NCBI RefSeq assembly: GCF_004777465.1
Contig: NZ_CP038462.1
Coordinates: forward strand, 1,922,001 to 1,986,000
Length of the DNA: 64,000 nucleotides
Reading direction: 5' to 3'
DNA from: Nocardioides daphniae
Lineage (GTDB): Bacteria; Actinomycetota; Actinomycetes; Propionibacteriales; Nocardioidaceae
Part shown: piece by piece, positions 1 to 64,000 of the stretch
Layout: every line of letters begins with the position of its first letter
Position numbering within the stretch: position 1 is the first letter of the stretch
The notes under the pieces: generated by a model
What the model saw: the letters and a program-made list of their open reading frames with translations, nothing else
Told to the model about the DNA's origin: nothing
The model's database searches: none
Translations under genes and position numbers: made by a program

Positions 1-195
1 ACCCGAGGACTTGTACCAGGCGACCTCCTTCCCGAAGGCCACGCCGTCGGCGATGCTCGGGGTGTCGCCGGTGACGAAGGAGAACGCCTCCTTCGGGTCC
101 GGGCGGAACAGCTTGTCGTGCGCCCAGACAGTGCTGGGCACGGCCAGTGCGGCCGTGGCCACGACAGCGGTCACGATGGTGCGTGCAGTCTTCAT
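1..195 (-). CDS. N-terminus of a secreted protein (truncated by window edge)
   Basis: Minus-strand frame open from ATG at 195 to the window edge, giving 65 residues. Residues 1-25 form a clear Sec signal peptide: MKTAR start, hydrophobic core TIVTAVVATAALAV and a likely cleavage after VWA. The mature part begins HDKLFRPDPKEAF and matches no family I can name. GGAGG lies about 7 bases upstream of the ATG, which supports this start. The protein should be exported; function unknown. Confidence 0.6.
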   Translation of the reverse strand, partial: MKTARTIVTAVVATAALAVPSTVWAHDKLFRPDPKEAFSFVTGDTPSIADGVAFGKEVAWYKSSG

Positions 196-2171
<1,976 letters not shown>

Positions 2172-2181
2172 CCCCTCCTTC

Positions 2182-2219
2182 GTGCGGTGTCGTGGCGATC
2201 GCTCGCCACGGCACCGCAC
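2182..2219. terminator. Long hairpin between convergent genes
   Basis: A 17-bp inverted repeat, gtgcggtgtcgtggcga paired with tcgccacggcaccgcac with one G-U, around a tcgc loop. It lies between the stop of the amine oxidase gene and the stop of the convergent thioesterase gene. It has no T tract, as is common in high-GC actinobacteria. It probably terminates transcription from both sides. Confidence 0.7.
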
Positions 2220-2240
2220 GATGCTGTGCGGGCCCGCGGC

Positions 2241-2693
2241 TCAGAGCTTCCGCAACGTGACGACGGGGACGTCGGCGCGGGCACTCTCGGCGACCCCGGC
2301 GATCCGAGCAGGCACGCGGGTGACCCCCGAGCCGTCGCGGGCGACGTACACGTGGACCCAGTGCCCGAGCGCTGCTCGCCGTCCGTCGACGAAGGCGGCA
2401 AGGGCGTAGGTGATGCTGCTGCGCCCGACCTCCCTGACCGCGAGCCCGATGGTGACCTCGTCGCCCAGGCCCACCTCGTTCTCGTACGAGCAGGCGGACT
2501 CGCCCACCACGCCGATGGCGTCGGCAGAGACCGGCTCGACGCCGGCCTCGGCCTGCAGCCACGTGTTGATCGCGGTGTCGAACCAGCCGTAGTAGACGAT
2601 GTTGTTCACGTGGCCGTACATGTCGACGTCGGACCAGCGCACCTGCTGGCCGACCTGTACGGGGTAGTCGTCGACGGTGGGAGGCGTGCTCAT
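2241..2693 (-). CDS. Hotdog-fold acyl-CoA thioesterase (4HBT family)
   Basis: 150-residue single-domain hotdog thioesterase that would hydrolyse an acyl-CoA in the cytoplasm. The 4HBT signature is near the N-terminus: WSDVDMYGHVNNIVYYGWFD, with the catalytic-site Asp and the conserved GHVNN stretch. Length is normal for the family. Its ATG overlaps the stop of the upstream dehydrogenase (ATGA), so the two are one operon and translationally coupled. With an acyl-CoA dehydrogenase pair transcribed divergently, a role in degrading an acyl-CoA substrate is likely, but the substrate is unknown. Confidence 0.85.
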   Translation of the reverse strand: MSTPPTVDDYPVQVGQQVRWSDVDMYGHVNNIVYYGWFDTAINTWLQAEAGVEPVSADAIGVVGESACSYENEVGLGDEVTIGLAVREVGRSSITYALAAFVDGRRAALGHWVHVYVARDGSGVTRVPARIAGVAESARADVPVVTLRKL

Positions 2694-3805
2694 CGTGCGT
2701 CCGCCTTCATGGTGATCAGCTGGCGCAGCTCGCTTCCCTCGGCCAGGCGCTCCATCGCCTCGTTGATCCGGGAGAGTGGGAGCGACGAGCTGATCAGCTG
2801 CTCGACGGGCAACCGGCCCCGCGCCACAGGTCGACGAAGATCGGGACGTCCCTGGCGGGCACCGACGACCCCAGGTAGCTGCCGACGATGGTGCGGCCCC
2901 TCGGCCACCAGGGCGAGGGGCGAGACGGTCGCGGTGTCGTCGGGGGCGGGAAGGCCCACCGTGACGGTGGTGCCGCCGGCGGCGGTGCATGCGACGGCGA
3001 GCTCGAAGGCGCTGGCGCGGCCCACGGCCTCGACGACCCGGTCTGCCTTCAGGGTGGCGGCGGCCTCGTCGGGGTCGAGGGCGCGGCTGGCCCCGAGCCG
3101 GAGTGCCTGGTCGCGCTTGGCCCGGGAGGTGTCCACGCCGACGACCTCGACGTCGTCGAGGGCGAGCGCCGTGACCAGCGCCGCCATGCCGACGCCGCCG
3201 AGGCCCACGACGGCCAGGGTCGACCCGGGGGCAGGTCGCGCGGCGTTGACCACCGCTCCCCCGCCGGTCAGCACCGCACATCCCAGGAGGGCGGCGACCT
3301 CGGCGGGGACGTCGTCGCCTACAGGCACCACGGAGCGTCGGTCGACCACCGCGTGAGTGGCGAACCCCGAGACCCCCAGGTGGTGGTGCACCGGGCCTTC
3401 GGCGTCGGACAGGCGCCCGCCACCGGCGAGCATCTCGCCGGCACCGTTGGCGGCGGATCCCGGCACGCACGGGGCGACACCGTCACTCGCGCACCCGCCG
3501 CACGCGCCGCACCGTGGCAGGAAGGTGAGGACCAGGCGCTGCCCCACGGCTATGTCGTCGACGCCCGAGCCGACCTCGAGCACCCGTCCTGCCGCCTCGT
3601 GGCCGAGCAGCATGGGGGTCGGGCGGCTCCGGGACCCGTCCACGACCGACAGGTCGGAGTGGCAGACGCTCGCCACCTCGATCTCGACGAGGAGCTCGGT
3701 CTCACGAGGCCCGTCGAGCTCCAGGGGCACGACGTCGAGCGGGGTGGAGACCTCGTACGGTCGGGGTGCCCCCACCGTACGCAGCACGGCTCCTGTGATC
3801 TGCAT
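2690..3805 (-). CDS. Zinc-dependent medium-chain alcohol dehydrogenase (locally shifted frame)
   Basis: Medium-chain dehydrogenase family, NAD(P)-linked alcohol/aldehyde oxidation, about 371 residues. It shows the catalytic zinc site region CHSDLSVVDG and GHEAAGRVLEVG, the structural-zinc cysteines CGACGGC, and the Rossmann motif VVGLGGVGMAA. The ATG at 3805 is preceded by GGGAGG. Between about 2826 and 2905 the frame is shifted and then restored: one extra base (or two missing) in a G run, then one missing G. About 26 residues are therefore garbled, while the expected RTIVGSYLGSSV reads in the alternate frame. First gene of a two-gene operon with the thioesterase. Confidence 0.85.
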   Translation of the reverse strand: MQITGAVLRTVGAPRPYEVSTPLDVVPLELDGPRETELLVEIEVASVCHSDLSVVDGSRSRPTPMLLGHEAAGRVLEVGSGVDDIAVGQRLVLTFLPRCGACGGCASDGVAPCVPGSAANGAGEMLAGGGRLSDAEGPVHHHLGVSGFATHAVVDRRSVVPVGDDVPAEVAALLGCAVLTGGGAVVNAARPAPGSTLAVVGLGGVGMAALVTALALDDVEVVGVDTSRAKRDQALRLGASRALDPDEAAATLKADRVVEAVGRASAFELAVACTAAGGTTVTVGLPAPDDTATVSPLALVAEGPHHRRQLPGVVGARQGRPDLRRPVARGRLPVEQLISSSLPLSRINEAMERLAEGSELRQLITMKADAR

Positions 3806-3981
3806 GCGAACCTCCCAGTCGGGCCGGCGCACGGCGGCCAGCGCCAACGTATGCAGCCGGGCGGGCGTCCACAAGGGCCAGACGCCGTCGGAGCGATCAA
3901 CTCCGTTTGTGCGCTGCGCCCCTGTACGTGGACGACGGTCGCGCGCATGATGAACGCTCACGAGGAGAGAGGGGCGTCGGG

Positions 3982-5129
3982 ATGCGGCTTTCGCTGTCCG
4001 CCGAGGACCAGGCCTTCCGCCAGGAGATGGCCGAGCTGTTCACCAGCGTGGTGCCGGCCGAGGTCCGCCGGACCGTCCTGGAGGGTGGCGAGATCACCGA
4101 GCAGATGTTCCGCACCAGCCAGCGGGCGCTCAACGACGCCGGCATTGCGGTGCCGCACTGGCCGCAGCAGTGGGGTGGGCGGGGTGGACGGAGCTGCAGC
4201 GCCACCTCTGGCACGAGGAGATGCAGCGCGCAGGCGTCCCCACCCCCCTGCCGTTCAACGTGAGCATGATCGGCCCGGTGCTCATCCAGTTCGCCTCGCA
4301 GGAGATGAAGGAGCGCTTCCTGCCCGCCACCGCCAGCCTCGACATCTGGTGGTCCCAGGGATTCTCGGAGCCCGACGCCGGTTCCGACCTGGCCGGCCTG
4401 CGGACGAGCGCCGTGCGCGACGGTGACGACTGGATCGTCAACGGTCAGAAGACCTGGACGACGCTGGGCCAGTACGGCGACTGGATCTTCACCCTCGTGC
4501 GCACCGACCCTGCGGTGAAGAAGCAGGCGGGCATCTCGATGCTGCTGATCGACATGACGTCGCCAGGCGTGGAGGTCCGGCCCATCCAGCTCATCGATGG
4601 CGGCCACGAGGTCAACGAGGTGTGGTTCACCGACGTACGTGTGCCCGGCGAGAACCTCGTGGGCGAGGTCAACCAGGGCTGGACGATGGCGAAGTTTCTG
4701 CTCGGCAACGAGCGGGTCGGCGTCGCCCCGGTCGCGATGGTGAAGCGGATGCTCGGCCGGGCCAAGGAGGTCGCCGCCGACCAGCTCGACGACCCCGTGG
4801 TCCGAGCCCGGGTGGCCGAGCTGGAGAACGAGCTGCTGGCACTCGAGCTCACCACCCTGCGCGTGGTCGCCCACTCCGACGGAGGAGAGCCGCACCCCGC
4901 CAGCTCGGTGCTCAAGCTGCGCGGCACCGAGCTCCAGCAGGCGGTCAGCGAGCTGGTCGTCGACCTCGCCGGGCCTGCCTCCCTGGTGCCTCCCGACTCG
5001 GAGAGCGACCTGCCGCTGTGGGCCCGGCGCTCGGCCCCGGTCTACCTCAACTACCGCAAGGCCTCGATCTACGGCGGCTCCAACGAGATCCAGCGCCAGA
5101 TCATCGCCGGCACCATCCTCGGACTGTAG
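3982..5129 (+). CDS. Acyl-CoA dehydrogenase, subunit 1 of a pair (one frameshift)
   Basis: FAD-dependent acyl-CoA dehydrogenase of about 382 residues, introducing an alpha-beta double bond into an acyl-CoA. Recognisable are the N-terminal helical domain (LSAEDQAFRQEMAELF), the middle flavin/substrate segment (WSQGFSEPDAGSDLAGL) and the C-terminal IYGGSNEIQRQIIAGTILG. In MCAD-type enzymes a catalytic Glu precedes the GT/GS motif; here that position is Gly, so the base must sit elsewhere, as in isovaleryl-type or heteromeric enzymes. One G is missing in the run at about 4181, and the frame then continues. A second dehydrogenase gene begins 8 bases downstream, suggesting an alpha-beta heteromer like the FadE pairs of mycobacterial steroid degradation. 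Confidence 0.85.
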
Positions 5130-5137
5130 GGACTGAC

Positions 5138-6267
5138 ATGGACTTCACGCTCGACGACGAACAGATCGCCCTGCGCGCGGCCGCTCCTGCTCGCGCCGCT
5201 ACGGCGACTTCGAGGAACGGCGCCGCAGCGTCAGCAGCGACCTCGGGCACGACCCGACGCTGTGGAAGGCGCTCGCCGAGATGGGTGCACTCGGGCTGCC
5301 CTTCTCCGAGGAGGACGGCGGGATGGGCGCTGGCCCCGTCGAGGTCGGCCTCGTGGCGCAGGAGGTCGGCCGCGTCCTGGCGCCCGAGCCCTACCTGGCC
5401 GCAGTCGTCCTGGCGGGCGGCGTGGTGGCCTCCCTGGGCACGGACGCACAGCGCGCCGAGGTGCTGGGCGAGCTCTCGTCCGGGAACCTGCACCTCGCCC
5501 TCGCGCACGCCGAGCCCGGAAGGCGGTGGAGCGACACCGCCAGCTCCGTGACCGCGACCCTCGTCGGTGACGAGTGGAGGATCAGCGGCGTCAAGGAACC
5601 AGTCCTCCACGGCGACGCCGGCACGCTCGTCGTCACCGCCGCGCTGCCCGAGGGTGGCACCGGCGCGTTCCTGGTCGCCGGCGAGTCCGCGACCACGACC
5701 ACCGCCACGGCGTACGACGGCACCCGCGTGAGCCGCGTCGTCCTGGACGGCGCCCGCGGGGTCCCGCTCGGGGAGGCGGGCGCCGACGCCACGGAGGGGA
5801 TCGCCGTCGCGCTCGACCGGGCCCGGATCACCGCCTGCCATGAGGCCCTCGGCGCCATGGAGGCTGCTCTGGCGGCGACCACCGGCTACCTCCGAAGCCG
5901 CAAGCAGTTCGGCGTACCGCTGAGCACCTTCCAGGCGCTCACCTTCCGCGCCGCCGACATGTACGTCGCCGTCGAGCTCAGCACCAGCATGGTGTGGTGG
6001 GCGACGATGGTCGCCGCCGAGCGCGACGCGACCGCGACCAGGGAGGCGGCTGCGCGGGCCGCCCTCCAGGTCAGTCGGGCCGGTCGTCTGGTCGGGCAGG
6101 AGGCGATCCAGCTGCACGGCGGCATCGGTATGACCGCGGAGTACCTGGTCGGCAACCTCAAGGCCCACCTCACCGCGCTCGACCACCTGCTGGGTGACGG
6201 GTCGCACCACCTGCGCTCGCTCGCGCAGGGAGTGGCCGCGTACGACGCCCTGGACCCGCTGGCCTGA
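5138..6267 (+). CDS. Acyl-CoA dehydrogenase, subunit 2 of a pair (one frameshift)
   Basis: Second acyl-CoA dehydrogenase of the pair, about 376 residues. The start MDFTLDDEQIALRAA is in one frame; from about 5200 the protein continues in the next (LWKALAEMGALGLPFSEEDG), so one base is missing near 5180-5200. Family hallmarks include the C-terminal helix ATTGYLRSRKQFGVPLSTFQ and QLHGGIGMTAEYLVGNLK. It begins 8 bases after subunit 1 and ends six bases before the convergent regulator. Two adjacent distinct dehydrogenases are typical of heterotetrameric FadE-type enzymes. The substrate is unknown. Confidence 0.85.
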
Positions 6268-6273
6268 CCGGGG

Positions 6274-7490
6274 TCAGCGGGCGCGCGCCATGAGGGCCAG
6301 CCCCAGCAGGAGCTTGTCCCGCGGGTTGCCGAGGGAACGGCCGGTGAGCTGCTCGATCTGCTTGAGCCGGTAGATCACCGTGTTGCGGTGGCAGTAGAGC
6401 TCGCTCGCCGCGTGCGTGGGAGAGCCGTCGTGACGCAGCAGGGCGTCCAGGGTCTCCAGCAGCACCTCCGCCTGGGCGGGCGGCTGGGCCAGCACCGGCC
6501 CGAGCGCCTCGGCCACCAGCCGCGGGGCCACCAGCGGGTTGCCGGCGATGAGCACCTCCGGGAGCCGTTCCGAGACCGCCACCACCCGGCGGGCACCTCG
6601 CGGCACGGTCTCTGCTGCGCGGCACGCGAGCTGGAAGGCGGTCGCGAAGCCGGCGATCCCGTCGGCCGAGAGCGCCACCCCCATCCGCCCCGCCCCCGGT
6701 GGCGTGAACACCCCGACCAAGGTGTCCTCGTCGGGCAGCTGCCCCGACAGGAGCCCGTAGTGCACGCCGGAGCGCACGTGCCAGCGAGCGACGATCCCGA
6801 GCCGGTCGAGCCGGTCGTCGGCGGTGGCCAGCTCGTCCCCCACGTCGGGGCGGTCGTGGATCAGCGCGACGCAGGCCACCGCGTCGTCGGCCCCGATGCC
6901 CAGGGCTGCGTACACCTCGTCGGCGAAGGCGGGGTCCGCGCCGCGCCCCTCGACCAGCCCGTCGAGCAGTCCCTGCTCCCGCTGGAGGTCCTGGCGCTGC
7001 ATGCGGGAGGTCTCACGGCGGTAGGCCTCGATCACGACGGTTTCTGCACGTCCAGCGTGGTCCACACGCTGCGCGCCGCGAGCAGCAGCACCTGGTCGTC
7101 GACATGGATCGCCGGGTCGACGGTCACCCGCCCGACCAACGCCTCCCAGAGGATCCGTGCCCCGAGCATGTAGGCGTTGAGCACCAGCTCCAGCGGCACG
7201 TCCTGCCGTGCGCGGCGTCGCCCCGTCTCGCGCCAGAGCTCGACGGCGTTGCCGGTCCCTTCACCGCGCTCCTGGCCCTGCCCCGAGAGGATCCGCAGAC
7301 CGCGGCGGATGTGCTCGCGGGTGCTGGTGCGCACGTCGGCACGGAACTCCGGACCGATGCGCTCCCACAGGTCGTGGTCGCGTTCGAAGAGCGACAGGGT
7401 GATGGTGTCGGCGATCGAGTCGGACTGGTCGAGCAGCAGCGCCCACGCACTCCGCAGGGCGTCCTCGACGTCGACCTCGCTGGTGGTCAT
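6274..7490 (-). CDS. PucR/CdaR-type transcriptional regulator (one frameshift)
   Basis: Transcription factor of about 405 residues. The C-terminal PucR-type helix-turn-helix is plain (SELYCHRNTVIYRLKQIEQL, then LLLGLALMAR). The N-terminal half resembles the helical sensor region of CdaR-like regulators (LLDQSDSIADTITLSLFERD). The two halves lie in different frames, joined near 7046 where LDVQ should run into VVIEAYRRETSRM; one base is missing there. It is convergent to the acyl-CoA dehydrogenase genes and is the best candidate for their local regulator. No binding site was identified. Confidence 0.8.
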
Positions 7491-7641
7491 GCGGTCAGGT
7501 TCGCACTCGGAGCACAACTCTGACCATCCCCCCACGCGGCCTTGGGGCCCCGGGACCAAGCACTTCTGGGCGCCGAGACCAATGACCCCGATGTGCCAGC
7601 CAACCAGGGTGGTACAGGTCACACCGCACGAGGAGGGCACC

Positions 7642-8158
7642 GTGGGGCACGCAACCGCACCAACGGCACAGGTCGAGGCCTCCGCCATGTTCGCGCTCGA
7701 GCACGTCACCGTCACCTTCGGCGGACTCGTGGCGCTCACCGACGCCTCCCTGTCGGTCGCGCCCCACAGCGTCCACGGCGTCATCGGACCCAACGGCGCC
7801 GGCAAGACGACACTCTTCAACGTCGCGTGCGGCTTCGTACGCCCCGACGAGGGCCGGGACGCGCTGCACGGGCGCCACCTCCCCCGGCTGCGCCCCCACG
7901 ACCTGCCCCGCCTCGGGATCGCCCGCACCCTCCAGGGCTCGGCCTGTTCGACGGGATGACCGTGCTGGACCCGCCCCCTTCCGCTACGGCGCCGACAACC
8001 ACCTGGGCATCTCGGGCATGCGCCTGGTCGAGCTCAAGGGCAGAGGTTCCGAACCGCTCACCCCGGTGCTGGTCACCGACATCGGCGACGCGGAGATCAC
8101 CGAGGACTCCTCCGGCCAGGACGGCGATGCACCGCCGGCGAGCGGAGTGCCGGAGTGA
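7642..8158 (+). pseudogene. Chimeric remnant: LivG ATPase head joined to a LivJ/K-type binding-protein tail
   Basis: The GTG at 7642 has AGGAGG just upstream and starts a branched-chain amino-acid-type ABC ATPase (MFALEHVTVTFGGLVALTD, Walker A GPNGAGKTTLFN, then IARTLQG). After about 110 residues, past LFDGMTVLD in the next frame, the sequence changes to RYGADNHLGISGMRLVELKG. That stretch looks like the C-terminus of a periplasmic binding protein of the same transporter class. The rest of the ATPase, the second ATPase, the permeases and most of the binding protein are absent. Frame shifts occur near 7937 and 7975. Most likely an internal deletion fused the two ends of a liv-type operon; misassembly is the alternative. 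Not functional as a transporter. Confidence 0.65.
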
Positions 8159-8263
8159 GGTCAGCGGTCGCGGCGGTACGGCGAACGAGCAACTCCCTCC
8201 TGGCCCCCGTGCCATACTGAGGGCCGAGGGTGGAGCACGGCGCCCTACCCTCAAGTTGACGGA

Positions 8264-10867
8264 GTGTTCTTGAACATCGATGAGCCGCTCCGCACCGCAC
8301 CGCGCTCGGCCCTCAGCGGCACCCACGGTGACGACCCGGAGTTCATGCGATCCGCCCACGCCCGCCTGGTGACGGGACAGATCGACGACACCACGCGTCT
8401 GGACCGGCTGACCGAGCTGACCGCTCGGTTGCTGGGCGCGAGCACCTCCCAGGTGTCGATCATCTCGGAGGTCCAGATGGTGGTGGGTGCCTCGGGCCCC
8501 GCGGCCCCCGCGAAGCTCGAGGCGTCCCCCGCGGAGGACTCGATGTGCACGGTCACCGTCAACCACGGGTCGCCGCTGGCGGTCCACGACGCCGCCCGGG
8601 ACGACCGCGTCGCGGGTCTGCCTCCGGTGACGAGTGGTGCGGTCCGCACCTACGCCGGGGTGCCGCTCCGCGTCGGTGGTCACGTGGTCGGTGCCCTGTG
8701 TGCGTACGACAGCGTCGTCCGCACGTGGACCGAGGATGACGTCGCGCTCCTGGAGCTGCTCGGCGAGGCGGTGACCGCCGAGCTGCAGCTGGCGGCCGTC
8801 GAGGCCAGCTACAGCGAGGACCGGCAGATCTGGAGCGTCGCCGTCGAGGCCGCTGGCGTGGGGGCGTACGACTGGAACCTGCACACCGGCGAGCTGAGCT
8901 GGGACGACCGGACGTTGGAGCTCTTCGGGGTGGAGCGCAACCACTTCGACGGCCGGATCGAGACCTTCAGCTCCTTGGTGCATCCCGACGACCGCGACCG
9001 GGTCACGCAGGCTTGGCAGAACACGATCGAGCAGTGCGGCGTGCTCGACGTGGAGTACCGCGTGGTGCCGCCCGAGGGTCCGACGCGGTGGGTCCTGGCC
9101 CGAGGCGAGGCCTACCCCGGTCTCTCCGGGCGGGCCGAGCGACTCGTCGGAGCCGTCCTGGACACCACCCAGGTCCAGGAGGGCGAGGCGCGCATCGCGC
9201 GCGTGCTCGAGGCCATGCCGAGTGCGTTCTTCAGCCTCGACCGCGAGTGGCGGTTCACCTACGCGAACGCCCGTGCTCAGCAGCTCCTGGCCGGTGTCTC
9301 GGGGGACCTCAGCGGCCACGTGCTGTGGGAGCTCTTCCCGCAGGCCGTCGGCAGCGACTTCGAGGTGCACTACCGGCACGCGGTCGAGTCCGGCGAGCCC
9401 GTGTCGTTCGAGGCGTACTACCCGCCGCCCCTCAACGCCTGGTACGAGGTGCGCGCCTGGCCGAGCCCGGAGGGACTCTCGGTCTACTTCCTCGAGATCA
9501 CCGACCGCCGCCTCGCCCAGGAGGAGCTTGCCCGCAGCGCAGAGCGCGGGTCCCTGCTCGCCGAGGTCACCTCGTCACTCACCTCGACCTTCGACACCTA
9601 CCAGGCGGTCGGGCGGCTGGCCCAGCTCCTGGTGCCCCGACTGGGCGAGTGGTGCATCGTGACGCTGGTCGACCACAACGAGCCCTTCACCCAGCGCGAC
9701 TGGCGGCGCCACCTGCGTGACATCGGGTTGTGGCACGCCGACGAGTCGCGCCGGCACACGCTGCAGCGGTACGTCGACCTGCGGGTCTCGGCGCTCTCCG
9801 ACGACTCCTACCTGGCCCGCGCGCTCTCGGGCGAGCGGTCCGTCCTGGTGGCCGACCGCGCCCACGAGCAGGTCACTGCGACGTTGCAGCCGGGCGAGGC
9901 ACGCGACCGGTACCTCGAGCTGGAGGCGGAGAACGTCGCGTTCCTGCCGGTCCGGGGCCGGGGCCGCACGGTCGGCGCACTCACCGTCGGTCGCCGCCGC
10001 GGCATGCCGGCGTTCACCCCCGACGAGCTCAACACGCTGGTGGACATCTCCGCCCGCGCCGGGCTCGCGTTGGACAACGCCCGGGCGTACGCCGAGCAGC
10101 GCGACCTCGCCGAGGGCCTGCAGCGCAGCCTGCTCACCCCGCCACCGGACCCGGCGCACCTGCAGGTGGCAGTGCGCTACGAGCCGGCCGCCGAGGTCGC
10201 GCAGGTGGGCGGCGACTGGTACGACTCCTTCCTCCAGACCGACGGCTCGGTGGTGGTCGTGATCGGCGACGTCGTGGGCCACGACACCGTGGCCGCCGCG
10301 GCCATGGGCCAGCTGCGCGCCCTGCTGCGCGGCATCGCCGTCACCACGGGCGAGGGCCCGGCCGCTGTGCTGGGCAGGGTCGACTCCGCCATGCCGACGC
10401 TGCAGATCGACACCACGGCCACCGCAGTGGTCGCGCAGGTCGAGCAGACCTCGCAGGAGGTCGAGGCGGGGACGGTACGGCTGCGCTGGTCGAACGCCGG
10501 CCACCCGCCGCCCATCGTCGCGGTGCGGCAGACCGACGGCAGCGTGGTCACCGAGGTGCTCGAGGGTGACGGGCCCGACCTCCTCCTGGGCATCGACCTC
10601 GGCGTCGAGCGCGCCGAGGTGGTCACCCACGTGCCCCTGGGCGCGACGGTGCTGCTCTACTCCGACGGCCTCGTCGAGCGTCGTGGCCAGAGCCTGGACG
10701 ACGGCATCGAGCGCCTGCGCGCCACCCTCGCGGACCTGGTGGCCGAGGGCTGCGACCTCGACACCCTGGGCGACCAGCTGCTGGCCCGCCTGCTTCCCGA
10801 TCGGCCCGAGGACGACGTCGCCCTCGTCGCCCTGCGGCTGCGTCAGCCGGTGGCGTCGTCCGACTGA
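8264..10867 (+). CDS. GAF-PAS-PAS-GAF-SpoIIE sensor phosphatase (RsbU-like)
   Basis: Intact 867-residue multidomain serine phosphatase of the PP2C/SpoIIE class, which usually dephosphorylates anti-sigma-factor antagonists in partner-switching stress control. Order: GAF about 20-170 (TYAGVPLRVGGHVVGALCAY), PAS with PAC about 180-290 (VGAYDWNLHTGELSWDDRTL), second PAS about 290-410, second GAF about 430-620, and SpoIIE phosphatase about 645-860 (VGGDWYDSFL, VVIGDVVGHD, LLYSDGLVERRG). There are no membrane segments, so it is a cytoplasmic sensor. The first GTG overlaps a GGAG; the TTG six bases later (8270) has that GGAG at proper spacing and may be the true start. No HATPase kinase or STAS partner lies nearby. 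Confidence 0.9.
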   Translation: MFLNIDEPLRTAPRSALSGTHGDDPEFMRSAHARLVTGQIDDTTRLDRLTELTARLLGASTSQVSIISEVQMVVGASGPAAPAKLEASPAEDSMCTVTVNHGSPLAVHDAARDDRVAGLPPVTSGAVRTYAGVPLRVGGHVVGALCAYDSVVRTWTEDDVALLELLGEAVTAELQLAAVEASYSEDRQIWSVAVEAAGVGAYDWNLHTGELSWDDRTLELFGVERNHFDGRIETFSSLVHPDDRDRVTQAWQNTIEQCGVLDVEYRVVPPEGPTRWVLARGEAYPGLSGRAERLVGAVLDTTQVQEGEARIARVLEAMPSAFFSLDREWRFTYANARAQQLLAGVSGDLSGHVLWELFPQAVGSDFEVHYRHAVESGEPVSFEAYYPPPLNAWYEVRAWPSPEGLSVYFLEITDRRLAQEELARSAERGSLLAEVTSSLTSTFDTYQAVGRLAQLLVPRLGEWCIVTLVDHNEPFTQRDWRRHLRDIGLWHADESRRHTLQRYVDLRVSALSDDSYLARALSGERSVLVADRAHEQVTATLQPGEARDRYLELEAENVAFLPVRGRGRTVGALTVGRRRGMPAFTPDELNTLVDISARAGLALDNARAYAEQRDLAEGLQRSLLTPPPDPAHLQVAVRYEPAAEVAQVGGDWYDSFLQTDGSVVVVIGDVVGHDTVAAAAMGQLRALLRGIAVTTGEGPAAVLGRVDSAMPTLQIDTTATAVVAQVEQTSQEVEAGTVRLRWSNAGHPPPIVAVRQTDGSVVTEVLEGDGPDLLLGIDLGVERAEVVTHVPLGATVLLYSDGLVERRGQSLDDGIERLRATLADLVAEGCDLDTLGDQLLARLLPDRPEDDVALVALRLRQPVASSD

Positions 10868-10966
10868 GCCAGGTGCCGACCACGTCGTGCAGGCGTTGCT
10901 CGCGCGGCTGATGCGCGCCTGAGCTGACTCATGCCGGGGATGACCTCGGACCTCCAAGCAGGTGGG

Positions 10967-11312
10967 CTAGCACGACATCTTGGTCCGCGTGTCGAGCAAC
11001 GCCCGACGCACGTCGCGGTAGGCACCCTCGTGCCCGGCCAGCACCGTCCCCGCCACGCTCGACGCGGTCGAGGCAGCAGCATCCATCTGCGCCCTGGCAC
11101 GTTCCCAGTTCTGGCGAAGCTGATCGGTGAGCCCGTCGAGACGCTCGTTGCCCCCCATCGTCGCCAGGTGCACCTGCACCTCCAAGGTCCTCGATCCGAC
11201 CCTTCCACTGGTCGAGTCGCGCCTGCACCAACTCCTCCCGCAGCGCGGCCTGAGCCTCTTGCAGCTTCGTGAGCTGCTCCTCCAGGTGCACGATCCTGTC
11301 GTCCGTCGTCAT
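10967..11312 (-). CDS. Small coiled-coil protein (one frameshift), function unknown
   Basis: About 114 residues if a one-base insertion near 11185 is removed. The N-terminal part is a regular heptad coil (MTTDDRIVHLEEQLTKLQEA) continuing to WKGRIEDL. The frame then shifts and continues EVQVHLATMGGNERLDGL to a C-terminal KMSC. It is charged, soluble and without a known domain. Its start codon abuts the integrase-tail remnant on the other strand, so it may have come with that element. I can assign no function. Confidence 0.5.
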
Positions 11313-11318
11313 GTGCAA

Positions 11319-11436
11319 CTCATGGCTCTGGGAGGGCACTCGACGAGCCACGCGGCGATGCGCTACCAACAGGCTGCCTCGGACCGGCCGGCCGAACTGG
11401 CCCGGCGGAGGGCCGAAGCGCGAGGCTGGAGGCCAG
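11319..11436 (+). pseudogene. C-terminal remnant of a tyrosine recombinase (integrase)
   Basis: Translates as LMALGGHSTSHAAMRYQQ followed by AASDRPAELARRRAEARGW. This is the catalytic tail of a tyrosine integrase: the last active-site His in GHS and the nucleophilic Tyr in MRYQ. The same stretch ends the intact integrase at 46,174-46,300, with LMALGGHSTSYAAMRYQQ. Nothing of the N-terminal or core domain precedes it. It is best read as the scar of a lost integrative element. Confidence 0.7.
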
Positions 11437-11539
11437 AGCCAGGCACAGCAGCTGGGCGACGACCGGCGCCGCGGGTGCGGCTGTCCCGAGGACGTCCTCG
11501 GTTCCTCCCCGTGTGGGGGCAGAGTCCCGCAAGAGGCAG

Positions 11540-12124
11540 CTACTCCACCCGCGTCACGCCATGCTCGACCAGGAAGACGGCCCCGTTGGGGACCTCCAAC
11601 CAGTCCCCCGTCTTCTGCGGGTCCCGAAGCACGTCGGCTGCATGACGGATGGCGTCACCGTGGGTGACGAGCACGACGGGGATACCCCGTGCGGCGTCCG
11701 CCCGTGCCTCCGAGAGCACGGCGGCCATCCGGCTGCGGACCTGCGCGGGACTCTCACCCCCGCCGACAGGCAGATGGAGATCTGACCAGTCGTGTTCCTC
11801 GGCCGCGCGCCAGGTCTCCTCGTAGCTGAGACCTTCCAGGGAACCCAGCGCCATCTCGCGCAGACGCGGGTCCTCGAGCACGGGAACCCCCAACCGCCGT
11901 CCGACGACCTCAGCCGTCTCCAGCGCCCGGGTCAGGTCGCTGCTCGTGATCCGCACGGATGTGAGCACGCGGTGACCGAGTACCTGTCCCACCCGATCAG
12001 CGGCAGCTGCTGCCTGCTCACGGCCGGCGGCGGTGAGACGGGGGTGGCGCGTCTGCCCTTGTGTCCTCCGAGCAACGTTCCACTCCGACTCGCCATGGCG
12101 TACGAGGAGGACGGGAGCAGGCAC
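11540..12124 (-). CDS. Histidine phosphatase superfamily protein (phosphoglycerate-mutase-like)
   Basis: 194-residue histidine phosphatase. The phosphohistidine motif LLVRHGESEWN is at residue 6-16, with the partner glutamate region LREMALGSLEGLSYEETW and the second catalytic His in VVLVTHGDAIRH. GTG at 12124 is chosen because the family motif starts a few residues later; a GTG at 12151 is also in frame. It is divergent from cobN across a cobalamin riboswitch. An alpha-ribazole-phosphate phosphatase role (CobC type in enteric naming) is possible from context, but the family is broad and the sequence does not decide. Confidence 0.75.
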   Translation of the reverse strand: MPAPVLLVRHGESEWNVARRTQGQTRHPRLTAAGREQAAAAADRVGQVLGHRVLTSVRITSSDLTRALETAEVVGRRLGVPVLEDPRLREMALGSLEGLSYEETWRAAEEHDWSDLHLPVGGGESPAQVRSRMAAVLSEARADAARGIPVVLVTHGDAIRHAADVLRDPQKTGDWLEVPNGAVFLVEHGVTRVE

Positions 12125-12218
12125 GGTCGACCATTGTGCCCGGCGCTCCACCTGGCACGTCCACGGCCCGACCGCGGACCGGGTCCCGGCCGAGCCGCTC
12201 GTTCCCGTACGCTCGGAC

Positions 12219-12308
12219 AACCCACGGTGCAGGAACCCGGTGAGATTCCGGGGCGGTTCCGCCACTGTGATCCTCCATTGGAGGACAGCCAGACACTGGC
12301 CGTGGGTG
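12219..12308 (+). promoter_or_regulatory. Cobalamin riboswitch upstream of cobN
   Basis: Contains the conserved cobalamin-riboswitch core: ggtgagattccggggcggtt followed by ccgccactgtga, and an agccaga segment before closure. The ends pair as P1 (cccacgg at 12221-12227 with ccgtggg at 12300-12306). It lies 48 bases ahead of the cobN ATG, on the same strand. By family behaviour it should switch off the cobN-cobF-cobQ-cobK operon when adenosylcobalamin is plentiful. Confidence 0.85.
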
Positions 12309-12355
12309 ATCCGACCGCTACACGGGGCGAGAACCCCGGAGGAGGAACCCGGCAC

Positions 12356-15300
12356 ATGACCGCGTCCGCACACATCAGCCTGCTCTCGACGTCCGACACG
12401 GACCTGCTCTCGGCTCGCGCGAGCGGTGCCAGCTACGCCGTGGCCAACCCGGCCCGGAGCACGGGCGGTGAGCTCGATGCCGTCGTGGAGGGCGCCGACC
12501 TGGTCGTCGTCCGTCAGCTCGGCTCGCCCCATGACTTGTGGCAAGGACTCGTCGACCTGCGCCGTGCCGGCACGCCTCTGGTCATCCTGGGTGGCGAGCA
12601 GCAGCCGAGCGCCGAGCTGATGGAGCTCAGCACCGTGCCGATCGGCGTGGCGGCCGAGGCCCATCGCTACCTGGCCGAGGGTGGCCCGGTGAACCTGGCG
12701 CAGCTGCACGCCTTCCTCTCCGACACGGTGCTGCTCACCGGTGAGGGCTTCGACCCGCCGGTCGAGGTGCCGTCATGGGGATTCGCAGCTCGTGAGAAGA
12801 CACTCGACAACACGCTCCCCCAGGTCGGCGTCCTCTACTACCGGGCGCACGAGACCAGCGGGAACACCGCCTTCGCGCACGCCTTGGCCGACGCGGTCGA
12901 CGCGACCGGTCTTGCCGTGGGCGTGCCGATCTTTGCCGGATCGCTGCGCAGCGCGCCCGACGAGCTCTTCGCGGCCCTCGGGGGGCTCGACGCCCTGGTG
13001 GTCACCGTCCTGGCCGCGGGCGGCAGCGTCCCTGCCTCGGTGAGCGCCGGCGGTGACGACGAGAGCTGGGACGTGGAGCGGATCGCCGCCCTCGACATCC
13101 CGGTGCTGCAGGGCCTCTGCCTGACCAGCAGCCGTGAGGAGTGGGAGGCGAACGACGACGGCGTGACCCCGCTTGACTCCGCAAACCAGATCGCGATCCC
13201 GGAGTTCGACGGCCGGATCATCACCGCCCCGTTCTCGTTCAAGGAGATCGACGAGGACGGGCTGCCGCGCTACGTCGCCGACCACGAACGGTGCCGCCGG
13301 GTGGCCGCCATCGCGGTGAACCACGCGCGACTGCGCCACGTGCCGAACGCCGAGAAGAAGGTCGCACTCGTGCTGTCGGCGTACCCCACGAAGCACGCAA
13401 GGATCGGCAACGCCGTCGGCCTCGACACCCCCGTCTCCACCGTGCGGCTGCTGCGGCGGCTGCGCGACGCCGGGTACGACCTCGGCGCCCCCGGCGACAT
13501 CCCGGGCCTGGACCTGGAGGACGACACCCAGGCGGGTGACGCCCTCATCCACGCGATGATCGCCGCCGGAGGCCAGGACGAGGAGTGGCTGACCTCGGGC
13601 CAGCTCACCGATGCCCACGTCCGCATCCCGAGCGAGCAGTACCGCCGCTGGACCTCCCACCTTCCCGCTCCGCTGCAGGACGCGATGACCGAGGCGTGGG
13701 GCGAGGCACCGGGTTCGCTCTTCGTCAACGACGCGGAGGAGATCGTGCTCGCGACGTGGGTCGCCGGCAACGTGGTCATCATGATCCAGCCGCCGCGCGG
13801 CTTCGGTGAGAACCCCGTCGCGATCTACCACGACCCCGACCTGGCCCCGACCCACCACTACATGGCGGCATACCGCTGGCTGGAGGAGCTGCCGGCCAAC
13901 GGCGGGTTTGGCGCCCACGCCGTGGTGCACGTCGGCAAGCACGGTTCGCTGGAGTGGCTGCCCGGAAAGAACGCGGCTCTCTCGGCTGAGTGCGGGACCG
14001 ACGCGGTCCTGGGCAACCTGCCGCTGTTCTACCCGTTCCTCGTCAACGACCCGGGCGAAGGCGCCCAGGCCAAGCGGCGGGCGCACGCCACCATCGTCGA
14101 CCACCTCATTCCACCGATGGCCCGGGCAGAGACCTACGGCGACATCGCGCGCCTGGAGCAGCTGCTCGACGAGTACGGGAACATCGCCGCGATGGACCCG
14201 GCCAAGCTGCCGGCGATCCGGGGCGAGATCTGGCAGCTGATGAAGGCGGCCGAGATGCATCGCGACCTGGGGCTGGAGGAGCGCCCCGACGACGAGGAGT
14301 TCGACGACTTCCTGCTCCACGTGGACGGTTGGCTCTGCGAGATCAAGGACGTCCAGATCCGCGACGGGCTGCACGTCCTGGGGCAGGCCCCCACCGGCGA
14401 GGCGATGGTCAACCTCGTCCTCGCCGTGCTGCGCGCCACCCAGGTGTGGGCGGTGTCGGCAGCGCGGTCCCCGGGCTCCGCTCAGCCCTGGGGCTGTCCG
14501 AGGGCGCGTCCACCACCGAGGTGGACGCCTTCGAGGCCGAAGCGCGCCGACTGGTCCAGGCACTGGCCGACGCGGGGTGGGACCCCGCCGTGGTCACCGA
14601 CCTCCACGAGGATCCCCAGGTGCGAGCCGCACTCGCCTTCGCCGCCACCGAGGTCGTCCCGCGTCTGGCCAGCACCACCGACGAGATGGACGTGCTGCTG
14701 CACGCGCTCGACGGTGGCTACGTCCCGGCCGGGCCATCAGGCTCTCCGCTGCGAGGACTGGTGAACGTGCTCCCGACCGACGCAACTTCTACACCGTCGA
14801 CCCCAGAGCGATCCCCTCGCGTCTGGCCTGGGAGACCGGTCAGGCGATGGCGGAGTCCCTCGTGCGGCGTTACCTCGACGAGACCGGCGAGTACCCGAGC
14901 TCGGTGGGCCTGTCGGTCTGGGGCACCAGCGCGATGCGGACCTCCGGGGACGACGTCGCCGAGGTGCTGGCGTTGCTCGGCGTACGACCCTCGTGGGACG
15001 AGATGTCGCGTCGTGTGAACGACCTCCAGGTGATCGACCTGGCCGAGCTCGGTCGCCCGCGGATCGACGTCACGGTGCGGATCTCCGGGTTCTTCCGCGA
15101 CGCGTTCCCGCACGTGGTCGCCATGCTGGACGACGCGGTCCGCCTGGTCGCCGACCTCGACGAACCGGTCGAGCAGAACTTCGTCCGCGCCCACGCCCGG
15201 GCCGACCTCGCCGAGCACGGCGACGCCCGCCGCGCCACCACCCGCATCTTCGGGTCCAAGCCCGGGTCGTACGGCGCCGGCATCCTGCAGGTCGTCGAGT

Positions 15301-15962
15301 CGGGCACCTGGCGCGACGACAACGACCTGGCCGAGGTGTACACGGCGTGGGGTGGTTTCGCGTACGGCCGCGGTCTCGACGGCGCTCCGGCAGCCGACGA
15401 CATGCGGACCGCGTACCGCAGGATCAAGGTGGCCGCCAAGAACGTCGACAGCACCGAGCACGACATCGCCGACTCCGACGACTACTTCCAGTACCACGGC
15501 GGCATGGTGGCGACCGTCCGCGCGCTGACCGGAGCCGACCCCAAGGCGTACGTCGGCGACTCCACGTCGCCCGACGCGGTCCGTACCCGCTCCCTGCAGG
15601 AGGAGACCAACCGGGTCTTCCGGGCCCGGGTGGTCAACCCGCGCTGGATCGCCGCAATGCAGCGACACGGCTACAAGGGAGCGTTCGAGCTCGCAGCCAC
15701 CGTCGACTACCTCTTCGGCTTCGACGCCACGGCAGGCGTGGTGCACGACTGGATGTACGAGTCGCTCGCCAGCTCGTACGTCCTGGACGAGACCAACCAG
15801 GCTTTCCTGCGCACGTCGAACCCGTGGGCTCTGCGCGGCATCGTTGAGCGCTTGCACGAGGCGGCCGAGCGTGGTCTCTGGGCGGAGCCCGAGCCGGAGA
15901 CCTTGGCGCAACTGCAGAAGGTCTACCTCGAGGTCGAAGGAGACCTGGAGGACGACGCGTGA
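12356..15962 (+). CDS. cobN: Aerobic cobaltochelatase large subunit CobN (two frameshifts)
   Basis: Large subunit of the ATP-dependent cobaltochelatase that inserts Co(II) into hydrogenobyrinic acid a,c-diamide; about 1,202 residues, normal for CobN. The substrate-binding signature [16 protein letters not shown] is intact, as are [18 protein letters not shown] and the C-terminal [18 protein letters not shown]. Two single-base losses break the frame, near 14,450 (around GVGGVGSAV) and near 14,780 (before RNFYTVDP). The ATG at 12356 follows GGAGGAGG and a cobalamin riboswitch. Its stop overlaps the GTG of cobF (GTGA). Its ATPase partner is probably the ChlI/ChlD-like protein at 29,268-31,394, as no CobS/CobT-type pair is present. 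Confidence 0.92.
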
Positions 15963-16710
15963 GACCCCACGTCCACGTCGTCGGCTTCGGCACCGGACCG
16001 CAGCACCTGACCCGCGAGGCGGTACGTGCCCTGCAGGACAGTGACTACGTGCTGGCTGTGCGCAAGCACGACGATGACGACCTGTTGCGGGTCCGCCGCG
16101 CGATCTGCGCGGAGATCGGCCTCGAGCTGGTCGAGGTCCGCGACCCCGAGCGCGACCGGGACGACCCGAGCGACTACCCGGGCGCAGTGCGCGACTGGCA
16201 CGCCCAGCGGGTGCAGGTCTTCGCCGACGTTGTTGCCGAGCGGGGTGGCCGGGCGGCCTTCCTGGTCTGGGGAGACCCGTCCCTGTACGACTCGACGCTG
16301 CGGGTGGTCGGGGCATGGCCGCCGATCCGCGTCTTGCCGGTCTCGGCTGGGACGTGGTCCCTGGCATCAGCGCCCCGCAGCTGCTGGCAGCCCGGCACCG
16401 GATCGTGCTGCACCCGGTCGGTGTTCCCGTCCACGTGACCACCGCTCGCCGGCTGCGAGCCGCAGTCGATGCCGGGCAGCGCAACATCGTGGTGATGCTC
16501 GGCTCGGAGCCGAGCCTCGACCTGCTAGATCAGCTGCCGTCGTGGTCGATCTGGTGGGGCGCCAACCTCGGTTCCGTCGGGGAGCAGCTCCACGCCGGGC
16601 CGGTTCGCGAGGTGCTGCCGCGCATCCGCGAGGCACGAGCCCGGGCCCGGGCGGTCGCCGGCTGGGTGATGGACGTCTACCTGCTCAGGGCTCCCGAGGA
16701 CGATGCATGA
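15959..16710 (+). CDS. cobF: Precorrin-6A synthase (deacetylating) CobF (one frameshift)
   Basis: SAM-dependent tetrapyrrole methylase of about 250 residues that methylates C1 of precorrin-5 with loss of acetate, the step that marks the aerobic cobalamin pathway. Motifs: [18 protein letters not shown] at the N-terminus, the methylase [11 protein letters not shown], and [18 protein letters not shown] in the second half. One G is missing near 16,309, where VVG should continue [12 protein letters not shown]. It starts with GTG overlapping the cobN stop, and its stop overlaps the cobQ ATG. Confidence 0.9.
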
Positions 16711-18206
16711 GTGGGCTGCTAGTGGCGGGTACGACCTCGGACGCCGGCAAGTCGGTGGTCACCACCGGGCTCTGCCGCGCCTTCGCCCGCCGGGGGGTCG
16801 CGGTGGCTCCGTACAAGGCGCAGAACATGTCGAACAACTCCATGGTCTGCATCGACGGTGACGGACGCACCGCCGAGATCGGTCGCGCCCAGTGGGTGCA
16901 GGCGCTGGCCGCGCAGGTGACGCCGGAACCAGCCATGAATCCGGTGCTGCTCAAGCCCGGATCGGACCGGCGCAGCCACGTCGTGGTGATGGGTCACCCG
17001 GCCGGGGAGGTCTCGGCGACCGATTTCGCCACCGGCCGTCGCCACCTCGCCGCGGCCGCCCACGCCGCGTACGACGACCTGGCCTCGCGCTTCGAGGTGG
17101 TCGTCGCCGAGGGCGCCGGTAGCCCCGCCGAGATCAACCTGCGCAGCAGCGACTACGTCAACATGGGGCTGGCCCGCCACGCCGAGCTGCCCGTGGTTGT
17201 GGTTGGCGACATCGACCGCGGGGGCCTGTTCGCCTCGATGTTCGGCACCCTGGCGCTGCTGGAGCCGGCCGACCAGGCGCTGGTCGCCGGGTTCGTGGTC
17301 AACAAGTTCCGCGGCGACCTGGGGCTGCTCCGCCCTGGACTCGAGCAGCTCGAGCACCTCACTGGACGACCCGTGACCGGCGTCCTGCCGTGGCACCCCG
17401 ACCTGTGGTTGGACTCCGAGGACGCGCTCGACCTCGAAGGTCGTCGCAGCCAGGACGGTGCCCGGGTGCGGGTCGCGGTCGTACGGCTCCCCCGCATCAG
17501 CAACTTCACCGACGTCGACGCTCTCGGGCTCGAGCCGGACCTCGACGTCGTCTTCTCCTCCGACCCTCGCGACCTGGCCGACGCCGACCTCGTCGTGCTT
17601 CCGGGGACCCGCGCCACGCTCGCCGACCTGGCCTGGCTCCGCTCACGCGGGCTGGACGTCGCGATCACGCAGCACGTGGCCGCGGGCCGGCCGCTGCTGG
17701 GTATCTGCGGCGGGTTCCAGATGCTGGGCCGCGAGATCCGCGACCCCGACGGTGTCGAGGGTGCGCCGGGCGCCCGGGCCGACGGGCTGGGCCTTCTGCC
17801 GGTCACCACCACCTTCGCGTCGAAGAAGGTCCTACGACTGCCCAGCGGAGAAGCCCTGGGGGCGACCAGCACCGGGTACGAGATCCACCACGGTCGGATC
17901 ACACTCGACGCCGACGCGGAGGAGTTCCTCGGCGGCGCTCGTTCCGGCCAGGTGTTCGGAACGATGTGGCACGGGAGCCTCGAGGGCGACGCGTTCCGAG
18001 CCGCCTTCCTCTCCGAGGCCACGGGTCTGTCCTCCTCCAGCGTCAGCTTCCCGGCGGCCCGGGAGCGCCGGATGGAGCTCCTGGCCGACCTCGTCGAGGA
18101 ACACCTGGACGTCGACGCGCTGCTGTCGCTCGCGCGCCATGGCGCACCGTCGTCGCTGCCGCTGCTCAGCGTTCCCCTGCTCACCGCACCGGAAGGTGAC
18201 CGATGA
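16707..18206 (+). CDS. cobQ: Cobyric acid synthase CobQ
   Basis: Intact 499-residue glutamine-dependent amidotransferase that amidates carboxylates b, d, e and g of adenosylcobyrinic acid a,c-diamide. The N-terminal P-loop ATPase has [15 protein letters not shown] and [12 protein letters not shown]. The C-terminal class-I glutaminase-like domain has the nucleophile in [12 protein letters not shown] and the histidine in [10 protein letters not shown]. Length matches the family. ATGA overlaps on both sides (cobF and cobK) show tight coupling within the riboswitch-controlled operon. Confidence 0.95.
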
Positions 18207-18927
18207 AGGTACTGCTGCTCGGAGGGACCGCCGAGGCGCGCGACCTGGCGCGGCTCCTGGTGGAGGCCCGAGTCGACGTCACCTCGTCCCTGGCCGGCCG
18301 CGTGGCCCGTCCCCGCCTTCCCGTCGGGCCGGTCCGCATCGGGGCTTCGGCGGGGTCGCCGGGCTCCGTGCCGCGCTCGTCGAGTACGACCTCGTCGTGG
18401 ACGCCACCCATCCCTTCGCCCGGGGCATGAGCGCCAACGCGGCCGAGGCCTGCACGGCCGAGCAGGTGCCGCTGCTGCGCTTCGAACGGCCCGGCTGGGA
18501 GCGCGACCCGGCGTGGCGCTACGTCCGTACCCACGACGGCGCCGCGGCCGTGGCTGCCGAGCTGGGTGAGCGCCCGTTCCTCACCGTGGGCCGTCAGGAG
18601 CTGGCGCGCTTCGTCCCGGCGCTCGGCCACCTGACCGTGCTGGCGCGGGTCGTCGACGTCCCGGAGATCGAGCTCCCGGCTGGCTGGCAGCTGGTCACCA
18701 GCCGCGGCCCGTACACGCTGAAGGGGGATCTCGCTCTGATGCGCGACCACGGGACCGACGTACTCGTGACGAAGGACTCAGGGGGCACCTACACCTGGCC
18801 CAAGATGCAGGCGGCGGCACGGCTGGACGTCCCGGTCGTGGTCGTGGAACGACCAGAGCCGGACCCCCGCACACACGTCGTGCACGCGGTGGGCCCGGCG
18901 CTGGAGTGGGTGCTGTCGCACCGCTGA
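18203..18927 (+). CDS. cobK: Precorrin-6A reductase CobK (one frameshift)
   Basis: About 241 residues; reduces precorrin-6A to precorrin-6B with NADPH. The N-terminal Rossmann-like [19 protein letters not shown] and the family motifs [25 protein letters not shown] and [17 protein letters not shown] are all present. One G is missing near 18,344 (VRIG should run into [12 protein letters not shown]), so the halves are in different frames. The ATG overlaps the cobQ stop. Last gene of the cobN operon; it ends two bases before the convergent cbtA stop. Confidence 0.9.
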
Positions 18928-18928
18928 G

Positions 18929-19716
18929 TCAGGCGGTGCGCTCCTGGGTGGTGCTGATGCGCCCGAGCAACCAGGTGAGGGCGACGCCCAACGACCCCCA
19001 GAGGGTGGCGAGGGTGAGGAGCGAGGAGACCCGGAACTCCCACAGCACGTCGGCCGGGAAGTCGCCCAGCTCGTTGACGCCGGGCATGGCAAGGGCGGCG
19101 ACGGCCACCACCACGACGTACGACACTCCCGCGACGACGACGCCCGTCCAGGAGCCGCGCGAGGCTGCGAGACGGCGTCCGAGGGCGACGACCGCGACCA
19201 TGGCCACGACCGACACGAGGGCGAAGGCGAAGTAGTAGGCGGTTCGCTCACCGATGGTGTCCCCGCTGCCCACCGCCGGAGGGGCGGCTGGGTACTTCAG
19301 GAAGGGGATCAGGGCGTAGGACACGAAGCCCAGTGCCGTGACCAGGGCCGTCGACCCGACCACCGTCAGCCGACCGAGGCGGCCGGCGACCGCTGCGGCG
19401 ATCAGCGCGATGATGCCGCCCAGCGCGACGCCCACTGCCACGGTTGCGGTGGCCAGGCCCCAGGTCTTTTGTGTGGTGCGGGTGATTCCGCCCTCCTCCT
19501 CATCGTCAGCGTGGGTGTGGCTGTGGCCCTCCTCGGCCTCAGCGTGGCTGTGGTCCTCGGCGGCGGGTTCGGCGGGAGCCTCCGCCGCGGCGGCCTCCTC
19601 GAGGCCGATCGCGGTGTCGATCGGCGGTTCGCCGACGGTGAAGGCCACCGCGAAGGTCAGGAGTCCGCGATGAGCCCGGCCAGGAGGCCGCGGACCAGGA
19701 AAGTACGTGCGTTCAC
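18929..19716 (-). CDS. cbtA: Cobalt transporter subunit CbtA (one frameshift near the start)
   Basis: Predicted cobalt transporter subunit of about 262 residues with five to six membrane spans. The GTG at 19716 begins VNARTFLVRGLLAGLIAG, typical of CbtA; one G is missing near 19,668, after which LLTFAVAFTVGEPPIDTAIG continues. A histidine/acid-rich loop (DHSHAEAEEGHSHTHADDEE) is a plausible metal-collecting segment. Helices with VGVALGGIIALIAAAVAG and a C-terminal SSLLTLATLWGSLGVALTWL follow. It lies 130 bases downstream of cbtB on the same strand, under the shared cobalamin riboswitch. Confidence 0.85.
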
Positions 19717-19848
19717 TTGTGGATCCAGTTTCTGTGGTCGTCGAGATCACCGCGCAGGCAGCGCGGCGTGACCGAGCACCCGTCGAGGGATCGGTGGAAG
19801 GGCCGCCCGAGGGCGGCGCTGCTCAGGTGAGCTGCTGAGCCGGCGGGC

Positions 19849-20081
19849 TCAGTGGCAGGGTAGCCGAGCAGGTGACGACCGTCGTGGACCCACTCGTGGA
19901 TCACGGTGCCGGCGGGGATGGAGACAGCGCCCTGGTCGGCGCTGACGAAGAAGATGACCAGCAGGCCCAGCAGTCCGACAAAGAACGCCCACGGCGCGAG
20001 CTCGCGCAGGTCGACGGTCGGAATCTCGACGGTGGGAATGGCCGGAGCGCCGGGGAACGGCGCGGCATGGGTGTGCGACAT
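19849..20081 (-). CDS. cbtB: Cobalt transporter subunit CbtB (one frameshift at the C-terminus)
   Basis: Small single-span CbtB-type protein, about 77 residues. It has a His-containing N-terminus (MSHTHAAPFPGAP), one helix (WAFFVGLLGLLVIFFVSAD) and the conserved VIHEWVHDGRHLLGYP. The family usually ends in CH, and restoring one C near 19,857 gives exactly GYPCH followed by a stop at 19,849; as written, the frame runs on into non-coding DNA. It partners CbtA. The cobalamin riboswitch directly upstream on this strand links cobalt uptake to B12 status. Confidence 0.85.
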
Positions 20082-20121
20082 GAGTCCTCCTCAGGGTTCT
20101 GCGCCCTGGTGGTGTGGGATG

Positions 20122-20220
20122 GACGAGTGCCTGGGTCTGACTCCACCGCCCGAGGACGGTGACACAGCAGCGCGACTGTGCCGGATTCACACCGGCTTCC
20201 ATGGCATTCGCAAGACTCAT
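20122..20220 (-). promoter_or_regulatory. Cobalamin riboswitch upstream of cbtB
   Basis: Read on the minus strand it contains ggaagccggtgtgaatccgg then cacagtcgcgctgctgtg and gagtcagaccc, the cobalamin-riboswitch core. The ends pair (gatgagt with actcgtc, one G-U). It precedes cbtB by about 40 bases. It should repress cobalt uptake when adenosylcobalamin is present. Confidence 0.85.
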
Positions 20221-20270
20221 CGTACGCCCTGCGCCGACGGCTGTACGGCCGTGCACCACCGGCTGGTACG

Positions 20271-20446
20271 GTGCGCGTGCCGTGGTGCACGGGAAGCCGG
20301 TGGAAGACCGGCGCGGCCCTCGCCACTGTGAGCGCGGAGCTCCGCGACCTCACCGACACTCCGGTGTCGGGACCACTGGGCACATGCCTGGGAAGGTCGG
20401 TCGCAGGGTGTCGATGCGCGAGCCAGGAGACCGGCCACGGCGCGTT
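20271..20446 (+). promoter_or_regulatory. Cobalamin riboswitch upstream of the btuF-type operon
   Basis: Plus-strand core cgggaagccggtggaagacc, then cctcgccactgtgagcg and a distal gagccaggagacc. The outer stem pairs gcgcgtgccgtgg with ccacggcgcg. It ends about 30 bases before the lipoprotein ATG. Only about 50 bases separate it from the opposed riboswitch for cbtB, so the region controls cobalt and corrinoid import in both directions. Confidence 0.85.
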
Positions 20447-20477
20447 CACATCCACGAGGTCCTTGGAGAACAGATCC

Positions 20478-21473
20478 ATGATCAACCGTACCCTCATGCC
20501 CGTGGCGTCCCTCGCCGGGGCCGCCCTGCTCCTCGCCGGCTGCGCCGGTGCGCCGGAGAGGAAGTCAGAAGCCGCCGGGGCCGACGGGAGCGTTCCCGTC
20601 GAGCTCACCAACTGCGACCACGACGTCGTCGTGCCCTCCGCCCCCAAGCGGGTCGTCACCCTCAACCAGGGCGCCACCGAGGTGGTCCTCGCGCTCGGGC
20701 TGGGCGACCGCCTCGCCGGCACCGCCTACCTTGACGACACCGTCTCGGACCGCTGGTCCGAGGAGTACGAGCAGGTGCCGGTGCTCGCCGACGAGTACCC
20801 CACCCACGAGGCTGTCCTCGAGGCAGAGCCTGATCTCGTCTACGCCTCGTACGCCTCTGCGTTCGACGAGGGCGTGGCCGGTGACCGGACCGCCCTGGCC
20901 GACTCGGGCACGGCGTCCTACCTGTCCCCCTTCGGGTGTCCCGAGGAGGACCAGCGTCCGACCCCGACGTTCGACGCCGTCTGGCAGGAGCTGGACGACG
21001 TCGCCGCCTTGCTCGGCGATCCGGCCAGCTCGCGGAAGGTAGTGGCCGACCAGCAGGAGACCCTCGACGCCGTCGAGGAGGCAGCGGTCGGCAAGGGCCT
21101 CACCGCCCTCTGGTACGACTCAGGCGACAAGACCCCGCTGGTCGGCGGCGGCCAGAGCGGACCACAGCTGATCCTTGACGCGGTCGGCGCGCGGAACATG
21201 TTCGCCGACATCCAGCGCGGCTGGGGTGAGGCCAGCTGGGAGGACGTCCTCGAGGTCGACCCCGACGTCATCGTCCTGGCCGACGCCAGCTGGTCCTCGG
21301 CGGCGGAGAAGCGTGCATACCTGGAGAAGGACCCGGTGTTGAGCGAGCTCACCGCGGTGCAGGAGGGCGCGTTCGTGACCGTGGCCTACTCCGAGGCCAC
21401 GCCCGGAGTGCGGATGGTGGACGGCGCGGTCTCCGTCGCCGAGCAGTTGGCCGCCCTCCGGCTCGAGAAATGA
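20478..21473 (+). CDS. Corrinoid-type ABC transporter substrate-binding lipoprotein (BtuF-like)
   Basis: 331-residue lipoprotein with signal peptide and lipobox LLLAGCAG (lipidated Cys near residue 22), then a periplasmic-binding fold of the BtuF/FecB class (VVTLNQGATEVVLALGLGDR, VDPDVIVLADASW). It would capture a corrinoid (or possibly a siderophore) outside the membrane for the BtuC/BtuD-like partners. The cobalamin riboswitch immediately upstream argues for corrinoid or cobalt-related cargo. The ATG at 20478 has GGAGAA at good spacing. Its stop overlaps the permease ATG. Confidence 0.88.
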   Translation: MINRTLMPVASLAGAALLLAGCAGAPERKSEAAGADGSVPVELTNCDHDVVVPSAPKRVVTLNQGATEVVLALGLGDRLAGTAYLDDTVSDRWSEEYEQVPVLADEYPTHEAVLEAEPDLVYASYASAFDEGVAGDRTALADSGTASYLSPFGCPEEDQRPTPTFDAVWQELDDVAALLGDPASSRKVVADQQETLDAVEEAAVGKGLTALWYDSGDKTPLVGGGQSGPQLILDAVGARNMFADIQRGWGEASWEDVLEVDPDVIVLADASWSSAAEKRAYLEKDPVLSELTAVQEGAFVTVAYSEATPGVRMVDGAVSVAEQLAALRLEK

Positions 21474-22510
21474 ACCCGGCCCGCCCGGCGGGCCGGACCC
21501 TCCTCGTCGTCGCGTTCGCCGTGCTGGCCCTCGTGGCCAGCGCGGCCGTCGCCCTGGCCCTCGGCTCAGTGGACGTCCCGCTGAGCCGGGTGCTGGCCGT
21601 GCTCGTACGACGCCTCGGCGGGGGAGGCGACGTGACCGTCTTGGAGGACCAGCTCGTCTGGCAGCTGCGGCTTCCCCGGGTGCTGGGGGCCGTCGCCGTC
21701 GGTGCCGTCCTCGCCCTGTGCGGGGCCGTCCTGCAGGCGCTGACCCGCAACGACCTCGCCGACCCCTTTCTCCTCGGCGTCTCCAGCGGGGCGACCGTCG
21801 GTGCTGTGACCGTCATGGTGCTCGGCATCGGTGTCGGAGGGCTGGTGGCCAGCACAGCTGTGTCGGCCGCGGCCTTCACGGGCTCGCTGGCCGCGCTCGC
21901 CGTCGTCCTGCTGATTGCGGCCGCGGGCGGCCGCGGACTGAGCCCGCACCGCACTGTGCTCGCCGGGGTCGCGGTGGCGTACCTGTGCAGCGCCTACACC
22001 TCCGTCGTGGTGATCATGCACGGCGAGGGCGACGCAGCCCGCCGGGTGCTGAGCTGGACGCTCGGTTCGCTTGCCGGCGTGCGGTGGGAGAGCTCGCTGG
22101 TGCTGCTGGGCGCGGCGGCTCTGGGACTCGTCTGGTTCTGCGCCTACGCCGAGCGCCTGGACGCCTTCACCTTCGGTGAGGTGTCGGCGCTCTCACTGGG
22201 GGTGCCGGTCACCTCGACACGCTGGCTGCTCATGGTGGGCACGGCGTTGGTGACCGCGACCACCGTTGCCTACGTCGGGGTGATCGGCTTCGTCGGCCTG
22301 GTGGTCCCCCACCTGGTCCGCCCCGTGGTGGGGCACCGCCACGCGGCCGTCCTGCCCGCCTCGGCGTGGGGCGGGGCGGTCCTGCTGGTCTGGGCCGACA
22401 CCGCCGCACGGTCACTGGTGGAGCGCCAGGAGGTGCCGATCGGCGCCCTCACCGCCTTGTTGGGCGTACCCGTCCTGATCTGGCTGATGGCAAGGAGGCC
22501 ACGGACATGA
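21470..22510 (+). CDS. BtuC/FecCD-type ABC permease
   Basis: 346-residue permease of the FecCD family with about ten predicted membrane helices. Family motifs: RLPRVLGAVAVGAVLALCGA, the NDLADPFLLGVSSGATVGA loop and the C-terminal YVGVIGFVGLVVPHLVRP. It forms the translocation channel for the binding protein upstream and the ATPase downstream. ATGA overlaps at both ends show a single translational unit. Length and motifs are complete. Confidence 0.9.
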   Translation: MNPARPAGRTLLVVAFAVLALVASAAVALALGSVDVPLSRVLAVLVRRLGGGGDVTVLEDQLVWQLRLPRVLGAVAVGAVLALCGAVLQALTRNDLADPFLLGVSSGATVGAVTVMVLGIGVGGLVASTAVSAAAFTGSLAALAVVLLIAAAGGRGLSPHRTVLAGVAVAYLCSAYTSVVVIMHGEGDAARRVLSWTLGSLAGVRWESSLVLLGAAALGLVWFCAYAERLDAFTFGEVSALSLGVPVTSTRWLLMVGTALVTATTVAYVGVIGFVGLVVPHLVRPVVGHRHAAVLPASAWGGAVLLVWADTAARSLVERQEVPIGALTALLGVPVLIWLMARRPRT

Positions 22511-23325
22511 CCCACCGCGAACGCTGCGTGCACGGCGCCACCCCTGACCTGGTGGCCGACGGAGTCACCGTCCGGCTGGGCGACCGCGCGCTCCTCGACG
22601 ACGTCCACGTGCACGCACGGGGTGGGAGGGTGACCGGCCTGCTGGGCCCCAACGGGTCCGGGAAGACGACCCTGCTGCACGTGCTGGCCGGCATACGCAA
22701 GCCCAACCGGGGTACCGTCCTGGTCGGAGACGTCGCCGTACGTTCGCTCTCGCACCGCCGCCGCGCCCGGACCATCGCCCTCGTCGAGCAGCACGCCGCC
22801 ACGACCACCGACCTCACCGTGCGGCAGGTGGTCGCACTGGGCCGGCTCCCCCACCGGAGGATGCTCGCAGGTCCGGGCAGCGACGCGGGGGCCGCAGTGG
22901 TGGACGACGTCCTGGACCTCGTCGGGCTCACCGACCTTGCAGATCGTGGTTGGACCACGTTGTCCGGCGGTGAGCGACAGCGCGCCCACCTGGCACGCAC
23001 CCTGGCCCAGCAGCCCGAGGTGCTGCTGTTGGACGAGCCGACCAACCACCTGGACCTCGGGCAGCAGCTGCGCTTCCTGGCGTTGGCTCGGGAGCTCGGC
23101 CTCACCACCGTTGCCGCCCTGCACGACCTCGAGCTCGCCACCGCGTTCTGCGACGACGTGGTCGTCCTCGACGCGGGCCGCGTCCGGGGTCATGGACCCG
23201 TGGGCGCGACACTTACCGCCCCGCTGCTGCGGGAGGTCTACCGGGTCGAGGCCTCCCTCGACCCCCACCCCCGCCTGGACCGGGACCACCTGGTCTGGGA
23301 CGGCCACGTCGAGGAGACCGCATGA
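22507..23325 (+). CDS. BtuD/FecE-type ABC ATPase
   Basis: 272-residue ATPase of the FepC/BtuD class. Walker A is GPNGSGKTTLLHVLAG, the signature is LSGGERQRAHLARTLA and Walker B is VLLLDEPTNHLDLG. It drives the permease encoded just upstream. The start is the ATG overlapping the permease stop, although the Walker A sits about 20 residues further in than usual. Its own stop overlaps the ATG of the ferredoxin-like gene. Confidence 0.9.
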   Translation: MTHRERCVHGATPDLVADGVTVRLGDRALLDDVHVHARGGRVTGLLGPNGSGKTTLLHVLAGIRKPNRGTVLVGDVAVRSLSHRRRARTIALVEQHAATTTDLTVRQVVALGRLPHRRMLAGPGSDAGAAVVDDVLDLVGLTDLADRGWTTLSGGERQRAHLARTLAQQPEVLLLDEPTNHLDLGQQLRFLALARELGLTTVAALHDLELATAFCDDVVVLDAGRVRGHGPVGATLTAPLLREVYRVEASLDPHPRLDRDHLVWDGHVEETA

Positions 23326-24011
23326 CCGTCCACGTCCTCGTCGGCACCTCCCCCGCCGACGCCGCACGCCGCTCCGAGCTCGCCACACTGGCGGACGAAG
23401 TCGGCGCAAAGCTCGCCTTCCTGCAGATGGCTGTGCCCTCGTTGGGTGACGTCCTCGACTCGCTCGCGCGAGGGGGTGAACGGCGCCTGGTGCTCGTCGG
23501 GGTCTCGGGAGGTCAGGGCGGCCCAGGCGTCTCCTGGTTGCGTCGCATCGCCTCCGAGTGGTGGCGCTCGTACGGCGAGGACGCTCCCGAGCTCTGCACG
23601 GCACCGGCCTACCTGACGGACCGGTCCGAGTGGAACGCGCTGGTGGACCTGGCCCGCCCCATCACGCACGGCGGCCCCGGGCTCACCTCGGCGGCGTGGG
23701 AGGACGTCCCCGGCCACCGTCACCAGGTCTTCGTCTGCCGTGGCCCCCGGTGCACTGCTGCGGGTGCCGAGGGGGCCTGGAAGGGACTCGTGCTCGGTCT
23801 GATGGGCGCGGGCCTCGGCGACGACGACGTCCTGGTGACGCAGACGGGCTGCCAGTTCCCGTGCAACCAGGCGCCCGTGGTCACCGTCCAGCCCGACGAC
23901 GTCTGGTACGGCCAGGTCGACAAGGCGGCCGCCGGCGAGATCGTCACCGGCCACCTGGTGGCCGGTTCCCCGGTGGAACGGGTACGGCTGCCGCGGACGC
24001 GCCGCGACTGA
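23322..24011 (+). CDS. CbiX-like domain fused to a thioredoxin-fold [2Fe-2S] ferredoxin domain
   Basis: 229 residues. The N-terminal ~115 residues resemble a CbiX/sirohydrochlorin-chelatase-like half (VHVLVGTSPADAARRSELA, SLARGGERRLVLVGVSGG). The C-terminal ~100 residues form a [2Fe-2S] ferredoxin of the thioredoxin-like class, with ligands in VCRGPRC and GCQFPCNQAPVV and the ending VWYGQVDKA. Such proteins are recurrent in cobalamin clusters, with a suggested redox or metal role. It overlaps the ABC ATPase gene by 4 bases and is thus part of the riboswitch-controlled operon. The exact reaction is unknown. Confidence 0.75.
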   Translation: MTVHVLVGTSPADAARRSELATLADEVGAKLAFLQMAVPSLGDVLDSLARGGERRLVLVGVSGGQGGPGVSWLRRIASEWWRSYGEDAPELCTAPAYLTDRSEWNALVDLARPITHGGPGLTSAAWEDVPGHRHQVFVCRGPRCTAAGAEGAWKGLVLGLMGAGLGDDDVLVTQTGCQFPCNQAPVVTVQPDDVWYGQVDKAAAGEIVTGHLVAGSPVERVRLPRTRRD

Positions 24012-24170
24012 GCGTGCGACGTTCGTCGGTTCTCCTGCCAGGACCGCGCCGCCGACCTAGGCTTTCGGCGGCCGACGACGAGGAGGAGACGTGCCGGCTC
24101 TCTTGACCTGCCCCTCTGCCGTGGCGACGTCCGCGCCGGATCGTCCGGGTGCCTGTCCTGCCACCTGTCG

Positions 24171-24473
24171 ATGGCCGACGTCGCGAAGCACCAACCGCGT
24201 TCGAGCACCTCCAGGGTTGCTCGTGCGGTCGGCGTACGGCTGGCAGGTGTGCTGCTGTACGCCGCGGCCGTGGCGTGGACGGCGCTGCAGATGCGTGACG
24301 CCCTGGTCTTCGTCGTCCCGGCCGCCGTGCTCGGGGGCGGTCTGCTGCACGTGTGGAAGGGCAGGCCGGGGTGGGGACTCGTCGTCTTCACCGTGGTCGT
24401 GGTGGCGCTGCCGCTGGTGATGACGCCGGCGCTGGGTGCGGGGTTCTGGACCAACCTGCGTCAAGGCTTCTGA
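24171..24473 (+). CDS. Small membrane protein, function unknown
   Basis: 100 residues with two or three hydrophobic helices (LAGVLLYAAAVAWTALQM, LVFVVPAAVLGGGLLHVW, GLVVFTVVVVALPLVM). No family recognised. The start is uncertain: the ATG at 24171 lacks a ribosome binding site, whereas a strong AGGAGGAG precedes a GTG at 24091 in another frame. The frame of this gene is open back past 24,093 (…GCLSCHLS before the Met), so a lost base and a longer N-terminus are likely. Its end overlaps the convergent cobD stop by 13 bases. Confidence 0.5.
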   Translation: MADVAKHQPRSSTSRVARAVGVRLAGVLLYAAAVAWTALQMRDALVFVVPAAVLGGGLLHVWKGRPGWGLVVFTVVVVALPLVMTPALGAGFWTNLRQGF

Positions 24474-25411
24474 CGCCGCAGCAGTGCAACGAGAGCGGCT
24501 CCGAAGGCGGCCACCACCCCCACCCGTCGCGCCAAAGCGGTGGAGCGGGGAACGTCAACGGCGGTGGGAACAGGTCCGTCCCCCATCGTCGGCCGGTGCT
24601 CCACGCGATCTCCGTACCGGTTGGTGCCTCCCAGCGTGATCCCGAGGGCACCGGCGAATGCCGACTCGACCACGCCGCCGTTGGGGCTGGGATGCCCGGC
24701 CGCGTCGCGTCTCCACACGGCCCAGGCGCGACCGGAACGTGACGGTTCGGCGACCAGCACCGCGAGACCGGCCAAGCGCGAACCTGGCAGGTTGAGGACG
24801 TCGTCCAGCCTCGCGGATGCCCAGCCGAACCGGTTGAACCGGGCGTTGCGGTACCCCACCATCGCGTCCAGCGTGTTGGACGCCCGGTGCGCCAGGAGCC
24901 CGGGGACGCCTGCGACGGCCCCCCACACCAGCGGTGCGGTCACCGCGTCGGAGGTGTTCTCGGCGACCGACTCGACCACTGCCCGGGCGATCTCCTCGGG
25001 CGAGAGGGCGCTCGTGTCGCGCCCCACGAGGTAGGTCAGGCGGTGCCGCGCGCCGTCCAGGTCGTCACGGGCGAGGAAGTCGTGGACCGCCAGCGCCTCC
25101 CGTTCGAGGCTGCGGCCACCCAACACCGTCCAGGTGGCCACGGCCGTGACCGCCGCGTGCAGGACGGGCCGACGTCGGGCGCACCGTTCGAGACCGATCC
25201 CCAGCGCGGCGCATCCCCCCACGAGCACTGTCGTGTACGCAACGCCCCGTGGGCGCGAGTCGGCGTGCAGGCGTCGTTCGAGACCGCCGGCAACCGTGCC
25301 GAAGGTGGCGACCGGGTGGCCCCGGCGCGGGTCGCCGAGGAACCGGTCGGCCGCGAACCCGAGGAGGAGTCCCGCTGCCCGGGAGAAGGCCAGCGCTGAC
25401 GATCCGCTCAT
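24461..25411 (-). CDS. cobD: Adenosylcobinamide-phosphate synthase CobD/CbiB
   Basis: 316-residue membrane protein that joins the aminopropanol (phosphate) arm to adenosylcobyric acid. Family motifs: AADRFLGDPRRGHPVATFG at the N-terminus, VAENTSDAVTAPLVWGA, YRNARFNRFGWASARLDD and AGHPSPNGGVVESAFAGALG. Several hydrophobic helices fit an integral membrane enzyme. Its ATG overlaps the stop of the CobB-CobC gene (ATGA), placing it at the end of the operon that begins with the chelatase at 31,394. Confidence 0.92.
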   Translation of the reverse strand: MSGSSALAFSRAAGLLLGFAADRFLGDPRRGHPVATFGTVAGGLERRLHADSRPRGVAYTTVLVGGCAALGIGLERCARRRPVLHAAVTAVATWTVLGGRSLEREALAVHDFLARDDLDGARHRLTYLVGRDTSALSPEEIARAVVESVAENTSDAVTAPLVWGAVAGVPGLLAHRASNTLDAMVGYRNARFNRFGWASARLDDVLNLPGSRLAGLAVLVAEPSRSGRAWAVWRRDAAGHPSPNGGVVESAFAGALGITLGGTNRYGDRVEHRPTMGDGPVPTAVDVPRSTALARRVGVVAAFGAALVALLRRQKP

Positions 25412-27857
25412 GCGCCGAGCGCGGCCGCGGCGTCCGCACGCACGTCGTCGAGCGCGCGCAGCAGGTCGGCCGTCGTCTCCGGCGGGCGGACCGCGATCCT
25501 GGCCCACTCGCCGTCCAGCCCCGGGAACGTGTCTGCGCGGCGCACGGCGACGCCGCGGACGCGCAGCGCCTCCCGCGTACCAACGCCGAGCCTGGCCAGC
25601 ACGAAGGAGGTCTGCGACGCGACGACCTCGACCCCCCGCTGCTGCAGGGCGGCGACCAGCTCCGTACGCCACGAGTTGATGCGCCCGGCACGGAGCGCCC
25701 CCTCCTGGGCCGCTTCGCTCGAGGTGCAGGCGCGTGCGGCGGCGATGGCCGGGGCCGACACCGACCACGGCACCTGCTTGGCCGCCAGCCCTGCCACGGC
25801 GCGGTCGTTGCCGAGCACGTAGCCGGCCCGGATCCCGGGATCGACCAGTGCTTGGTGAGGCTGCGCACCACCAGGAGACCGCGGCGGCGGTCGCCGGCGA
25901 GCGACTGCTCCTGGCCGACGACGGCGTCCATGAAAGCTTCGTCGACGACCACGACGCGTTTGGGCCGGCGAAGCTTGAGGATCTCCTCGGCGGGGTGGAG
26001 GACACCCGTCGGGTTCGTCGGGTTGCCCAGCATGACCAGGTCGGCGTCCTCGGGCACCGCCGAGGCGTCGAGGCGGTAGCCGTCCTCGGCGCGGCAGTGC
26101 ACGACGGTGACTTGGCGGCCGGCTCGCTCGAGCGCCGCGTGCGGCTCGGTGAACTGCGGGTGCACCACCACCACGTGGCGCCACGGCTTCCACCGTGCGA
26201 TGAGCTCGAACGCCTCCGCTGCTCCCGCCGTCACGAGCACCTCGTCGGGGCGCCGGTGGTGCAGGTCGGCTATCGCCTCGCGTGCGGGGGCCACGTCGGG
26301 GTAGGTGGTTGAGTGCTCCACGCCCTCGCGCAGTGCTGTCTCCAGCCACGCCGGCCGCGGCTCGGGGTGGACGTTCACGGCGAAGTCGGCCAGGCCGCGT
26401 CCGGTCTCGACGTCCCCGTGGTGCAGGAGGGGGTCGGTGACGGCAGCATCCGGCACCGGCAGGGCGACCACCGTCCGGTGCGGCGCCGGAGCCGCGACCG
26501 GGGTCGCCCGCGCCGCCGCCTCGGCCAGACGCTGGGCCATCACAGGGTGCCCGGCCCAGTGGGTGTGCAGGTACGAGGCGTGCAGGGTGGGGGTGGCGAC
26601 GCCGATCAGCTCGCCGTCGACCTCCCAGGCCGGCGGCCATCCGCGTGCGGGTGCGGTCAGCGCCGTGCGGTGGAACTCGTGGCCGTGGACCCGCTCCCCG
26701 GCTCGGGTGAGCAGGTTGTCACCAGCCGCGACCGCCGCGGGGTAGCGGAGGGTCAGGCGCTTCGTCATGGCTGCGCCGGTGCCGATGACCCCGGCCATCG
26801 CGGAGCCGTCCAGCTCGTCGAGGAGGTAGAGCAGGCCAGCGCACTCGGCCACGGTGGGGAGTCCGGCGCGGACGACGTCGCGCACCTGCTCGAGCAGGGC
26901 CCGGTTGCGGGCCAGCTGCTGGACGTGCACCTCAGGGAACCCACCGCCCAGCAGGAGCGCCTGGGTTCCCTCGGGCAGGGTTCGGTCACGCAGCGGGTCG
27001 AACGCAACGACACGGCAGCCCGCGGCGCGCAGCAGTTCCTCGGTCTCGGCGTACGCGAAGGTGAAGGCGCGCCCTCCGGCGACGGCGACCACGGGCGCCG
27101 GGCCCTGCACCGGACGTACCTGGCGGTGCGGGTCCCAGGCCTCGCCCGTGAGGTCGGGGGCCTGCCGGGCGACCTCGAGCACCGCATCGAGGTCGACGTG
27201 TCGGGCGACCTGCTCACCGAGCCGCGCCACGACGTCGGCCGACTCATGTCGCTCCCCCGCCGGCACCAGTCCGAGGTGCCGCGAGGGCGAGGAGATGGCG
27301 TCGTCGCGGGGAACGACGCCGAGCACCGGGAGGCGCAGGCTCCGCTCGACCTCGGCCACGTTGCGGGCCGAACCGGCCCGGTTGAGGATCACACCGACGA
27401 CGTCCACCTCGGGGTCGTACGCAGCCATCCCTGCCACCACGGCGCCGACGGAGCGCGACATCCGGGCGATGTCCACGACCAGCACGACCGGCGTACGAGT
27501 GAGGGTGGCGACGTGCGCGGTGGAGGCGAACCCGTCGGTGCCGATGCGTCCGTCATGGAGACCCATGACGCCTTCGATCACCGCGACATCGGCACCCCGG
27601 GCGCCGTGCAGCAGCAGCGGCGCGATCCGCTCCTCCCCCACCAGGTGGGGGTCGAGGTTGCGGCCCGGGCGGCCGGTGGCCAGGGCGTGGTAGCCGGGGT
27701 CGATGTAGTCGGGTCCGACCTTGTGGCCCGACACCTCCAGCCCCCGCGCGCGCAGCGCAGCCATGAGCCCGGTGGAGACGGTGGTCTTCCCCTGCCCGGT
27801 CGAGGGCGCCGCGAGGACGACCCGGGGCAGGACCGTGGTGGCCGGCGCGGGGGTCAC
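25408..27857 (-). CDS. cobB: Fusion: hydrogenobyrinate a,c-diamide synthase CobB + threonine-phosphate decarboxylase-like CobC (one frameshift)
   Basis: One continuous frame encodes two enzymes. Residues about 1-460 are CobB: P-loop APSTGQGKTTVSTGL, GVMGLHDGRIG, and a glutaminase-like part with nucleophile in TVAECAGLLYLLDEL. After a short linker (about 460-485) an aminotransferase-class domain follows: ADFAVNVHPEPRPAWL, NPTNPTGVLHP and the PLP lysine in SLTKHWSIPG. This domain resembles the decarboxylase that makes aminopropanol phosphate. No stop separates the two. One G is missing near 25,838, after which IRAGYVLGND continues to the end. The GTG overlaps the cobO stop; the end overlaps the cobD ATG. 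Confidence 0.85.
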
Positions 27858-28468
27858 CACTCGATGCCTCGCTGGCCCTTCTGGCCGGCGTCCATGGGGT
27901 GCTTGACCTTGCCCATCTCGGTGACGAGGTCGGCCACCTCGATCAGCTCCGGGGCGGCGCGGCGGCCGGTGATGACGACGTGCTGCTTGCCGGGGCGGTC
28001 GCGCAGGGTGGTGACGACGTCCTCGGGGTCGACCCAGCCCCACGCGATCGGGTAGGTGAACTCGTCGAGGACATACAGGTCGTGGGTCTCGGCGGCGAGG
28101 CGGCGCTTGATCTCCTGCCAGCCTTCGGCGGCGGCCCGCGCGTGGTCCTCGGCGTCGCCCTGCTTCTTGGTCCACGACCAGCCGGCGCCCATCTTGTGCC
28201 ACTCCACCGGGCCACCCTCGCCGGTCTCCTCGTGGAGGCGGCCGAGACGTTCGAGGACGGTCTGCTCGCCGATGCGCCACTTGGCGGACTTCACGAACTG
28301 GAAGACACCGATGTTCCAGCCCTGGTTCCACGCCCTGATGGAGAGCCCGAAGGCGGCGGTGGACTTTCCCTTGCCGTCGCCGGTGTGGACCATCAGCAGC
28401 GGGCGGTTGCGGCGCTGACGAGTGGTGAGACCGTCGTCGGGGACGGTGAGCGGCTGACCCTGGGGCAT
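27854..28468 (-). CDS. cobO: Cob(I)yrinic acid a,c-diamide adenosyltransferase CobO
   Basis: 204-residue corrinoid adenosyltransferase of the CobO/BtuR class that transfers the 5'-deoxyadenosyl group from ATP to Co(I). The P-loop MVHTGDGKGKSTAAFGL is near residue 26; AWNQGWNIGVFQFVKSAKW and LYVLDEFTYPIAWGWV follow. Length is typical. TGATG overlap with the upstream cobA and GTGA overlap with the downstream cobB-cobC show coupling. Confidence 0.95.
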   Translation of the reverse strand: MPQGQPLTVPDDGLTTRQRRNRPLLMVHTGDGKGKSTAAFGLSIRAWNQGWNIGVFQFVKSAKWRIGEQTVLERLGRLHEETGEGGPVEWHKMGAGWSWTKKQGDAEDHARAAAEGWQEIKRRLAAETHDLYVLDEFTYPIAWGWVDPEDVVTTLRDRPGKQHVVITGRRAAPELIEVADLVTEMGKVKHPMDAGQKGQRGIEW

Positions 28469-29268
28469 CAGATGACCTCTTCGAGAGTGTGGGAGACGAC
28501 GTCTGCGGTCGCAGCGGACACGGCCGACAGGGCGGCGAACGACGCCACCTCGCCGATGACGGTGATGGCGGGTGGAGCGAGGTGCGCGGCGCGGGCGGCG
28601 ATCTCGATGACCGGTGCGTGCACCACCCGCTGGTCGGGGTGGCCCCCGCGGGCGATCACCGCTGCCGGGGTCGTGGGGTCCAGCCCATTCTCGACGAGCG
28701 TGGCGGTGATGTCGGGCAGCGTGGCGACGCCCATGAGCACCACCAGCGTCGTCCCGGACCTGGCGAGCGCCGCGTAGTCGAGCGTGGACGCAGGGTGGCC
28801 GGGTGGCACGTGGCCCGAGATCACGCTGAAGCCCTGGACGAGCCCGCGGTGCGTCACCGGGATGCCCCCGAGCGCGGGAACCGCCACCGAGGAAGTGACG
28901 CCCGGTACGACGCGCACCGGCACGTCCGCCTCGGTGCAGGCCAGGAGCTCCTCCATTCCGCGTCCGAAGACGAAGCCGTCGCCTCCCTTGAGACGTACGA
29001 CGCGACGCCCGGCCCGCGCGTGCTCGACCAGGAGCTCGTTGATCCGTTCCTGGGGGGTGAAGGCCCCGCGGGGAAGCTTCGCGACGTCGACGACAAGTGC
29101 GTCCGGGCTGGCCCAGGCGAGCGCCTCCGCGGGGGCGAGGTGGTCGACCAGGAGGACGTCGGCCTGCTCCACGGCAGCTCTACCGGCCACCGTCATCAAA
29201 CCGGGGTCTCCCGGGCCGCCTCCGACGAGGGCGACAGTGCCCGGCAGCAGGGGCGCCAGGGAGCCCAT
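28468..29268 (-). CDS. cobA: Uroporphyrinogen-III C-methyltransferase CobA (SUMT)
   Basis: 266 residues; SAM-dependent double methylation of uroporphyrinogen III to precorrin-2, the entry into corrin synthesis. Motifs: VALVGGGPGDPGLMTVAG at the N-terminus, VVRLKGGDGFVFGRGMEE, PGVTSSVAVPALGGIPVTHR and a late TLVVLMGV. There is no CysG-type dehydrogenase domain, as expected for a stand-alone SUMT. It begins inside the stop of the chelatase gene (TGATG). Confidence 0.93.
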   Translation of the reverse strand: MGSLAPLLPGTVALVGGGPGDPGLMTVAGRAAVEQADVLLVDHLAPAEALAWASPDALVVDVAKLPRGAFTPQERINELLVEHARAGRRVVRLKGGDGFVFGRGMEELLACTEADVPVRVVPGVTSSVAVPALGGIPVTHRGLVQGFSVISGHVPPGHPASTLDYAALARSGTTLVVLMGVATLPDITATLVENGLDPTTPAAVIARGGHPDQRVVHAPVIEIAARAAHLAPPAITVIGEVASFAALSAVSAATADVVSHTLEEVI

Positions 29269-31394
29269 CAGGCCACCCGCCCGTTCACGACGTCGACCAG
29301 CCCGGTGGCGCTGACCTGCGCCATGGGCAGGTGCTCTGCACGCAGGTGGGCGGCAAGGGTGCGTGCCAGGCCCAGGCGCAGCGGGCCGTCCTCGCAGTCG
29401 ACGACGACGCTGGGCACCCGCAGGGCCGCGAGGTGCTCGGCAGCCATCCGCGAGCGCTCGACCGCATCCACCCCGGCCGTGGCGCGACCGTCGGTCACCA
29501 TCACCAGCAACGGGCGCAACCGAGCGTCGCGGAGGCGCTCGCGTCGCAGCAACGCGGCGGAGGTGAGCAACCCCTCGGCCAACGGCGTACGACCTCCCGC
29601 AGGCAGGTCGTCGAGCAGCGCGGCGGCCACCTCCACCGAGCCGGTCGGCGGCAGCGACAGGTCCGCATCAGTTCCGCGGAAGCTGATCATCGCCACCTTG
29701 TCGCGTCGGCGGTACGCGTCGGTGAGCAGCGAGAGGATCGCGGTCTTCACCTGGGTCATCCGGCGACGAGCCGCCATCGACCCGGAGGCGTCCACGCAGA
29801 ACAGCAGCAGGTTGGCCTCGCGCCCCTCACGCACGGCCGTGCGCAGGTCGCTGACCTGGAAGGCGAAGCGGCCACGGTCCACGGCCGGCCGACCGCCTGC
29901 GTGCCGCTCGGCGGCAGCACGCAGGGTCTCCACGAGGTGCAACGACCCGGATCCCCCACGCCCCGGCACGGCGCCGACGCGACGGCCGCTGGCGCCCAGC
30001 GCGCGGCTGCGCCGTCCCGGCGTGCCCTCTCCGATCCCGTCGACGGTGAAGAGGCGGGGACGGAAGGCGGCCTCGGCCTTCACCGTGGTCGTGCGGTCAC
30101 CCGCGGGTTGCGGCGGTGCGGGCGGCCGCGGTGCCGTGGGTGTCTCACCAGACTCCGCGTCGCTGGCCGCTGGGTCGGTGCTCTCGCCACCGTCGGTGTC
30201 ATGCGCGTCCGCCGTGGCAGGGTCGCGCTCCGTGCGCTGCGATTCGCCCTCGGCCTCGCCGGCGGTATCGGTCGCGGAGGGCGACTGCTCGCCCTGGGGC
30301 TCGTTCTGGGATTCGTCCCCGTCGGTGTGGCCCTCCGGATCCGGCGGCTCGGGGAGCTCGTCGTCCCCCAGGAGTCGGTCGAGCAGGTCCTCGTCGAGCC
30401 CGGGTGCGTCGAACGGGTTGCGCCGGCGGCGGTGCGGGAGGGCAAGCAGGGCCGCTGCCCGGATGTCGCCCCGGGTGACGAACCGGCGGCCGGCCCACGC
30501 GGCGTGGGCCACGGCCGTACGCGCGGTCACGATGTCGGCGCGGAGGCCGTCGACCTCGAATGCCGCGCAGATCTCGGCGATCTTGAGCATCGCCGCCTCT
30601 CCCAGTGCGACCTCGGCAAGTCGGGTGCGGGCGTCGGCGATGCGTTGGGTCAGCGCTTCCTGGCTGGCGGCGTACGCGGCGACGAAGCCGGCGGGGTCGT
30701 GGTCGAAGGCGAGGCGACGGCGTACGACCTCGACCCGCAGCGCGGGGTCCCGGGGCGCGGCCACCTCGACGGTGAGCCCGAAGCGGTCGAGCAGCTGGGG
30801 GCGCAGCTCGCCCTCCTCGGGGTTCATGGTGCCGATCAGCACGAAGCGCGCGCCGTGGCCGAGCGAGACGCCGTCGCGCTCGACGGTGACCTGGCCCGTG
30901 GCGGCGGCGTCGAGCAGCAGGTCGACCAGGTGGTCGTGCAGCAGGTTCACCTCGTCGACGTACAGGACTCCGCGGTGGGCGCGCGCCAGCAGGCCGGGCT
31001 CGAACTCGACGGCTCCGGCGGTGAGCGCCTTCTCGAGGTTGAGGGAGCCGAGCACCCGGTCCTCGGTGGCGCCGACGGGCAGCTCGACGAGGCGGACCGG
31101 GCGGCTGACCACGCCGCTCGTGCCGTACGCGGCGTCGGGTGACGTGGCCGCGGGGTCGTGCGGGTCGGCCGAGAACCGGTCGTGCTCGTGCACGTCGATC
31201 CAGGGCAGCACGTCCGCGAGACCGCGGACGGTGGTCGACTTGGCCGTCCCCTTCTCGCCCCGCACCAGGACACCGCCGATGTCGGGGCTGATGGAGGTGA
31301 GGACGAGGGCGAGGCCCATGTCGTCGAGACCGGAGGCGGTCGTCGGGTCGTACGCGCAGCCGACGACGGCAGAAAATGGGTACTTCAGTGGCAC
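29268..31394 (-). CDS. ChlI/ChlD-type cobalt chelatase ATPase with VWA domain
   Basis: Intact 708-residue protein joining a ChlI/BchI-like AAA+ ATPase (VLVRGEKGTAKSTTVRGLAD, VLYVDEVNLL, GTMNPEEGELRPQLLDRF) to a von Willebrand A domain (LLFCVDASGSMAARRRM, with MIDAS residues DxSxS). An acidic Ser/Glu/Asp-rich linker of about 90 residues lies between them (~365-450), as in ChlD proteins. With CobN it most likely forms the cobaltochelatase, replacing CobS and CobT. The GTG at 31394 has GGGAG upstream and a cobalamin riboswitch further up. First gene of the chelatase-cobA-cobO-cobB/C-cobD operon, all joined by stop/start overlaps. Confidence 0.88.
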   Translation of the reverse strand: MPLKYPFSAVVGCAYDPTTASGLDDMGLALVLTSISPDIGGVLVRGEKGTAKSTTVRGLADVLPWIDVHEHDRFSADPHDPAATSPDAAYGTSGVVSRPVRLVELPVGATEDRVLGSLNLEKALTAGAVEFEPGLLARAHRGVLYVDEVNLLHDHLVDLLLDAAATGQVTVERDGVSLGHGARFVLIGTMNPEEGELRPQLLDRFGLTVEVAAPRDPALRVEVVRRRLAFDHDPAGFVAAYAASQEALTQRIADARTRLAEVALGEAAMLKIAEICAAFEVDGLRADIVTARTAVAHAAWAGRRFVTRGDIRAAALLALPHRRRRNPFDAPGLDEDLLDRLLGDDELPEPPDPEGHTDGDESQNEPQGEQSPSATDTAGEAEGESQRTERDPATADAHDTDGGESTDPAASDAESGETPTAPRPPAPPQPAGDRTTTVKAEAAFRPRLFTVDGIGEGTPGRRSRALGASGRRVGAVPGRGGSGSLHLVETLRAAAERHAGGRPAVDRGRFAFQVSDLRTAVREGREANLLLFCVDASGSMAARRRMTQVKTAILSLLTDAYRRRDKVAMISFRGTDADLSLPPTGSVEVAAALLDDLPAGGRTPLAEGLLTSAALLRRERLRDARLRPLLVMVTDGRATAGVDAVERSRMAAEHLAALRVPSVVVDCEDGPLRLGLARTLAAHLRAEHLPMAQVSATGLVDVVNGRVA

Positions 31395-31439
31395 GTTGAG
31401 GCTCCCGCTCGTAGGCCATGGATGGCTGTCCGCGAGGCC

Positions 31440-31535
31440 GGTCTTCGGACTTGTCGAGTCACTCCTGACGGAGTGCTCGGCTCACCGCAGCGGGCCTGTG
31501 CCGGATTCTCACCGGCTTCCCAGATTCTCCCCGTT
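31440..31535 (-). promoter_or_regulatory. Cobalamin riboswitch upstream of the chelatase-cobA operon
   Basis: Minus-strand core gggaagccggtgagaatccg followed by gcacaggcccgctgcggtga and the distal gtccgaagaccggcc typical of this RNA. It ends about 45 bases before the GTG of the chelatase. It probably shuts down the five-gene operon when adenosylcobalamin is abundant. The divergent cobL start lies about 75 bases beyond its 5' end. Confidence 0.85.
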
Positions 31536-31610
31536 GTCCGTCCCCACCGTTTCCGATGGCTGGGGCGCAGGGGCACCTCACGTGTGGTGCTGACGATAGC
31601 CTCCCGTCAC

Positions 31611-32843
31611 GTGGATGACATGACGGGCCCTCTCGGTGGACACCTCGTGACGGTCGTCGGGGTGGGTGCCGACGGCGTCCTAGCCGCCGGCTGCGAGGCG
31701 CTCGTGCGCGAGGCCGACGTGCTGATGGGCGGGCGCCGTCACCTCGACCTGGTGCCGGAGGTCGAGGGTCAGGAGCGACGTCCGTGGCCGACGCCGCTGG
31801 CCCCCTCGTTGCCGGGCCTGCTGGAGGAGCTGCGTGGCCGTCGGGTGGTGGCGTTGGCGTCGGGCGACCCGATGGTCTCGGGCATCGGTACGACGCTCGT
31901 CCGGGCCCTGGGCACCGAGGCCGTACGGGTGGTGCCCGCGGTCTCGTCCGTGGCGCTGGCCCGGGCGCGTATGCGCTGGTCAGACGAGGAATCGGTGGTC
32001 GTGACGCTGGTCGGTCGGCATGAGGCGCGGGTGCTCCGGGAGGTGGCTCCCGGACGCCGGATCCTGGCCCTGACGTCGGGGTCGGAGACTCCCGCCATCG
32101 TCGGTGAGCTGTTGAGCGAGACGGGCCACCCGGACGCCGTGATCACCCTGCTCGGAGACCTCGGGAGCGCGGCGGAGTCGCGGTCCGTGAAGACCGCGCA
32201 GGAGTGGGCTCAGGTGGCTGCCGCGGACGTTCCGTCGCTGCACGTCCTGGCGATCGAGTTCCCCGAGGATGCTGGGACGAGGCGCGCGTCGTGGGTCGCC
32301 GGTCTGCCGGACGACGCCTTCGAGAACGACGGTCAACTCACCAAGCGCGACCTGCGCGCGTCGGCACTGGCCCGCCTCTCCCCGCCCCCGGACAGCACCT
32401 CTGGGACGTGGGTGCCGGGGCTGGCTCCGTGGGCATCGAGTGGATGCGCGCCCACCCCAGCTGCCGTACGACCGCGGTGGAGGCCGATCCTGAGCGCGCC
32501 GCCCGGGTGTCCCGCAACGCGGTACGCCTCGGTGTGCCCGACCTGAGGGTCGTCGAGGGACGAGCGCCCGATGCATTGGCGGGGTTGGACGCTCCCGACG
32601 CGATCTTCATCGGCGGTGGCGCGACGCGCCGGCGTGCTAGCCGCCTGCCTCGCCGCTCTCCGGCCCGGTGGACGTCTCGTGGTGCACGGGGTGACGTTGG
32701 AGACCGAGTCACTGATTGCGGAGGCGTATCGAACCCACGGGGGCGAGCTGACTCGCCTGGCGGTCGAGAGCACACACCCCGTCGGGACCTTCACCGGGTG
32801 GACGCCGTTGCGCACCGTGACGCAGTGGAGCCTGTACGTCTGA
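31611..32843 (+). CDS. cobL: Precorrin-6Y C5,15-methyltransferase (decarboxylating) CobL (two frameshifts)
   Basis: About 410 residues. The N-terminal tetrapyrrole methylase (CbiE-like) shows [16 protein letters not shown] and [18 protein letters not shown]. The C-terminal class-I methylase (CbiT-like) shows [20 protein letters not shown] and IFIGGGAT. Together they methylate C5 and C15 and decarboxylate precorrin-6B. The frame breaks near 32,390 (one C missing) and near 32,625 (one extra base). The start may be GTG 31611 or ATG 31620; neither has a ribosome binding site, and a TAGCCT at 31597-31602 would suit a leaderless transcript. It is divergent from the chelatase operon. Confidence 0.88.
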
Positions 32844-32950
32844 GTCGATGCGCGGTGCAACACTCCACCCACTATGGGTCACCTCAGACTGTCACCAGTC
32901 GGTGCAGCAGCCCCTCCCTTCGGTCTTTCACCGAGAAACGGCCACGCTCG

Positions 32951-33187
32951 TTGATAGACCTTGTCGCTGTCGACATCGACGGGCAGCAGGTGGGTGTCCT
33001 TTCGCCGACCCAAACCGCGAACTTCATGCCGCTCGTGCGGAGAGCCGAAGCCGAAGGCAGGCAGGTCTATTGCCGAGCCTCCTTGCGAGGCAACACGTTG
33101 AAGGCCGATGTGGCGCTCCACGCCCGGAAAGCGCACGAGCTCGATGAGACGGAGTTGCAGGAGCTCTTCGCGACTCGCTTGAACTGA
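32951..33187 (+). CDS. HIRAN-like C-terminal fragment
   Basis: About 79 residues reading [19 protein letters not shown] then [31 protein letters not shown] and a stop at 33187. The V-x-V-x-G-x-x-VG-x-L pattern resembles the tail of actinobacterial proteins with HIRAN-like folds. No ribosome binding site precedes the possible TTG at 32951, and the frame upstream to 32,850 carries no recognisable sense. It is most likely the remnant of a longer gene; whether it is expressed is unknown. Confidence 0.4.
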
Positions 33188-33309
33188 AGCAGGTGGCATT
33201 AAGAGCCTGACCTCGGGTTTCAGACGTCTGGACGTGCCTGCGTAGCGCGTCACACCCCCGCGTATGCCCGCTGCGTTCGACACATACCAACGCGCAACCT
33301 AGTACCTCC

Positions 33310-34580
33310 GTGGTCCCCCTCGCGCCAGAGCACCATCACCACGTGCCGCTCAAGTCCGTGGCGGACGTCAACCCGACCTTCATGCCCACCGATGAAAAGG
33401 GGTCAACGCTGCTGACGCTGCTTGCCATCGAGTCACAGGTGACGGAGCTCCGACTCCGGGTCATGGCTGCTGCGGAAGACCTGGCCGAGCGCGAAGGGTT
33501 CCACACCTCCGCCGGATGGTTGGCCCACCACGGGCGCGTGCGCCGCAGCGACGCGGCGGCTGATTTGGGTCTCGCCCAAACCTTGGCCAGGGAGCTGCCG
33601 GTGCTGGCGGCCGCGCTGCGGGAGGCGCGCGTCAACGTGGCGCAGGCGCGGGTGATCGGGCACGCCGTGAGTGAACTGCCGCGCCGGATCGGTGAGGACT
33701 TGATCGCCCGCGCCGAGGCCGAGCTGGTGCGGCTCGCGGAGCAGCACGACCCCAAGGAGCTGACGGTCCTCGGTCGCAGGATCCTCGAGGTCGTCGACCC
33801 GGAACGGTTCGAGGACGAGGAGCGTCGCAAGCTCGAAGCCGCGGAGAAGCGGGCCCAGGAGAAGCAGCGGCTACGCCTGCGCGCTATCGGGGACGGGACC
33901 ACTCGGATCAACGGCGTCGTGCCCGACGCGGTGGCAGCGCGACTCGCCACCTACCTGCACGCCTTCACCAACCCCCGCCGGTCGGACGGTGCTGTCCGCA
34001 AGACCAGCGATGAGCAGTCCAACGTCGAGAAGAACGGCGTCGGGCACGCGTCAACCACCCGCGGCGCCTCGCCGAGGCGTTCGGCCAGCTGCTCGAGACA
34101 CTCGACCCGAGGCGACTCCCGATCCATGGCGGCGACGCCACCCACCTCACCGTCACCCTCTCGTTCGAGGCCCTCAAGACCGGGCTCGGGACGGCGACCC
34201 TCGACAACGGCGTCCCCGGCGACGGGTGCAACCGCATCTCCGCGAGCGAGGCCCGCCGTCTCGCCTGCAACGCCGAGCTGATCCCCGCGGTCCTCGGCAA
34301 GTACTCCGAGGTCCTCGACGTCGGCCGTGCCTCCCGGCTCTTCACCAAGGCGCAGCGGCGGGCACTGCTGCTGCGCGACACCACCTGCCGGGCCGAGGGC
34401 TGCTCGATTCCCGGCACCTGGGCCGAGGCGCACCACCTGGTGCCGTGGTCCCACGGCGGAGAGACCAATGTCGACAACGCCGTTCTCCTCTGCAGCAGGC
34501 ACCATCACCGGGCGCACGACGCCGCGTACGACATGACTCGCCTCACCAATGGCGACTACCGATTCGCCAGGCGGACCTGA
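33310..34580 (+). CDS. DUF222 / HNH endonuclease domain protein (one frameshift)
   Basis: About 424 residues. The N-terminal two thirds is a helical DUF222 region (LLTLLAIESQVTELRLRVMA, VNVAQARVIGHAVSELPRRI). The C-terminus carries an HNH nuclease (CSIPGTWAEAHHLVPWSHGG then NAVLLCSRHHHRAHD). This pair is abundant and repeated in actinobacterial genomes, often in mobile regions. One G is missing near 34,048 (NGVG should continue ARVNHPRRLAEAF). The start is uncertain (GTG 33310 or ATG 33382; neither has a clear ribosome binding site). It is convergent to cobM and splits the cobalamin cluster, so it is probably an insertion there. Confidence 0.8.
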
Positions 34581-35362
34581 GCCACCAGGCCGCTACTCCT
34601 CCAGCCGCTTCCCCAACCGATCACGGGGGGGCTGTACAGGTACGACTCCCCGCCCGCGCGCGTTCCCGACGCGGCCAGCGCGCGCCCCACCAGCACGACG
34701 GCCGCCTGGCGCAGGCCTGCCTCCTCCACCGCCTCAGCGATCGAGTCCACCGTCCCCCGCAGCACCAGCTCCTCCGGCTGACTTGCCCGGTGCACGACCA
34801 CCACAGGGCAGTCACCACCGACGACCGGTTCCAGCTCGGCCATCAGCGCACGCGTCCTGGTGATCGCCAGGTGCAGCACCACGGTGGCACCGGTGGCAGC
34901 GAAGTCGGTCAACGACTCCCCCGCGCCCATCGCGGTCGACCTGGCCTGCGTACGCGTGAGCACCACCGACTGCGCCACCAGCGGGACCGTGAGCTCGCTG
35001 CCAACCCGCGCCGCCGCCGCGGCGTACGCGGGCACGCCGGGCGTCACCGACCACGTCACGTCGGCGGCATCGAGCCGCTTCGTCTGCTCGTGCAATGCCG
35101 AGTACAACGACGGGTCGCCCGAGGTCAGGCGTACGACGTCCAGGCCAGCGCGCGAGCCGTCGACGAGGTGCGCCGTGATCTGGTCGAGGTCCAGGTCCTG
35201 GGTGTCGACGAGCGTGGCGCGCGGGCCGCAGTGCGAGAGCACCTCGGGGTCGAGGTACGTCCCCGGGTAGAGCACGACGTCGGCCGACGCCAACAGGCGC
35301 GTCGCCCGCACCGTCAGCAGGTCGGCGGAGCCAGGCCCGGCGCCCACGAAGTGCACGGTCAT
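34556..35362 (-). CDS. cobM: Precorrin-4 C11-methyltransferase CobM
   Basis: About 268 residues as written; SAM-dependent methylation of precorrin-4 at C11. Motifs: VHFVGAGPGSADLLTVRATR, DVVRLTSGDPSLYSALHE and TPGVPAYAAAAARVG. The ATG overlaps the stop of cobIJ (ATGA). The C-terminus is odd: after SYLYSP the frame continues PVIGWGSGW, overlapping the convergent HNH gene. An additional C in the seven-C run at about 34,627 would give RDRLGKRLEE and a stop at 34,593, the shorter end usual for the family. I suspect a base error there. Confidence 0.9.
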   Translation of the reverse strand: MTVHFVGAGPGSADLLTVRATRLLASADVVLYPGTYLDPEVLSHCGPRATLVDTQDLDLDQITAHLVDGSRAGLDVVRLTSGDPSLYSALHEQTKRLDAADVTWSVTPGVPAYAAAAARVGSELTVPLVAQSVVLTRTQARSTAMGAGESLTDFAATGATVVLHLAITRTRALMAELEPVVGGDCPVVVVHRASQPEELVLRGTVDSIAEAVEEAGLRQAAVVLVGRALAASGTRAGGESYLYSPPVIGWGSGWRSSGLVAQVRLANR

Positions 35363-36891
35363 CGCACGAACCTCGGCGTCCACACCCCAGCCGGCGAGAC
35401 CCGCGTCGACGAGGCCCCCACGATCAGCAGGCACTTCATGTCGATGGTGCTCGGGTCCAGCTCGCCCAGCGTGGTCACGTGCAGCGCCTCCTCCGCGCGT
35501 CCGACGTCGCGGCCCACGACCACCACCGTCTCGGGGCTCTTGTGCTCCAACAGCACCCGGCGTGCGGTGGCGACCTGCTCGGTTCGGCTGCGCGAGGCCG
35601 GGTTGTAGACGGCCAGTACGAGGTCGGCCTCGGCCACGGCGCGCAACCGCTTCTCCACGATCTCCCACGGCTTCAGCCGGTCCGAGAGGCTCATCACGGC
35701 GAAGTCGGCTCCCACCGGAGCGCCCGCCCGCGCGGCCACGGCCTGCACGGCGCTCACTCCGGGAAGCACGCGGACGGAGACGCCTGAGTACGCCGGGTCC
35801 TCCGCGGCCTCGAAGACGGCCGAAGCCATCCCGAACACGCCCGCGTCGCCGCCGGAGACGACGGCGACCTTCTCGCCGCGCCGCGCCAGGTCGAGCGCGA
35901 AGGCTGCCCGGTCGACCTCGACCGTGTTGCCCGACGCGTGCCGGGTGAGTCCCGGTCGCTGCGGCACCCGGTTGACGTACGGGGCGTAGCCCACGACGTG
36001 GTCGACTTGCGCCAGCGCCTCGGCAACCTCGGGGGTGAGCCAGCCGTCCGGCCCCGGGCCCAGGCCCACGACCAGCACCTCCGCCGGGACGCCTGCCGCC
36101 TCGAGCCACGTGTCCGCCGCCACCGGCTCAGCGCACTCGCGTGAGCGCCGCCCGTTCAGGCTGTCCCCGGTGACCACGATGAGCGAGAAGTACGGCACGG
36201 TCGACTCGTCGACTTCGACCGCCGGCACCCACCGTTCCTCGGGCATCGACGCCCGCTCGACGTACAGCGCGTGGTCGAGGCGTCCCGCTGCGGCGAGCGC
36301 GCGGCGTACGGCAGGGAACGTGCGGCCGAGCTTCATGATGATCGCGCCGTCGGTGTCGGCCAGGCGCCGCGCGAGCTCGGGCTCGGGCAACGTGCCCGGG
36401 AGCACAGTGAGCACGTCGGTCTGCCGCACCAGCGGGCTCGCGGTGGCTGCGGTGGCGGCCAGGAACGCCGGGACACCAGGCACGATCTCGGTCGGAAACC
36501 GGTCGGCCAGGCGGTCGTGCATGTACATGTACGAGCCGTAGAAGAGCGGGTCGCCCTCGGAGAGCAGCACCACGTCACGCCCGGCCGCGAGGTGTGCGGC
36601 CAGGCGCTCCGCGGACTGCTCGTAGAACTCCGCCAGCACGCCGGCGTACCCACCCGGGTGGTCGGTCGTCCCGGTGGTGACCGGGTAGGTGAGCTCCTCC
36701 TCCACCACCCCGGCAGGAAACAGCTCAGCGGCGATGCGTCGTGCGTTCGATTGCTTGCCACGTGCTGCGTGGTAGGCGACGACGTCCGCCGAAGCGATCA
36801 GTCGGGCGGCCTTGCGGGTGATCAGCTCGGGGTCGCCCGGGCCAACGCCAACCCCGGCGAAATGGCCTGTGGTGACGACGGTGATGCTCAT
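35359..36891 (-). CDS. cobIJ: Fused precorrin-2 C20- and precorrin-3B C17-methyltransferase CobI-CobJ
   Basis: Intact 510-residue fusion of two SAM-dependent methylases. CobI (about 1-250): GVGVGPGDPELITRKAARLI, VVLLSEGDPLFYGSYMYMHD and GAIIMKLGRTFPAVRRAL. CobJ (about 270-510): VVGLGPGPDGWLTPEVAEAL, VAVVSGGDAGVFGMASAV and LAVYNPASRSRTEQ. CobI methylates precorrin-2 at C20; CobJ methylates C17 and contracts the ring. The same fusion is known from mycobacteria. ATGA overlaps with cobH (upstream) and cobM (downstream) place it in the cobG-cobH-cobIJ-cobM operon. Confidence 0.94.
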   Translation of the reverse strand: MSITVVTTGHFAGVGVGPGDPELITRKAARLIASADVVAYHAARGKQSNARRIAAELFPAGVVEEELTYPVTTGTTDHPGGYAGVLAEFYEQSAERLAAHLAAGRDVVLLSEGDPLFYGSYMYMHDRLADRFPTEIVPGVPAFLAATAATASPLVRQTDVLTVLPGTLPEPELARRLADTDGAIIMKLGRTFPAVRRALAAAGRLDHALYVERASMPEERWVPAVEVDESTVPYFSLIVVTGDSLNGRRSRECAEPVAADTWLEAAGVPAEVLVVGLGPGPDGWLTPEVAEALAQVDHVVGYAPYVNRVPQRPGLTRHASGNTVEVDRAAFALDLARRGEKVAVVSGGDAGVFGMASAVFEAAEDPAYSGVSVRVLPGVSAVQAVAARAGAPVGADFAVMSLSDRLKPWEIVEKRLRAVAEADLVLAVYNPASRSRTEQVATARRVLLEHKSPETVVVVGRDVGRAEEALHVTTLGELDPSTIDMKCLLIVGASSTRVSPAGVWTPRFVR

Positions 36892-37565
36892 TCCTGCTCC
36901 TGGGCGAGTGCGTTGAGCGCCGACGAGGTCATCGCGGATCCGCCGCGCCGGCCCCGTACGGTGACGAACGGGATGTCGATGCCGTGGTCGGCGTGGAGGT
37001 CCTCCAACGCCTGCTTGGACTCGGCTGCACCGATGAAGCCGACCGGGCAGCCCACGATGGCGGCCGGCCGCGGAGCACCGTCGACCAGCATCTCCAGCAG
37101 GTGGAACAGGGCGGTGGGTGCGTTGCCGATGGCGACGACCGCTCCTTCGAGGTACGGCTCCCACAGCGACACCGCCGCGGCCGTGCGTGTGGTCCCCCAC
37201 GCCTCCGCCAGCCCCGGCACGACCGGCTCGTTGAGCGTGCACACCACCTGGTTGTCAGCCGGCAGCCTGCTGCGCGTCACGCCCTTGACCACCATGGTCG
37301 CGTCGCACAGCAGCGGCGCACCCGACTCCAGGGCGGCCCGGGCCGCTGGGACGAGCTCCGGGTGGACCACAAGGTCGTCGACCAGGTCGACCTGACCGCT
37401 GCCGTGGATCATCCGTACGGCAACCTTCTCGGCGCTCGCCGGTACGCCCGACAGGTCGGCCTCACGCCGGATGGTCGCGAAGGAGTCGAGGTAGATCGCC
37501 GGGCCACGGTCGACGTACGGGTAGTGCCGCTGCGGCCGTCGGGGCTGGAAGGTGGAACTGGTCAC
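36888..37565 (-). CDS. cobH: Precorrin-8X methylmutase CobH
   Basis: 225 residues; moves the C11 methyl to C12 to give hydrogenobyrinic acid. The catalytic His lies in VRMIHGSGQVDLVDDL; LLCDATMVVKGVTRSRLP, IGNAPTALFHLLEML and VGCPVGFIGAAESK are further signatures. The GTG at 37565 has GAGGAGA upstream and overlaps the cobG stop (GTGA); its own stop overlaps the cobIJ ATG. Length is normal and the frame intact. Confidence 0.94.
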   Translation of the reverse strand: MTSSTFQPRRPQRHYPYVDRGPAIYLDSFATIRREADLSGVPASAEKVAVRMIHGSGQVDLVDDLVVHPELVPAARAALESGAPLLCDATMVVKGVTRSRLPADNQVVCTLNEPVVPGLAEAWGTTRTAAAVSLWEPYLEGAVVAIGNAPTALFHLLEMLVDGAPRPAAIVGCPVGFIGAAESKQALEDLHADHGIDIPFVTVRGRRGGSAMTSSALNALAQEQE

Positions 37566-38406
37566 GCTGTCTCCTCGGGGATGAGAACGCCACGCCACGG
37601 GGTGACGACGAGATGGGATGCGTCGGCGCAGAGCCGCTCGACGGCTGGACGGTCAAGGCCCTCCTCGGGCACGGGTACGTGACGGCCACCGGGGACCGAG
37701 CCGTACGGCAGGCGCGCACGCGCGGTCGGCAGGAGCGACGACGGACGCTGCGGCAGCTCGAGCGGCTCGGCCAGCTCACGGACGTGCCACGCAGCGCTCT
37801 TCCCGTGCCCGCGTACGGCGAGGAAGCGACGGGCGAGTCCGGCGAGGTAGCGGTGCGCCGATCGCAGCGGTACCACCGGCCCCCAGGCGTCCCCGACCCG
37901 TACCTGCCCACGTACGGCGTCCAGTGCGACCAGCCCGAGGTCGCAGCTGCGCTCCACGAGGTCGCCGCGCCCGTCGTCCAGGACGAAGAGAAGCGCCCCG
38001 GCAGCGCAGCCAGGTCAGGAGCGTCCGTCAGGGCGCCGTCCAGGGCCGCGGTGACGCTTCGCAGGTCGGCGCGTCCGTGGGCCAGCCCGGTCTGCGGGGA
38101 CACGAGGATGTTGCGCGCGAGGTCGTGCGCGAGGCTCGGCAGCAGACCGGTGGACACGAGGGCCTCGAGCGCTTCACTCGTGAGGTGCGTGGTCCCAGCG
38201 GCGGCGGGCAGGCCCCGCACCTGCAGGTTCGCGCGCGTGGTCACGTACACGCGCCCGTCCCCGTGGCGCTCGGCCGTCGTGAGCAGTGCCAGGAGTTGGC
38301 GTGAGGTGACGTGTCCACCGGGCAGCCGCAGCCGCACCAGCAGGCCGTCGTCCGCAGGCCACGGGCGCAGCGCGCCGGGGCAGCGGTCGGGTCGGGACCG
38401 GTTCAC
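37562..38406 (-). CDS. cobG: Precorrin-3B synthase CobG-like, short form (one frameshift)
   Basis: About 281 residues related to sulphite/nitrite reductase ferredoxin-like proteins; CobG makes the oxygen-dependent hydroxylactone before ring contraction. The first half is typical (LVRLRLPGGHVTSRQLLALL, VYVTTRANLQVRGLP). One base is missing near 37,993, after which DLVERSCDLGLVALD continues. The protein stops just after a second ferredoxin-like motif, HLVVTPWRGVLIPEE. The C-terminal cysteine-rich [4Fe-4S] segment of full-size CobG (350-460 residues) is absent, and the next gene leaves no room for it. The GTG at 38406 follows GGAGAC. It is first in its operon, below a cobalamin riboswitch. Confidence 0.8.
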
Positions 38407-38477
38407 CGAGAGTCTCCAGATTCGAGTCCGGGGTCCGTACGCGGGGACCCACCCATGACCCGACGACGGATGTCGTC

Positions 38478-38630
38478 AGGGCCAGCAGGTCTTCGGACTC
38501 GGATCAACCGGGAGCGGACGCCTTCCCAGGATCCGAGGATCCCAGTGGCTGCCGTTGCCGGCGTGTCCGTCCCGTCCCCTCACCGCTGCGCGTCAGTTCC
38601 GGAATTGCACCGGATTCCCTGACTCCACGT
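38478..38630 (-). promoter_or_regulatory. Cobalamin riboswitch upstream of the cobG operon
   Basis: Minus-strand core gggaatccggtgcaattccg followed by gaactgacgcgcagcggtga and the distal gatccgagtccgaagacc. It lies about 70 bases ahead of the cobG GTG. It should control cobG-cobH-cobIJ-cobM together. The internal arm between core and distal element is longer than in the other four copies in this window. Confidence 0.85.
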
Positions 38631-38640
38631 GGGAGTACGA

Positions 38641-39382
38641 CTGGCTGGCGCGACCATACCGTGCCTGAGGACAGACCTTGCGGCAGGCCCACATCCGACC
38701 GCAAGCACGCCCGTTTCTGCGCGGATCCCGCGAGCATCCTGCTGCTGTGACGCCGCCGGCCGCGGGGAGCACACGCCCACCACGAAAACCTGTGAGAACC
38801 CGGGACTGACGCGAAGCGGTATGCCGAACGGCCGATGCAACGAGCCCCGCACCACCGGTCTCGCAAGGCGCCTCGTTCCGAACAATCCCAAGCCCAATGA
38901 CTGGCCCTCACAGCATCAGTTGAAAGCCAGGACGAGCCACGCGCAGACGCTCGAGACCCACCCGAGGATTCGCGCCGTGGATAACGGCTGAGGGCAGCAG
39001 GTGGTCACGCGCGAACCTCTGCAGGTTTTGGGCTTGGGCGGTGACGCTGCCGCGCAGCGAGATTGGGGTCTGCTGAACGATCAGGGGACCCGGGGAAACC
39101 CAAAGCGCAGTGCACATCGCGCCGGCCACTACGAATCTATGAGTGCCTTCAGCACATCTGCCCCCACCGTCAACGGCAACTCGGGCGTTGGGCCAGCGTC
39201 GCAATCCGTAGCACGGCACGCAGATGCGTCATGTATGCAACAGAGCGGTTCGTCAATAATGTCCGCTTTCCTAGGCGGGCTACTCGGCCGGGCCCTCAAT
39301 TCGCCGCAGGTCCGCGGCCACCTCGAACGGAAGGTGGATTCCGGTCGCAATGCGTAAGCGTCATTGCGCTCGGGTTAGGCGG
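38641..39382. other. Region without a recognisable gene
   Basis: About 740 bases between the cobG riboswitch and the response-regulator stop. Short open frames occur on both strands (one to 39,357 on plus, one ending at 38,908 on minus), but none has a ribosome binding site or protein sense I can match. Base composition is less GC-rich than in the neighbouring genes. It may be a decayed insertion marking the edge of the cobalamin cluster. Confidence 0.4.
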
Positions 39383-40007
39383 TCACAGGCGGCTGATGAT
39401 CCCCCGGCGGCGCGCCTCCGCCACCGCTCCTGTACGGGAGCTGACGCCCAGCTTGGGGTAGATATGTGCCAGGTGGGACTTGACGGTTGCCTCGCTCAAG
39501 TGGAGGTGGCGAGCGATGTCTGTGTTGCTGTGTCCGGACGCGACCAGCGCGAGGACTTCGAGTTCGCGTGCGCTCAGCGCCGAGGGGGCTGCTGCATACG
39601 TGCGAACAGACGAGTGGCGATCGACGGTGCGAGTGCGGTTTCTCCCGCGGCGGCGGCCCGGATCGCGGCGGTGATGTCCTCGGGGGCGGCATCCTTGAGG
39701 AGGTACCCAGCCGCACCGGCCTCGATCGCCTCGATGATGTCGGCATCAGTGTCGAAGTTGGTTAGGACCAGCACGGCAGGCGGGTCCGGCTGCGCGCGAA
39801 TCTTGCGGGTGGCACGAGCCCCCTCGAACGAGCGGTTGAACTGTCCATGAGCACCACGTCGGGCCGCTCGCAAGCGACCTTCGACAGGGCCTCGGCGGTC
39901 GTGCCGATCGCGGCGACGACCTCGATCGTGGGGTCGGTGTCAAAGAGCGCGGTCAGGCCGGCCCGCATCATCGGGTGGTCGTCAACGACCAGGACGCGCA
40001 CGGTCAC
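39383..40007 (-). CDS. NarL/LuxR-family response regulator (two frameshifts)
   Basis: About 208 residues. Receiver domain: VRVLVVDDHPMMRAGLTALF with the acidic pocket, then PDVVLMD as the phosphoacceptor region, LVLTNFDTDADIIEAIEAGA and GYLLKDA. C-terminal LuxR-type helix-turn-helix: LSARELEVLALVASGHSNTD and LSEATVKSHLAHIYPKLG. Bases are missing near 39,842 (just after the phosphoacceptor Asp) and near 39,588 (a C run before LSARELEV). The GTG overlaps the kinase stop (GTGA). It probably regulates the divergent ABC exporter. Confidence 0.85.
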
Positions 40008-41309
40008 CGGGTCCCCCCGTGATCGAAGCGATGCTCCTGCGCGAGGCCCTTATCCAGGCCCTTGCCGGGGTGGACCGTGAAGCTAGCCGCGACGCTGGTT
40101 CCTTGTCCCCTCCCTGACTCGACCACGAGCCGGCCCCCAAGGGCGACGGCTCGGTCCTGCATGGCGACGAGGCCGAACGACTGCTGGTCGGTGCGGGAGG
40201 AACGGCTCAGGGCGGCCAAGTCGAACCCGACTCCGTCGTCGACCACGTCGAGGATCACCTCGTCGTCGAGCCGGCTCAGGGTCACGTCGACCCGCGCGGC
40301 GCGGGCATGCTGGACGACGTTGGCAACCGCGCTCTGCGCGATTCGCAGTAGCGCGGTCTCCACCGGGGTGGGGAGGTCGCCGACGTAGCCGCTCACGTCG
40401 ACCCGCGTGCGCAGGCCGGACGTCTGCTGGGTCGTGGCGCCGAGTCGCTGAAGCGCATCGGCAATGCCACCGACCCTTAACGAGGGCGGTGCGAGGGCGT
40501 GGATGAAGTTACGCGTCTCGGCCAGAGCCCCCCGGCGGCCACGCGGGCCTGTTCGACCCGTTCGCGGCCCTTGTCTGTGTCGGTTCCCTCGCGTTGTGCC
40601 ACATGGAGCAACATGACGATGCTCGATAACGACTGGGACACGGTGTCGTGGATCTCTCGCGCGAGCCGCTCCCGCTCTGCCACGACGCCGGCTTCGCGTT
40701 CGACCGCGGCGAGCTGATCGCGCGTGTGCGTGAGCTCGTCGATCAGAGCCTGGCGGCGGGTGACGTCCCGAGTTAAGGCATCGTAGCCAAGTCCGATGAC
40801 GACAGCCACACCGGCACCGAGGGCCGGGCCGACGACACCCGCGGCGTCGAAGCCGCGGTGGATCCCGAACGCAATGACCGCGACAACCGCGGCAAGGATG
40901 ACAGCCGCCACTCCGCGGGTGGTGCCTAGCAGGTGCATGTAGATGAAGAACAGCGCGAAGACCAGGTAGGTGGCGTCGGCACTCAGGGTGAGCAGCACCA
41001 GCCACTCGAGCGTGAGAGCAGTAGTCCACCACCAGCCACGACGGCCGCGCGGCAATGCCCGGCTGGCCACACACCGACGACGTACGTGACGACAAACAGT
41101 GCGGCCAGACCCAGCACGGCGGCTGTCCCCCCGGTCCCCGGCCACGTCCCGTCTGATGCATTAAGGACCAGCACCCCGACGAGGGCGAGCACAAGGACGT
41201 GCAGAGACGCCGACAACCACACCGACGTTGCGCGCAGGCTGCCAACACCCGGCGCCGTCGCTCCCGCGCTCGTACTGACGTTCGGGCCGTCATACCGGCT
41301 CACTGACAC
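40004..41309 (-). CDS. NarL-partner sensor histidine kinase (HisKA_3 type, two frameshifts)
   Basis: About 435 residues. The N-terminal half has about five membrane helices (LSASLHVLVLALVGVLVL, AALFVVTYVVGVWPA, AAVILAAVVAVIAFGI). The phosphoacceptor His is in RLAREIHDTVSQSLSSIVM, followed by the ATPase domain (QSAVANVVQHARAARVDVTL, VVDDGVGFDL, SFGLVAMQDRAVALGG). Single bases are missing near 41,060 and near 40,530, splitting it over three frames that read on sensibly. It overlaps the response regulator by 4 bases. It faces an ABC exporter across about 200 bases, the usual layout of an exporter-sensing two-component system. Confidence 0.85.
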
Positions 41310-41507
41310 ATCACGTGATCAGTCTAAGAACCAAAGCGAACCGAGTCTTCATACGAAAGGTGTACCGGAAGGTCGGCAGTTTGATGCCCGGAAACCGTCC
41401 CAGCTCACGATGGCAAGAGTCGTGAAACCCGGGACCGTTGCTGACGAGCAGGAAACTGCCGCGACCAAATCCCGTTCATCAACCGCCCGCCCGTCGAGAG
41501 GACTCGC

Positions 41508-42578
41508 ATGTTCGTCGCCTGGCGCGACCTGAAGGTAGCGAAGGGACGGTTCGCGCTCATCGCAACCGTCGTCACACTCATCACTGTCCTGGTGACCTTC
41601 CTCGCCGGCCTGACCGGAGGGCTGGCCAACCAGAACATCGCCGCACTCACCTCCCTCGACGTTGACCGCATCGTGTTCGCGACGCACGAGGGCGAGCAAC
41701 CGAGCTTCGCCGACTCGGTCGTGACCGAGGCGCAGGCTGATGCCTGGGCCAGCCAGGCCGGTGTCGCGGCGGTCGAGCCGCTTGGGATCAGCACCGCCAG
41801 GCTGTCAGCCGGTGACCGGCAGGAGGCGGTGACGCTGTTCGGCGGCGGCCCCGGCACCGGGACCGTCGACGCACCGCAGCCCGGTCAACTGCTGCTGAAC
41901 ACCACCACAGCCGACGCGCTGGGCGTGGCGCAGGGGCAGCAGGTCGAGATCGCCGACCGCACATTCGTCGTGAGAACGACCACCGACGACGATCTCTGGT
42001 ACTCGCATATGCCGGTCGTGTACGCCGACCTCGACGACTGGCGTGCGCTTGTCACCCAGCCGGGGAACCGAACGCCGTTCGCAACCGTCCTCGGCGTCTC
42101 GGGCACCGATGTCGACTACGCGGCCGCCGACATTGCCGCCGACACCACCTCCATGGGCGTGTTGTCTTCCTTGACAGCTCTCAAGTCGTTCAAGTCCGAA
42201 ATCGGTTCACTGCTCCTCATGGTCGGCATGCTCTTCGGCATCTCGGCCCTTGTTGTCGGCGCCTTCTTCACCGTGTGGAGCATCCAGCGTCAACCTGACG
42301 TCGCGGTACTTAAGGCGCTCGGGGCGACGAACCGCATGCTCACCCTCGACGCCCTCGGCCAGGCCGCCGTCGTGCTCCTGCTCGGAGTCAGCGCCGGCAT
42401 CGCGACGACGTCGCTACTGGGTCTCGCCGCCAGGAACGTGCTGCCGTTCGTGCTCAACCCACTCACCACCGTGGTGCCCGGATTCATCATGACCGCACTC
42501 GGGCTAGCGGGCGCCGCGCTTGCGACCCGCTCCATCACCACCACCGACCCCCTCACTGCACTAGGGAGCAACAGATGA
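41508..42578 (+). CDS. MacB/FtsX-type ABC exporter permease
   Basis: 356-residue permease with one N-terminal helix (FALIATVVTLITVLVTFLAG), an extracellular domain of about 200 residues, and three C-terminal helices (LLLMVGMLFGISALVVGAFF, AVVLLLGVSAGIATTSLLG, VVPGFIMTALGLAGAALAT), the FtsX topology. It probably exports or extracts a lipid-like or antimicrobial compound rather than importing a nutrient. The ATG at 41508 follows GAGAGGAC. Its stop overlaps the ATPase start. It is divergent from the two-component system. Confidence 0.88.
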   Translation: MFVAWRDLKVAKGRFALIATVVTLITVLVTFLAGLTGGLANQNIAALTSLDVDRIVFATHEGEQPSFADSVVTEAQADAWASQAGVAAVEPLGISTARLSAGDRQEAVTLFGGGPGTGTVDAPQPGQLLLNTTTADALGVAQGQQVEIADRTFVVRTTTDDDLWYSHMPVVYADLDDWRALVTQPGNRTPFATVLGVSGTDVDYAAADIAADTTSMGVLSSLTALKSFKSEIGSLLLMVGMLFGISALVVGAFFTVWSIQRQPDVAVLKALGATNRMLTLDALGQAAVVLLLGVSAGIATTSLLGLAARNVLPFVLNPLTTVVPGFIMTALGLAGAALATRSITTTDPLTALGSNR

Positions 42579-43285
42579 TCGACCTCGACAACATCACCCT
42601 GACCTATCCCGACGGCACCTCCCGCATCACTGCGGTCGACGACGTCAGCCTACGCGTGGCCGCCGGCACCGTTGTTGGTCTCACGGGCCCGTCCGGGTCC
42701 GGCAAGTCCAGCCTCCTCGCGGTCGCCTCCACCCTCATCCGCCCCGACCGCGGCACCGTCACCATCGACGGCATCGACGCAACGAACCTGGATCTGTCCG
42801 AACGAGCCGAGCTGCGGCGCACCAAGGTCGGCTTGGTGTTCCAGCAGTCCAACCTGCTCGGTTCTCTGACCGCCTACGAACAGCTGCTCGTCATGAACGA
42901 GCTCACCGCCCAGCACGCCCGTCGAGCCGCGCGAGCCGCCACCCGCGAGCGAGCCCGTCACCTCCTCGACACCGTCGGGCTCGCTGCGGATGCCGAGAAG
43001 CGACCCGCGCAGCTCTCCGGTGGCGAGCGCCAGCGTGTCAATATCGCTCGCGCGCTCATGCACGAGCCCGCCGTCCTGATCGTCGACGAGCCCACCAGCG
43101 CGCTAGACCAGGAACGCGGTGGCCAGATCGTCGACCTCCTGCTCCGACTCACTGCCCAGCACTCAACCGCCACCTTGCTCGTCACCCACGACCGGCGAAT
43201 CCTGCCGCGCCTCACCAAGACCCACGTCATGGTCGATGGCCACCTCACCGCGGAAGGGTCGATGGCGGACCAGATGCGAGGTTAG
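42575..43285 (+). CDS. LolD/MacB-type ABC ATPase
   Basis: 236 residues. Walker A is LTGPSGSGKSSLLAVASTL, the signature LSGGERQRVNIARALMHEP, Walker B VLIVDEPTSALDQERGG and the switch His in LLVTHDRRILPRL. It powers the permease encoded immediately upstream (ATGA overlap). Complete, with normal length. A hairpin about 20 bases past the stop probably ends the operon. Confidence 0.92.
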   Translation: MIDLDNITLTYPDGTSRITAVDDVSLRVAAGTVVGLTGPSGSGKSSLLAVASTLIRPDRGTVTIDGIDATNLDLSERAELRRTKVGLVFQQSNLLGSLTAYEQLLVMNELTAQHARRAARAATRERARHLLDTVGLAADAEKRPAQLSGGERQRVNIARALMHEPAVLIVDEPTSALDQERGGQIVDLLLRLTAQHSTATLLVTHDRRILPRLTKTHVMVDGHLTAEGSMADQMRG

Positions 43286-43304
43286 ATGACAGCTGGGTCG
43301 GTCA

Positions 43305-43325
43305 GCCTCAGTGCCTGACTGAGGC
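43305..43325 (+). terminator. Hairpin after the ABC exporter operon
   Basis: Perfect 8-bp stem, gcctcagt paired with actgaggc around a gcctg loop, 20 bases past the ATPase stop. No T tract. It is a probable transcription terminator. Confidence 0.55.
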
Positions 43326-43631
43326 ATGGCGGGCTCGAACTCCACAGGACACTACGACGGGCGGCGTTCGCCACCTCGTCGCCGAACTCCTAGGCCTAAG
43401 GACAGAGGCTAGACACAACCCAAGAACCCATTGTCACCCTTGCAGTCTCCGTCTCAGCGACTGATTGCAGCTCAGAAGACTCTCGGTCCCGGCAGACCGC
43501 CAGATGCCTGCGGCTCAACCCCATTGCTGCCCACCTTTAAGGTCCTGCAGATGGTCCGCCTCGCCGACTGTGGTCCATGACACAGGCCATGTCTGAGACG
43601 GGACCGAGCTACTCACCCGTAGGCCGCTCAA
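43326..43631. other. Non-coding stretch before the DUF4192 remnant
   Basis: About 300 bases with no gene I can support. The DNA is less GC-rich and shows no long repeat. It marks the change from the exporter operon to mobile-element-type genes. Confidence 0.4.
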
Positions 43632-44498
43632 TTGTGCATGGAGTCCTGGCGAGCAACCGGGGGGCGCACGGCGAAGAACTATCGCCACCGGCTCTGCCAA
43701 ACGCCCAGCGGGATTCTCTTCCTCCCCCATGGGGCTCCTGGCTGGGCAGGACTCCGCCTTGCACCAGCTCCTTCGGATCTGGGTGCGCGGCCTACCGAGT
43801 GCGCTTCGGCGAGGCGGGGTCCGCTCCAGCTCCTCGTCGACATCAGTCAGTGGCCCGCGAAGACGCGCTCACTCCACCGAGCAGAAGGAGACCTACCGGT
43901 ACGCGAGTTCCAGCGTGACGGGAACCCCCTCACCGATCCTGACACCGCACGACTTCTCACCGCGCTTGAGAATCTGGCGGTCCGCGACGAGCTCTGGCAC
44001 GACATGAGCAGAAACAACGCGCCCTCCCACGTCGCGCTGTGGCGCGACCTCACCCGCCGCGCGCCCGAAGACGCGAAAGCAGCACCCGCCACCATGCTGG
44101 CCTTCGCGAGCTGGCTAAACGGCCACGGAGCGCTCGCGTGGTGTGCCCTCGACCTGGTCCCCCACCACCAGCACTACAGCGCCGCCGAACTCGTCACCAC
44201 CCTCGTACTGAACGGCGTCCATCCGCGGGCTTGGGAAGCCGTCAAGGCCGCCGTCACCGCGGACCGCGCTCAACATGTCGGCCCGCCCGCCGCACCCTGC
44301 GCCGCCCGCCCGGCCCAGCAGCCCCCAAACGATCTGAGGACCACGATGCACAACGGACATCGCCACCATCACCGGATGCGAAGCCGGATCGAACTTCTGC
44401 TCACCAGGGTCCTCAGCCCGCTGCCCATACGCCGCGCGCAACGACCCCAGATCTACGTCGTCCCCAACATTCACGTCGCGATGGACCGAAAGAACTGA
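43632..44498 (+). CDS. DUF4192 domain protein, N-terminally degraded
   Basis: Open frame of 288 codons in which only about residues 95-200 look real. The stretch NPLTDPDTARLLTALENL, SHVALWRDLTRRAPEDAKAA, TMLAFASWLNGHGALAWCAL matches the C-terminal half of DUF4192 proteins, which are common on actinobacterial plasmids and integrative elements. The first ~70 residues carry no family sense, and the expected N-terminal half is missing. No good ribosome binding site is seen. It is probably a truncated copy left by a mobile element; the function of DUF4192 is unknown. Confidence 0.5.
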   Translation: MCMESWRATGGRTAKNYRHRLCQTPSGILFLPHGAPGWAGLRLAPAPSDLGARPTECASARRGPLQLLVDISQWPAKTRSLHRAEGDLPVREFQRDGNPLTDPDTARLLTALENLAVRDELWHDMSRNNAPSHVALWRDLTRRAPEDAKAAPATMLAFASWLNGHGALAWCALDLVPHHQHYSAAELVTTLVLNGVHPRAWEAVKAAVTADRAQHVGPPAAPCAARPAQQPPNDLRTTMHNGHRHHHRMRSRIELLLTRVLSPLPIRRAQRPQIYVVPNIHVAMDRKN

Positions 44499-44610
44499 CT
44501 CTTCTGAGGGCGCGGGCCCCGGTCCCGCTGTCACACCTAGCCCGAAGAGGACGCGACAGGCCACGAAGGAGTCCGCGATCAGCGTCCGCCCACCTCAGAG
44601 GAGCACAGCG

Positions 44611-44808
44611 ATGAGCCAGAACAAGAACCTGCCGACCTACCTCAGTCTCGACGAGGCAGCGGAAATGCTGTCGGTCTCCGTAAAGACCCTTCGACGCCGG
44701 ATCAGCGAGGGCTCACTGCCCGGCTACCGATGCGGGCGACGTCACATCCGGGTCCGTCTGGACGAGCTGGAGAACACCATCCGACGCATCCCGAGCTCCG
44801 ATTCCTGA
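44611..44808 (+). CDS. Excisionase-type helix-turn-helix protein
   Basis: 65-residue winged-helix protein of the excisionase/MerR-like class: YLSLDEAAEMLSVSVKTLRR then GSLPGYRCGRRHIRVRLDEL. GAGGAG lies 6-8 bases ahead of the ATG. Such proteins act as directionality factors for tyrosine integrases or as small regulators. It lies just outside the tRNA-fragment attachment site, on the side away from the intact integrase, so it may belong to an older element together with the DUF4192 remnant. Confidence 0.8.
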   Translation: MSQNKNLPTYLSLDEAAEMLSVSVKTLRRRISEGSLPGYRCGRRHIRVRLDELENTIRRIPSSDS

Positions 44809-44848
44809 CCGATCCATTGGACACGTATGGGACACGAGGCCTGAAATG

Positions 44849-44892
44849 AAAACCGCCTCCAACCCGCGTTTTCGCAGGTCAGAGGCGGTTTT
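44849..44892. terminator. Strong bidirectional intrinsic terminator (tRNA terminator)
   Basis: aaaaccgcctc pairs perfectly with gaggcggtttt, and the inner arms acctgcg and cgcgggt also pair around aaaa (read on the minus strand). A/T tracts flank both sides. It lies directly 3' of the tRNA fragment on the minus strand, as expected for the terminator of the original tRNA gene. On the plus strand it would also end the excisionase transcript. Confidence 0.85.
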
Positions 44893-44898
44893 GCATGC

Positions 44899-44920
44899 GG
44901 TGGGCGATACTGGGTTCGAA
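44899..44920 (-). tRNA. 3' fragment of a tRNA (valine-type), island attachment site
   Basis: Minus-strand ttcgaacccagtatcgccc plus acc is the T-loop, 3' T-stem (ccagt), 3' acceptor strand (atcgccc) and discriminator plus CC of a tRNA. It matches what I recall of actinobacterial tRNA-Val. The 5' part of the tRNA is absent: upstream of the T-loop the sequence is unrelated. The terminator follows. This is the usual duplicated core left by integration into a tRNA 3' end, with the integrase gene 158 bases away. It is not a functional tRNA. Confidence 0.75.
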
Positions 44921-45077
44921 GCAGAAAACAGCAACTCCTCTTGCACGCCAATACACCAGCAAATTATGGTTCTGACCTGCGGTTTTAGTGAGACGGCGGG
45001 TTGGACAGAAGTGGACATCAAGGACCACGAAACGCCTCCTGAGGACTACGTAGGGACTACGAAACGGGGCGTAGAAG

Positions 45078-46304
45078 ATGGTTGAGCGGCGACAGTTCGG
45101 GCAGATCATGAGGCTGCCGAGTGGCCGATACCAGGCACGCTACGCCGACCCCAAGGGTCGGGTCACCGAGGCCGGCAAGCGCTTGCGCCACAACGCGCCC
45201 CACACGTTCACCACCAAGGGAGACGCCGAGGCCTGGCTGGTGGACGAGCGCCGACTGCTGTCGGCTGGCACGTGGTCTCCCCCGGCCGTGCGCCTCATGA
45301 ACTCGTCCGCCAAGCCCGTCACGCTAGGTGACTACGCGCAAGGGTGGTTGGCTGCGCGCAAGGTCAAGGGCCAACCGCTCGCCGACCGAACCCGCGACCA
45401 CTATCAGGACCTGCTGGATCGCTTCATCCTGCCGACGTTCGGCGAGGTGCCCCTTACAGACATCTCCCCCGCCGCTGTGGCCCATTGGTACGACACCGCG
45501 GCCGCCGACCGTCCGACCTACCAGGCGCACGCCTACTCCCTGTTGCGCGCGATCATGCGTACGGCGGCGGACCCCACGAAGAACAACGGCACTCCCTTGA
45601 TCCCCTACAACCCCTGCGGGATCTCTGGCGGCGGCTCAGCCGGGGGCAAGCGCAAGATCAAGCCCGCTACGGTGGACGAGATCCTCACGATCGTCCAGAA
45701 CATGCCCACCAAGCACCGCCTCATGGTGATTCTCGCCGACAGCTGCGCCCTCCGCTTTGGCGAGCTCAGCGAACTTCGCCGCATGGACGTCGACACGAAG
45801 AACGCTGTCATCCACATACGCCGCAGCGTCGTCCGCTCGAAGTCAGCGGGCGTCGTCGCCAAGGCGCCGAAGAGCGAAGCCGGGATCCGCGACGTGCCTA
45901 TCCCGCCCGACATCCTTGACCTCGTGATCGAGCACAGGAGGCAGCATGCGGCTCCAGGACTCCAAGGGCTGATGTTCCCCGGCGCCAACGGGAGCCACCT
46001 CGCGCCCAGCGCGTTCTACGGCAAGGTCTCCAAGAAGCGTCGCGGCAAACCCGACACCAGAGGATGGGGCTGGTACGAGGCCCGTCGCCTCGCCGGCCGC
46101 GAAGATCTCCGCTTCCACGACCTTCGCCACGGCGCGCTCACGGAGGCCGCCCGCCACGGCGCCACGCTCGCCGAACTCATGGCGCTCGGCGGCCACTCCA
46201 CCAGCTACGCCGCCATGCGTTACCAGCAGGCCGCATCGGACCGACTCGCCGAGCTGGCGCGAAAGCGGGCCGAGGCGCGCGGTTGGAGGGCAGATACGCA
46301 CTAA
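45078..46304 (+). CDS. int: Site-specific tyrosine integrase
   Basis: Intact 408-residue phage-type integrase. N-terminal AP2-like arm-binding region (GRYQARYADPKGRVTEAG), SAM-like core-binding domain (TLGDYAQGWLAARKVKG) and catalytic domain with Arg in CALRFGELSELRR, LRFHDLRHGALTEAA, GHSTSYAAMRYQQ with His and the nucleophilic Tyr. It catalyses integration at the tRNA attachment site to its left. Typical of actinobacterial integrative elements and phages. The C-terminus ends RGWRADTH. A weak CCCGTG hairpin follows the stop at 46307-46322. Confidence 0.93.
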   Translation: MVERRQFGQIMRLPSGRYQARYADPKGRVTEAGKRLRHNAPHTFTTKGDAEAWLVDERRLLSAGTWSPPAVRLMNSSAKPVTLGDYAQGWLAARKVKGQPLADRTRDHYQDLLDRFILPTFGEVPLTDISPAAVAHWYDTAAADRPTYQAHAYSLLRAIMRTAADPTKNNGTPLIPYNPCGISGGGSAGGKRKIKPATVDEILTIVQNMPTKHRLMVILADSCALRFGELSELRRMDVDTKNAVIHIRRSVVRSKSAGVVAKAPKSEAGIRDVPIPPDILDLVIEHRRQHAAPGLQGLMFPGANGSHLAPSAFYGKVSKKRRGKPDTRGWGWYEARRLAGREDLRFHDLRHGALTEAARHGATLAELMALGGHSTSYAAMRYQQAASDRLAELARKRAEARGWRADTH

Positions 46305-46435
46305 GTCCCGTGCAGGCACGGGCTTGGCCCGTTCCTACGAGATCCACCCTCAAGTCTGTACGTACGCCACGTCTCCTATCCACGCCGCGTTCCACGGAAT
46401 TGTCAGAGCAACGGTCGACGGCACTCTTCAGGAAG

Positions 46436-47938
46436 TCAGAACCCCAGGAGTTTGCCGAACCCCGAGAAGATGGCATCGAACGACCTGGCGATCGGGTTCC
46501 TGGGCCCGTCGGCGCTGGACTTCTGCCAGAAGAGCGGGGCGTGACCGGTGAACTCGTCGTCGACGAGCGGCGTCTTGCCTCGCAGGTAGGGCCAGAACAC
46601 CTCGGTGCGATTGACGCCCACGGTCAGGCGCGAGTCGAAACCCATCACGAGGTTCTGCTCCATCCTCGTGGCGCGGCCGCGGGGGTCCGTCGCCACGACG
46701 TCACCGACGCCCTGGACGATCAGGCTGCCGGTGCCCGCGAACATGACGTAGCGCACCTGCCACGTGGCGAACGACTGGATGCCCCACCGCCAGCGCGTCT
46801 GTAGGTCCGGCGTGCCGATGACGCCCACGACGTGCTTCGGATGCATCACCAGACCCGGATGGTCCTGGAAGTCGAGGCGCATCAGGTAGGCGTCGGGGGC
46901 GTCGGGCGACGCCAGGGTCGCCGACGTGACGCCGTCGTCGCCGGTGATCCGGCTCAGGAAGTAGAGACCGGCCGCGAAGCTGATGAACGGCGCGGACGGG
47001 TCGTAGAGGATCCGACTGCGTATCTTGCCCTGCACGGGCCGCACGTACTCCGACCGCGCGGACAACACCTCCCCCGCGGACAGCTCGATCGGAAGGGTCC
47101 GCTGGGCAGCCGAGGTACGGACCTCGGCTGTCGCGCTCTCGGACCCGGCCGCCAGCCGGATCGGCGTGTGCACCCGGCTCACCACCGGCATCAGCACGAA
47201 GTAGCTGAAGATGCGTAGGGCTGCCGGCAGGAAGAGGACGAGCAGCGCGATGGCAACCAACCACTTCCACGACTGGGCCCACTGGTTGACGACCCATCCC
47301 ACGCCGGACGACTGGCCCTGTTCCAAGCTCTCCTGCTCGGCCTTCCTCTGGGCCAGCTCCGCCTCGCCGTTGTCAATCTCCCGCTCGACGCTGGACTGCT
47401 CGCCGCCCACGCCGAGTCGATCCAGCTTCTGCTTAGGGCTCAGTTCAGGGTCAGCGAGGATGGCGGCGTCGTCCTCCGCCTGGCCGAGGGTTCCCTCCAA
47501 GGTGTCGAGCGCCTGGTCGGCCTTCTCGACCGCGGCCTCGGCGGCCTTGCACTTGCTGCCGGGTGTCAGAAAGTCGATGACCTCCTGCTTGAAGTTGCAA
47601 AGGTCCTGCTGGTCGTCCCGCAGACGGTCGATATCCGCCTTCTTCGCGGCGACTGCACGACGTCCCTCCGCGATCTCGGCGTCGATCCTGGTCTCCAGCG
47701 ACGCGACCGCCTCGCGCCGGCCCGCCTCTGCGGTGCGCCGCAGTCGCTCAAGGTTGTCCTCGAGGGCTGCCCTCTCCTCGCTCACCTGCTCCAGCCGATC
47801 GCGGTCCGCCACGGCTTCCCGCACCGTGGGCACCAGGACCTGGACGAGCAGGTAGCCGAGGAACAGGGACACCACCAGCGCCCCGAGCAGACCCAGCTTC
47901 CTCAGGGCGAAACCTAGAAAGGCGGACACCAGGCGCAC
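46436..47938 (-). CDS. Membrane coiled-coil protein with AIM24-like C-terminal domain
   Basis: Intact 500 residues. An N-terminal membrane helix (GLLGALVVSLFLGYLLVQVL) is followed by about 170 residues of coiled coil (DRDRLEQVSEERAALEDNL, AAKKADIDRLRDDQQDL), a second helix near 225-250 (WLVAIALLVLFLPAALRIFS) and a beta-rich domain from about 270. The last part (FAGTGSLIVQGVGDVVATD, RTEVFWPYLRGKTPLVDDEF) resembles the TIGR00266/AIM24 beta-fold, but I hold that lightly. It begins with GTG at 47938. It is a cargo gene of the island next to the integrase. It could be a membrane sensor or scaffold; function unknown. Confidence 0.65.
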   Translation of the reverse strand: MRLVSAFLGFALRKLGLLGALVVSLFLGYLLVQVLVPTVREAVADRDRLEQVSEERAALEDNLERLRRTAEAGRREAVASLETRIDAEIAEGRRAVAAKKADIDRLRDDQQDLCNFKQEVIDFLTPGSKCKAAEAAVEKADQALDTLEGTLGQAEDDAAILADPELSPKQKLDRLGVGGEQSSVEREIDNGEAELAQRKAEQESLEQGQSSGVGWVVNQWAQSWKWLVAIALLVLFLPAALRIFSYFVLMPVVSRVHTPIRLAAGSESATAEVRTSAAQRTLPIELSAGEVLSARSEYVRPVQGKIRSRILYDPSAPFISFAAGLYFLSRITGDDGVTSATLASPDAPDAYLMRLDFQDHPGLVMHPKHVVGVIGTPDLQTRWRWGIQSFATWQVRYVMFAGTGSLIVQGVGDVVATDPRGRATRMEQNLVMGFDSRLTVGVNRTEVFWPYLRGKTPLVDDEFTGHAPLFWQKSSADGPRNPIARSFDAIFSGFGKLLGF

Positions 47939-48647
47939 GAGCGCGATCCTAGTTCCGTATCACGGCCAGCCGTGGCCGGTTTCGACCACACGTACGCATT
48001 AGACGTGGGGGTCATCGGGAAGACACCGACGATCCCGAGCGCAAACGCGGGCAGCTGCGTCCGGCTGCGCTTGTGAGGCCAAAGTGGCCTTTGACCTGCA
48101 GCGACGTCGCGTTTGGCAGTTGATGGCGTAGGCGTGCAGTTGTGGGCCGTTGCGAATCAATTCGAGCCCAATCCGAGCAATGGGCCCGTCGGTCGCAACC
48201 GACGCAGCTTCCCCGCAGACGCTGTCGGTCGTTGACTGAACCGCCCCGGCGTGTCCGGAGACTCTGGGGTGCCCCGGGAACGATGGAGACCGGAGGATGG
48301 ATTCTCAGGCCACGGTTGATGGTGCCTGTGCTTCAAACGGTACTTGGGGAGAGCATTCCGAGTGCGGAGGGGACTGCTGCACGGCCAGGTAACGTCTTCG
48401 AGCCCCCAATGGTGGTCTTGCGGGCCTCTCGTGGCGGATCCCACGCAGCCAGGCGCTCGGCAAGTTCACAAGTTCAAGGGCCGGGAAGCCGACGCGGTGA
48501 TCGTCCCACCGGTTTGCTCGAACTCGGCTGAAACGGTGAAGACGGGCCGCGGTGACCACTATGGTCGGCGAGATGACAAGGCCGCCGTACTCGCCCTGGA
48601 AAACGTCGTGCCCCAACGCGGCATCACGAGCCACCGCCGAGTAGCGC
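47939..48647. other. Gap without an intact gene; one helicase-like scrap
   Basis: About 700 bases between two divergent cargo genes. No intact gene is seen. At 48,464-48,508 (plus) the frame reads VHKFKGREADAVIV, which looks like motif V of a UvrD-type helicase, but the surrounding frame makes no sense. The rest has lower GC than the flanking genes and lacks repeats I can see. Promoters of both neighbours should lie here. Confidence 0.4.
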
Positions 48648-51600
48648 ATGGCCATTCCCGACGCCTTGGTGGTCAGCTCGACCCACGGCTATCACCCTGT
48701 CACCACCGAGCTGGAGGATGTCCTCCGCGCCGGCGCCTTCCAGCAGCTCCTGGTCCTCGGCCCGGGCGTGAACGACGTCGTCGACCTGGTCAACGAGACC
48801 AGAATCGTGGCATCTCCTCCGGTTCAGCTTCCTCAGGGGATCTACTGGTTCTCCGGGATCGAGCCCTCAGTCGTTCTGTCCGTCACGAGTGGGACATCCC
48901 CTGGGCCCAGCGTCGCCGCGCCCTCAGACGAAGTCCTCAATGGCTCCCCCCTCGACAATGCGCTCGGATGGGTCGATGCCATTTGGGATGACGCCGCGCC
49001 CGTGTCGAAGCCTCGCTTCGCTGTCGGGGAAGACGTCCTGGTCGACAGCACCGGCCAGGACGGTGTGATTCGTCCTGGCCGCCGATACGTCAGCGGGAGC
49101 TGGCTCTACAACGTGTTCGCCGGCGGGCAGACAGTACGGCGAACCGAGGACTCGCTCTCGCAACGCCCCACGGTTGACGACGCATCGACGTGGGTCGCCG
49201 GGCAGCCTGTTCCGCCGAAACGGTTCGCCGCGACGCTGACGCGCGCCAAGTTGGAGGGCCACTTCACCGACACCATGTTCTCGTTCCGAGCGACGAGGAC
49301 GCTGTTTCGCCCGTACCAGTTCAAGCCGGTCCAGAAGCTGTTGGACACCGGCTCGCTCCGGCTGCTGATCGCCGATGAGGTCGGTCTCGGCAAGACGATC
49401 GAAGCAGGCTTGGTGTGGACTGAGATGGAGGCCCGGCGCCAGGCGGACCGAGTCTTGATTGTCTGCCCGAGCTCGCTGGTGGAGAAGTGGAAGCGAGAGA
49501 TGGAGGATCGCTTCGGCTTCCTTCTCGTCGAGCTCGACAACCCTGGCCTCGCCGACCTGCTGGAGCGTCTTGAGACCGACCGTCTCCCCCGGCGCGTGGC
49601 CTACATCAGCAGCATCGAGCGTCTCCGCGTGTGGGACGGGATCGAGCGCGCCACCGAGCTCGGCCTGCAGTTCGACCTGTCCATCATCGACGAGGCGCAC
49701 GCCTTCCGGAACTCTGACACGAAGAGCTACGAGCTCGGCGAGCAGCTCCAGGACTGGTCCGATGCTCTGGTCATGCTGTCCGCGACGCCGGTCAATTTGC
49801 GCAACCGCGACCTCTTCAACCTGCTGTCCCTGCTCGTGCCCGGTGAGTTCGAGGACGTGGAGTCCCTCGAGCGGCGCATCGCCCCCAACGCGGTGCTCAA
49901 CAGGCTCACGAAGTCGCTGACCGATCCCACGGTGACCAACGCAGAGAGGCGATCGTGGCTTGCCGAGCTGGAAAAGGACGTCTTTGGCTCGATCCTCACG
50001 ATGCGTCCCGATTTTCAGGTCCTGCGCCAGACCCTCGCCCCAGACCGGCTCGACGCGGCCGGCGCAGTGACCGTCAAACGACTGTGCGCGGAGCTCCACG
50101 GCCTGTCGGCGCAGGTCACCCGTTCACGCAAGATCGACGTCCAGGAGGAGAAGCCGCTCCGGGAGCCGCATCGCATCGACGTGGCGTTCGATGCCACAGA
50201 GGTGAAGTTTTACGAGGCGTACTTCCAGTGGTGCGTGGATAGGGCAGCACTCAGCGGTACGCCCCTCAACTTCTCTATGCAGATGCCCCTGCGCCTCGCA
50301 GGAAGCTGCCTACCTGAGGCTGCCCGCTACGTCCTGGAGTGGGGTCACTCTGACGACATCGAGTCCGAGGAAGCAGACGTACCGGCCACCAAGAGGTCTG
50401 ACCTTGCGCCGGGCCCGGAGCTCACCAAGGCTGCACGAGCGCTCACGTCCGACACCAAGTACAAGCAGTTGGTCACCGCTGTCACCGACCTCATGGCCCA
50501 GAACAAGCAGGCCATCCTCTTCACCTTCTCCCGACGGACACTGCGCTATCTGGAGGACCGGCTCGGGCGGGACTTCCGGGTCGGCGTGCTCCACGGTGGC
50601 GTGCCCAAACACCGTCGCGAACGCATCATGACCAACTTCCGGCGCGGAGAGTTCGACCTGCTCCTCGCCAGCAAGGTGGCCAGCGAGGGTCTCGACTTCG
50701 AGTTCTGCTCGGCGGTCATCAACTACGACCTGCCCTGGAATCCCATGGAGGTGGAGCAGCGCATCGGACGTATCGACCGTATCGGCCAGGTCGAGAAGAA
50801 GATCGGTGTGCTCAACTTCCACACCCCCGGAACGATCGAGACCGACATCATCGAGCGGGTGATGGAGCGGATCGAGGTCTTCGAGCACTCGATCGGAGAG
50901 CTTGAGCCGATTCTTGAGTCCGAGTGGCGCAATGTCGAGAAGCTCTTGTTCGACTTCACGCTCAGCCCAGACCAGCGTCGCCTGCGGACGGAGCAGGCCA
51001 TCCAGGCGATCGAGATGCAGGCGAAGGATCGTGAGTTCATCGAGTCGGCCGCCCCGATGCTGGTGAGCAGCGATGGCGCGGAGATCGACGGGCTGGAGCG
51101 CGACCTGCTGGCCAGCGGTCGGTACGTGGGCCAGGCGGAACTGGCGCTTCTGGTCGAGGACTGGGCAGAGACGTACGGCGGAAGCGCACGCCGGGACGGC
51201 TCGATCCTTCGGCTGCGTGGCAACGAGGAGCTCGCCGATCACGTTCAGACGTTGGTGAGGACTGGCGAACGCAGCACCATCGAGGTCCAGGAACTCGGAG
51301 CCCAGTTGCGTTCGGAGCACGACATCGTCGTCTCGCTCGACCAGGAGTACTCCAGGACCTCGGATGTGCCGCTCCTGACCGCGACGCATCCGCTGACCCG
51401 GGCAGCGGTTGGGACGCCTGGTCACCGTCACGGCCGGTTCACGCTGCTGCGCATGACGTCGTCGTCTGCCGGGGTCCGCCCGGGGAATTACCTGGCACTC
51501 CTCGCCGTGGTGCATTGGAACGGCGTCCGTCCGATCCATGAGGTGTGGTCGTCCGCTATCGACCTGACGAACCTTTCGGAGGCCGGTGATGCACTGGGCG

Positions 51601-51992
51601 CGGCCATCATGAAGGAGCTGGCCACGGCGTCATACCAAGCAGGGCCGCTTCGAGACCATCCGCATCTTCTCGAGGCTGTCGACCTGGCAACGATGAACCT
51701 GGAGGCCCGGGTGGCGACACGACGCAACGACCTGGCGCAGGAGAATGCCGCGTTCATCGCGACCCGCCGCGCCTCCTTCACCGAGGTGCACGAGCGCCGC
51801 ATGCGCGCAATCCGCGCTCGGCTCCAGACCCACATCGATCGCGGTCAAGCGAAGATGCTTCCGCTCGCCGAGGGCAAGCTCCGTAAGGAGCAGGCCCGAT
51901 ACGAAGCCCAGATCGCGGGCCTCGAGTCGGCTGCCGCGCCGTCCCTGACCACCGACGACCTGGCTGTCTGCGTCGTGGAGGTCGCCGGATGA
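48648..51992 (+). CDS. SNF2-family DNA helicase/translocase
   Basis: Intact 1,114-residue SF2 protein. About 200 N-terminal residues of unknown type precede the motor: Walker A IADEVGLGKTIEAGLVWTEM, DEAH box in LSIIDEAHAFRNSDT, motif III LSATPVNLRNRDLFN, then the C-terminal helicase lobe with LLLASKVASEGLDFE and QRIGRIDRIGQVEKK. About 300 residues with a coiled-coil end follow. The overall plan is like RapA and the SNF2 motors of defence systems. Its stop overlaps the start of the SF1 helicase gene. No methylase or nuclease domain is recognised. In a defence island it probably remodels or travels along foreign DNA. Confidence 0.85.
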   Translation: MAIPDALVVSSTHGYHPVTTELEDVLRAGAFQQLLVLGPGVNDVVDLVNETRIVASPPVQLPQGIYWFSGIEPSVVLSVTSGTSPGPSVAAPSDEVLNGSPLDNALGWVDAIWDDAAPVSKPRFAVGEDVLVDSTGQDGVIRPGRRYVSGSWLYNVFAGGQTVRRTEDSLSQRPTVDDASTWVAGQPVPPKRFAATLTRAKLEGHFTDTMFSFRATRTLFRPYQFKPVQKLLDTGSLRLLIADEVGLGKTIEAGLVWTEMEARRQADRVLIVCPSSLVEKWKREMEDRFGFLLVELDNPGLADLLERLETDRLPRRVAYISSIERLRVWDGIERATELGLQFDLSIIDEAHAFRNSDTKSYELGEQLQDWSDALVMLSATPVNLRNRDLFNLLSLLVPGEFEDVESLERRIAPNAVLNRLTKSLTDPTVTNAERRSWLAELEKDVFGSILTMRPDFQVLRQTLAPDRLDAAGAVTVKRLCAELHGLSAQVTRSRKIDVQEEKPLREPHRIDVAFDATEVKFYEAYFQWCVDRAALSGTPLNFSMQMPLRLAGSCLPEAARYVLEWGHSDDIESEEADVPATKRSDLAPGPELTKAARALTSDTKYKQLVTAVTDLMAQNKQAILFTFSRRTLRYLEDRLGRDFRVGVLHGGVPKHRRERIMTNFRRGEFDLLLASKVASEGLDFEFCSAVINYDLPWNPMEVEQRIGRIDRIGQVEKKIGVLNFHTPGTIETDIIERVMERIEVFEHSIGELEPILESEWRNVEKLLFDFTLSPDQRRLRTEQAIQAIEMQAKDREFIESAAPMLVSSDGAEIDGLERDLLASGRYVGQAELALLVEDWAETYGGSARRDGSILRLRGNEELADHVQTLVRTGERSTIEVQELGAQLRSEHDIVVSLDQEYSRTSDVPLLTATHPLTRAAVGTPGHRHGRFTLLRMTSSSAGVRPGNYLALLAVVHWNGVRPIHEVWSSAIDLTNLSEAGDALGAAIMKELATASYQAGPLRDHPHLLEAVDLATMNLEARVATRRNDLAQENAAFIATRRASFTEVHERRMRAIRARLQTHIDRGQAKMLPLAEGKLRKEQARYEAQIAGLESAAAPSLTTDDLAVCVVEVAG

Positions 51993-53995
51993 CGCCCCAC
52001 CCGGAACTTCCTTACGAGCAGGCCAAGAACAAGGAGTACCTCGACAAGCTTGAGAGGAGGCTCCAGCGCAACCCGCTCACCGACGTTGCCCGCAACGTCC
52101 TGTGGATCGACGCTGTCAACCACCAGATCAAGGCCAACGGCTACCACCACCCGCTCCTCGGGCGCGTGGGGTGCGACACCGACGACGAAGAACTGCGGGA
52201 CTTCTACATCGGTTCACGATTCCTGCCGGAGTTGGGCGTGCCGGTCTACAGCTGGGCCGCACCGATCGCACGACTCTTCTTCCAGCCCGATGCCGACGGC
52301 TCCGAGGACGTCGTCGTCCGACGCACCTTTGCCCACAGGTTTACCGACATCAGCGACCTCGACGACGAGTGGGTTCGAGAAGGCGTTGACTCCCCTTTCA
52401 TCAGCAAGGAGTTGAACGTCCCGGCTCCAGCGCCGACCTCGACCAGGCGACGTCGCGCGGCTTCTCCCGCTCCTGCGTCCCATCAGCCTTCGCCGAGCAC
52501 ATCGACGGGCGGGGAGGGAACGCGCTCCGACGCGCCTGCGGCCCCTGACACGTCCACGGTTCGGATTCGGAAGGCCCTGGACATCAGGGAAGGGATGCGC
52601 GCCGAGGAGGCCGTCCTCAAGCGCCTCACCGCTCCACGCCAGGACAAGCTTCAGTCCGTTCTCGCTCTCCTGCAGCCCGACCAGCACGCCCTGGTCTCAT
52701 GGCCGGTCGACGACAGCCTGGTGGTTCAGGGGCATCCTGGCACTGGCAAGACAGTGGTGGCCGCCTACCGTGCCGCCTACCTCGTCAATCCCGTGCTCTA
52801 CGAGGACGAAGGCGCGCTGGCCGCACGCGCCAGCAAGCCTCTGAAGGTGCTGGTCGTCGGCCCCACCGCGGGATATGTCAGCCACGTGGACGGACTCATC
52901 CAGCCACTCGCGGCATTCGACCAGGTGCGCGTCACCCATCTGCACGACCTGATGGCCGAGACGACGGGTCTGAAGGGACCGTGGCCGGGCGCCATCGGGG
53001 GTGAACACAACGATGTCGACGCCCAGGCCCGCATGTTTGCCGAGCGCGCCGCCCGGATCCACGAACAGAACCACCGATGGCGCGAGGGAAACGGCGCCAG
53101 GCGGGAAAACATCAAGACGGTCTACGAGCTGATCCGGCGCAACGGAACGCCGGAACGCCGTTTGGTCGAGGACGCTGACCAGGTCGCGTGGATGGCGAAC
53201 CTTCCGGCGTTCGAGCAAGCGTTCAAGCGACGCTATCTGCCGTTGATGGCACAGTGCCGTCTTGCCTACAACCCGATCCCCGACGGCATGCGCTACGACC
53301 ACATCATCGTCGACGAGGCACAGGATGTGTCTCCCATCGAGTGGAACGTGCTGGACCAGTACCTGCGACGCGACGGTCATTGGACACTGGTCGGCGACAT
53401 GAACCAGCGCCGCTCCGACGTCACATACGGATCGTGGCACGAGATCGCCGACCACCTCGCCCTGGCCGCCGACGGCGAGTTTCGGCCGCAGGTGATGACA
53501 CGCGGCTACCGTTCGACCGGCGCGGTTCTGCGCTTCGCCGACCGCCTCCTGCCTGCCAAGCAGCGCGGCAACCAGACCGTGCAGGCTGACGGCGAGCCGG
53601 TGAAGGTCGATCACGTCACGCGCCCTGAGATGTTGTGGGTGTCTGCTCTGCAAGTCGCCCACCAGCTTGCGACCAAGTACGCCGACGGCTCCACCGCAAT
53701 CATCACCGTCAATCCCGGCGAGATGATGGGTGAGCTGGGCCGCGGCGGTTGGCGACGCAAGGGCTCCGGGTTCCATATCTGGCAGAAGGGCGAGCTGACA
53801 GTTCGACTCTACGCGCCGGAAGACGCCCGCGGCCTCGAGTTCGACGCCGTCGTGGTCGTCGAGCCGGGTGCGTTTCCGGAGAATCTCGGCCGCACAGGGC
53901 AGCTGTACACGAGCCTCACCCGCGCCAACCGAGAACTCGCGGTGATCTGGCACCGCAACATGCCCGACGCGCTACGGCGCGCTGCTCGATCCTGA
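51989..53995 (+). CDS. SF1 helicase (UvrD/HelD-like)
   Basis: Intact 668 residues. The N-terminal ~240 residues are unassigned and contain a Ser/Pro-rich linker (about 145-190). The motor has motif I VVQGHPGTGKTVVAAYRAAY, motif II IIVDEAQDVSPIEW, LVGDMNQRRSDVTYGS, motif IV-like GYRSTGAVLRFAD and motifs V-VI RGLEFDAVVVVEPGAF, LYTSLTRANRELAVIW. The nearest relatives by motif are UvrD/Rep and HelD. It is coupled to the SNF2 gene by ATGA, so the two helicases are made together, an uncommon pairing. A possible terminator hairpin (CACCCC/GGGGTG, 54004-54020) follows. Confidence 0.87.
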   Translation: MTPHPELPYEQAKNKEYLDKLERRLQRNPLTDVARNVLWIDAVNHQIKANGYHHPLLGRVGCDTDDEELRDFYIGSRFLPELGVPVYSWAAPIARLFFQPDADGSEDVVVRRTFAHRFTDISDLDDEWVREGVDSPFISKELNVPAPAPTSTRRRRAASPAPASHQPSPSTSTGGEGTRSDAPAAPDTSTVRIRKALDIREGMRAEEAVLKRLTAPRQDKLQSVLALLQPDQHALVSWPVDDSLVVQGHPGTGKTVVAAYRAAYLVNPVLYEDEGALAARASKPLKVLVVGPTAGYVSHVDGLIQPLAAFDQVRVTHLHDLMAETTGLKGPWPGAIGGEHNDVDAQARMFAERAARIHEQNHRWREGNGARRENIKTVYELIRRNGTPERRLVEDADQVAWMANLPAFEQAFKRRYLPLMAQCRLAYNPIPDGMRYDHIIVDEAQDVSPIEWNVLDQYLRRDGHWTLVGDMNQRRSDVTYGSWHEIADHLALAADGEFRPQVMTRGYRSTGAVLRFADRLLPAKQRGNQTVQADGEPVKVDHVTRPEMLWVSALQVAHQLATKYADGSTAIITVNPGEMMGELGRGGWRRKGSGFHIWQKGELTVRLYAPEDARGLEFDAVVVVEPGAFPENLGRTGQLYTSLTRANRELAVIWHRNMPDALRRAARS

Positions 53996-54296
53996 AAGGG
54001 CGGCACCCCTTGGCGGGGTGGCTCAAGGCCTTCGTTCCAGCGCCTCTTTTCGCAGTACGACGTGCTTCCGGAATCCAGCACCTGCTTCGCCATCGACTCC
54101 CAGGCAGGCGGGTCGACGCCCCTGCTGTCGTCGCTCCGCATCAGCACGCCACGATCTCCTGTCGCCCCGGGCTCGTCGTACGGCCGATATCCGTGCGCGA
54201 TGTACCAAGCTTCTTTTGGCTGCCCAGTCGGCTGCGCACTTGAGGTCGTTCATCATGCCGAGGTGTCCCAGATCAACCTCATCGCCCGAGGGGGCT
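53996..54296. other. Spacer with a hairpin and possible protein fragment
   Basis: Begins with the 6-bp hairpin at 54004-54020. Further on, the minus strand between about 54,230 and 54,020 reads WYIAHGYRPYDEPGATGDR then GVLMRSDDSRGVDPPAWESM, which has the look of real protein but no start, stop or known family. It may be a scrap of a lost gene. No other content is seen. Confidence 0.35.
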
Positions 54297-54713
54297 AGCT
54301 CCACTTCACCGGGGTCATCGACCTCTACTCCCGCCGCGTCGTCGGGTGGCGATGGGCACCAGCCCGACGCCGACCTGGTCATCGACGCCCTCGTCATGGC
54401 GTTCGAGCGACGCCGACCCGACCAGCGCGTCATCGACCACGCCGACCCGAGGATCGGCCTACACCTCGTTGGCCTTCGGCCAACGACTCGAGACCCTCGG
54501 GATCACCGCTTCCTTCGGGTCGACGGGCGACGGCTACGACAGTGCCGCGGTCGAGTCGACCTGGGCCACACTCAAGCGCCAACTGGCATGGATCCACCGC
54601 CGACAGACCTAGCCCTTACGCGGCCTGCTCAGATCGGCGATTTCGACGATATCGAGGCTTCTACAACACCAACCGCATCAAGCAGCGGCGCGGATACCGT
54701 TCCCCTGAGAAAG
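54297..54713 (+). mobile_element. Decayed IS3-type transposase (integrase core fragment)
   Basis: Fragments in several frames spell the C-terminal half of an IS3-family OrfB: HFTGVIDLYSRRVVGWR, LVIDALVMAFERRRPDQRVI, SAYTSLAFGQRLETLGITAS, DSAAVESTWATLKRQLAW and FYNTNRIKQRRGYRSPEK. Catalytic residues of the DDE core are partly present (D in VIDLYSRR, E in VESTW). Multiple indels and the lack of the N-terminal half, OrfA and terminal repeats show it is dead. It lies between the helicase pair and the STAND gene. Confidence 0.7.
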
Positions 54714-54778
54714 GACTCGGATCCCGAAACTCAACGCGTGTGCAGACCCACCGCCTACCTTTGCGGCCGGAACAGCGA

Positions 54779-57700
54779 TCATCCTGCCCCGCCTTCACGT
54801 GCTTCCCTGATCTCGTCTGCTCGAGCGCGGAACACCTCACTCTCGGGATCACCCTTCGCCTCCAGCTCGGCGGCCAGAAAGCTCAGGAACTCCACGAAGG
54901 CGTCATCCTCACTTCCCGGGTCTGCGGCGAGCAGGTGGTCGTAGATGCCGACGACTCGGCGGTAGCAGACCCAGGAACTTTCATCGTCGTCGAGCGCGTC
55001 TGCCAGGACTATCAAGGCGCTGATGAGGACGCGTCGAAGTCCGTTCTCAGCAGGATGACGCTCGACGGCCGTGTCAAGGACGGACACGGCACGCTCTGCG
55101 GGTACGACCGCCTCGGCCCTTTTGCCAGACATGCAGTGCGCCGCAGCAAGCTTGGACAACGTCTCCCCCAGGCGTTCTGCGACCTGGAAGTCCAGTGGAT
55201 GTTGGTCATGCTCCACCGCGTACAGGTCAAGCAGGCGAGTGGACACTTCGACGGCTTCGTGCCACTCCTTCAGACTCAGGTGGGCGTTCCGCAGCAGCGT
55301 GAGATCCAACCATGCGCGAGAGCGGGACGGGCCCCCGTCGGCACCAGCTTCGGCCAGCACCTGCTTGATCCGCAGAGCTCGCGTCAGGTGTTCAACTGCG
55401 TCACGCAGATCCCCGGACTGCACTAGGCATAGGCCCAGAGCGGAATGGCACTCCGCCACGTCCCGCTCCTGGTCCCACTGATCAGGCTGGGGATGCGCCT
55501 CAAGGTGGTCGAGAAGTGAGCGGTAGAGCGAAGCAGCGTCACTCCACCTGCTGCTGGACATTGCTTTCAGGGCGATCTTCCGGAGCTCCAGCCGGTTCAC
55601 TTCCACGATGGTTGACGTCCAGTCGGCGTCCATCAACTCACGAACCGCCAATGGCAGCTCGAGAGGCTCGCCGCTCGCGTACCCGCTGGCCGCAGCCCCC
55701 CGACTCTGGATGTCATCATCGGACAACGTCGACCACGCAGCATCCTGACGCCCCCGGTGGAGCTGCACACTGCCGAGGAGCACACGCTCGCGTGTCAGGT
55801 CCGGTTCGCCGAGTGCGGCCTGCAGACAGCTCTCCGCGTCCATCCACTCTTGTTCACGGATGTGCAGCCCCCGAGCGCGACCAGCCACCCACGCACAGTT
55901 TGCTTGAACGAACTCACTCCCTCGAGATTCGCCGCCGCCTTCCGGTAGCACTCCTTGGCCTCCGATCTCCGACCGAGGTCGTTGAGGAGCTGAGCCCTCG
56001 CCGCCATAGCGTGGCGACGAGAAAGAGTGAGCGTTCATCGCCAGGGACAGGGTTAAGGATCGGGGTCTCGAGTTCTTTCGCTGCAGCTGCTGCAAGGTCA
56101 ACTCGCGTGTCTGACGAGCCGCTCGCTGCATACAGTGACGCGAGAGCAGAGACCCATGAGGAATCAGGATCGGGCGACTCCCGGATGAGGCCTTCGTACA
56201 ACCGCACCGCTTCGTCGCGCCCGGCCCGAGCTTCCTCCCATTGGCCAAGCCTCTCCTGCCCCTCGGCCAATCGACATACGAGCGTGGCGCGAAGCGACCG
56301 GTCCACGTCCACGTCCATATCTGCGAGCAGGGCTTGCAGCACGGCCACGGCCTCCCGCCGCATCAAGGCAGGCGTCTCGAGCCCACATGCCGCCATGACG
56401 TCCTCGCCGACGTTGGCCCGCTCAAGCTCGTCACTCTGCTCCAACCACAGCTCGGCCCAGCGTGCTCCTCCCACCGCCCCACCTGCGAGGAGCGCCGGCG
56501 CGATGTCACGTACTCGCTGGAACATGAGCGCCACCGTGGGCAACGCAGGCCGGTCCACGAACGCCCTGAGCGCGTGAGCAGTACATGTGCCTGCGCGTGA
56601 GGTCCGCAGACAGAGGCGAGGGCGTCGACGTTGGCCAGGAGGACTCCGACCTCCGGCTCAGTGACGGTGAGTCGCTTCACCCATTCGAGGCACAGAAGCT
56701 CGACCAGCTCCGCAACCACGGCCTCGGCGACGTGCTCCCGGACCGCACGGGACGCGAGCTGGTGCATGCGCAGACGGCCATCTGACCACGATCCTTGGAG
56801 CTCGACCACGTGGTGGTCGATCAGTCGTTGAACCACCTTCGGCATTCCGTGGCGCCGCTCGAGCGTGTTGCCTCCCGCGACCCAGCCAGCCACCGCATCT
56901 GTGTCCCACAGCCACGTGGGGTGTCCATCAGCGGCTTGCACCGCTGCCACGAGCGCAGCACGCTCCGCCAGCCCATCGGGAAGGCCTTGGCTCGCCTTCG
57001 CGAGTGCCATCCTCCAGGTCGCCGCGATCAACCGGGGGTAGCCACCATGGTCCAGCTCGTCTGCCACCTGGTCCAACGGGGCCTCTGACGCAAACTCCCT
57101 GAGCCACTCCTCAATGGTCAGGGCGTTCGTGGAGATCGTGCCGGCCGCGATGGCCAGCCCCAGGGGATGGTTGCCGACCGCCTGCGCCACGGCATCCAGC
57201 TCCGCATCTGTCGCCGCAGCGAAGGCCGATCGTCCCGTGCGTCCGGCGTGGACGTTGTTCCGGAGGAACTCACGGGCTTCGTCAGGCTGGAACTGTGCGG
57301 CCTCGAAGACCTGGCCGTTGCGGCGCATGCGCGGCGACCGGCTGGTCGTGGTGACCAGCGTCCGGCCGCAGGGGTTCGTCCCTGTCGGAAGAAGATTCGC
57401 AGCGATGAGCGCGTCAGCCTCCGCGTTGTCGAGGACGACCAGCCACCTCCATGGACTCGTCGCAAGGGTGTCCAGGACCGCGCGGGACTCCTGGTCGGGA
57501 GATCGTGACCCTCCTGCAGTGGGCATCAGGCCACGGGCGCGGAGGGCCTCACCGACTTTGCCCAGGGCGTCGTGCACTGCGGCGACGTCAGCGGACTCCA
57601 CCCAGACGAGCAGGGTTTCCCCCTGCCGGGTTCGGAGGGCGTCTTCCATGATCTTGCGTGCGGTGTAGGACTTGCCCAAGCCCGGGCCACCCGTCAGCCA

Positions 57701-58573
57701 CACGCGCCGCTCGCCACTGGTCGCCCAGTGGTGCCCGATCTCGAAGTCGACGAAGCGGCTCTGGTACCCAGGCCCGACGTCCGGCAGCGGCCCGATGTAG
57801 ATCGGCGCGTCGCCAGTCACGTCGTCAGTGTCTTTCCCCCGCCACGACGGCGGGTTGACGAGGGTCTCCGACCGAGCGTCCGGCTCGTCCCAGGTCCATG
57901 TGAGGGAGCGAAGCCTCTCGTCGTCCTCGGTGACGGAGGCAGACACCGGCCCGTCCAACGCCGTGGTGCGGCCGGCGAGGATGCGCTGGGCGACGAGCAC
58001 GACCAGTCGAGCTCCCTGCTTGCGGAACCCTTGACCCGCCGACTTGCCTGAGCACTTCCGGTTGGCACGCGCCGTCCACCGCATCGTGGCGAAGTCGGCT
58101 GTGCTGCCGGGGACGGGAATGTCTCTTGCGACCAGGCGACCGCCACCGACATGTGGCCTGATCGGGAGGAGTGACCGAGCTTCACTGGCTTCGATGTTCC
58201 AGTAGATCTGCCCCAGGAGAAGGACGGCCTCCTCGCTCAGGGGACGCGACTTGTTGAGCATCTTCCTGGCGGACTGGTCGGCAGCGACCTGGGTGAGTGC
58301 GAGGTAGAGACCCTCGCGGAGCAGGTCAGCGGTGATGCGTGTGGTGTACCCCATAAGACACGTCAATAGGTCGTCGAGACCCCCCGGAAGCCCCAGACGA
58401 ACCACCGGGTCGTCGTCGACGGTGCCGTTCTCGCTGAGGCCATGCCCCTTCGCCATGGAGTCCAGGAATGCAGCGAGCACCACCACGGCGTCTGCTGTGG
58501 CGGGCGCCTCTCCCAGCACCTCCCTCAGCCCGTGGTCGAGGTCCGCGGTGATCTCCAGCTCAAAGGTGGACAC
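54779..58573 (-). CDS. STAND (NB-ARC-like) ATPase with TPR-like tail (three frameshifts)
   Basis: About 1,264 residues once three single-base losses are restored (near 56,569, 56,025 and 55,905). Residues 1-250 are an unassigned N-terminal domain. The NTPase follows: Walker A VWLTGGPGLGKSYTARKI, Walker B WRWLVVLDNAEADALI, then LVTTTSRSPRMRRNG and NHPLGLAIAAGTIS typical of NB-ARC/STAND modules. The last ~550 residues are helical repeats of TPR type (YRSLLDHLEAHPQPDQW, AECHSALGLCLVQSGDLRDA, EHLTRALRIKQVLAEAG). STAND proteins sense a phage or stress signal through the repeats and trigger an effector. No nuclease, TIR or protease domain is recognised at the N-terminus. It begins with GTG at 58573 without a clear ribosome binding site. 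Confidence 0.75.
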
Positions 58574-58691
58574 GGACCAGATGATGCCAGCGAACAGGGC
58601 TGGGCACGGTAGGCATTGAAGAAGTTGATGCCTCCTGTGCCTGGCCGAAGTGTCTGTCTCACCGAATCACTCAGCAGCTCAGGAGACAGCC

Positions 58692-59183
58692 ATGCAGACC
58701 CCCCAAGCCCACTTCATCGCCTAATTCGCGGCTCGCCGCCCTGGTCGACATCGAGAACCTCCTAATCCAGGACGACCCGCTGAGCAGCCGCGAGGCCGGG
58801 ACTCTCCTCACCATCGTGCGGGGACACCTCGGAGCCGTCCCCACCACACCCGCACCGCGACGGGTCCGAGCATCCTGCGGCGACATGCGGCGGCGCTGAG
58901 CAGCTTCGGAGGCGGCCTCACCCTGGTCGAGAGTTCGCCGGACGCGGCGGACATCGCCCTGATCGAGGCCGGGCGTGTACTCGCCGAGGCAGGCGTGACC
59001 GACCTGGTCGTCGTCAGCGGCGACCACGCGTTCGTCGAGCTCGCCGAGGTCGCTCGTGTGCACGTCCTCGCGCAACCCGGCAAGCTGAGCCGTCGCCTAC
59101 GGCTGGCCGCGACCAGCGTCACGCTCCTCCCTGACCACCGCGTCGCTGCAGCACAGGCGCTGACCGAGAGGGCAGGAGCATGA
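58692..59183 (+). CDS. NYN-domain (PIN-like) ribonuclease (two frameshifts)
   Basis: About 163 residues. RLAALVDIENLLIQDD at the start carries the first NYN-type acidic residue, and ESSPDAADIALIEAGRVLAE and DLVVVSGDHAFVELAEVA carry the others. This is the metal-dependent RNase fold related to PIN domains. AGGAGA precedes the ATG at 58692. The C run after MQT has one extra base (otherwise a stop follows at 58,722), and one base is missing near 58,870. Its stop overlaps the ATG of the KH-domain gene, so the two are co-translated. It probably cleaves RNA; the target is unknown. Confidence 0.7.
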
Positions 59184-59737
59184 GCTCCGCAGTGTTGGAC
59201 CCGATCATGTTCGGTGCCGCGGTCTTCATCGTCGTGGCGGTCCTCGTGGCCGTCACCCGCAAGCGACCACAGTCCACGCATCTCGTCGGCCTCCCTGCCG
59301 ACCTACGCCGCCGTTACTCCCGGCACATCAGGCAGCGCATGGTCGAGCGAGGCGTCAGCAGGGACGAGGTCGAGGCCACGCTCGCGACCCCGGACCGGAT
59401 GGAGCACGACCTCGCCCAGGCGAGCATGCGGTTCGAGAAAGACTTCCATGAGCGCATCCTCAAGGTGTGGGTGGTGCGTGAGCCCCACGCGGCGTGGCCG
59501 CCCACGGCCGAAGTCGTCCTGAAGACGACCGCATGGGTGCACACCACCAGGTTCGAGGTGCCGTCGGAGTGTGTCGGCAGGCTGATCGGACGTCAGGGCG
59601 CCACGATCCGAAGCATCCGTGAGTCCACCGGTGCCCGGGTCTGGATCGACGACAACGTCGTGCACCTGAGCGCCGACAACCGCCGCCCCTTCGAACAGGC
59701 CAAGCACCGTATCCATGAGCTCATCCGGAGCGCATGA
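59180..59737 (+). CDS. Membrane-anchored DUF4258-KH domain protein
   Basis: Intact 185 residues. One N-terminal membrane helix (MFGAAVFIVVAVLVAVTRKR) is followed by a DUF4258-like segment (RHIRQRMVERGVSRDEVEAT, FHERILKVWVVREP) and a C-terminal KH RNA-binding domain whose GxxG loop is GRQG in VGRLIGRQGATIRSIRE. This combination would hold RNA at the inner face of the membrane. It overlaps the NYN nuclease gene by 4 bases, so the pair probably works as RNA binder plus RNase. It lies just upstream of pglW. Confidence 0.75.
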   Translation: MSSAVLDPIMFGAAVFIVVAVLVAVTRKRPQSTHLVGLPADLRRRYSRHIRQRMVERGVSRDEVEATLATPDRMEHDLAQASMRFEKDFHERILKVWVVREPHAAWPPTAEVVLKTTAWVHTTRFEVPSECVGRLIGRQGATIRSIRESTGARVWIDDNVVHLSADNRRPFEQAKHRIHELIRSA

Positions 59738-59771
59738 ACCCCTGGCCAGCGCCGGCAACTACCATCCCCCA

Positions 59772-60086
59772 ATGGACACTCCTCTCTTCGGCGACGACGT
59801 GCCCTCGAGTCCCCCCACCAGCAACCCCGCCCCGGCCCAAATCGCGGACTGGCAGGTCGACCTGCTCCGCAACGCGTTGGACGCCCGCGGCCTCACCGAC
59901 CAGCAGGCCCGAAAGAGCCTCATCGAGCAGCACGCCGGTCGCCCTCTTGCCTCCCTTCGGCATCTCACCTCCGAGGAGGCGCTGCGGGTGATCAGCTCGC
60001 TCGGGCGCGACGCTGGCAGGACGCAGCGCAGCGAGGGTTCCCTCTGGGACGAGCGTGAGGACGACACCTGGATCGACCGGCTCTGA
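59772..60086 (+). CDS. Small protein upstream of pglW, function unknown
   Basis: 104 residues, mainly helical, with a Pro-rich start (DVPSSPPTSNPAPAQIADWQ), a central ALDARGLTDQQARKSLIEQ and LTSEEALRVISSLGRD, and an acidic end. No domain is recognised. The ATG at 59772 lacks a good ribosome binding site; an in-frame ATG at 59715 inside the KH gene is possible. It is 88 bases before pglW on the same strand and may be part of that operon. Confidence 0.55.
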   Translation: MDTPLFGDDVPSSPPTSNPAPAQIADWQVDLLRNALDARGLTDQQARKSLIEQHAGRPLASLRHLTSEEALRVISSLGRDAGRTQRSEGSLWDEREDDTWIDRL

Positions 60087-60174
60087 GCCGATTCACCGTC
60101 GAACCACCCACACCACCCGTCCCATCTGGATAGGGTTGGCGCACGCCCAGGACCAGCAGAGGAACAACCCACCG

Positions 60175-63100
60175 ATGAAGCCAGATTCTCCGAACTGGAT
60201 CCTCATGGGCGAGCCGGCCTCACCGGCGGAGCAGGCCGCGCTCGACGCGTTCCGTGAGCTGTTGCCCGAGGACGGTCTCACCCGCGCCTGGGTCAACCTC
60301 ACCTTCCTCGACCTCGACGGCCGCGCCGCGGAGGTCGACGTCCTCCTCCTCACGAAGCGCGGCTTCTTCGTGGTCGAGCTCAAGGGCTGGCACGGTACGG
60401 TCGCGGGCAACCAGCAGAGCTGGCACCAGATCACGCCGGGGGGGCAGGTCCGCCACTACTCCAACCCGTTGAAGCTGACGATCAGCAAGGCGAAGCGGCT
60501 CAAGAGCCTGTTGCAGCAGGTGAACCCCAACGCTCCTGTCCCCTATCTAGGGGCGCTGGTGGTGATGCACGGCCACGGGTCCTCGATCGAGCTCGACGGC
60601 CTGGGGCGTACGAACGTGCTCGCGCTGGACGGCTACCAGCTGACGGGCGGGTTGCCGACGCTGGGCGCCTTCCTGGCCAGCCAGCCGGACAACCCGCACC
60701 ACATCGTCGACCGTCCGACCGCCACCGCTGCCCGCAAGGCGTGCGACATGGCGGGGTTCACCGCGACGCCGCGTCAGCGCAGGATTGGGCAGTACGTCCT
60801 CGACGACGGCGACCCCGTGGCCGTCGGGCAGGACTGGCAGGACTTCGTGGTCAGCCACCCGGTGATGGACACCAAGCGCCGGTTGCGGCTCTTCGACCTG
60901 CCGCCGCAGTCGTCTCCGGACGAGCGTGAGCGGATCGAGGCGAGCGCCCGGCGCGAGCTGCGTCTGACCGAACCGTTGCACCACGACGGAGTGGACCGTC
61001 CGCTCGACTACCTGGTCACCGACTCGGGTCCGGCGTTGCTCTTCGACGACTGGCCGGGCGCACAGCCCCTCGACCAGTTCCTGGCGTCGCGCGGCGACTC
61101 CCTCGACTTCGACACCCGCATCGCGCTGATCCGCCAGATCGGCGAGGTGTTGCGGTACACCCACAACCGGCACCTGGCCCACCGGGCGCTGGCACCCAAC
61201 CGGGTGTGGGTGCGCGAGGAGGACTCCCGTGGTCCCCGCATCCGGATCCGTGACTGGTACACGGGTCAGCGCGAGGCCAGCACCCGCACCAAGGTGACGG
61301 CCCTGTCAGCCGGCCTGACCGACGTACGTGGCGCGGTCGACCAGGACGACTGGATCTATCTGGCCCGTGAGGCGCTGCACGGCGCCGAGGAGCTGCCCAG
61401 CATCCCGCTCGACGTCTACGGCCTCGGTGCCCTGGCCTTCCTGATCCTCACCGGTGAGCCGCCCGCGACCACCCTGGCTGACCTGCAGGCGCGCTTCACC
61501 CGCGACGACGGCCTCGACCCGAGCTCCCTCACCCCGGAGATCCCGGACCAGTACGCCGATGTCGTACGCCGCGCCACGGCGTTCGCGGAGCCCGAGCGCA
61601 CCGCGTCGGTCGACCAGTTCCTCACCGAGCTGGACGCTGCAGCGCGCGCGGTCCGTCCGGCCGAGCGCGACCCGCAGCCGGTCGCGGACCCCCTCGATGC
61701 CCAGAGCGGTTCGGTCATCGCCGACCGCTTCGACGTGCTGGAGCGGCGCGGGAGGGCTCGACGGGGACGGCGCTGCTGGCGGTCGACTACGACAGTGACG
61801 ACACCCGTCCGATCATCCTCAAGGTGGCGCGCAACGACGCCGCCGGGGAACGGCTCGCGGTCGAGGCCGAGGTGCTGGAGCAGCTCGACCACCCGCGGGT
61901 GGTGCGGCTCATCGGTGGCCCGATCCGGATCGACGGGCGCACGGCGCTGCTCCTCTCCGACGCCGGCAAGGAGACGTTGGCAACCCGGATCGCCACAGAG
62001 GGCCGGGCGACCATCGAGCAGCTCGAAGGCTACGGCCGTGACCTGCTCGAGGCTGTGGCCCACCTCGACGAGCAGGGGCTCTTCCACCGCGACATCAAGC
62101 CCGCCAACCTGGCGATCTCGCCCGACCCGGCACCCGCAAGCCGCGGCTGACGCTCTTCGACCTGTCGTTGGCGCGTGAGCCGCTGGACAACACCACCTCG
62201 GGCACGCCCGGCTACCTGGACCCCTACTTGTCGCAGCGCCGTCAGTACGACCGGGCCGCGGAACTCTGGTCGGTGGCGGCAACTCTCTTCGAGATGGCGA
62301 CGGGCAACCCATTGTGGTGGCCCGAGGGAACCAACGGTCCGTTGACGCCCGACGAGGCGCCGGTGGTGATGTCCACCAGCTTCGAGGACGCGGTGGCCGA
62401 GCCACTCACCGACTTCTTCCGCCGGGCGCTGGCCCCGAAGGCGCCCGAGCGTTACGCGGGCGTCGCGGAGATGGCGCAGGCCTGGGCGGCGGTCTTCGCC
62501 GATCTGGATGCCGGCACCGACGGCGCCGGGGGCGACGACGAAGCGGCAGCTGCCGCCTCGCTCGCCACGCCGCTCAACAGTGCGGGACTGAGCGCCCGGG
62601 CACTGTCGGGCGTGCTGCGGCTCGACGTGTTGACGGTCGGCGACCTGCTCGGCGTGCCGCCTCACCGGATCAACGCCGTGCGTGGCCTGGGTGAGCACTA
62701 CCGCAAGGAGATCCAGAGGCGGATCCGCGAGTGGCGTGAGCGTCTCAGCGCACCCTCGAGCGTCGAGGTCGTCCCGGGCCGCGGCGTCGAGGGTGTGGTG
62801 CGGGTGCTGTTGCAGGTGCCGTCGAGCTCGAAGTCCGACCAGACCCCGCTGCGAGCCCTCGTCGGGCTGGACCACGAGCCCGGTCCCACGCCGCTGTGGC
62901 CGACCGTCGCCCAGGCCGCGGAGCACGCCGGGGTCAGCCAGGATGCGATGACCTCGGCGCTCAACCGAGCCGCGAAACGGTGGGCCAAGCTCGACTCCGT
63001 GGCCCAGGTCCGCGCAGACCTGGTCGCCCTGCTCGCCGGCGACGGTCGTGTGATGACGCTGACTGAGCTGGCGGTGGCGCTGGCCGGGCGGCTCGGCTCC

Positions 63101-64000
63101 CAGCTGGAAGGCACGGCGCGCCGTGACCACTCCGTAGCGCTGATCCGCGCCGCCCTCGAGGTCGAGGAACGGGAGGACGAGCCCCGGCTGACCATCCGAC
63201 GCCCCTCCCCCGGCGCGACCCCGTTGGTGGCGCTGACCGAGTCGGCCCAGACGGACCCCACCGCCCCAACCGGCGAGCGCGCGCACCTGTCGGCCGACGC
63301 GCTCACGGAGATCGCCGTGGCCCTGGGGCGGCGCGCCGACGACCTGGTCGCCGACGGGGTCGTGCCCGCGGCCCGGGCCCGCGCCGACCTGCGCTCCCTC
63401 CTGCCCCCCGCCCAGGACCGACTGGTCGAGCTGAGCGACGAGCGTCTGGTGCGGCTCGCCGCGGCGACCTCCACCACGGCGGCAGTCTCTGGCTTCGGCG
63501 AGCTCTACCCGCGCAGCCTGCCGGTCGCCGACGCGATCGACCATGCACTGCGCGGCCGACCGGGGCGAGTCATCTCGGAGATGTGGGTGCGCCGCCGCGT
63601 CTTTTCTCGCTTCCCCGACCTGGCGGCGACGATCCGAGCCACCCCGAGCTCGACCCGCTGGTGCTGCAGGCCCTGCCGGGCATGGCCTGGAACGGCACCG
63701 AGTACGCCGCCCGCGACACCACCGACGTCTCCCAGTCGGTCACCGGTTACGCGACCAGCGTGGCTTCCACCTCCGCCGTCGAAGTGGACCGCACATTGCG
63801 TACGTCCCTGCGGACGCACGCTCCCGTCGCCCTGGCCGTGGCGCCGCACCGCTACCTCCAGGCGATCGACAGGCTGGCGTCCCTCTACGACGTCGAGGTC
63901 GTGGACGTCTCGCTCATGGTGGTGGAGACCAGTCGGGCGTTGGCGGCCGATCAGGAGGTGCCGTGGGAGGTCGTGCTGGAGGCCGACGCCGCGGAGCACG
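60175..64000 (+). CDS. pglW: BREX type 2 kinase PglW with NERD and two kinase-like domains (three frameshifts, cut by window edge)
   Basis: About 1,275 codons, open at the window end. A NERD nuclease-like domain (about 15-130; LDLDGRAAEVDVLLLTKRGF, FFVVELKGWHG) is followed by a degenerate kinase domain (about 250-500; HLAHRALAPNRVWV where HRD should be). A second kinase domain (about 515-750) has LFHRDIKPANLAI and TLFDLSLAREP with SGTPGYLDP. An HhH/alpha-CTD-like stretch follows (LRLDVLTVGDLLGVPPHRIN), then a helical tail. Bases are missing near 61,757, 62,129 and 63,635. The ATG at 60175 follows AGAGGA. PglW is part of the Pgl/BREX type 2 phage-exclusion system with PglX, PglY and PglZ, which would lie to the right. 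Confidence 0.82.

Follow-up and report, generated by a model that had tools for sequence, protein, structure and literature searches.

Nocardioides daphniae carries, among defence genes, an overlapping and co-inherited pair of motor genes that we read, with a probability of about one half, as an interchangeable DNA-translocation and remodelling module of anti-invader defence in the Actinomycetota. Within the window (the whole stretch of 64,000 nucleotides that was analysed) the first gene, at positions 48648 to 51992 of the forward strand, encodes a SNF2/RapA-like ATPase of 1114 amino acids that is DrmD/BR-helicase-like by its profile matches; the second, at 51989 to 53995 of the same strand, encodes an SF1 helicase of 668 amino acids, a divergent HelD/HelR-related motor. 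Open reading frames (ORFs) were chosen by length and codon composition. The two genes have the nucleotides ATGA in common, the start of the SF1 gene overlapping the SNF2 stop exactly as the original prediction had it, and this overlap makes it plausible that the two proteins are synthesised in a fixed ratio. Their motor motifs, intact in the SNF2 protein, are present as described and strongly conserved in relatives (41 aligned SNF2 and 49 aligned SF1 sequences).

Homologous pairs with the same type of junction stand at five further loci, which places the pairing beyond chance. The 4-nt overlap is found at five of the six SNF2–SF1 loci and the genes abut at the remaining one, the starts at L005, L028 and L033 being those set by family alignment, with longer starts open upstream. 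An SNF2 gene lies directly upstream in six of seven loci with a full-length SF1 gene; the exception (G192) encodes a 33% identical SF1 protein with no adjoining SNF2, and a 38% identical SNF2 protein (G300) occurs without SF1. Among the matches listed, at least 37 of 72 SF1 genes on contigs of 6 kb or more have an SNF2 gene on what is presumed to be the same contig. Distances within the two families are closely correlated (r=0.945 for 36 of 38 pairs, two having been left out because one member was short), the highest of 2000 permutations reaching 0.372 in a test that still includes shared species history. The six pair loci come from few lineages, all actinobacterial, and full-length SF1 relatives are scattered thinly: 1 of 58 in the first genome set (our own only), 3 of 59 in the second (our own, G065 and G066), 2 of 97 in the third (our own and G119), 2 of 49 in the fourth (G119 and G186) and 2 of 79 in the fifth (our own and G192). 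Viral contigs scanned with the SF1 alignment yielded 31 pattern stretches and no relatives, and none of the 45 plasmid records that matched SF1 has a single place covering 80% of it.

The original prediction asked whether the pair recurs beside defence genes, and it does so at all six loci: next to every one lies a gene that hits a PADLOC model with E ≤ 1e-30. The company varies: BREX type 2 lies downstream at our own locus; BREX type 1 plus LeoA/LeoBC is found at one pair locus and GmrSD at another; L005 has HmaB-GmrSD_N-HmaC, with the SNF2 ORF 41 nt behind HmaC; L027 has a type III Mod-Res plus PDC-S68, whose stop the SNF2 gene overlaps by 4 nt; and G186 has LeoBC, 6 nt behind SF1, together with type IIG and MkoA/C-like genes. 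With the same limit of E ≤ 1e-30, the 47 neighbouring ORFs give hits to 31 PADLOC families, as opposed to two families in 61 control ORFs (mad3 matched by three, mad8 by one); the control ORFs were taken from around HelD-type genes of five genomes, that of L005 being left out, and the 61 are what is left of 66 ORFs once the five central HelD-type genes were dropped, the pair being on the other side. PglW is matched by two of the 47 neighbours, and HmaB and HmaC by one each, both in L005. Close linkage to defence genes in the same direction is seen at three of the six loci (L005, L027 and G186), and at L005 and L027 the pair forms the 3' part of a same-direction run of known components. At our own locus, G066 and G119 the pair lies outside the transcription unit of the neighbouring system and may for that reason merely share an island with it. 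Of the proposal of an undescribed defence system, the conserved overlapping unit among defence genes is supported; its apartness from known systems is not, given L005, L027 and ARMADA type II (see below). A defence role is supported by association, and the evidence suggests a shared plug-in part of varied defences, not a wholly new system. The pair is undescribed in the accessible parts of PMC12839542, PMC12458937, PMC8565338, PMC3710099, PMC7641849 and PMC11090510, whose full texts or supplements may mention it, and none of the titles and abstract openings returned by literature searches names it.

In the window a tyrosine recombinase/integrase gene (45078 to 46304, forward strand) lies at the left of a lower-GC stretch; the longest direct repeat between 38.0–46.8 kb and 47–90 kb measures 15 bases, and no tRNA gene was found in the window or within 90 kb. 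Downstream of the pair an NB-ARC/TPR STAND-like gene (54779 to 58573, reverse strand) is split across several frames, and at 60055, 6 kb away, begins a BREX type 2 locus that continues past the window to ~77.8 kb. Its PglW gene is spread over two frames, a first piece with NERD and kinase (60055 to 62178, forward strand; 461 bits to PDLC02512) and a second in another frame (62168 to 64000, forward strand). All six components (PglW, PglX, PglY, PglZ, BrxD and BrxHI) lie downstream, PglX 11 kb and BrxHI 22 kb from the pair, which is not among the six. PglX and PglZ are short, and none of these two and PglW is whole in a single frame. The broken genes seen near the intact pair (NB-ARC/TPR, PglW, PglX and PglZ) are real in this assembly; the statement that no methylase gene accompanies the pair is corrected by the nearby, methylase-bearing BREX type 2 locus. 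The pair stands apart from, yet beside, this frame-broken locus.

Upstream, a gap of ~710 nt separates the pair from a gene in the opposite orientation. This gap would fit a remnant: the pair might be what is left of a once larger Hma-like or type III-like operon after the loss of its upstream genes, and might have stayed intact because the loss was recent or because the pair still serves elsewhere; methylase/ATPase or R-M genes do lie upstream in the same direction at L005 and L027, and the L005 contig starts within HmaB (profile positions 568–965 of 973), so that an HmaA gene further upstream is possible there. We regard such a loss as unlikely, however, since the pairs at G066, G119 and G186 are likewise without a tightly linked upstream gene, which together with the conserved motor motifs suggests a unit able to stand alone.

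The original prediction had left about 200 N-terminal residues of each protein unassigned. An assignment is possible for SF1, in which residues 5 to ~135 are HelD-type: the region aligns with HelD (residues 5–135; 52001 to 52393, forward strand), reading SWAAP at residues 88–92 where HelD has DWRAP, and is followed by a variable linker (residues ~146–200; 52424 to 52588, forward strand; conservation 0.24 in the bin 151–200). The SF1 profile aligns with HelD-type proteins over residues 5–665 (hhalign probability 100, E 5e-58) and has HelD as its best PDB match (185 bits); the curated HelR model scores 122 bits and misses its cut-off of 750. For comparison 17 proteins were used, two-motif ORFs from 30 loci tried that are HelD-type by motifs, two of them without DWR. 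The DWR motif is found in none of 49 SF1 family members and in 15 of these 17, motifs I and II are separated by 184–209 residues in the 49 as against 250–289 in the 17, and all 49 SF1 proteins fall into a clade separate from the HelD-type proteins. In HelD the RNA polymerase (RNAP) clamp arm sits between motifs I and II, and SF1 possibly retains a shortened remnant of this insertion. Judged from its sequence, SF1 branched off from HelD/HelR as a divergent and shortened form, homologous over its whole length with the N-terminal domain included, yet distinguished by the features above and by its overlap with the SNF2 gene. Because the nearest solved relatives of both motors are the RNAP recycling factors RapA (best PDB sequence match of SNF2, 121 bits) and HelD, the pair might act on RNAP and either stall transcription on invading DNA or clear it away, a notion to which the full-length alignment of the SF1 profile also lends itself. 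It is nonetheless improbable in view of the missing DWR motif and the shorter clamp-arm stretch, and RapA may be just the nearest solved DrmD-like SNF2.

RapA is a general transcription-recycling factor. HelD is likewise described as one in the accessible part of PMC8655204, and the pair could on these grounds be a housekeeping repair or transcription-recycling unit that drifts into islands. We give this very little credence: the neighbours are defence genes, the SF1 distribution is patchy across the genome sets, and a separate gene of HelD type (L055) is present in the genome; the last two points also led us to reject SF1 as the housekeeping HelD.

For the SNF2 N-terminus the earlier statement is corrected in part, by alignments with other SNF2s; residues 1–135 have no Pfam match. 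The N-terminal region proper (residues 1–~120; 48648 to 49007, forward strand; family conservation 0.52) is unaligned by BLASTP with the DrmD-like SNF2s of Aminobacter, Sphingobium and Methanomethylovorans, the protein aligns with three more distant DrmD-like SNF2s from ~120–185 onward, and that of G300 is alignable from residue 63. A PDB search with residues 1–181 returned two chance-level matches only (E>1). A motif check of both families for a conserved acidic residue plus [DE]xK, or for HxK, came back negative, although the pair proteins may harbour a cryptic nuclease fold.

Among named systems, DISARM provides the best PADLOC model for SNF2 (DrmD, PDLC02623; 419 bits over residues 196–1088). 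The SNF2 proteins score 402–419 bits against it and 149–155 against HmaA, the window's own reaching 155. The NCBIfam DrmD equivalog gives 319 bits, however, and misses its cut-off of 610, and DrmA, DrmB, DrmC and a DrmM-type methylase were found neither by Pfam in 11 other window ORFs scanned nor among the PADLOC matches listed (the strongest 25 of 31 families); DISARM was rejected, in agreement with the original prediction. SNF2 belongs to HmaA's broad group, and HmaB and HmaC precede the pair in L005; Hma was rejected for the window, which has neither, the two models matching only L005 ORFs among the 47 neighbours. Canonical HmaA is usually nuclease-bearing according to the accessible parts of PMC8565338 and PMC12839542; BR type-3 helicases, as the accessible part of PMC12839542 has it, have no nuclease fusion and accompany PglZ, and UvrD, HelD and DrmD go unmentioned in its main text. 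Gabija likewise employs an SF1/UvrD helicase, GajB, but SF1 matches it at just 37–47 bits over part of the core, and with no GajA among the PADLOC matches listed (25 of 31 families) this candidate was rejected too.

The closest tested precedent is ARMADA type II, an anti-phage system which, in the accessible part of a preprint (PMC12458937), combines a RapA-like SNF2 with a UvrD-family motor, Walker A mutants of either abolishing protection. By that description the system (ArmA-ArmB-ArmC-ArmD) also has a PglX-like methylase (ArmB) and a YprA helicase (ArmC), neither of which adjoins the pair in the window, and ArmD has a RelE-like N-terminus; that of SF1 aligns with HelD. A partial ARMADA or DISARM locus would account for a DrmD/BrxH-type SNF2 next to a UvrD-like helicase, but is improbable: Pfam finds no methylase or YprA-type helicase domain in 11 other window ORFs scanned, and the SF1 N-terminus and the missed DrmD cut-off argue in the same direction.

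If the pair is an interchangeable translocation and remodelling module, as we favour, the SNF2 protein would engage invading double-stranded DNA, its presumed substrate, and move along it; SF1, HelD-derived and with altered RNAP arms, may partner SNF2 and strip bound protein or open the DNA. Neither protein has a recognisable nuclease, so that degrading the DNA would fall either to PglZ, type III Res, GmrSD or type IIG in the neighbouring system or to nucleases of the host; alternatively, the block might be purely mechanical. A HelD-family transcription-recycling motor would then have been recruited into immunity, and motor pairs would travel as a module among BREX, BREX-related, type III R-M and other loci. 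The two-gene unit would then offer a small, testable handle on nuclease-less helicases in defence, a question open for DISARM, BREX and related systems.

A bolder version, which we consider improbable, is a stand-alone, nuclease-free immune cassette of two motors that unrelated systems can recruit and whose SNF2 lineage swaps its second ATPase. Here an SNF2 of DrmD type would work together with a HelD motor put to a new use, clearing protein complexes, possibly transcribing RNAP, off invading DNA, the second ATPase being HelD-like SF1 in our pair and Hsp70/actin-like or Sacsin-like beside more distant SNF2 relatives. The SNF2 partners in Aminobacter and Sphingobium have no Pfam match, that of Sphingobium has one PDB match (E 0.055), and from a sequence motif we tentatively take both to be Hsp70/actin-like; for the partner of the G300 SNF2 the same reading comes from a match to DnaK at 65 bits.

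The SNF2 and SF1 genes lie in tandem, encoding proteins of 1114 aa (48648–51992) and 668 aa (51989–53995) with an ATGA common to the end of the first and the start of the second; the window spans bases 1,922,001–1,986,000 of a 3.56 Mb genome in one contig. The original prediction described both genes correctly, including their intact motor motifs, which are strongly conserved among relatives (41 SNF2 and 49 SF1 proteins). Among PADLOC profiles the SNF2 protein matches DrmD (419 bits) ahead of BrxH (183) and HmaA (155); the NCBIfam models for DrmD and RapA score 319 and 160 bits against cut-offs of 610 and 576, and the top PDB match is RapA (121 bits). The SF1 protein scores 122 bits with the curated HelR model (cut-off 750) and matches HelD in the PDB with 90 bits from the single sequence and 185 bits from the family profile. 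A check at the level of motifs rather than folds revealed neither a conserved [DE]xK following a conserved acid nor a conserved HxK in either family. Divergent from the pair is a gene for a 500-aa protein (46436–47938, minus strand) whose sole match is a sub-threshold DUF4407.

The two genes form a unit. Related SF1 proteins occur in a Nanopelagicales MAG (locus L005, 62% identity), in two further genomes of the genus of N. daphniae (G065, 64%; G066, 52%) and in two of a second genus (G119, 47%; G186, 43%). SNF2 lies directly 5' of SF1 in all six loci, with a 4-nt ATGA or GTGA overlap in five and TGA followed without a gap by GTG in G065; at L005, L028 and L033 (G119) longer SF1 starts are open too, and the start was placed at the beginning of the family alignment. 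A seventh full-length SF1 (G192, 33% identical) has no adjoining SNF2, and SNF2 matches in that genome are only partial (best E 7e-15); it adjoins a 2102-aa PDC-S37/Hhe-type protein (917 bits; locus L050, 2078–10861). Conversely, a family-level SNF2 was present in one of 60 genomes other than that of N. daphniae (G300, 38% identical), where no SF1 adjoins it. Comparison of the best 120 SF1 with the best 120 SNF2 matches yielded 38 SF1 proteins whose contig equals in length that of an SNF2, which was taken to mean one and the same contig. The two motors are co-inherited: for 36 of these pairs (two were dropped because one member was short) the distance matrices correlate with r = 0.945 against a maximum of 0.372 in 2000 permutations, a value that includes a contribution of shared species history, which the permutations leave in.

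The pair keeps company with defence genes. In N. daphniae a BREX type 2 locus (60055–64000, on to ~77.8 kb in window coordinates) starts 6 kb 3' on the same strand, with matches to PglW (461 bits), PglX (1158), PglY (1223), PglZ (503), BrxD (638) and BrxHI (703). PglY, BrxD and BrxHI are long open frames; PglW is spread over two frames, the PglX match begins at profile position 279 and the PglZ frame stops at position 639 of 910, breaks that reflect either true decay or sequence errors. An NB-ARC/TPR STAND-like gene in several frames (54779–58573, minus strand) lies between the pair and BREX, and a protein combining DUF4258 with a KH domain and a small ORF (59180–60086, plus strand) directly precede PglW. 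At L005, whose contig starts within HmaB, the order is HmaB (526 bits), GmrSD_N (Pfam, 103), HmaC (915, with a Swt1-like HEPN domain), SNF2, SF1; in G065 it is type III Mod (706 bits), Res (1076), PDC-S68 (1414), SNF2, SF1, with a 4-nt overlap between the PDC-S68 stop and SNF2. G066 has GmrSD as halves in two frames, oriented divergently from the pair (HEC-06, E 1.3e-34), and G119 carries BrxA, BrxC (1460 bits), PglX (1150), PglZ (899), BrxL (1133) and LeoA (221; LeoA/LeoBC-type genes at L033, 1139–5034). In G186, LeoBC (164 bits; L041, 4944–8835) follows SF1 by 6 nt in the same direction, accompanied by an MkoA/MkoC-like protein 5' of the pair, a type IIG R-M gene (861 bits) and a GmrSD-like gene. 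Around the six pairs, 47 ORFs with 200 aa or more have matches to 31 PADLOC families at E ≤ 1e-30 (25 among the matches listed), against two (mad3, three ORFs; mad8, one) for 61 ORFs beside HelD-type genes in five of the pair-bearing genomes; ORFs were chosen by length and codon composition, which leaves a small number of spurious ones in each set. The pair lies among defence genes at all six loci.

By sequence, the SF1 protein is an offshoot of HelD. Profile alignment of the family (n = 49) with 17 HelD-type proteins from the loci examined extends over residues 5–665 (probability 100, E 5e-58) and so covers the N-terminal region that had been called unassignable. Despite this homology, the DWR motif, described as absolutely conserved in HelD in the available part of PMC8655204, is present in none of the 49 SF1 proteins but in 15 of the 17 HelD-type proteins; the site reads SWAAP in 28, SWDAP in 11 and otherwise in 10. 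Motifs I and II are 184–209 residues apart (median 187) rather than 250–289, a stretch that in mycobacterial HelD comprises the clamp-opening domain and primary-channel loop (PMC7749160, in part). Both departures from HelD matter for RNA polymerase binding. A 69-protein tree places the 49 SF1 proteins in a single clade (support 0.85), which the G192 protein joins (0.90), with the HelD-type proteins, including that of N. daphniae, outside it. A 1143-aa protein of the Streptomyces conjugative plasmid pSP01 (L060, 7752–11183), far longer than HelD, groups with the HelD type.

SNF2 relatives of 28–38% identity adjoin or precede proteins other than SF1. On Aminobacter and Sphingobium plasmids the partners are proteins of 587–589 aa with what we take to be an actin/Hsp70-like signature; the G300 partner is DnaK-like (65 bits) and that in Methanomethylovorans has a Sacsin domain and an HSP90 family annotation. 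These Hsp70/actin-like or Sacsin/HSP90-type genes beside DrmD-like SNF2 lie at plasmid loci L061 (12146–13915), L062 (11916–13679) and L063 (12138–15479) and in G300 (L072, 11813–13441, minus strand). Partner exchange cannot be claimed from so small a sample (three plasmids and one genome), and Hsp70-like and SNF2 proteins in or around CoCoNuT systems are already published (PMC11090510, in part), so the association is not new as such. Alignment to the N. daphniae SNF2 starts at residues 120, 139 and 185 for the plasmid proteins and at residue 63 for that of G300; the N-terminal extension is thus at least partly present in an SNF2 that lacks an SF1 partner and alone no marker of the paired branch.

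SNF2 proteins are translocases of double-stranded DNA; SF1 proteins of the UvrD type move along single strands. Working jointly, the two motors may serve a nearby nuclease by remodelling invading DNA or feeding it in, or may themselves obstruct that DNA mechanically. The nearest tested precedent in the text available to us is ARMADA type II of E. coli, whose genes include those for a RapA-like SNF2 protein and for a helicase of the UvrD family; loss of any of its four genes abolishes protection, which is direct and non-abortive (PMC12458937, preprint). In the accessible part of PMC12839542, the SNF2 helicase of BREX-related types 1 and 2, usually nuclease-fused, is the proposed restriction effector, and type 3 has a helicase without nuclease accompanied by PglZ. 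The pair resembles the latter in having no nuclease at motif level, and we therefore propose that a nuclease would be borrowed. We rate the pair as a two-motor defence module of actinobacteria that combines a HelD-related SF1 with a DrmD-like SNF2. The predicted defence role is likely; that the system is wholly undescribed is not established. No publication on the pair was found in the literature searched, where subscription journals are thinly covered.

Elsewhere in the window, four cobalamin riboswitches lie within 26 kb (12208–38660), two on the plus strand (12208–12318 and 20266–20453) and two on the minus strand (31431–31582 and 38467–38660).
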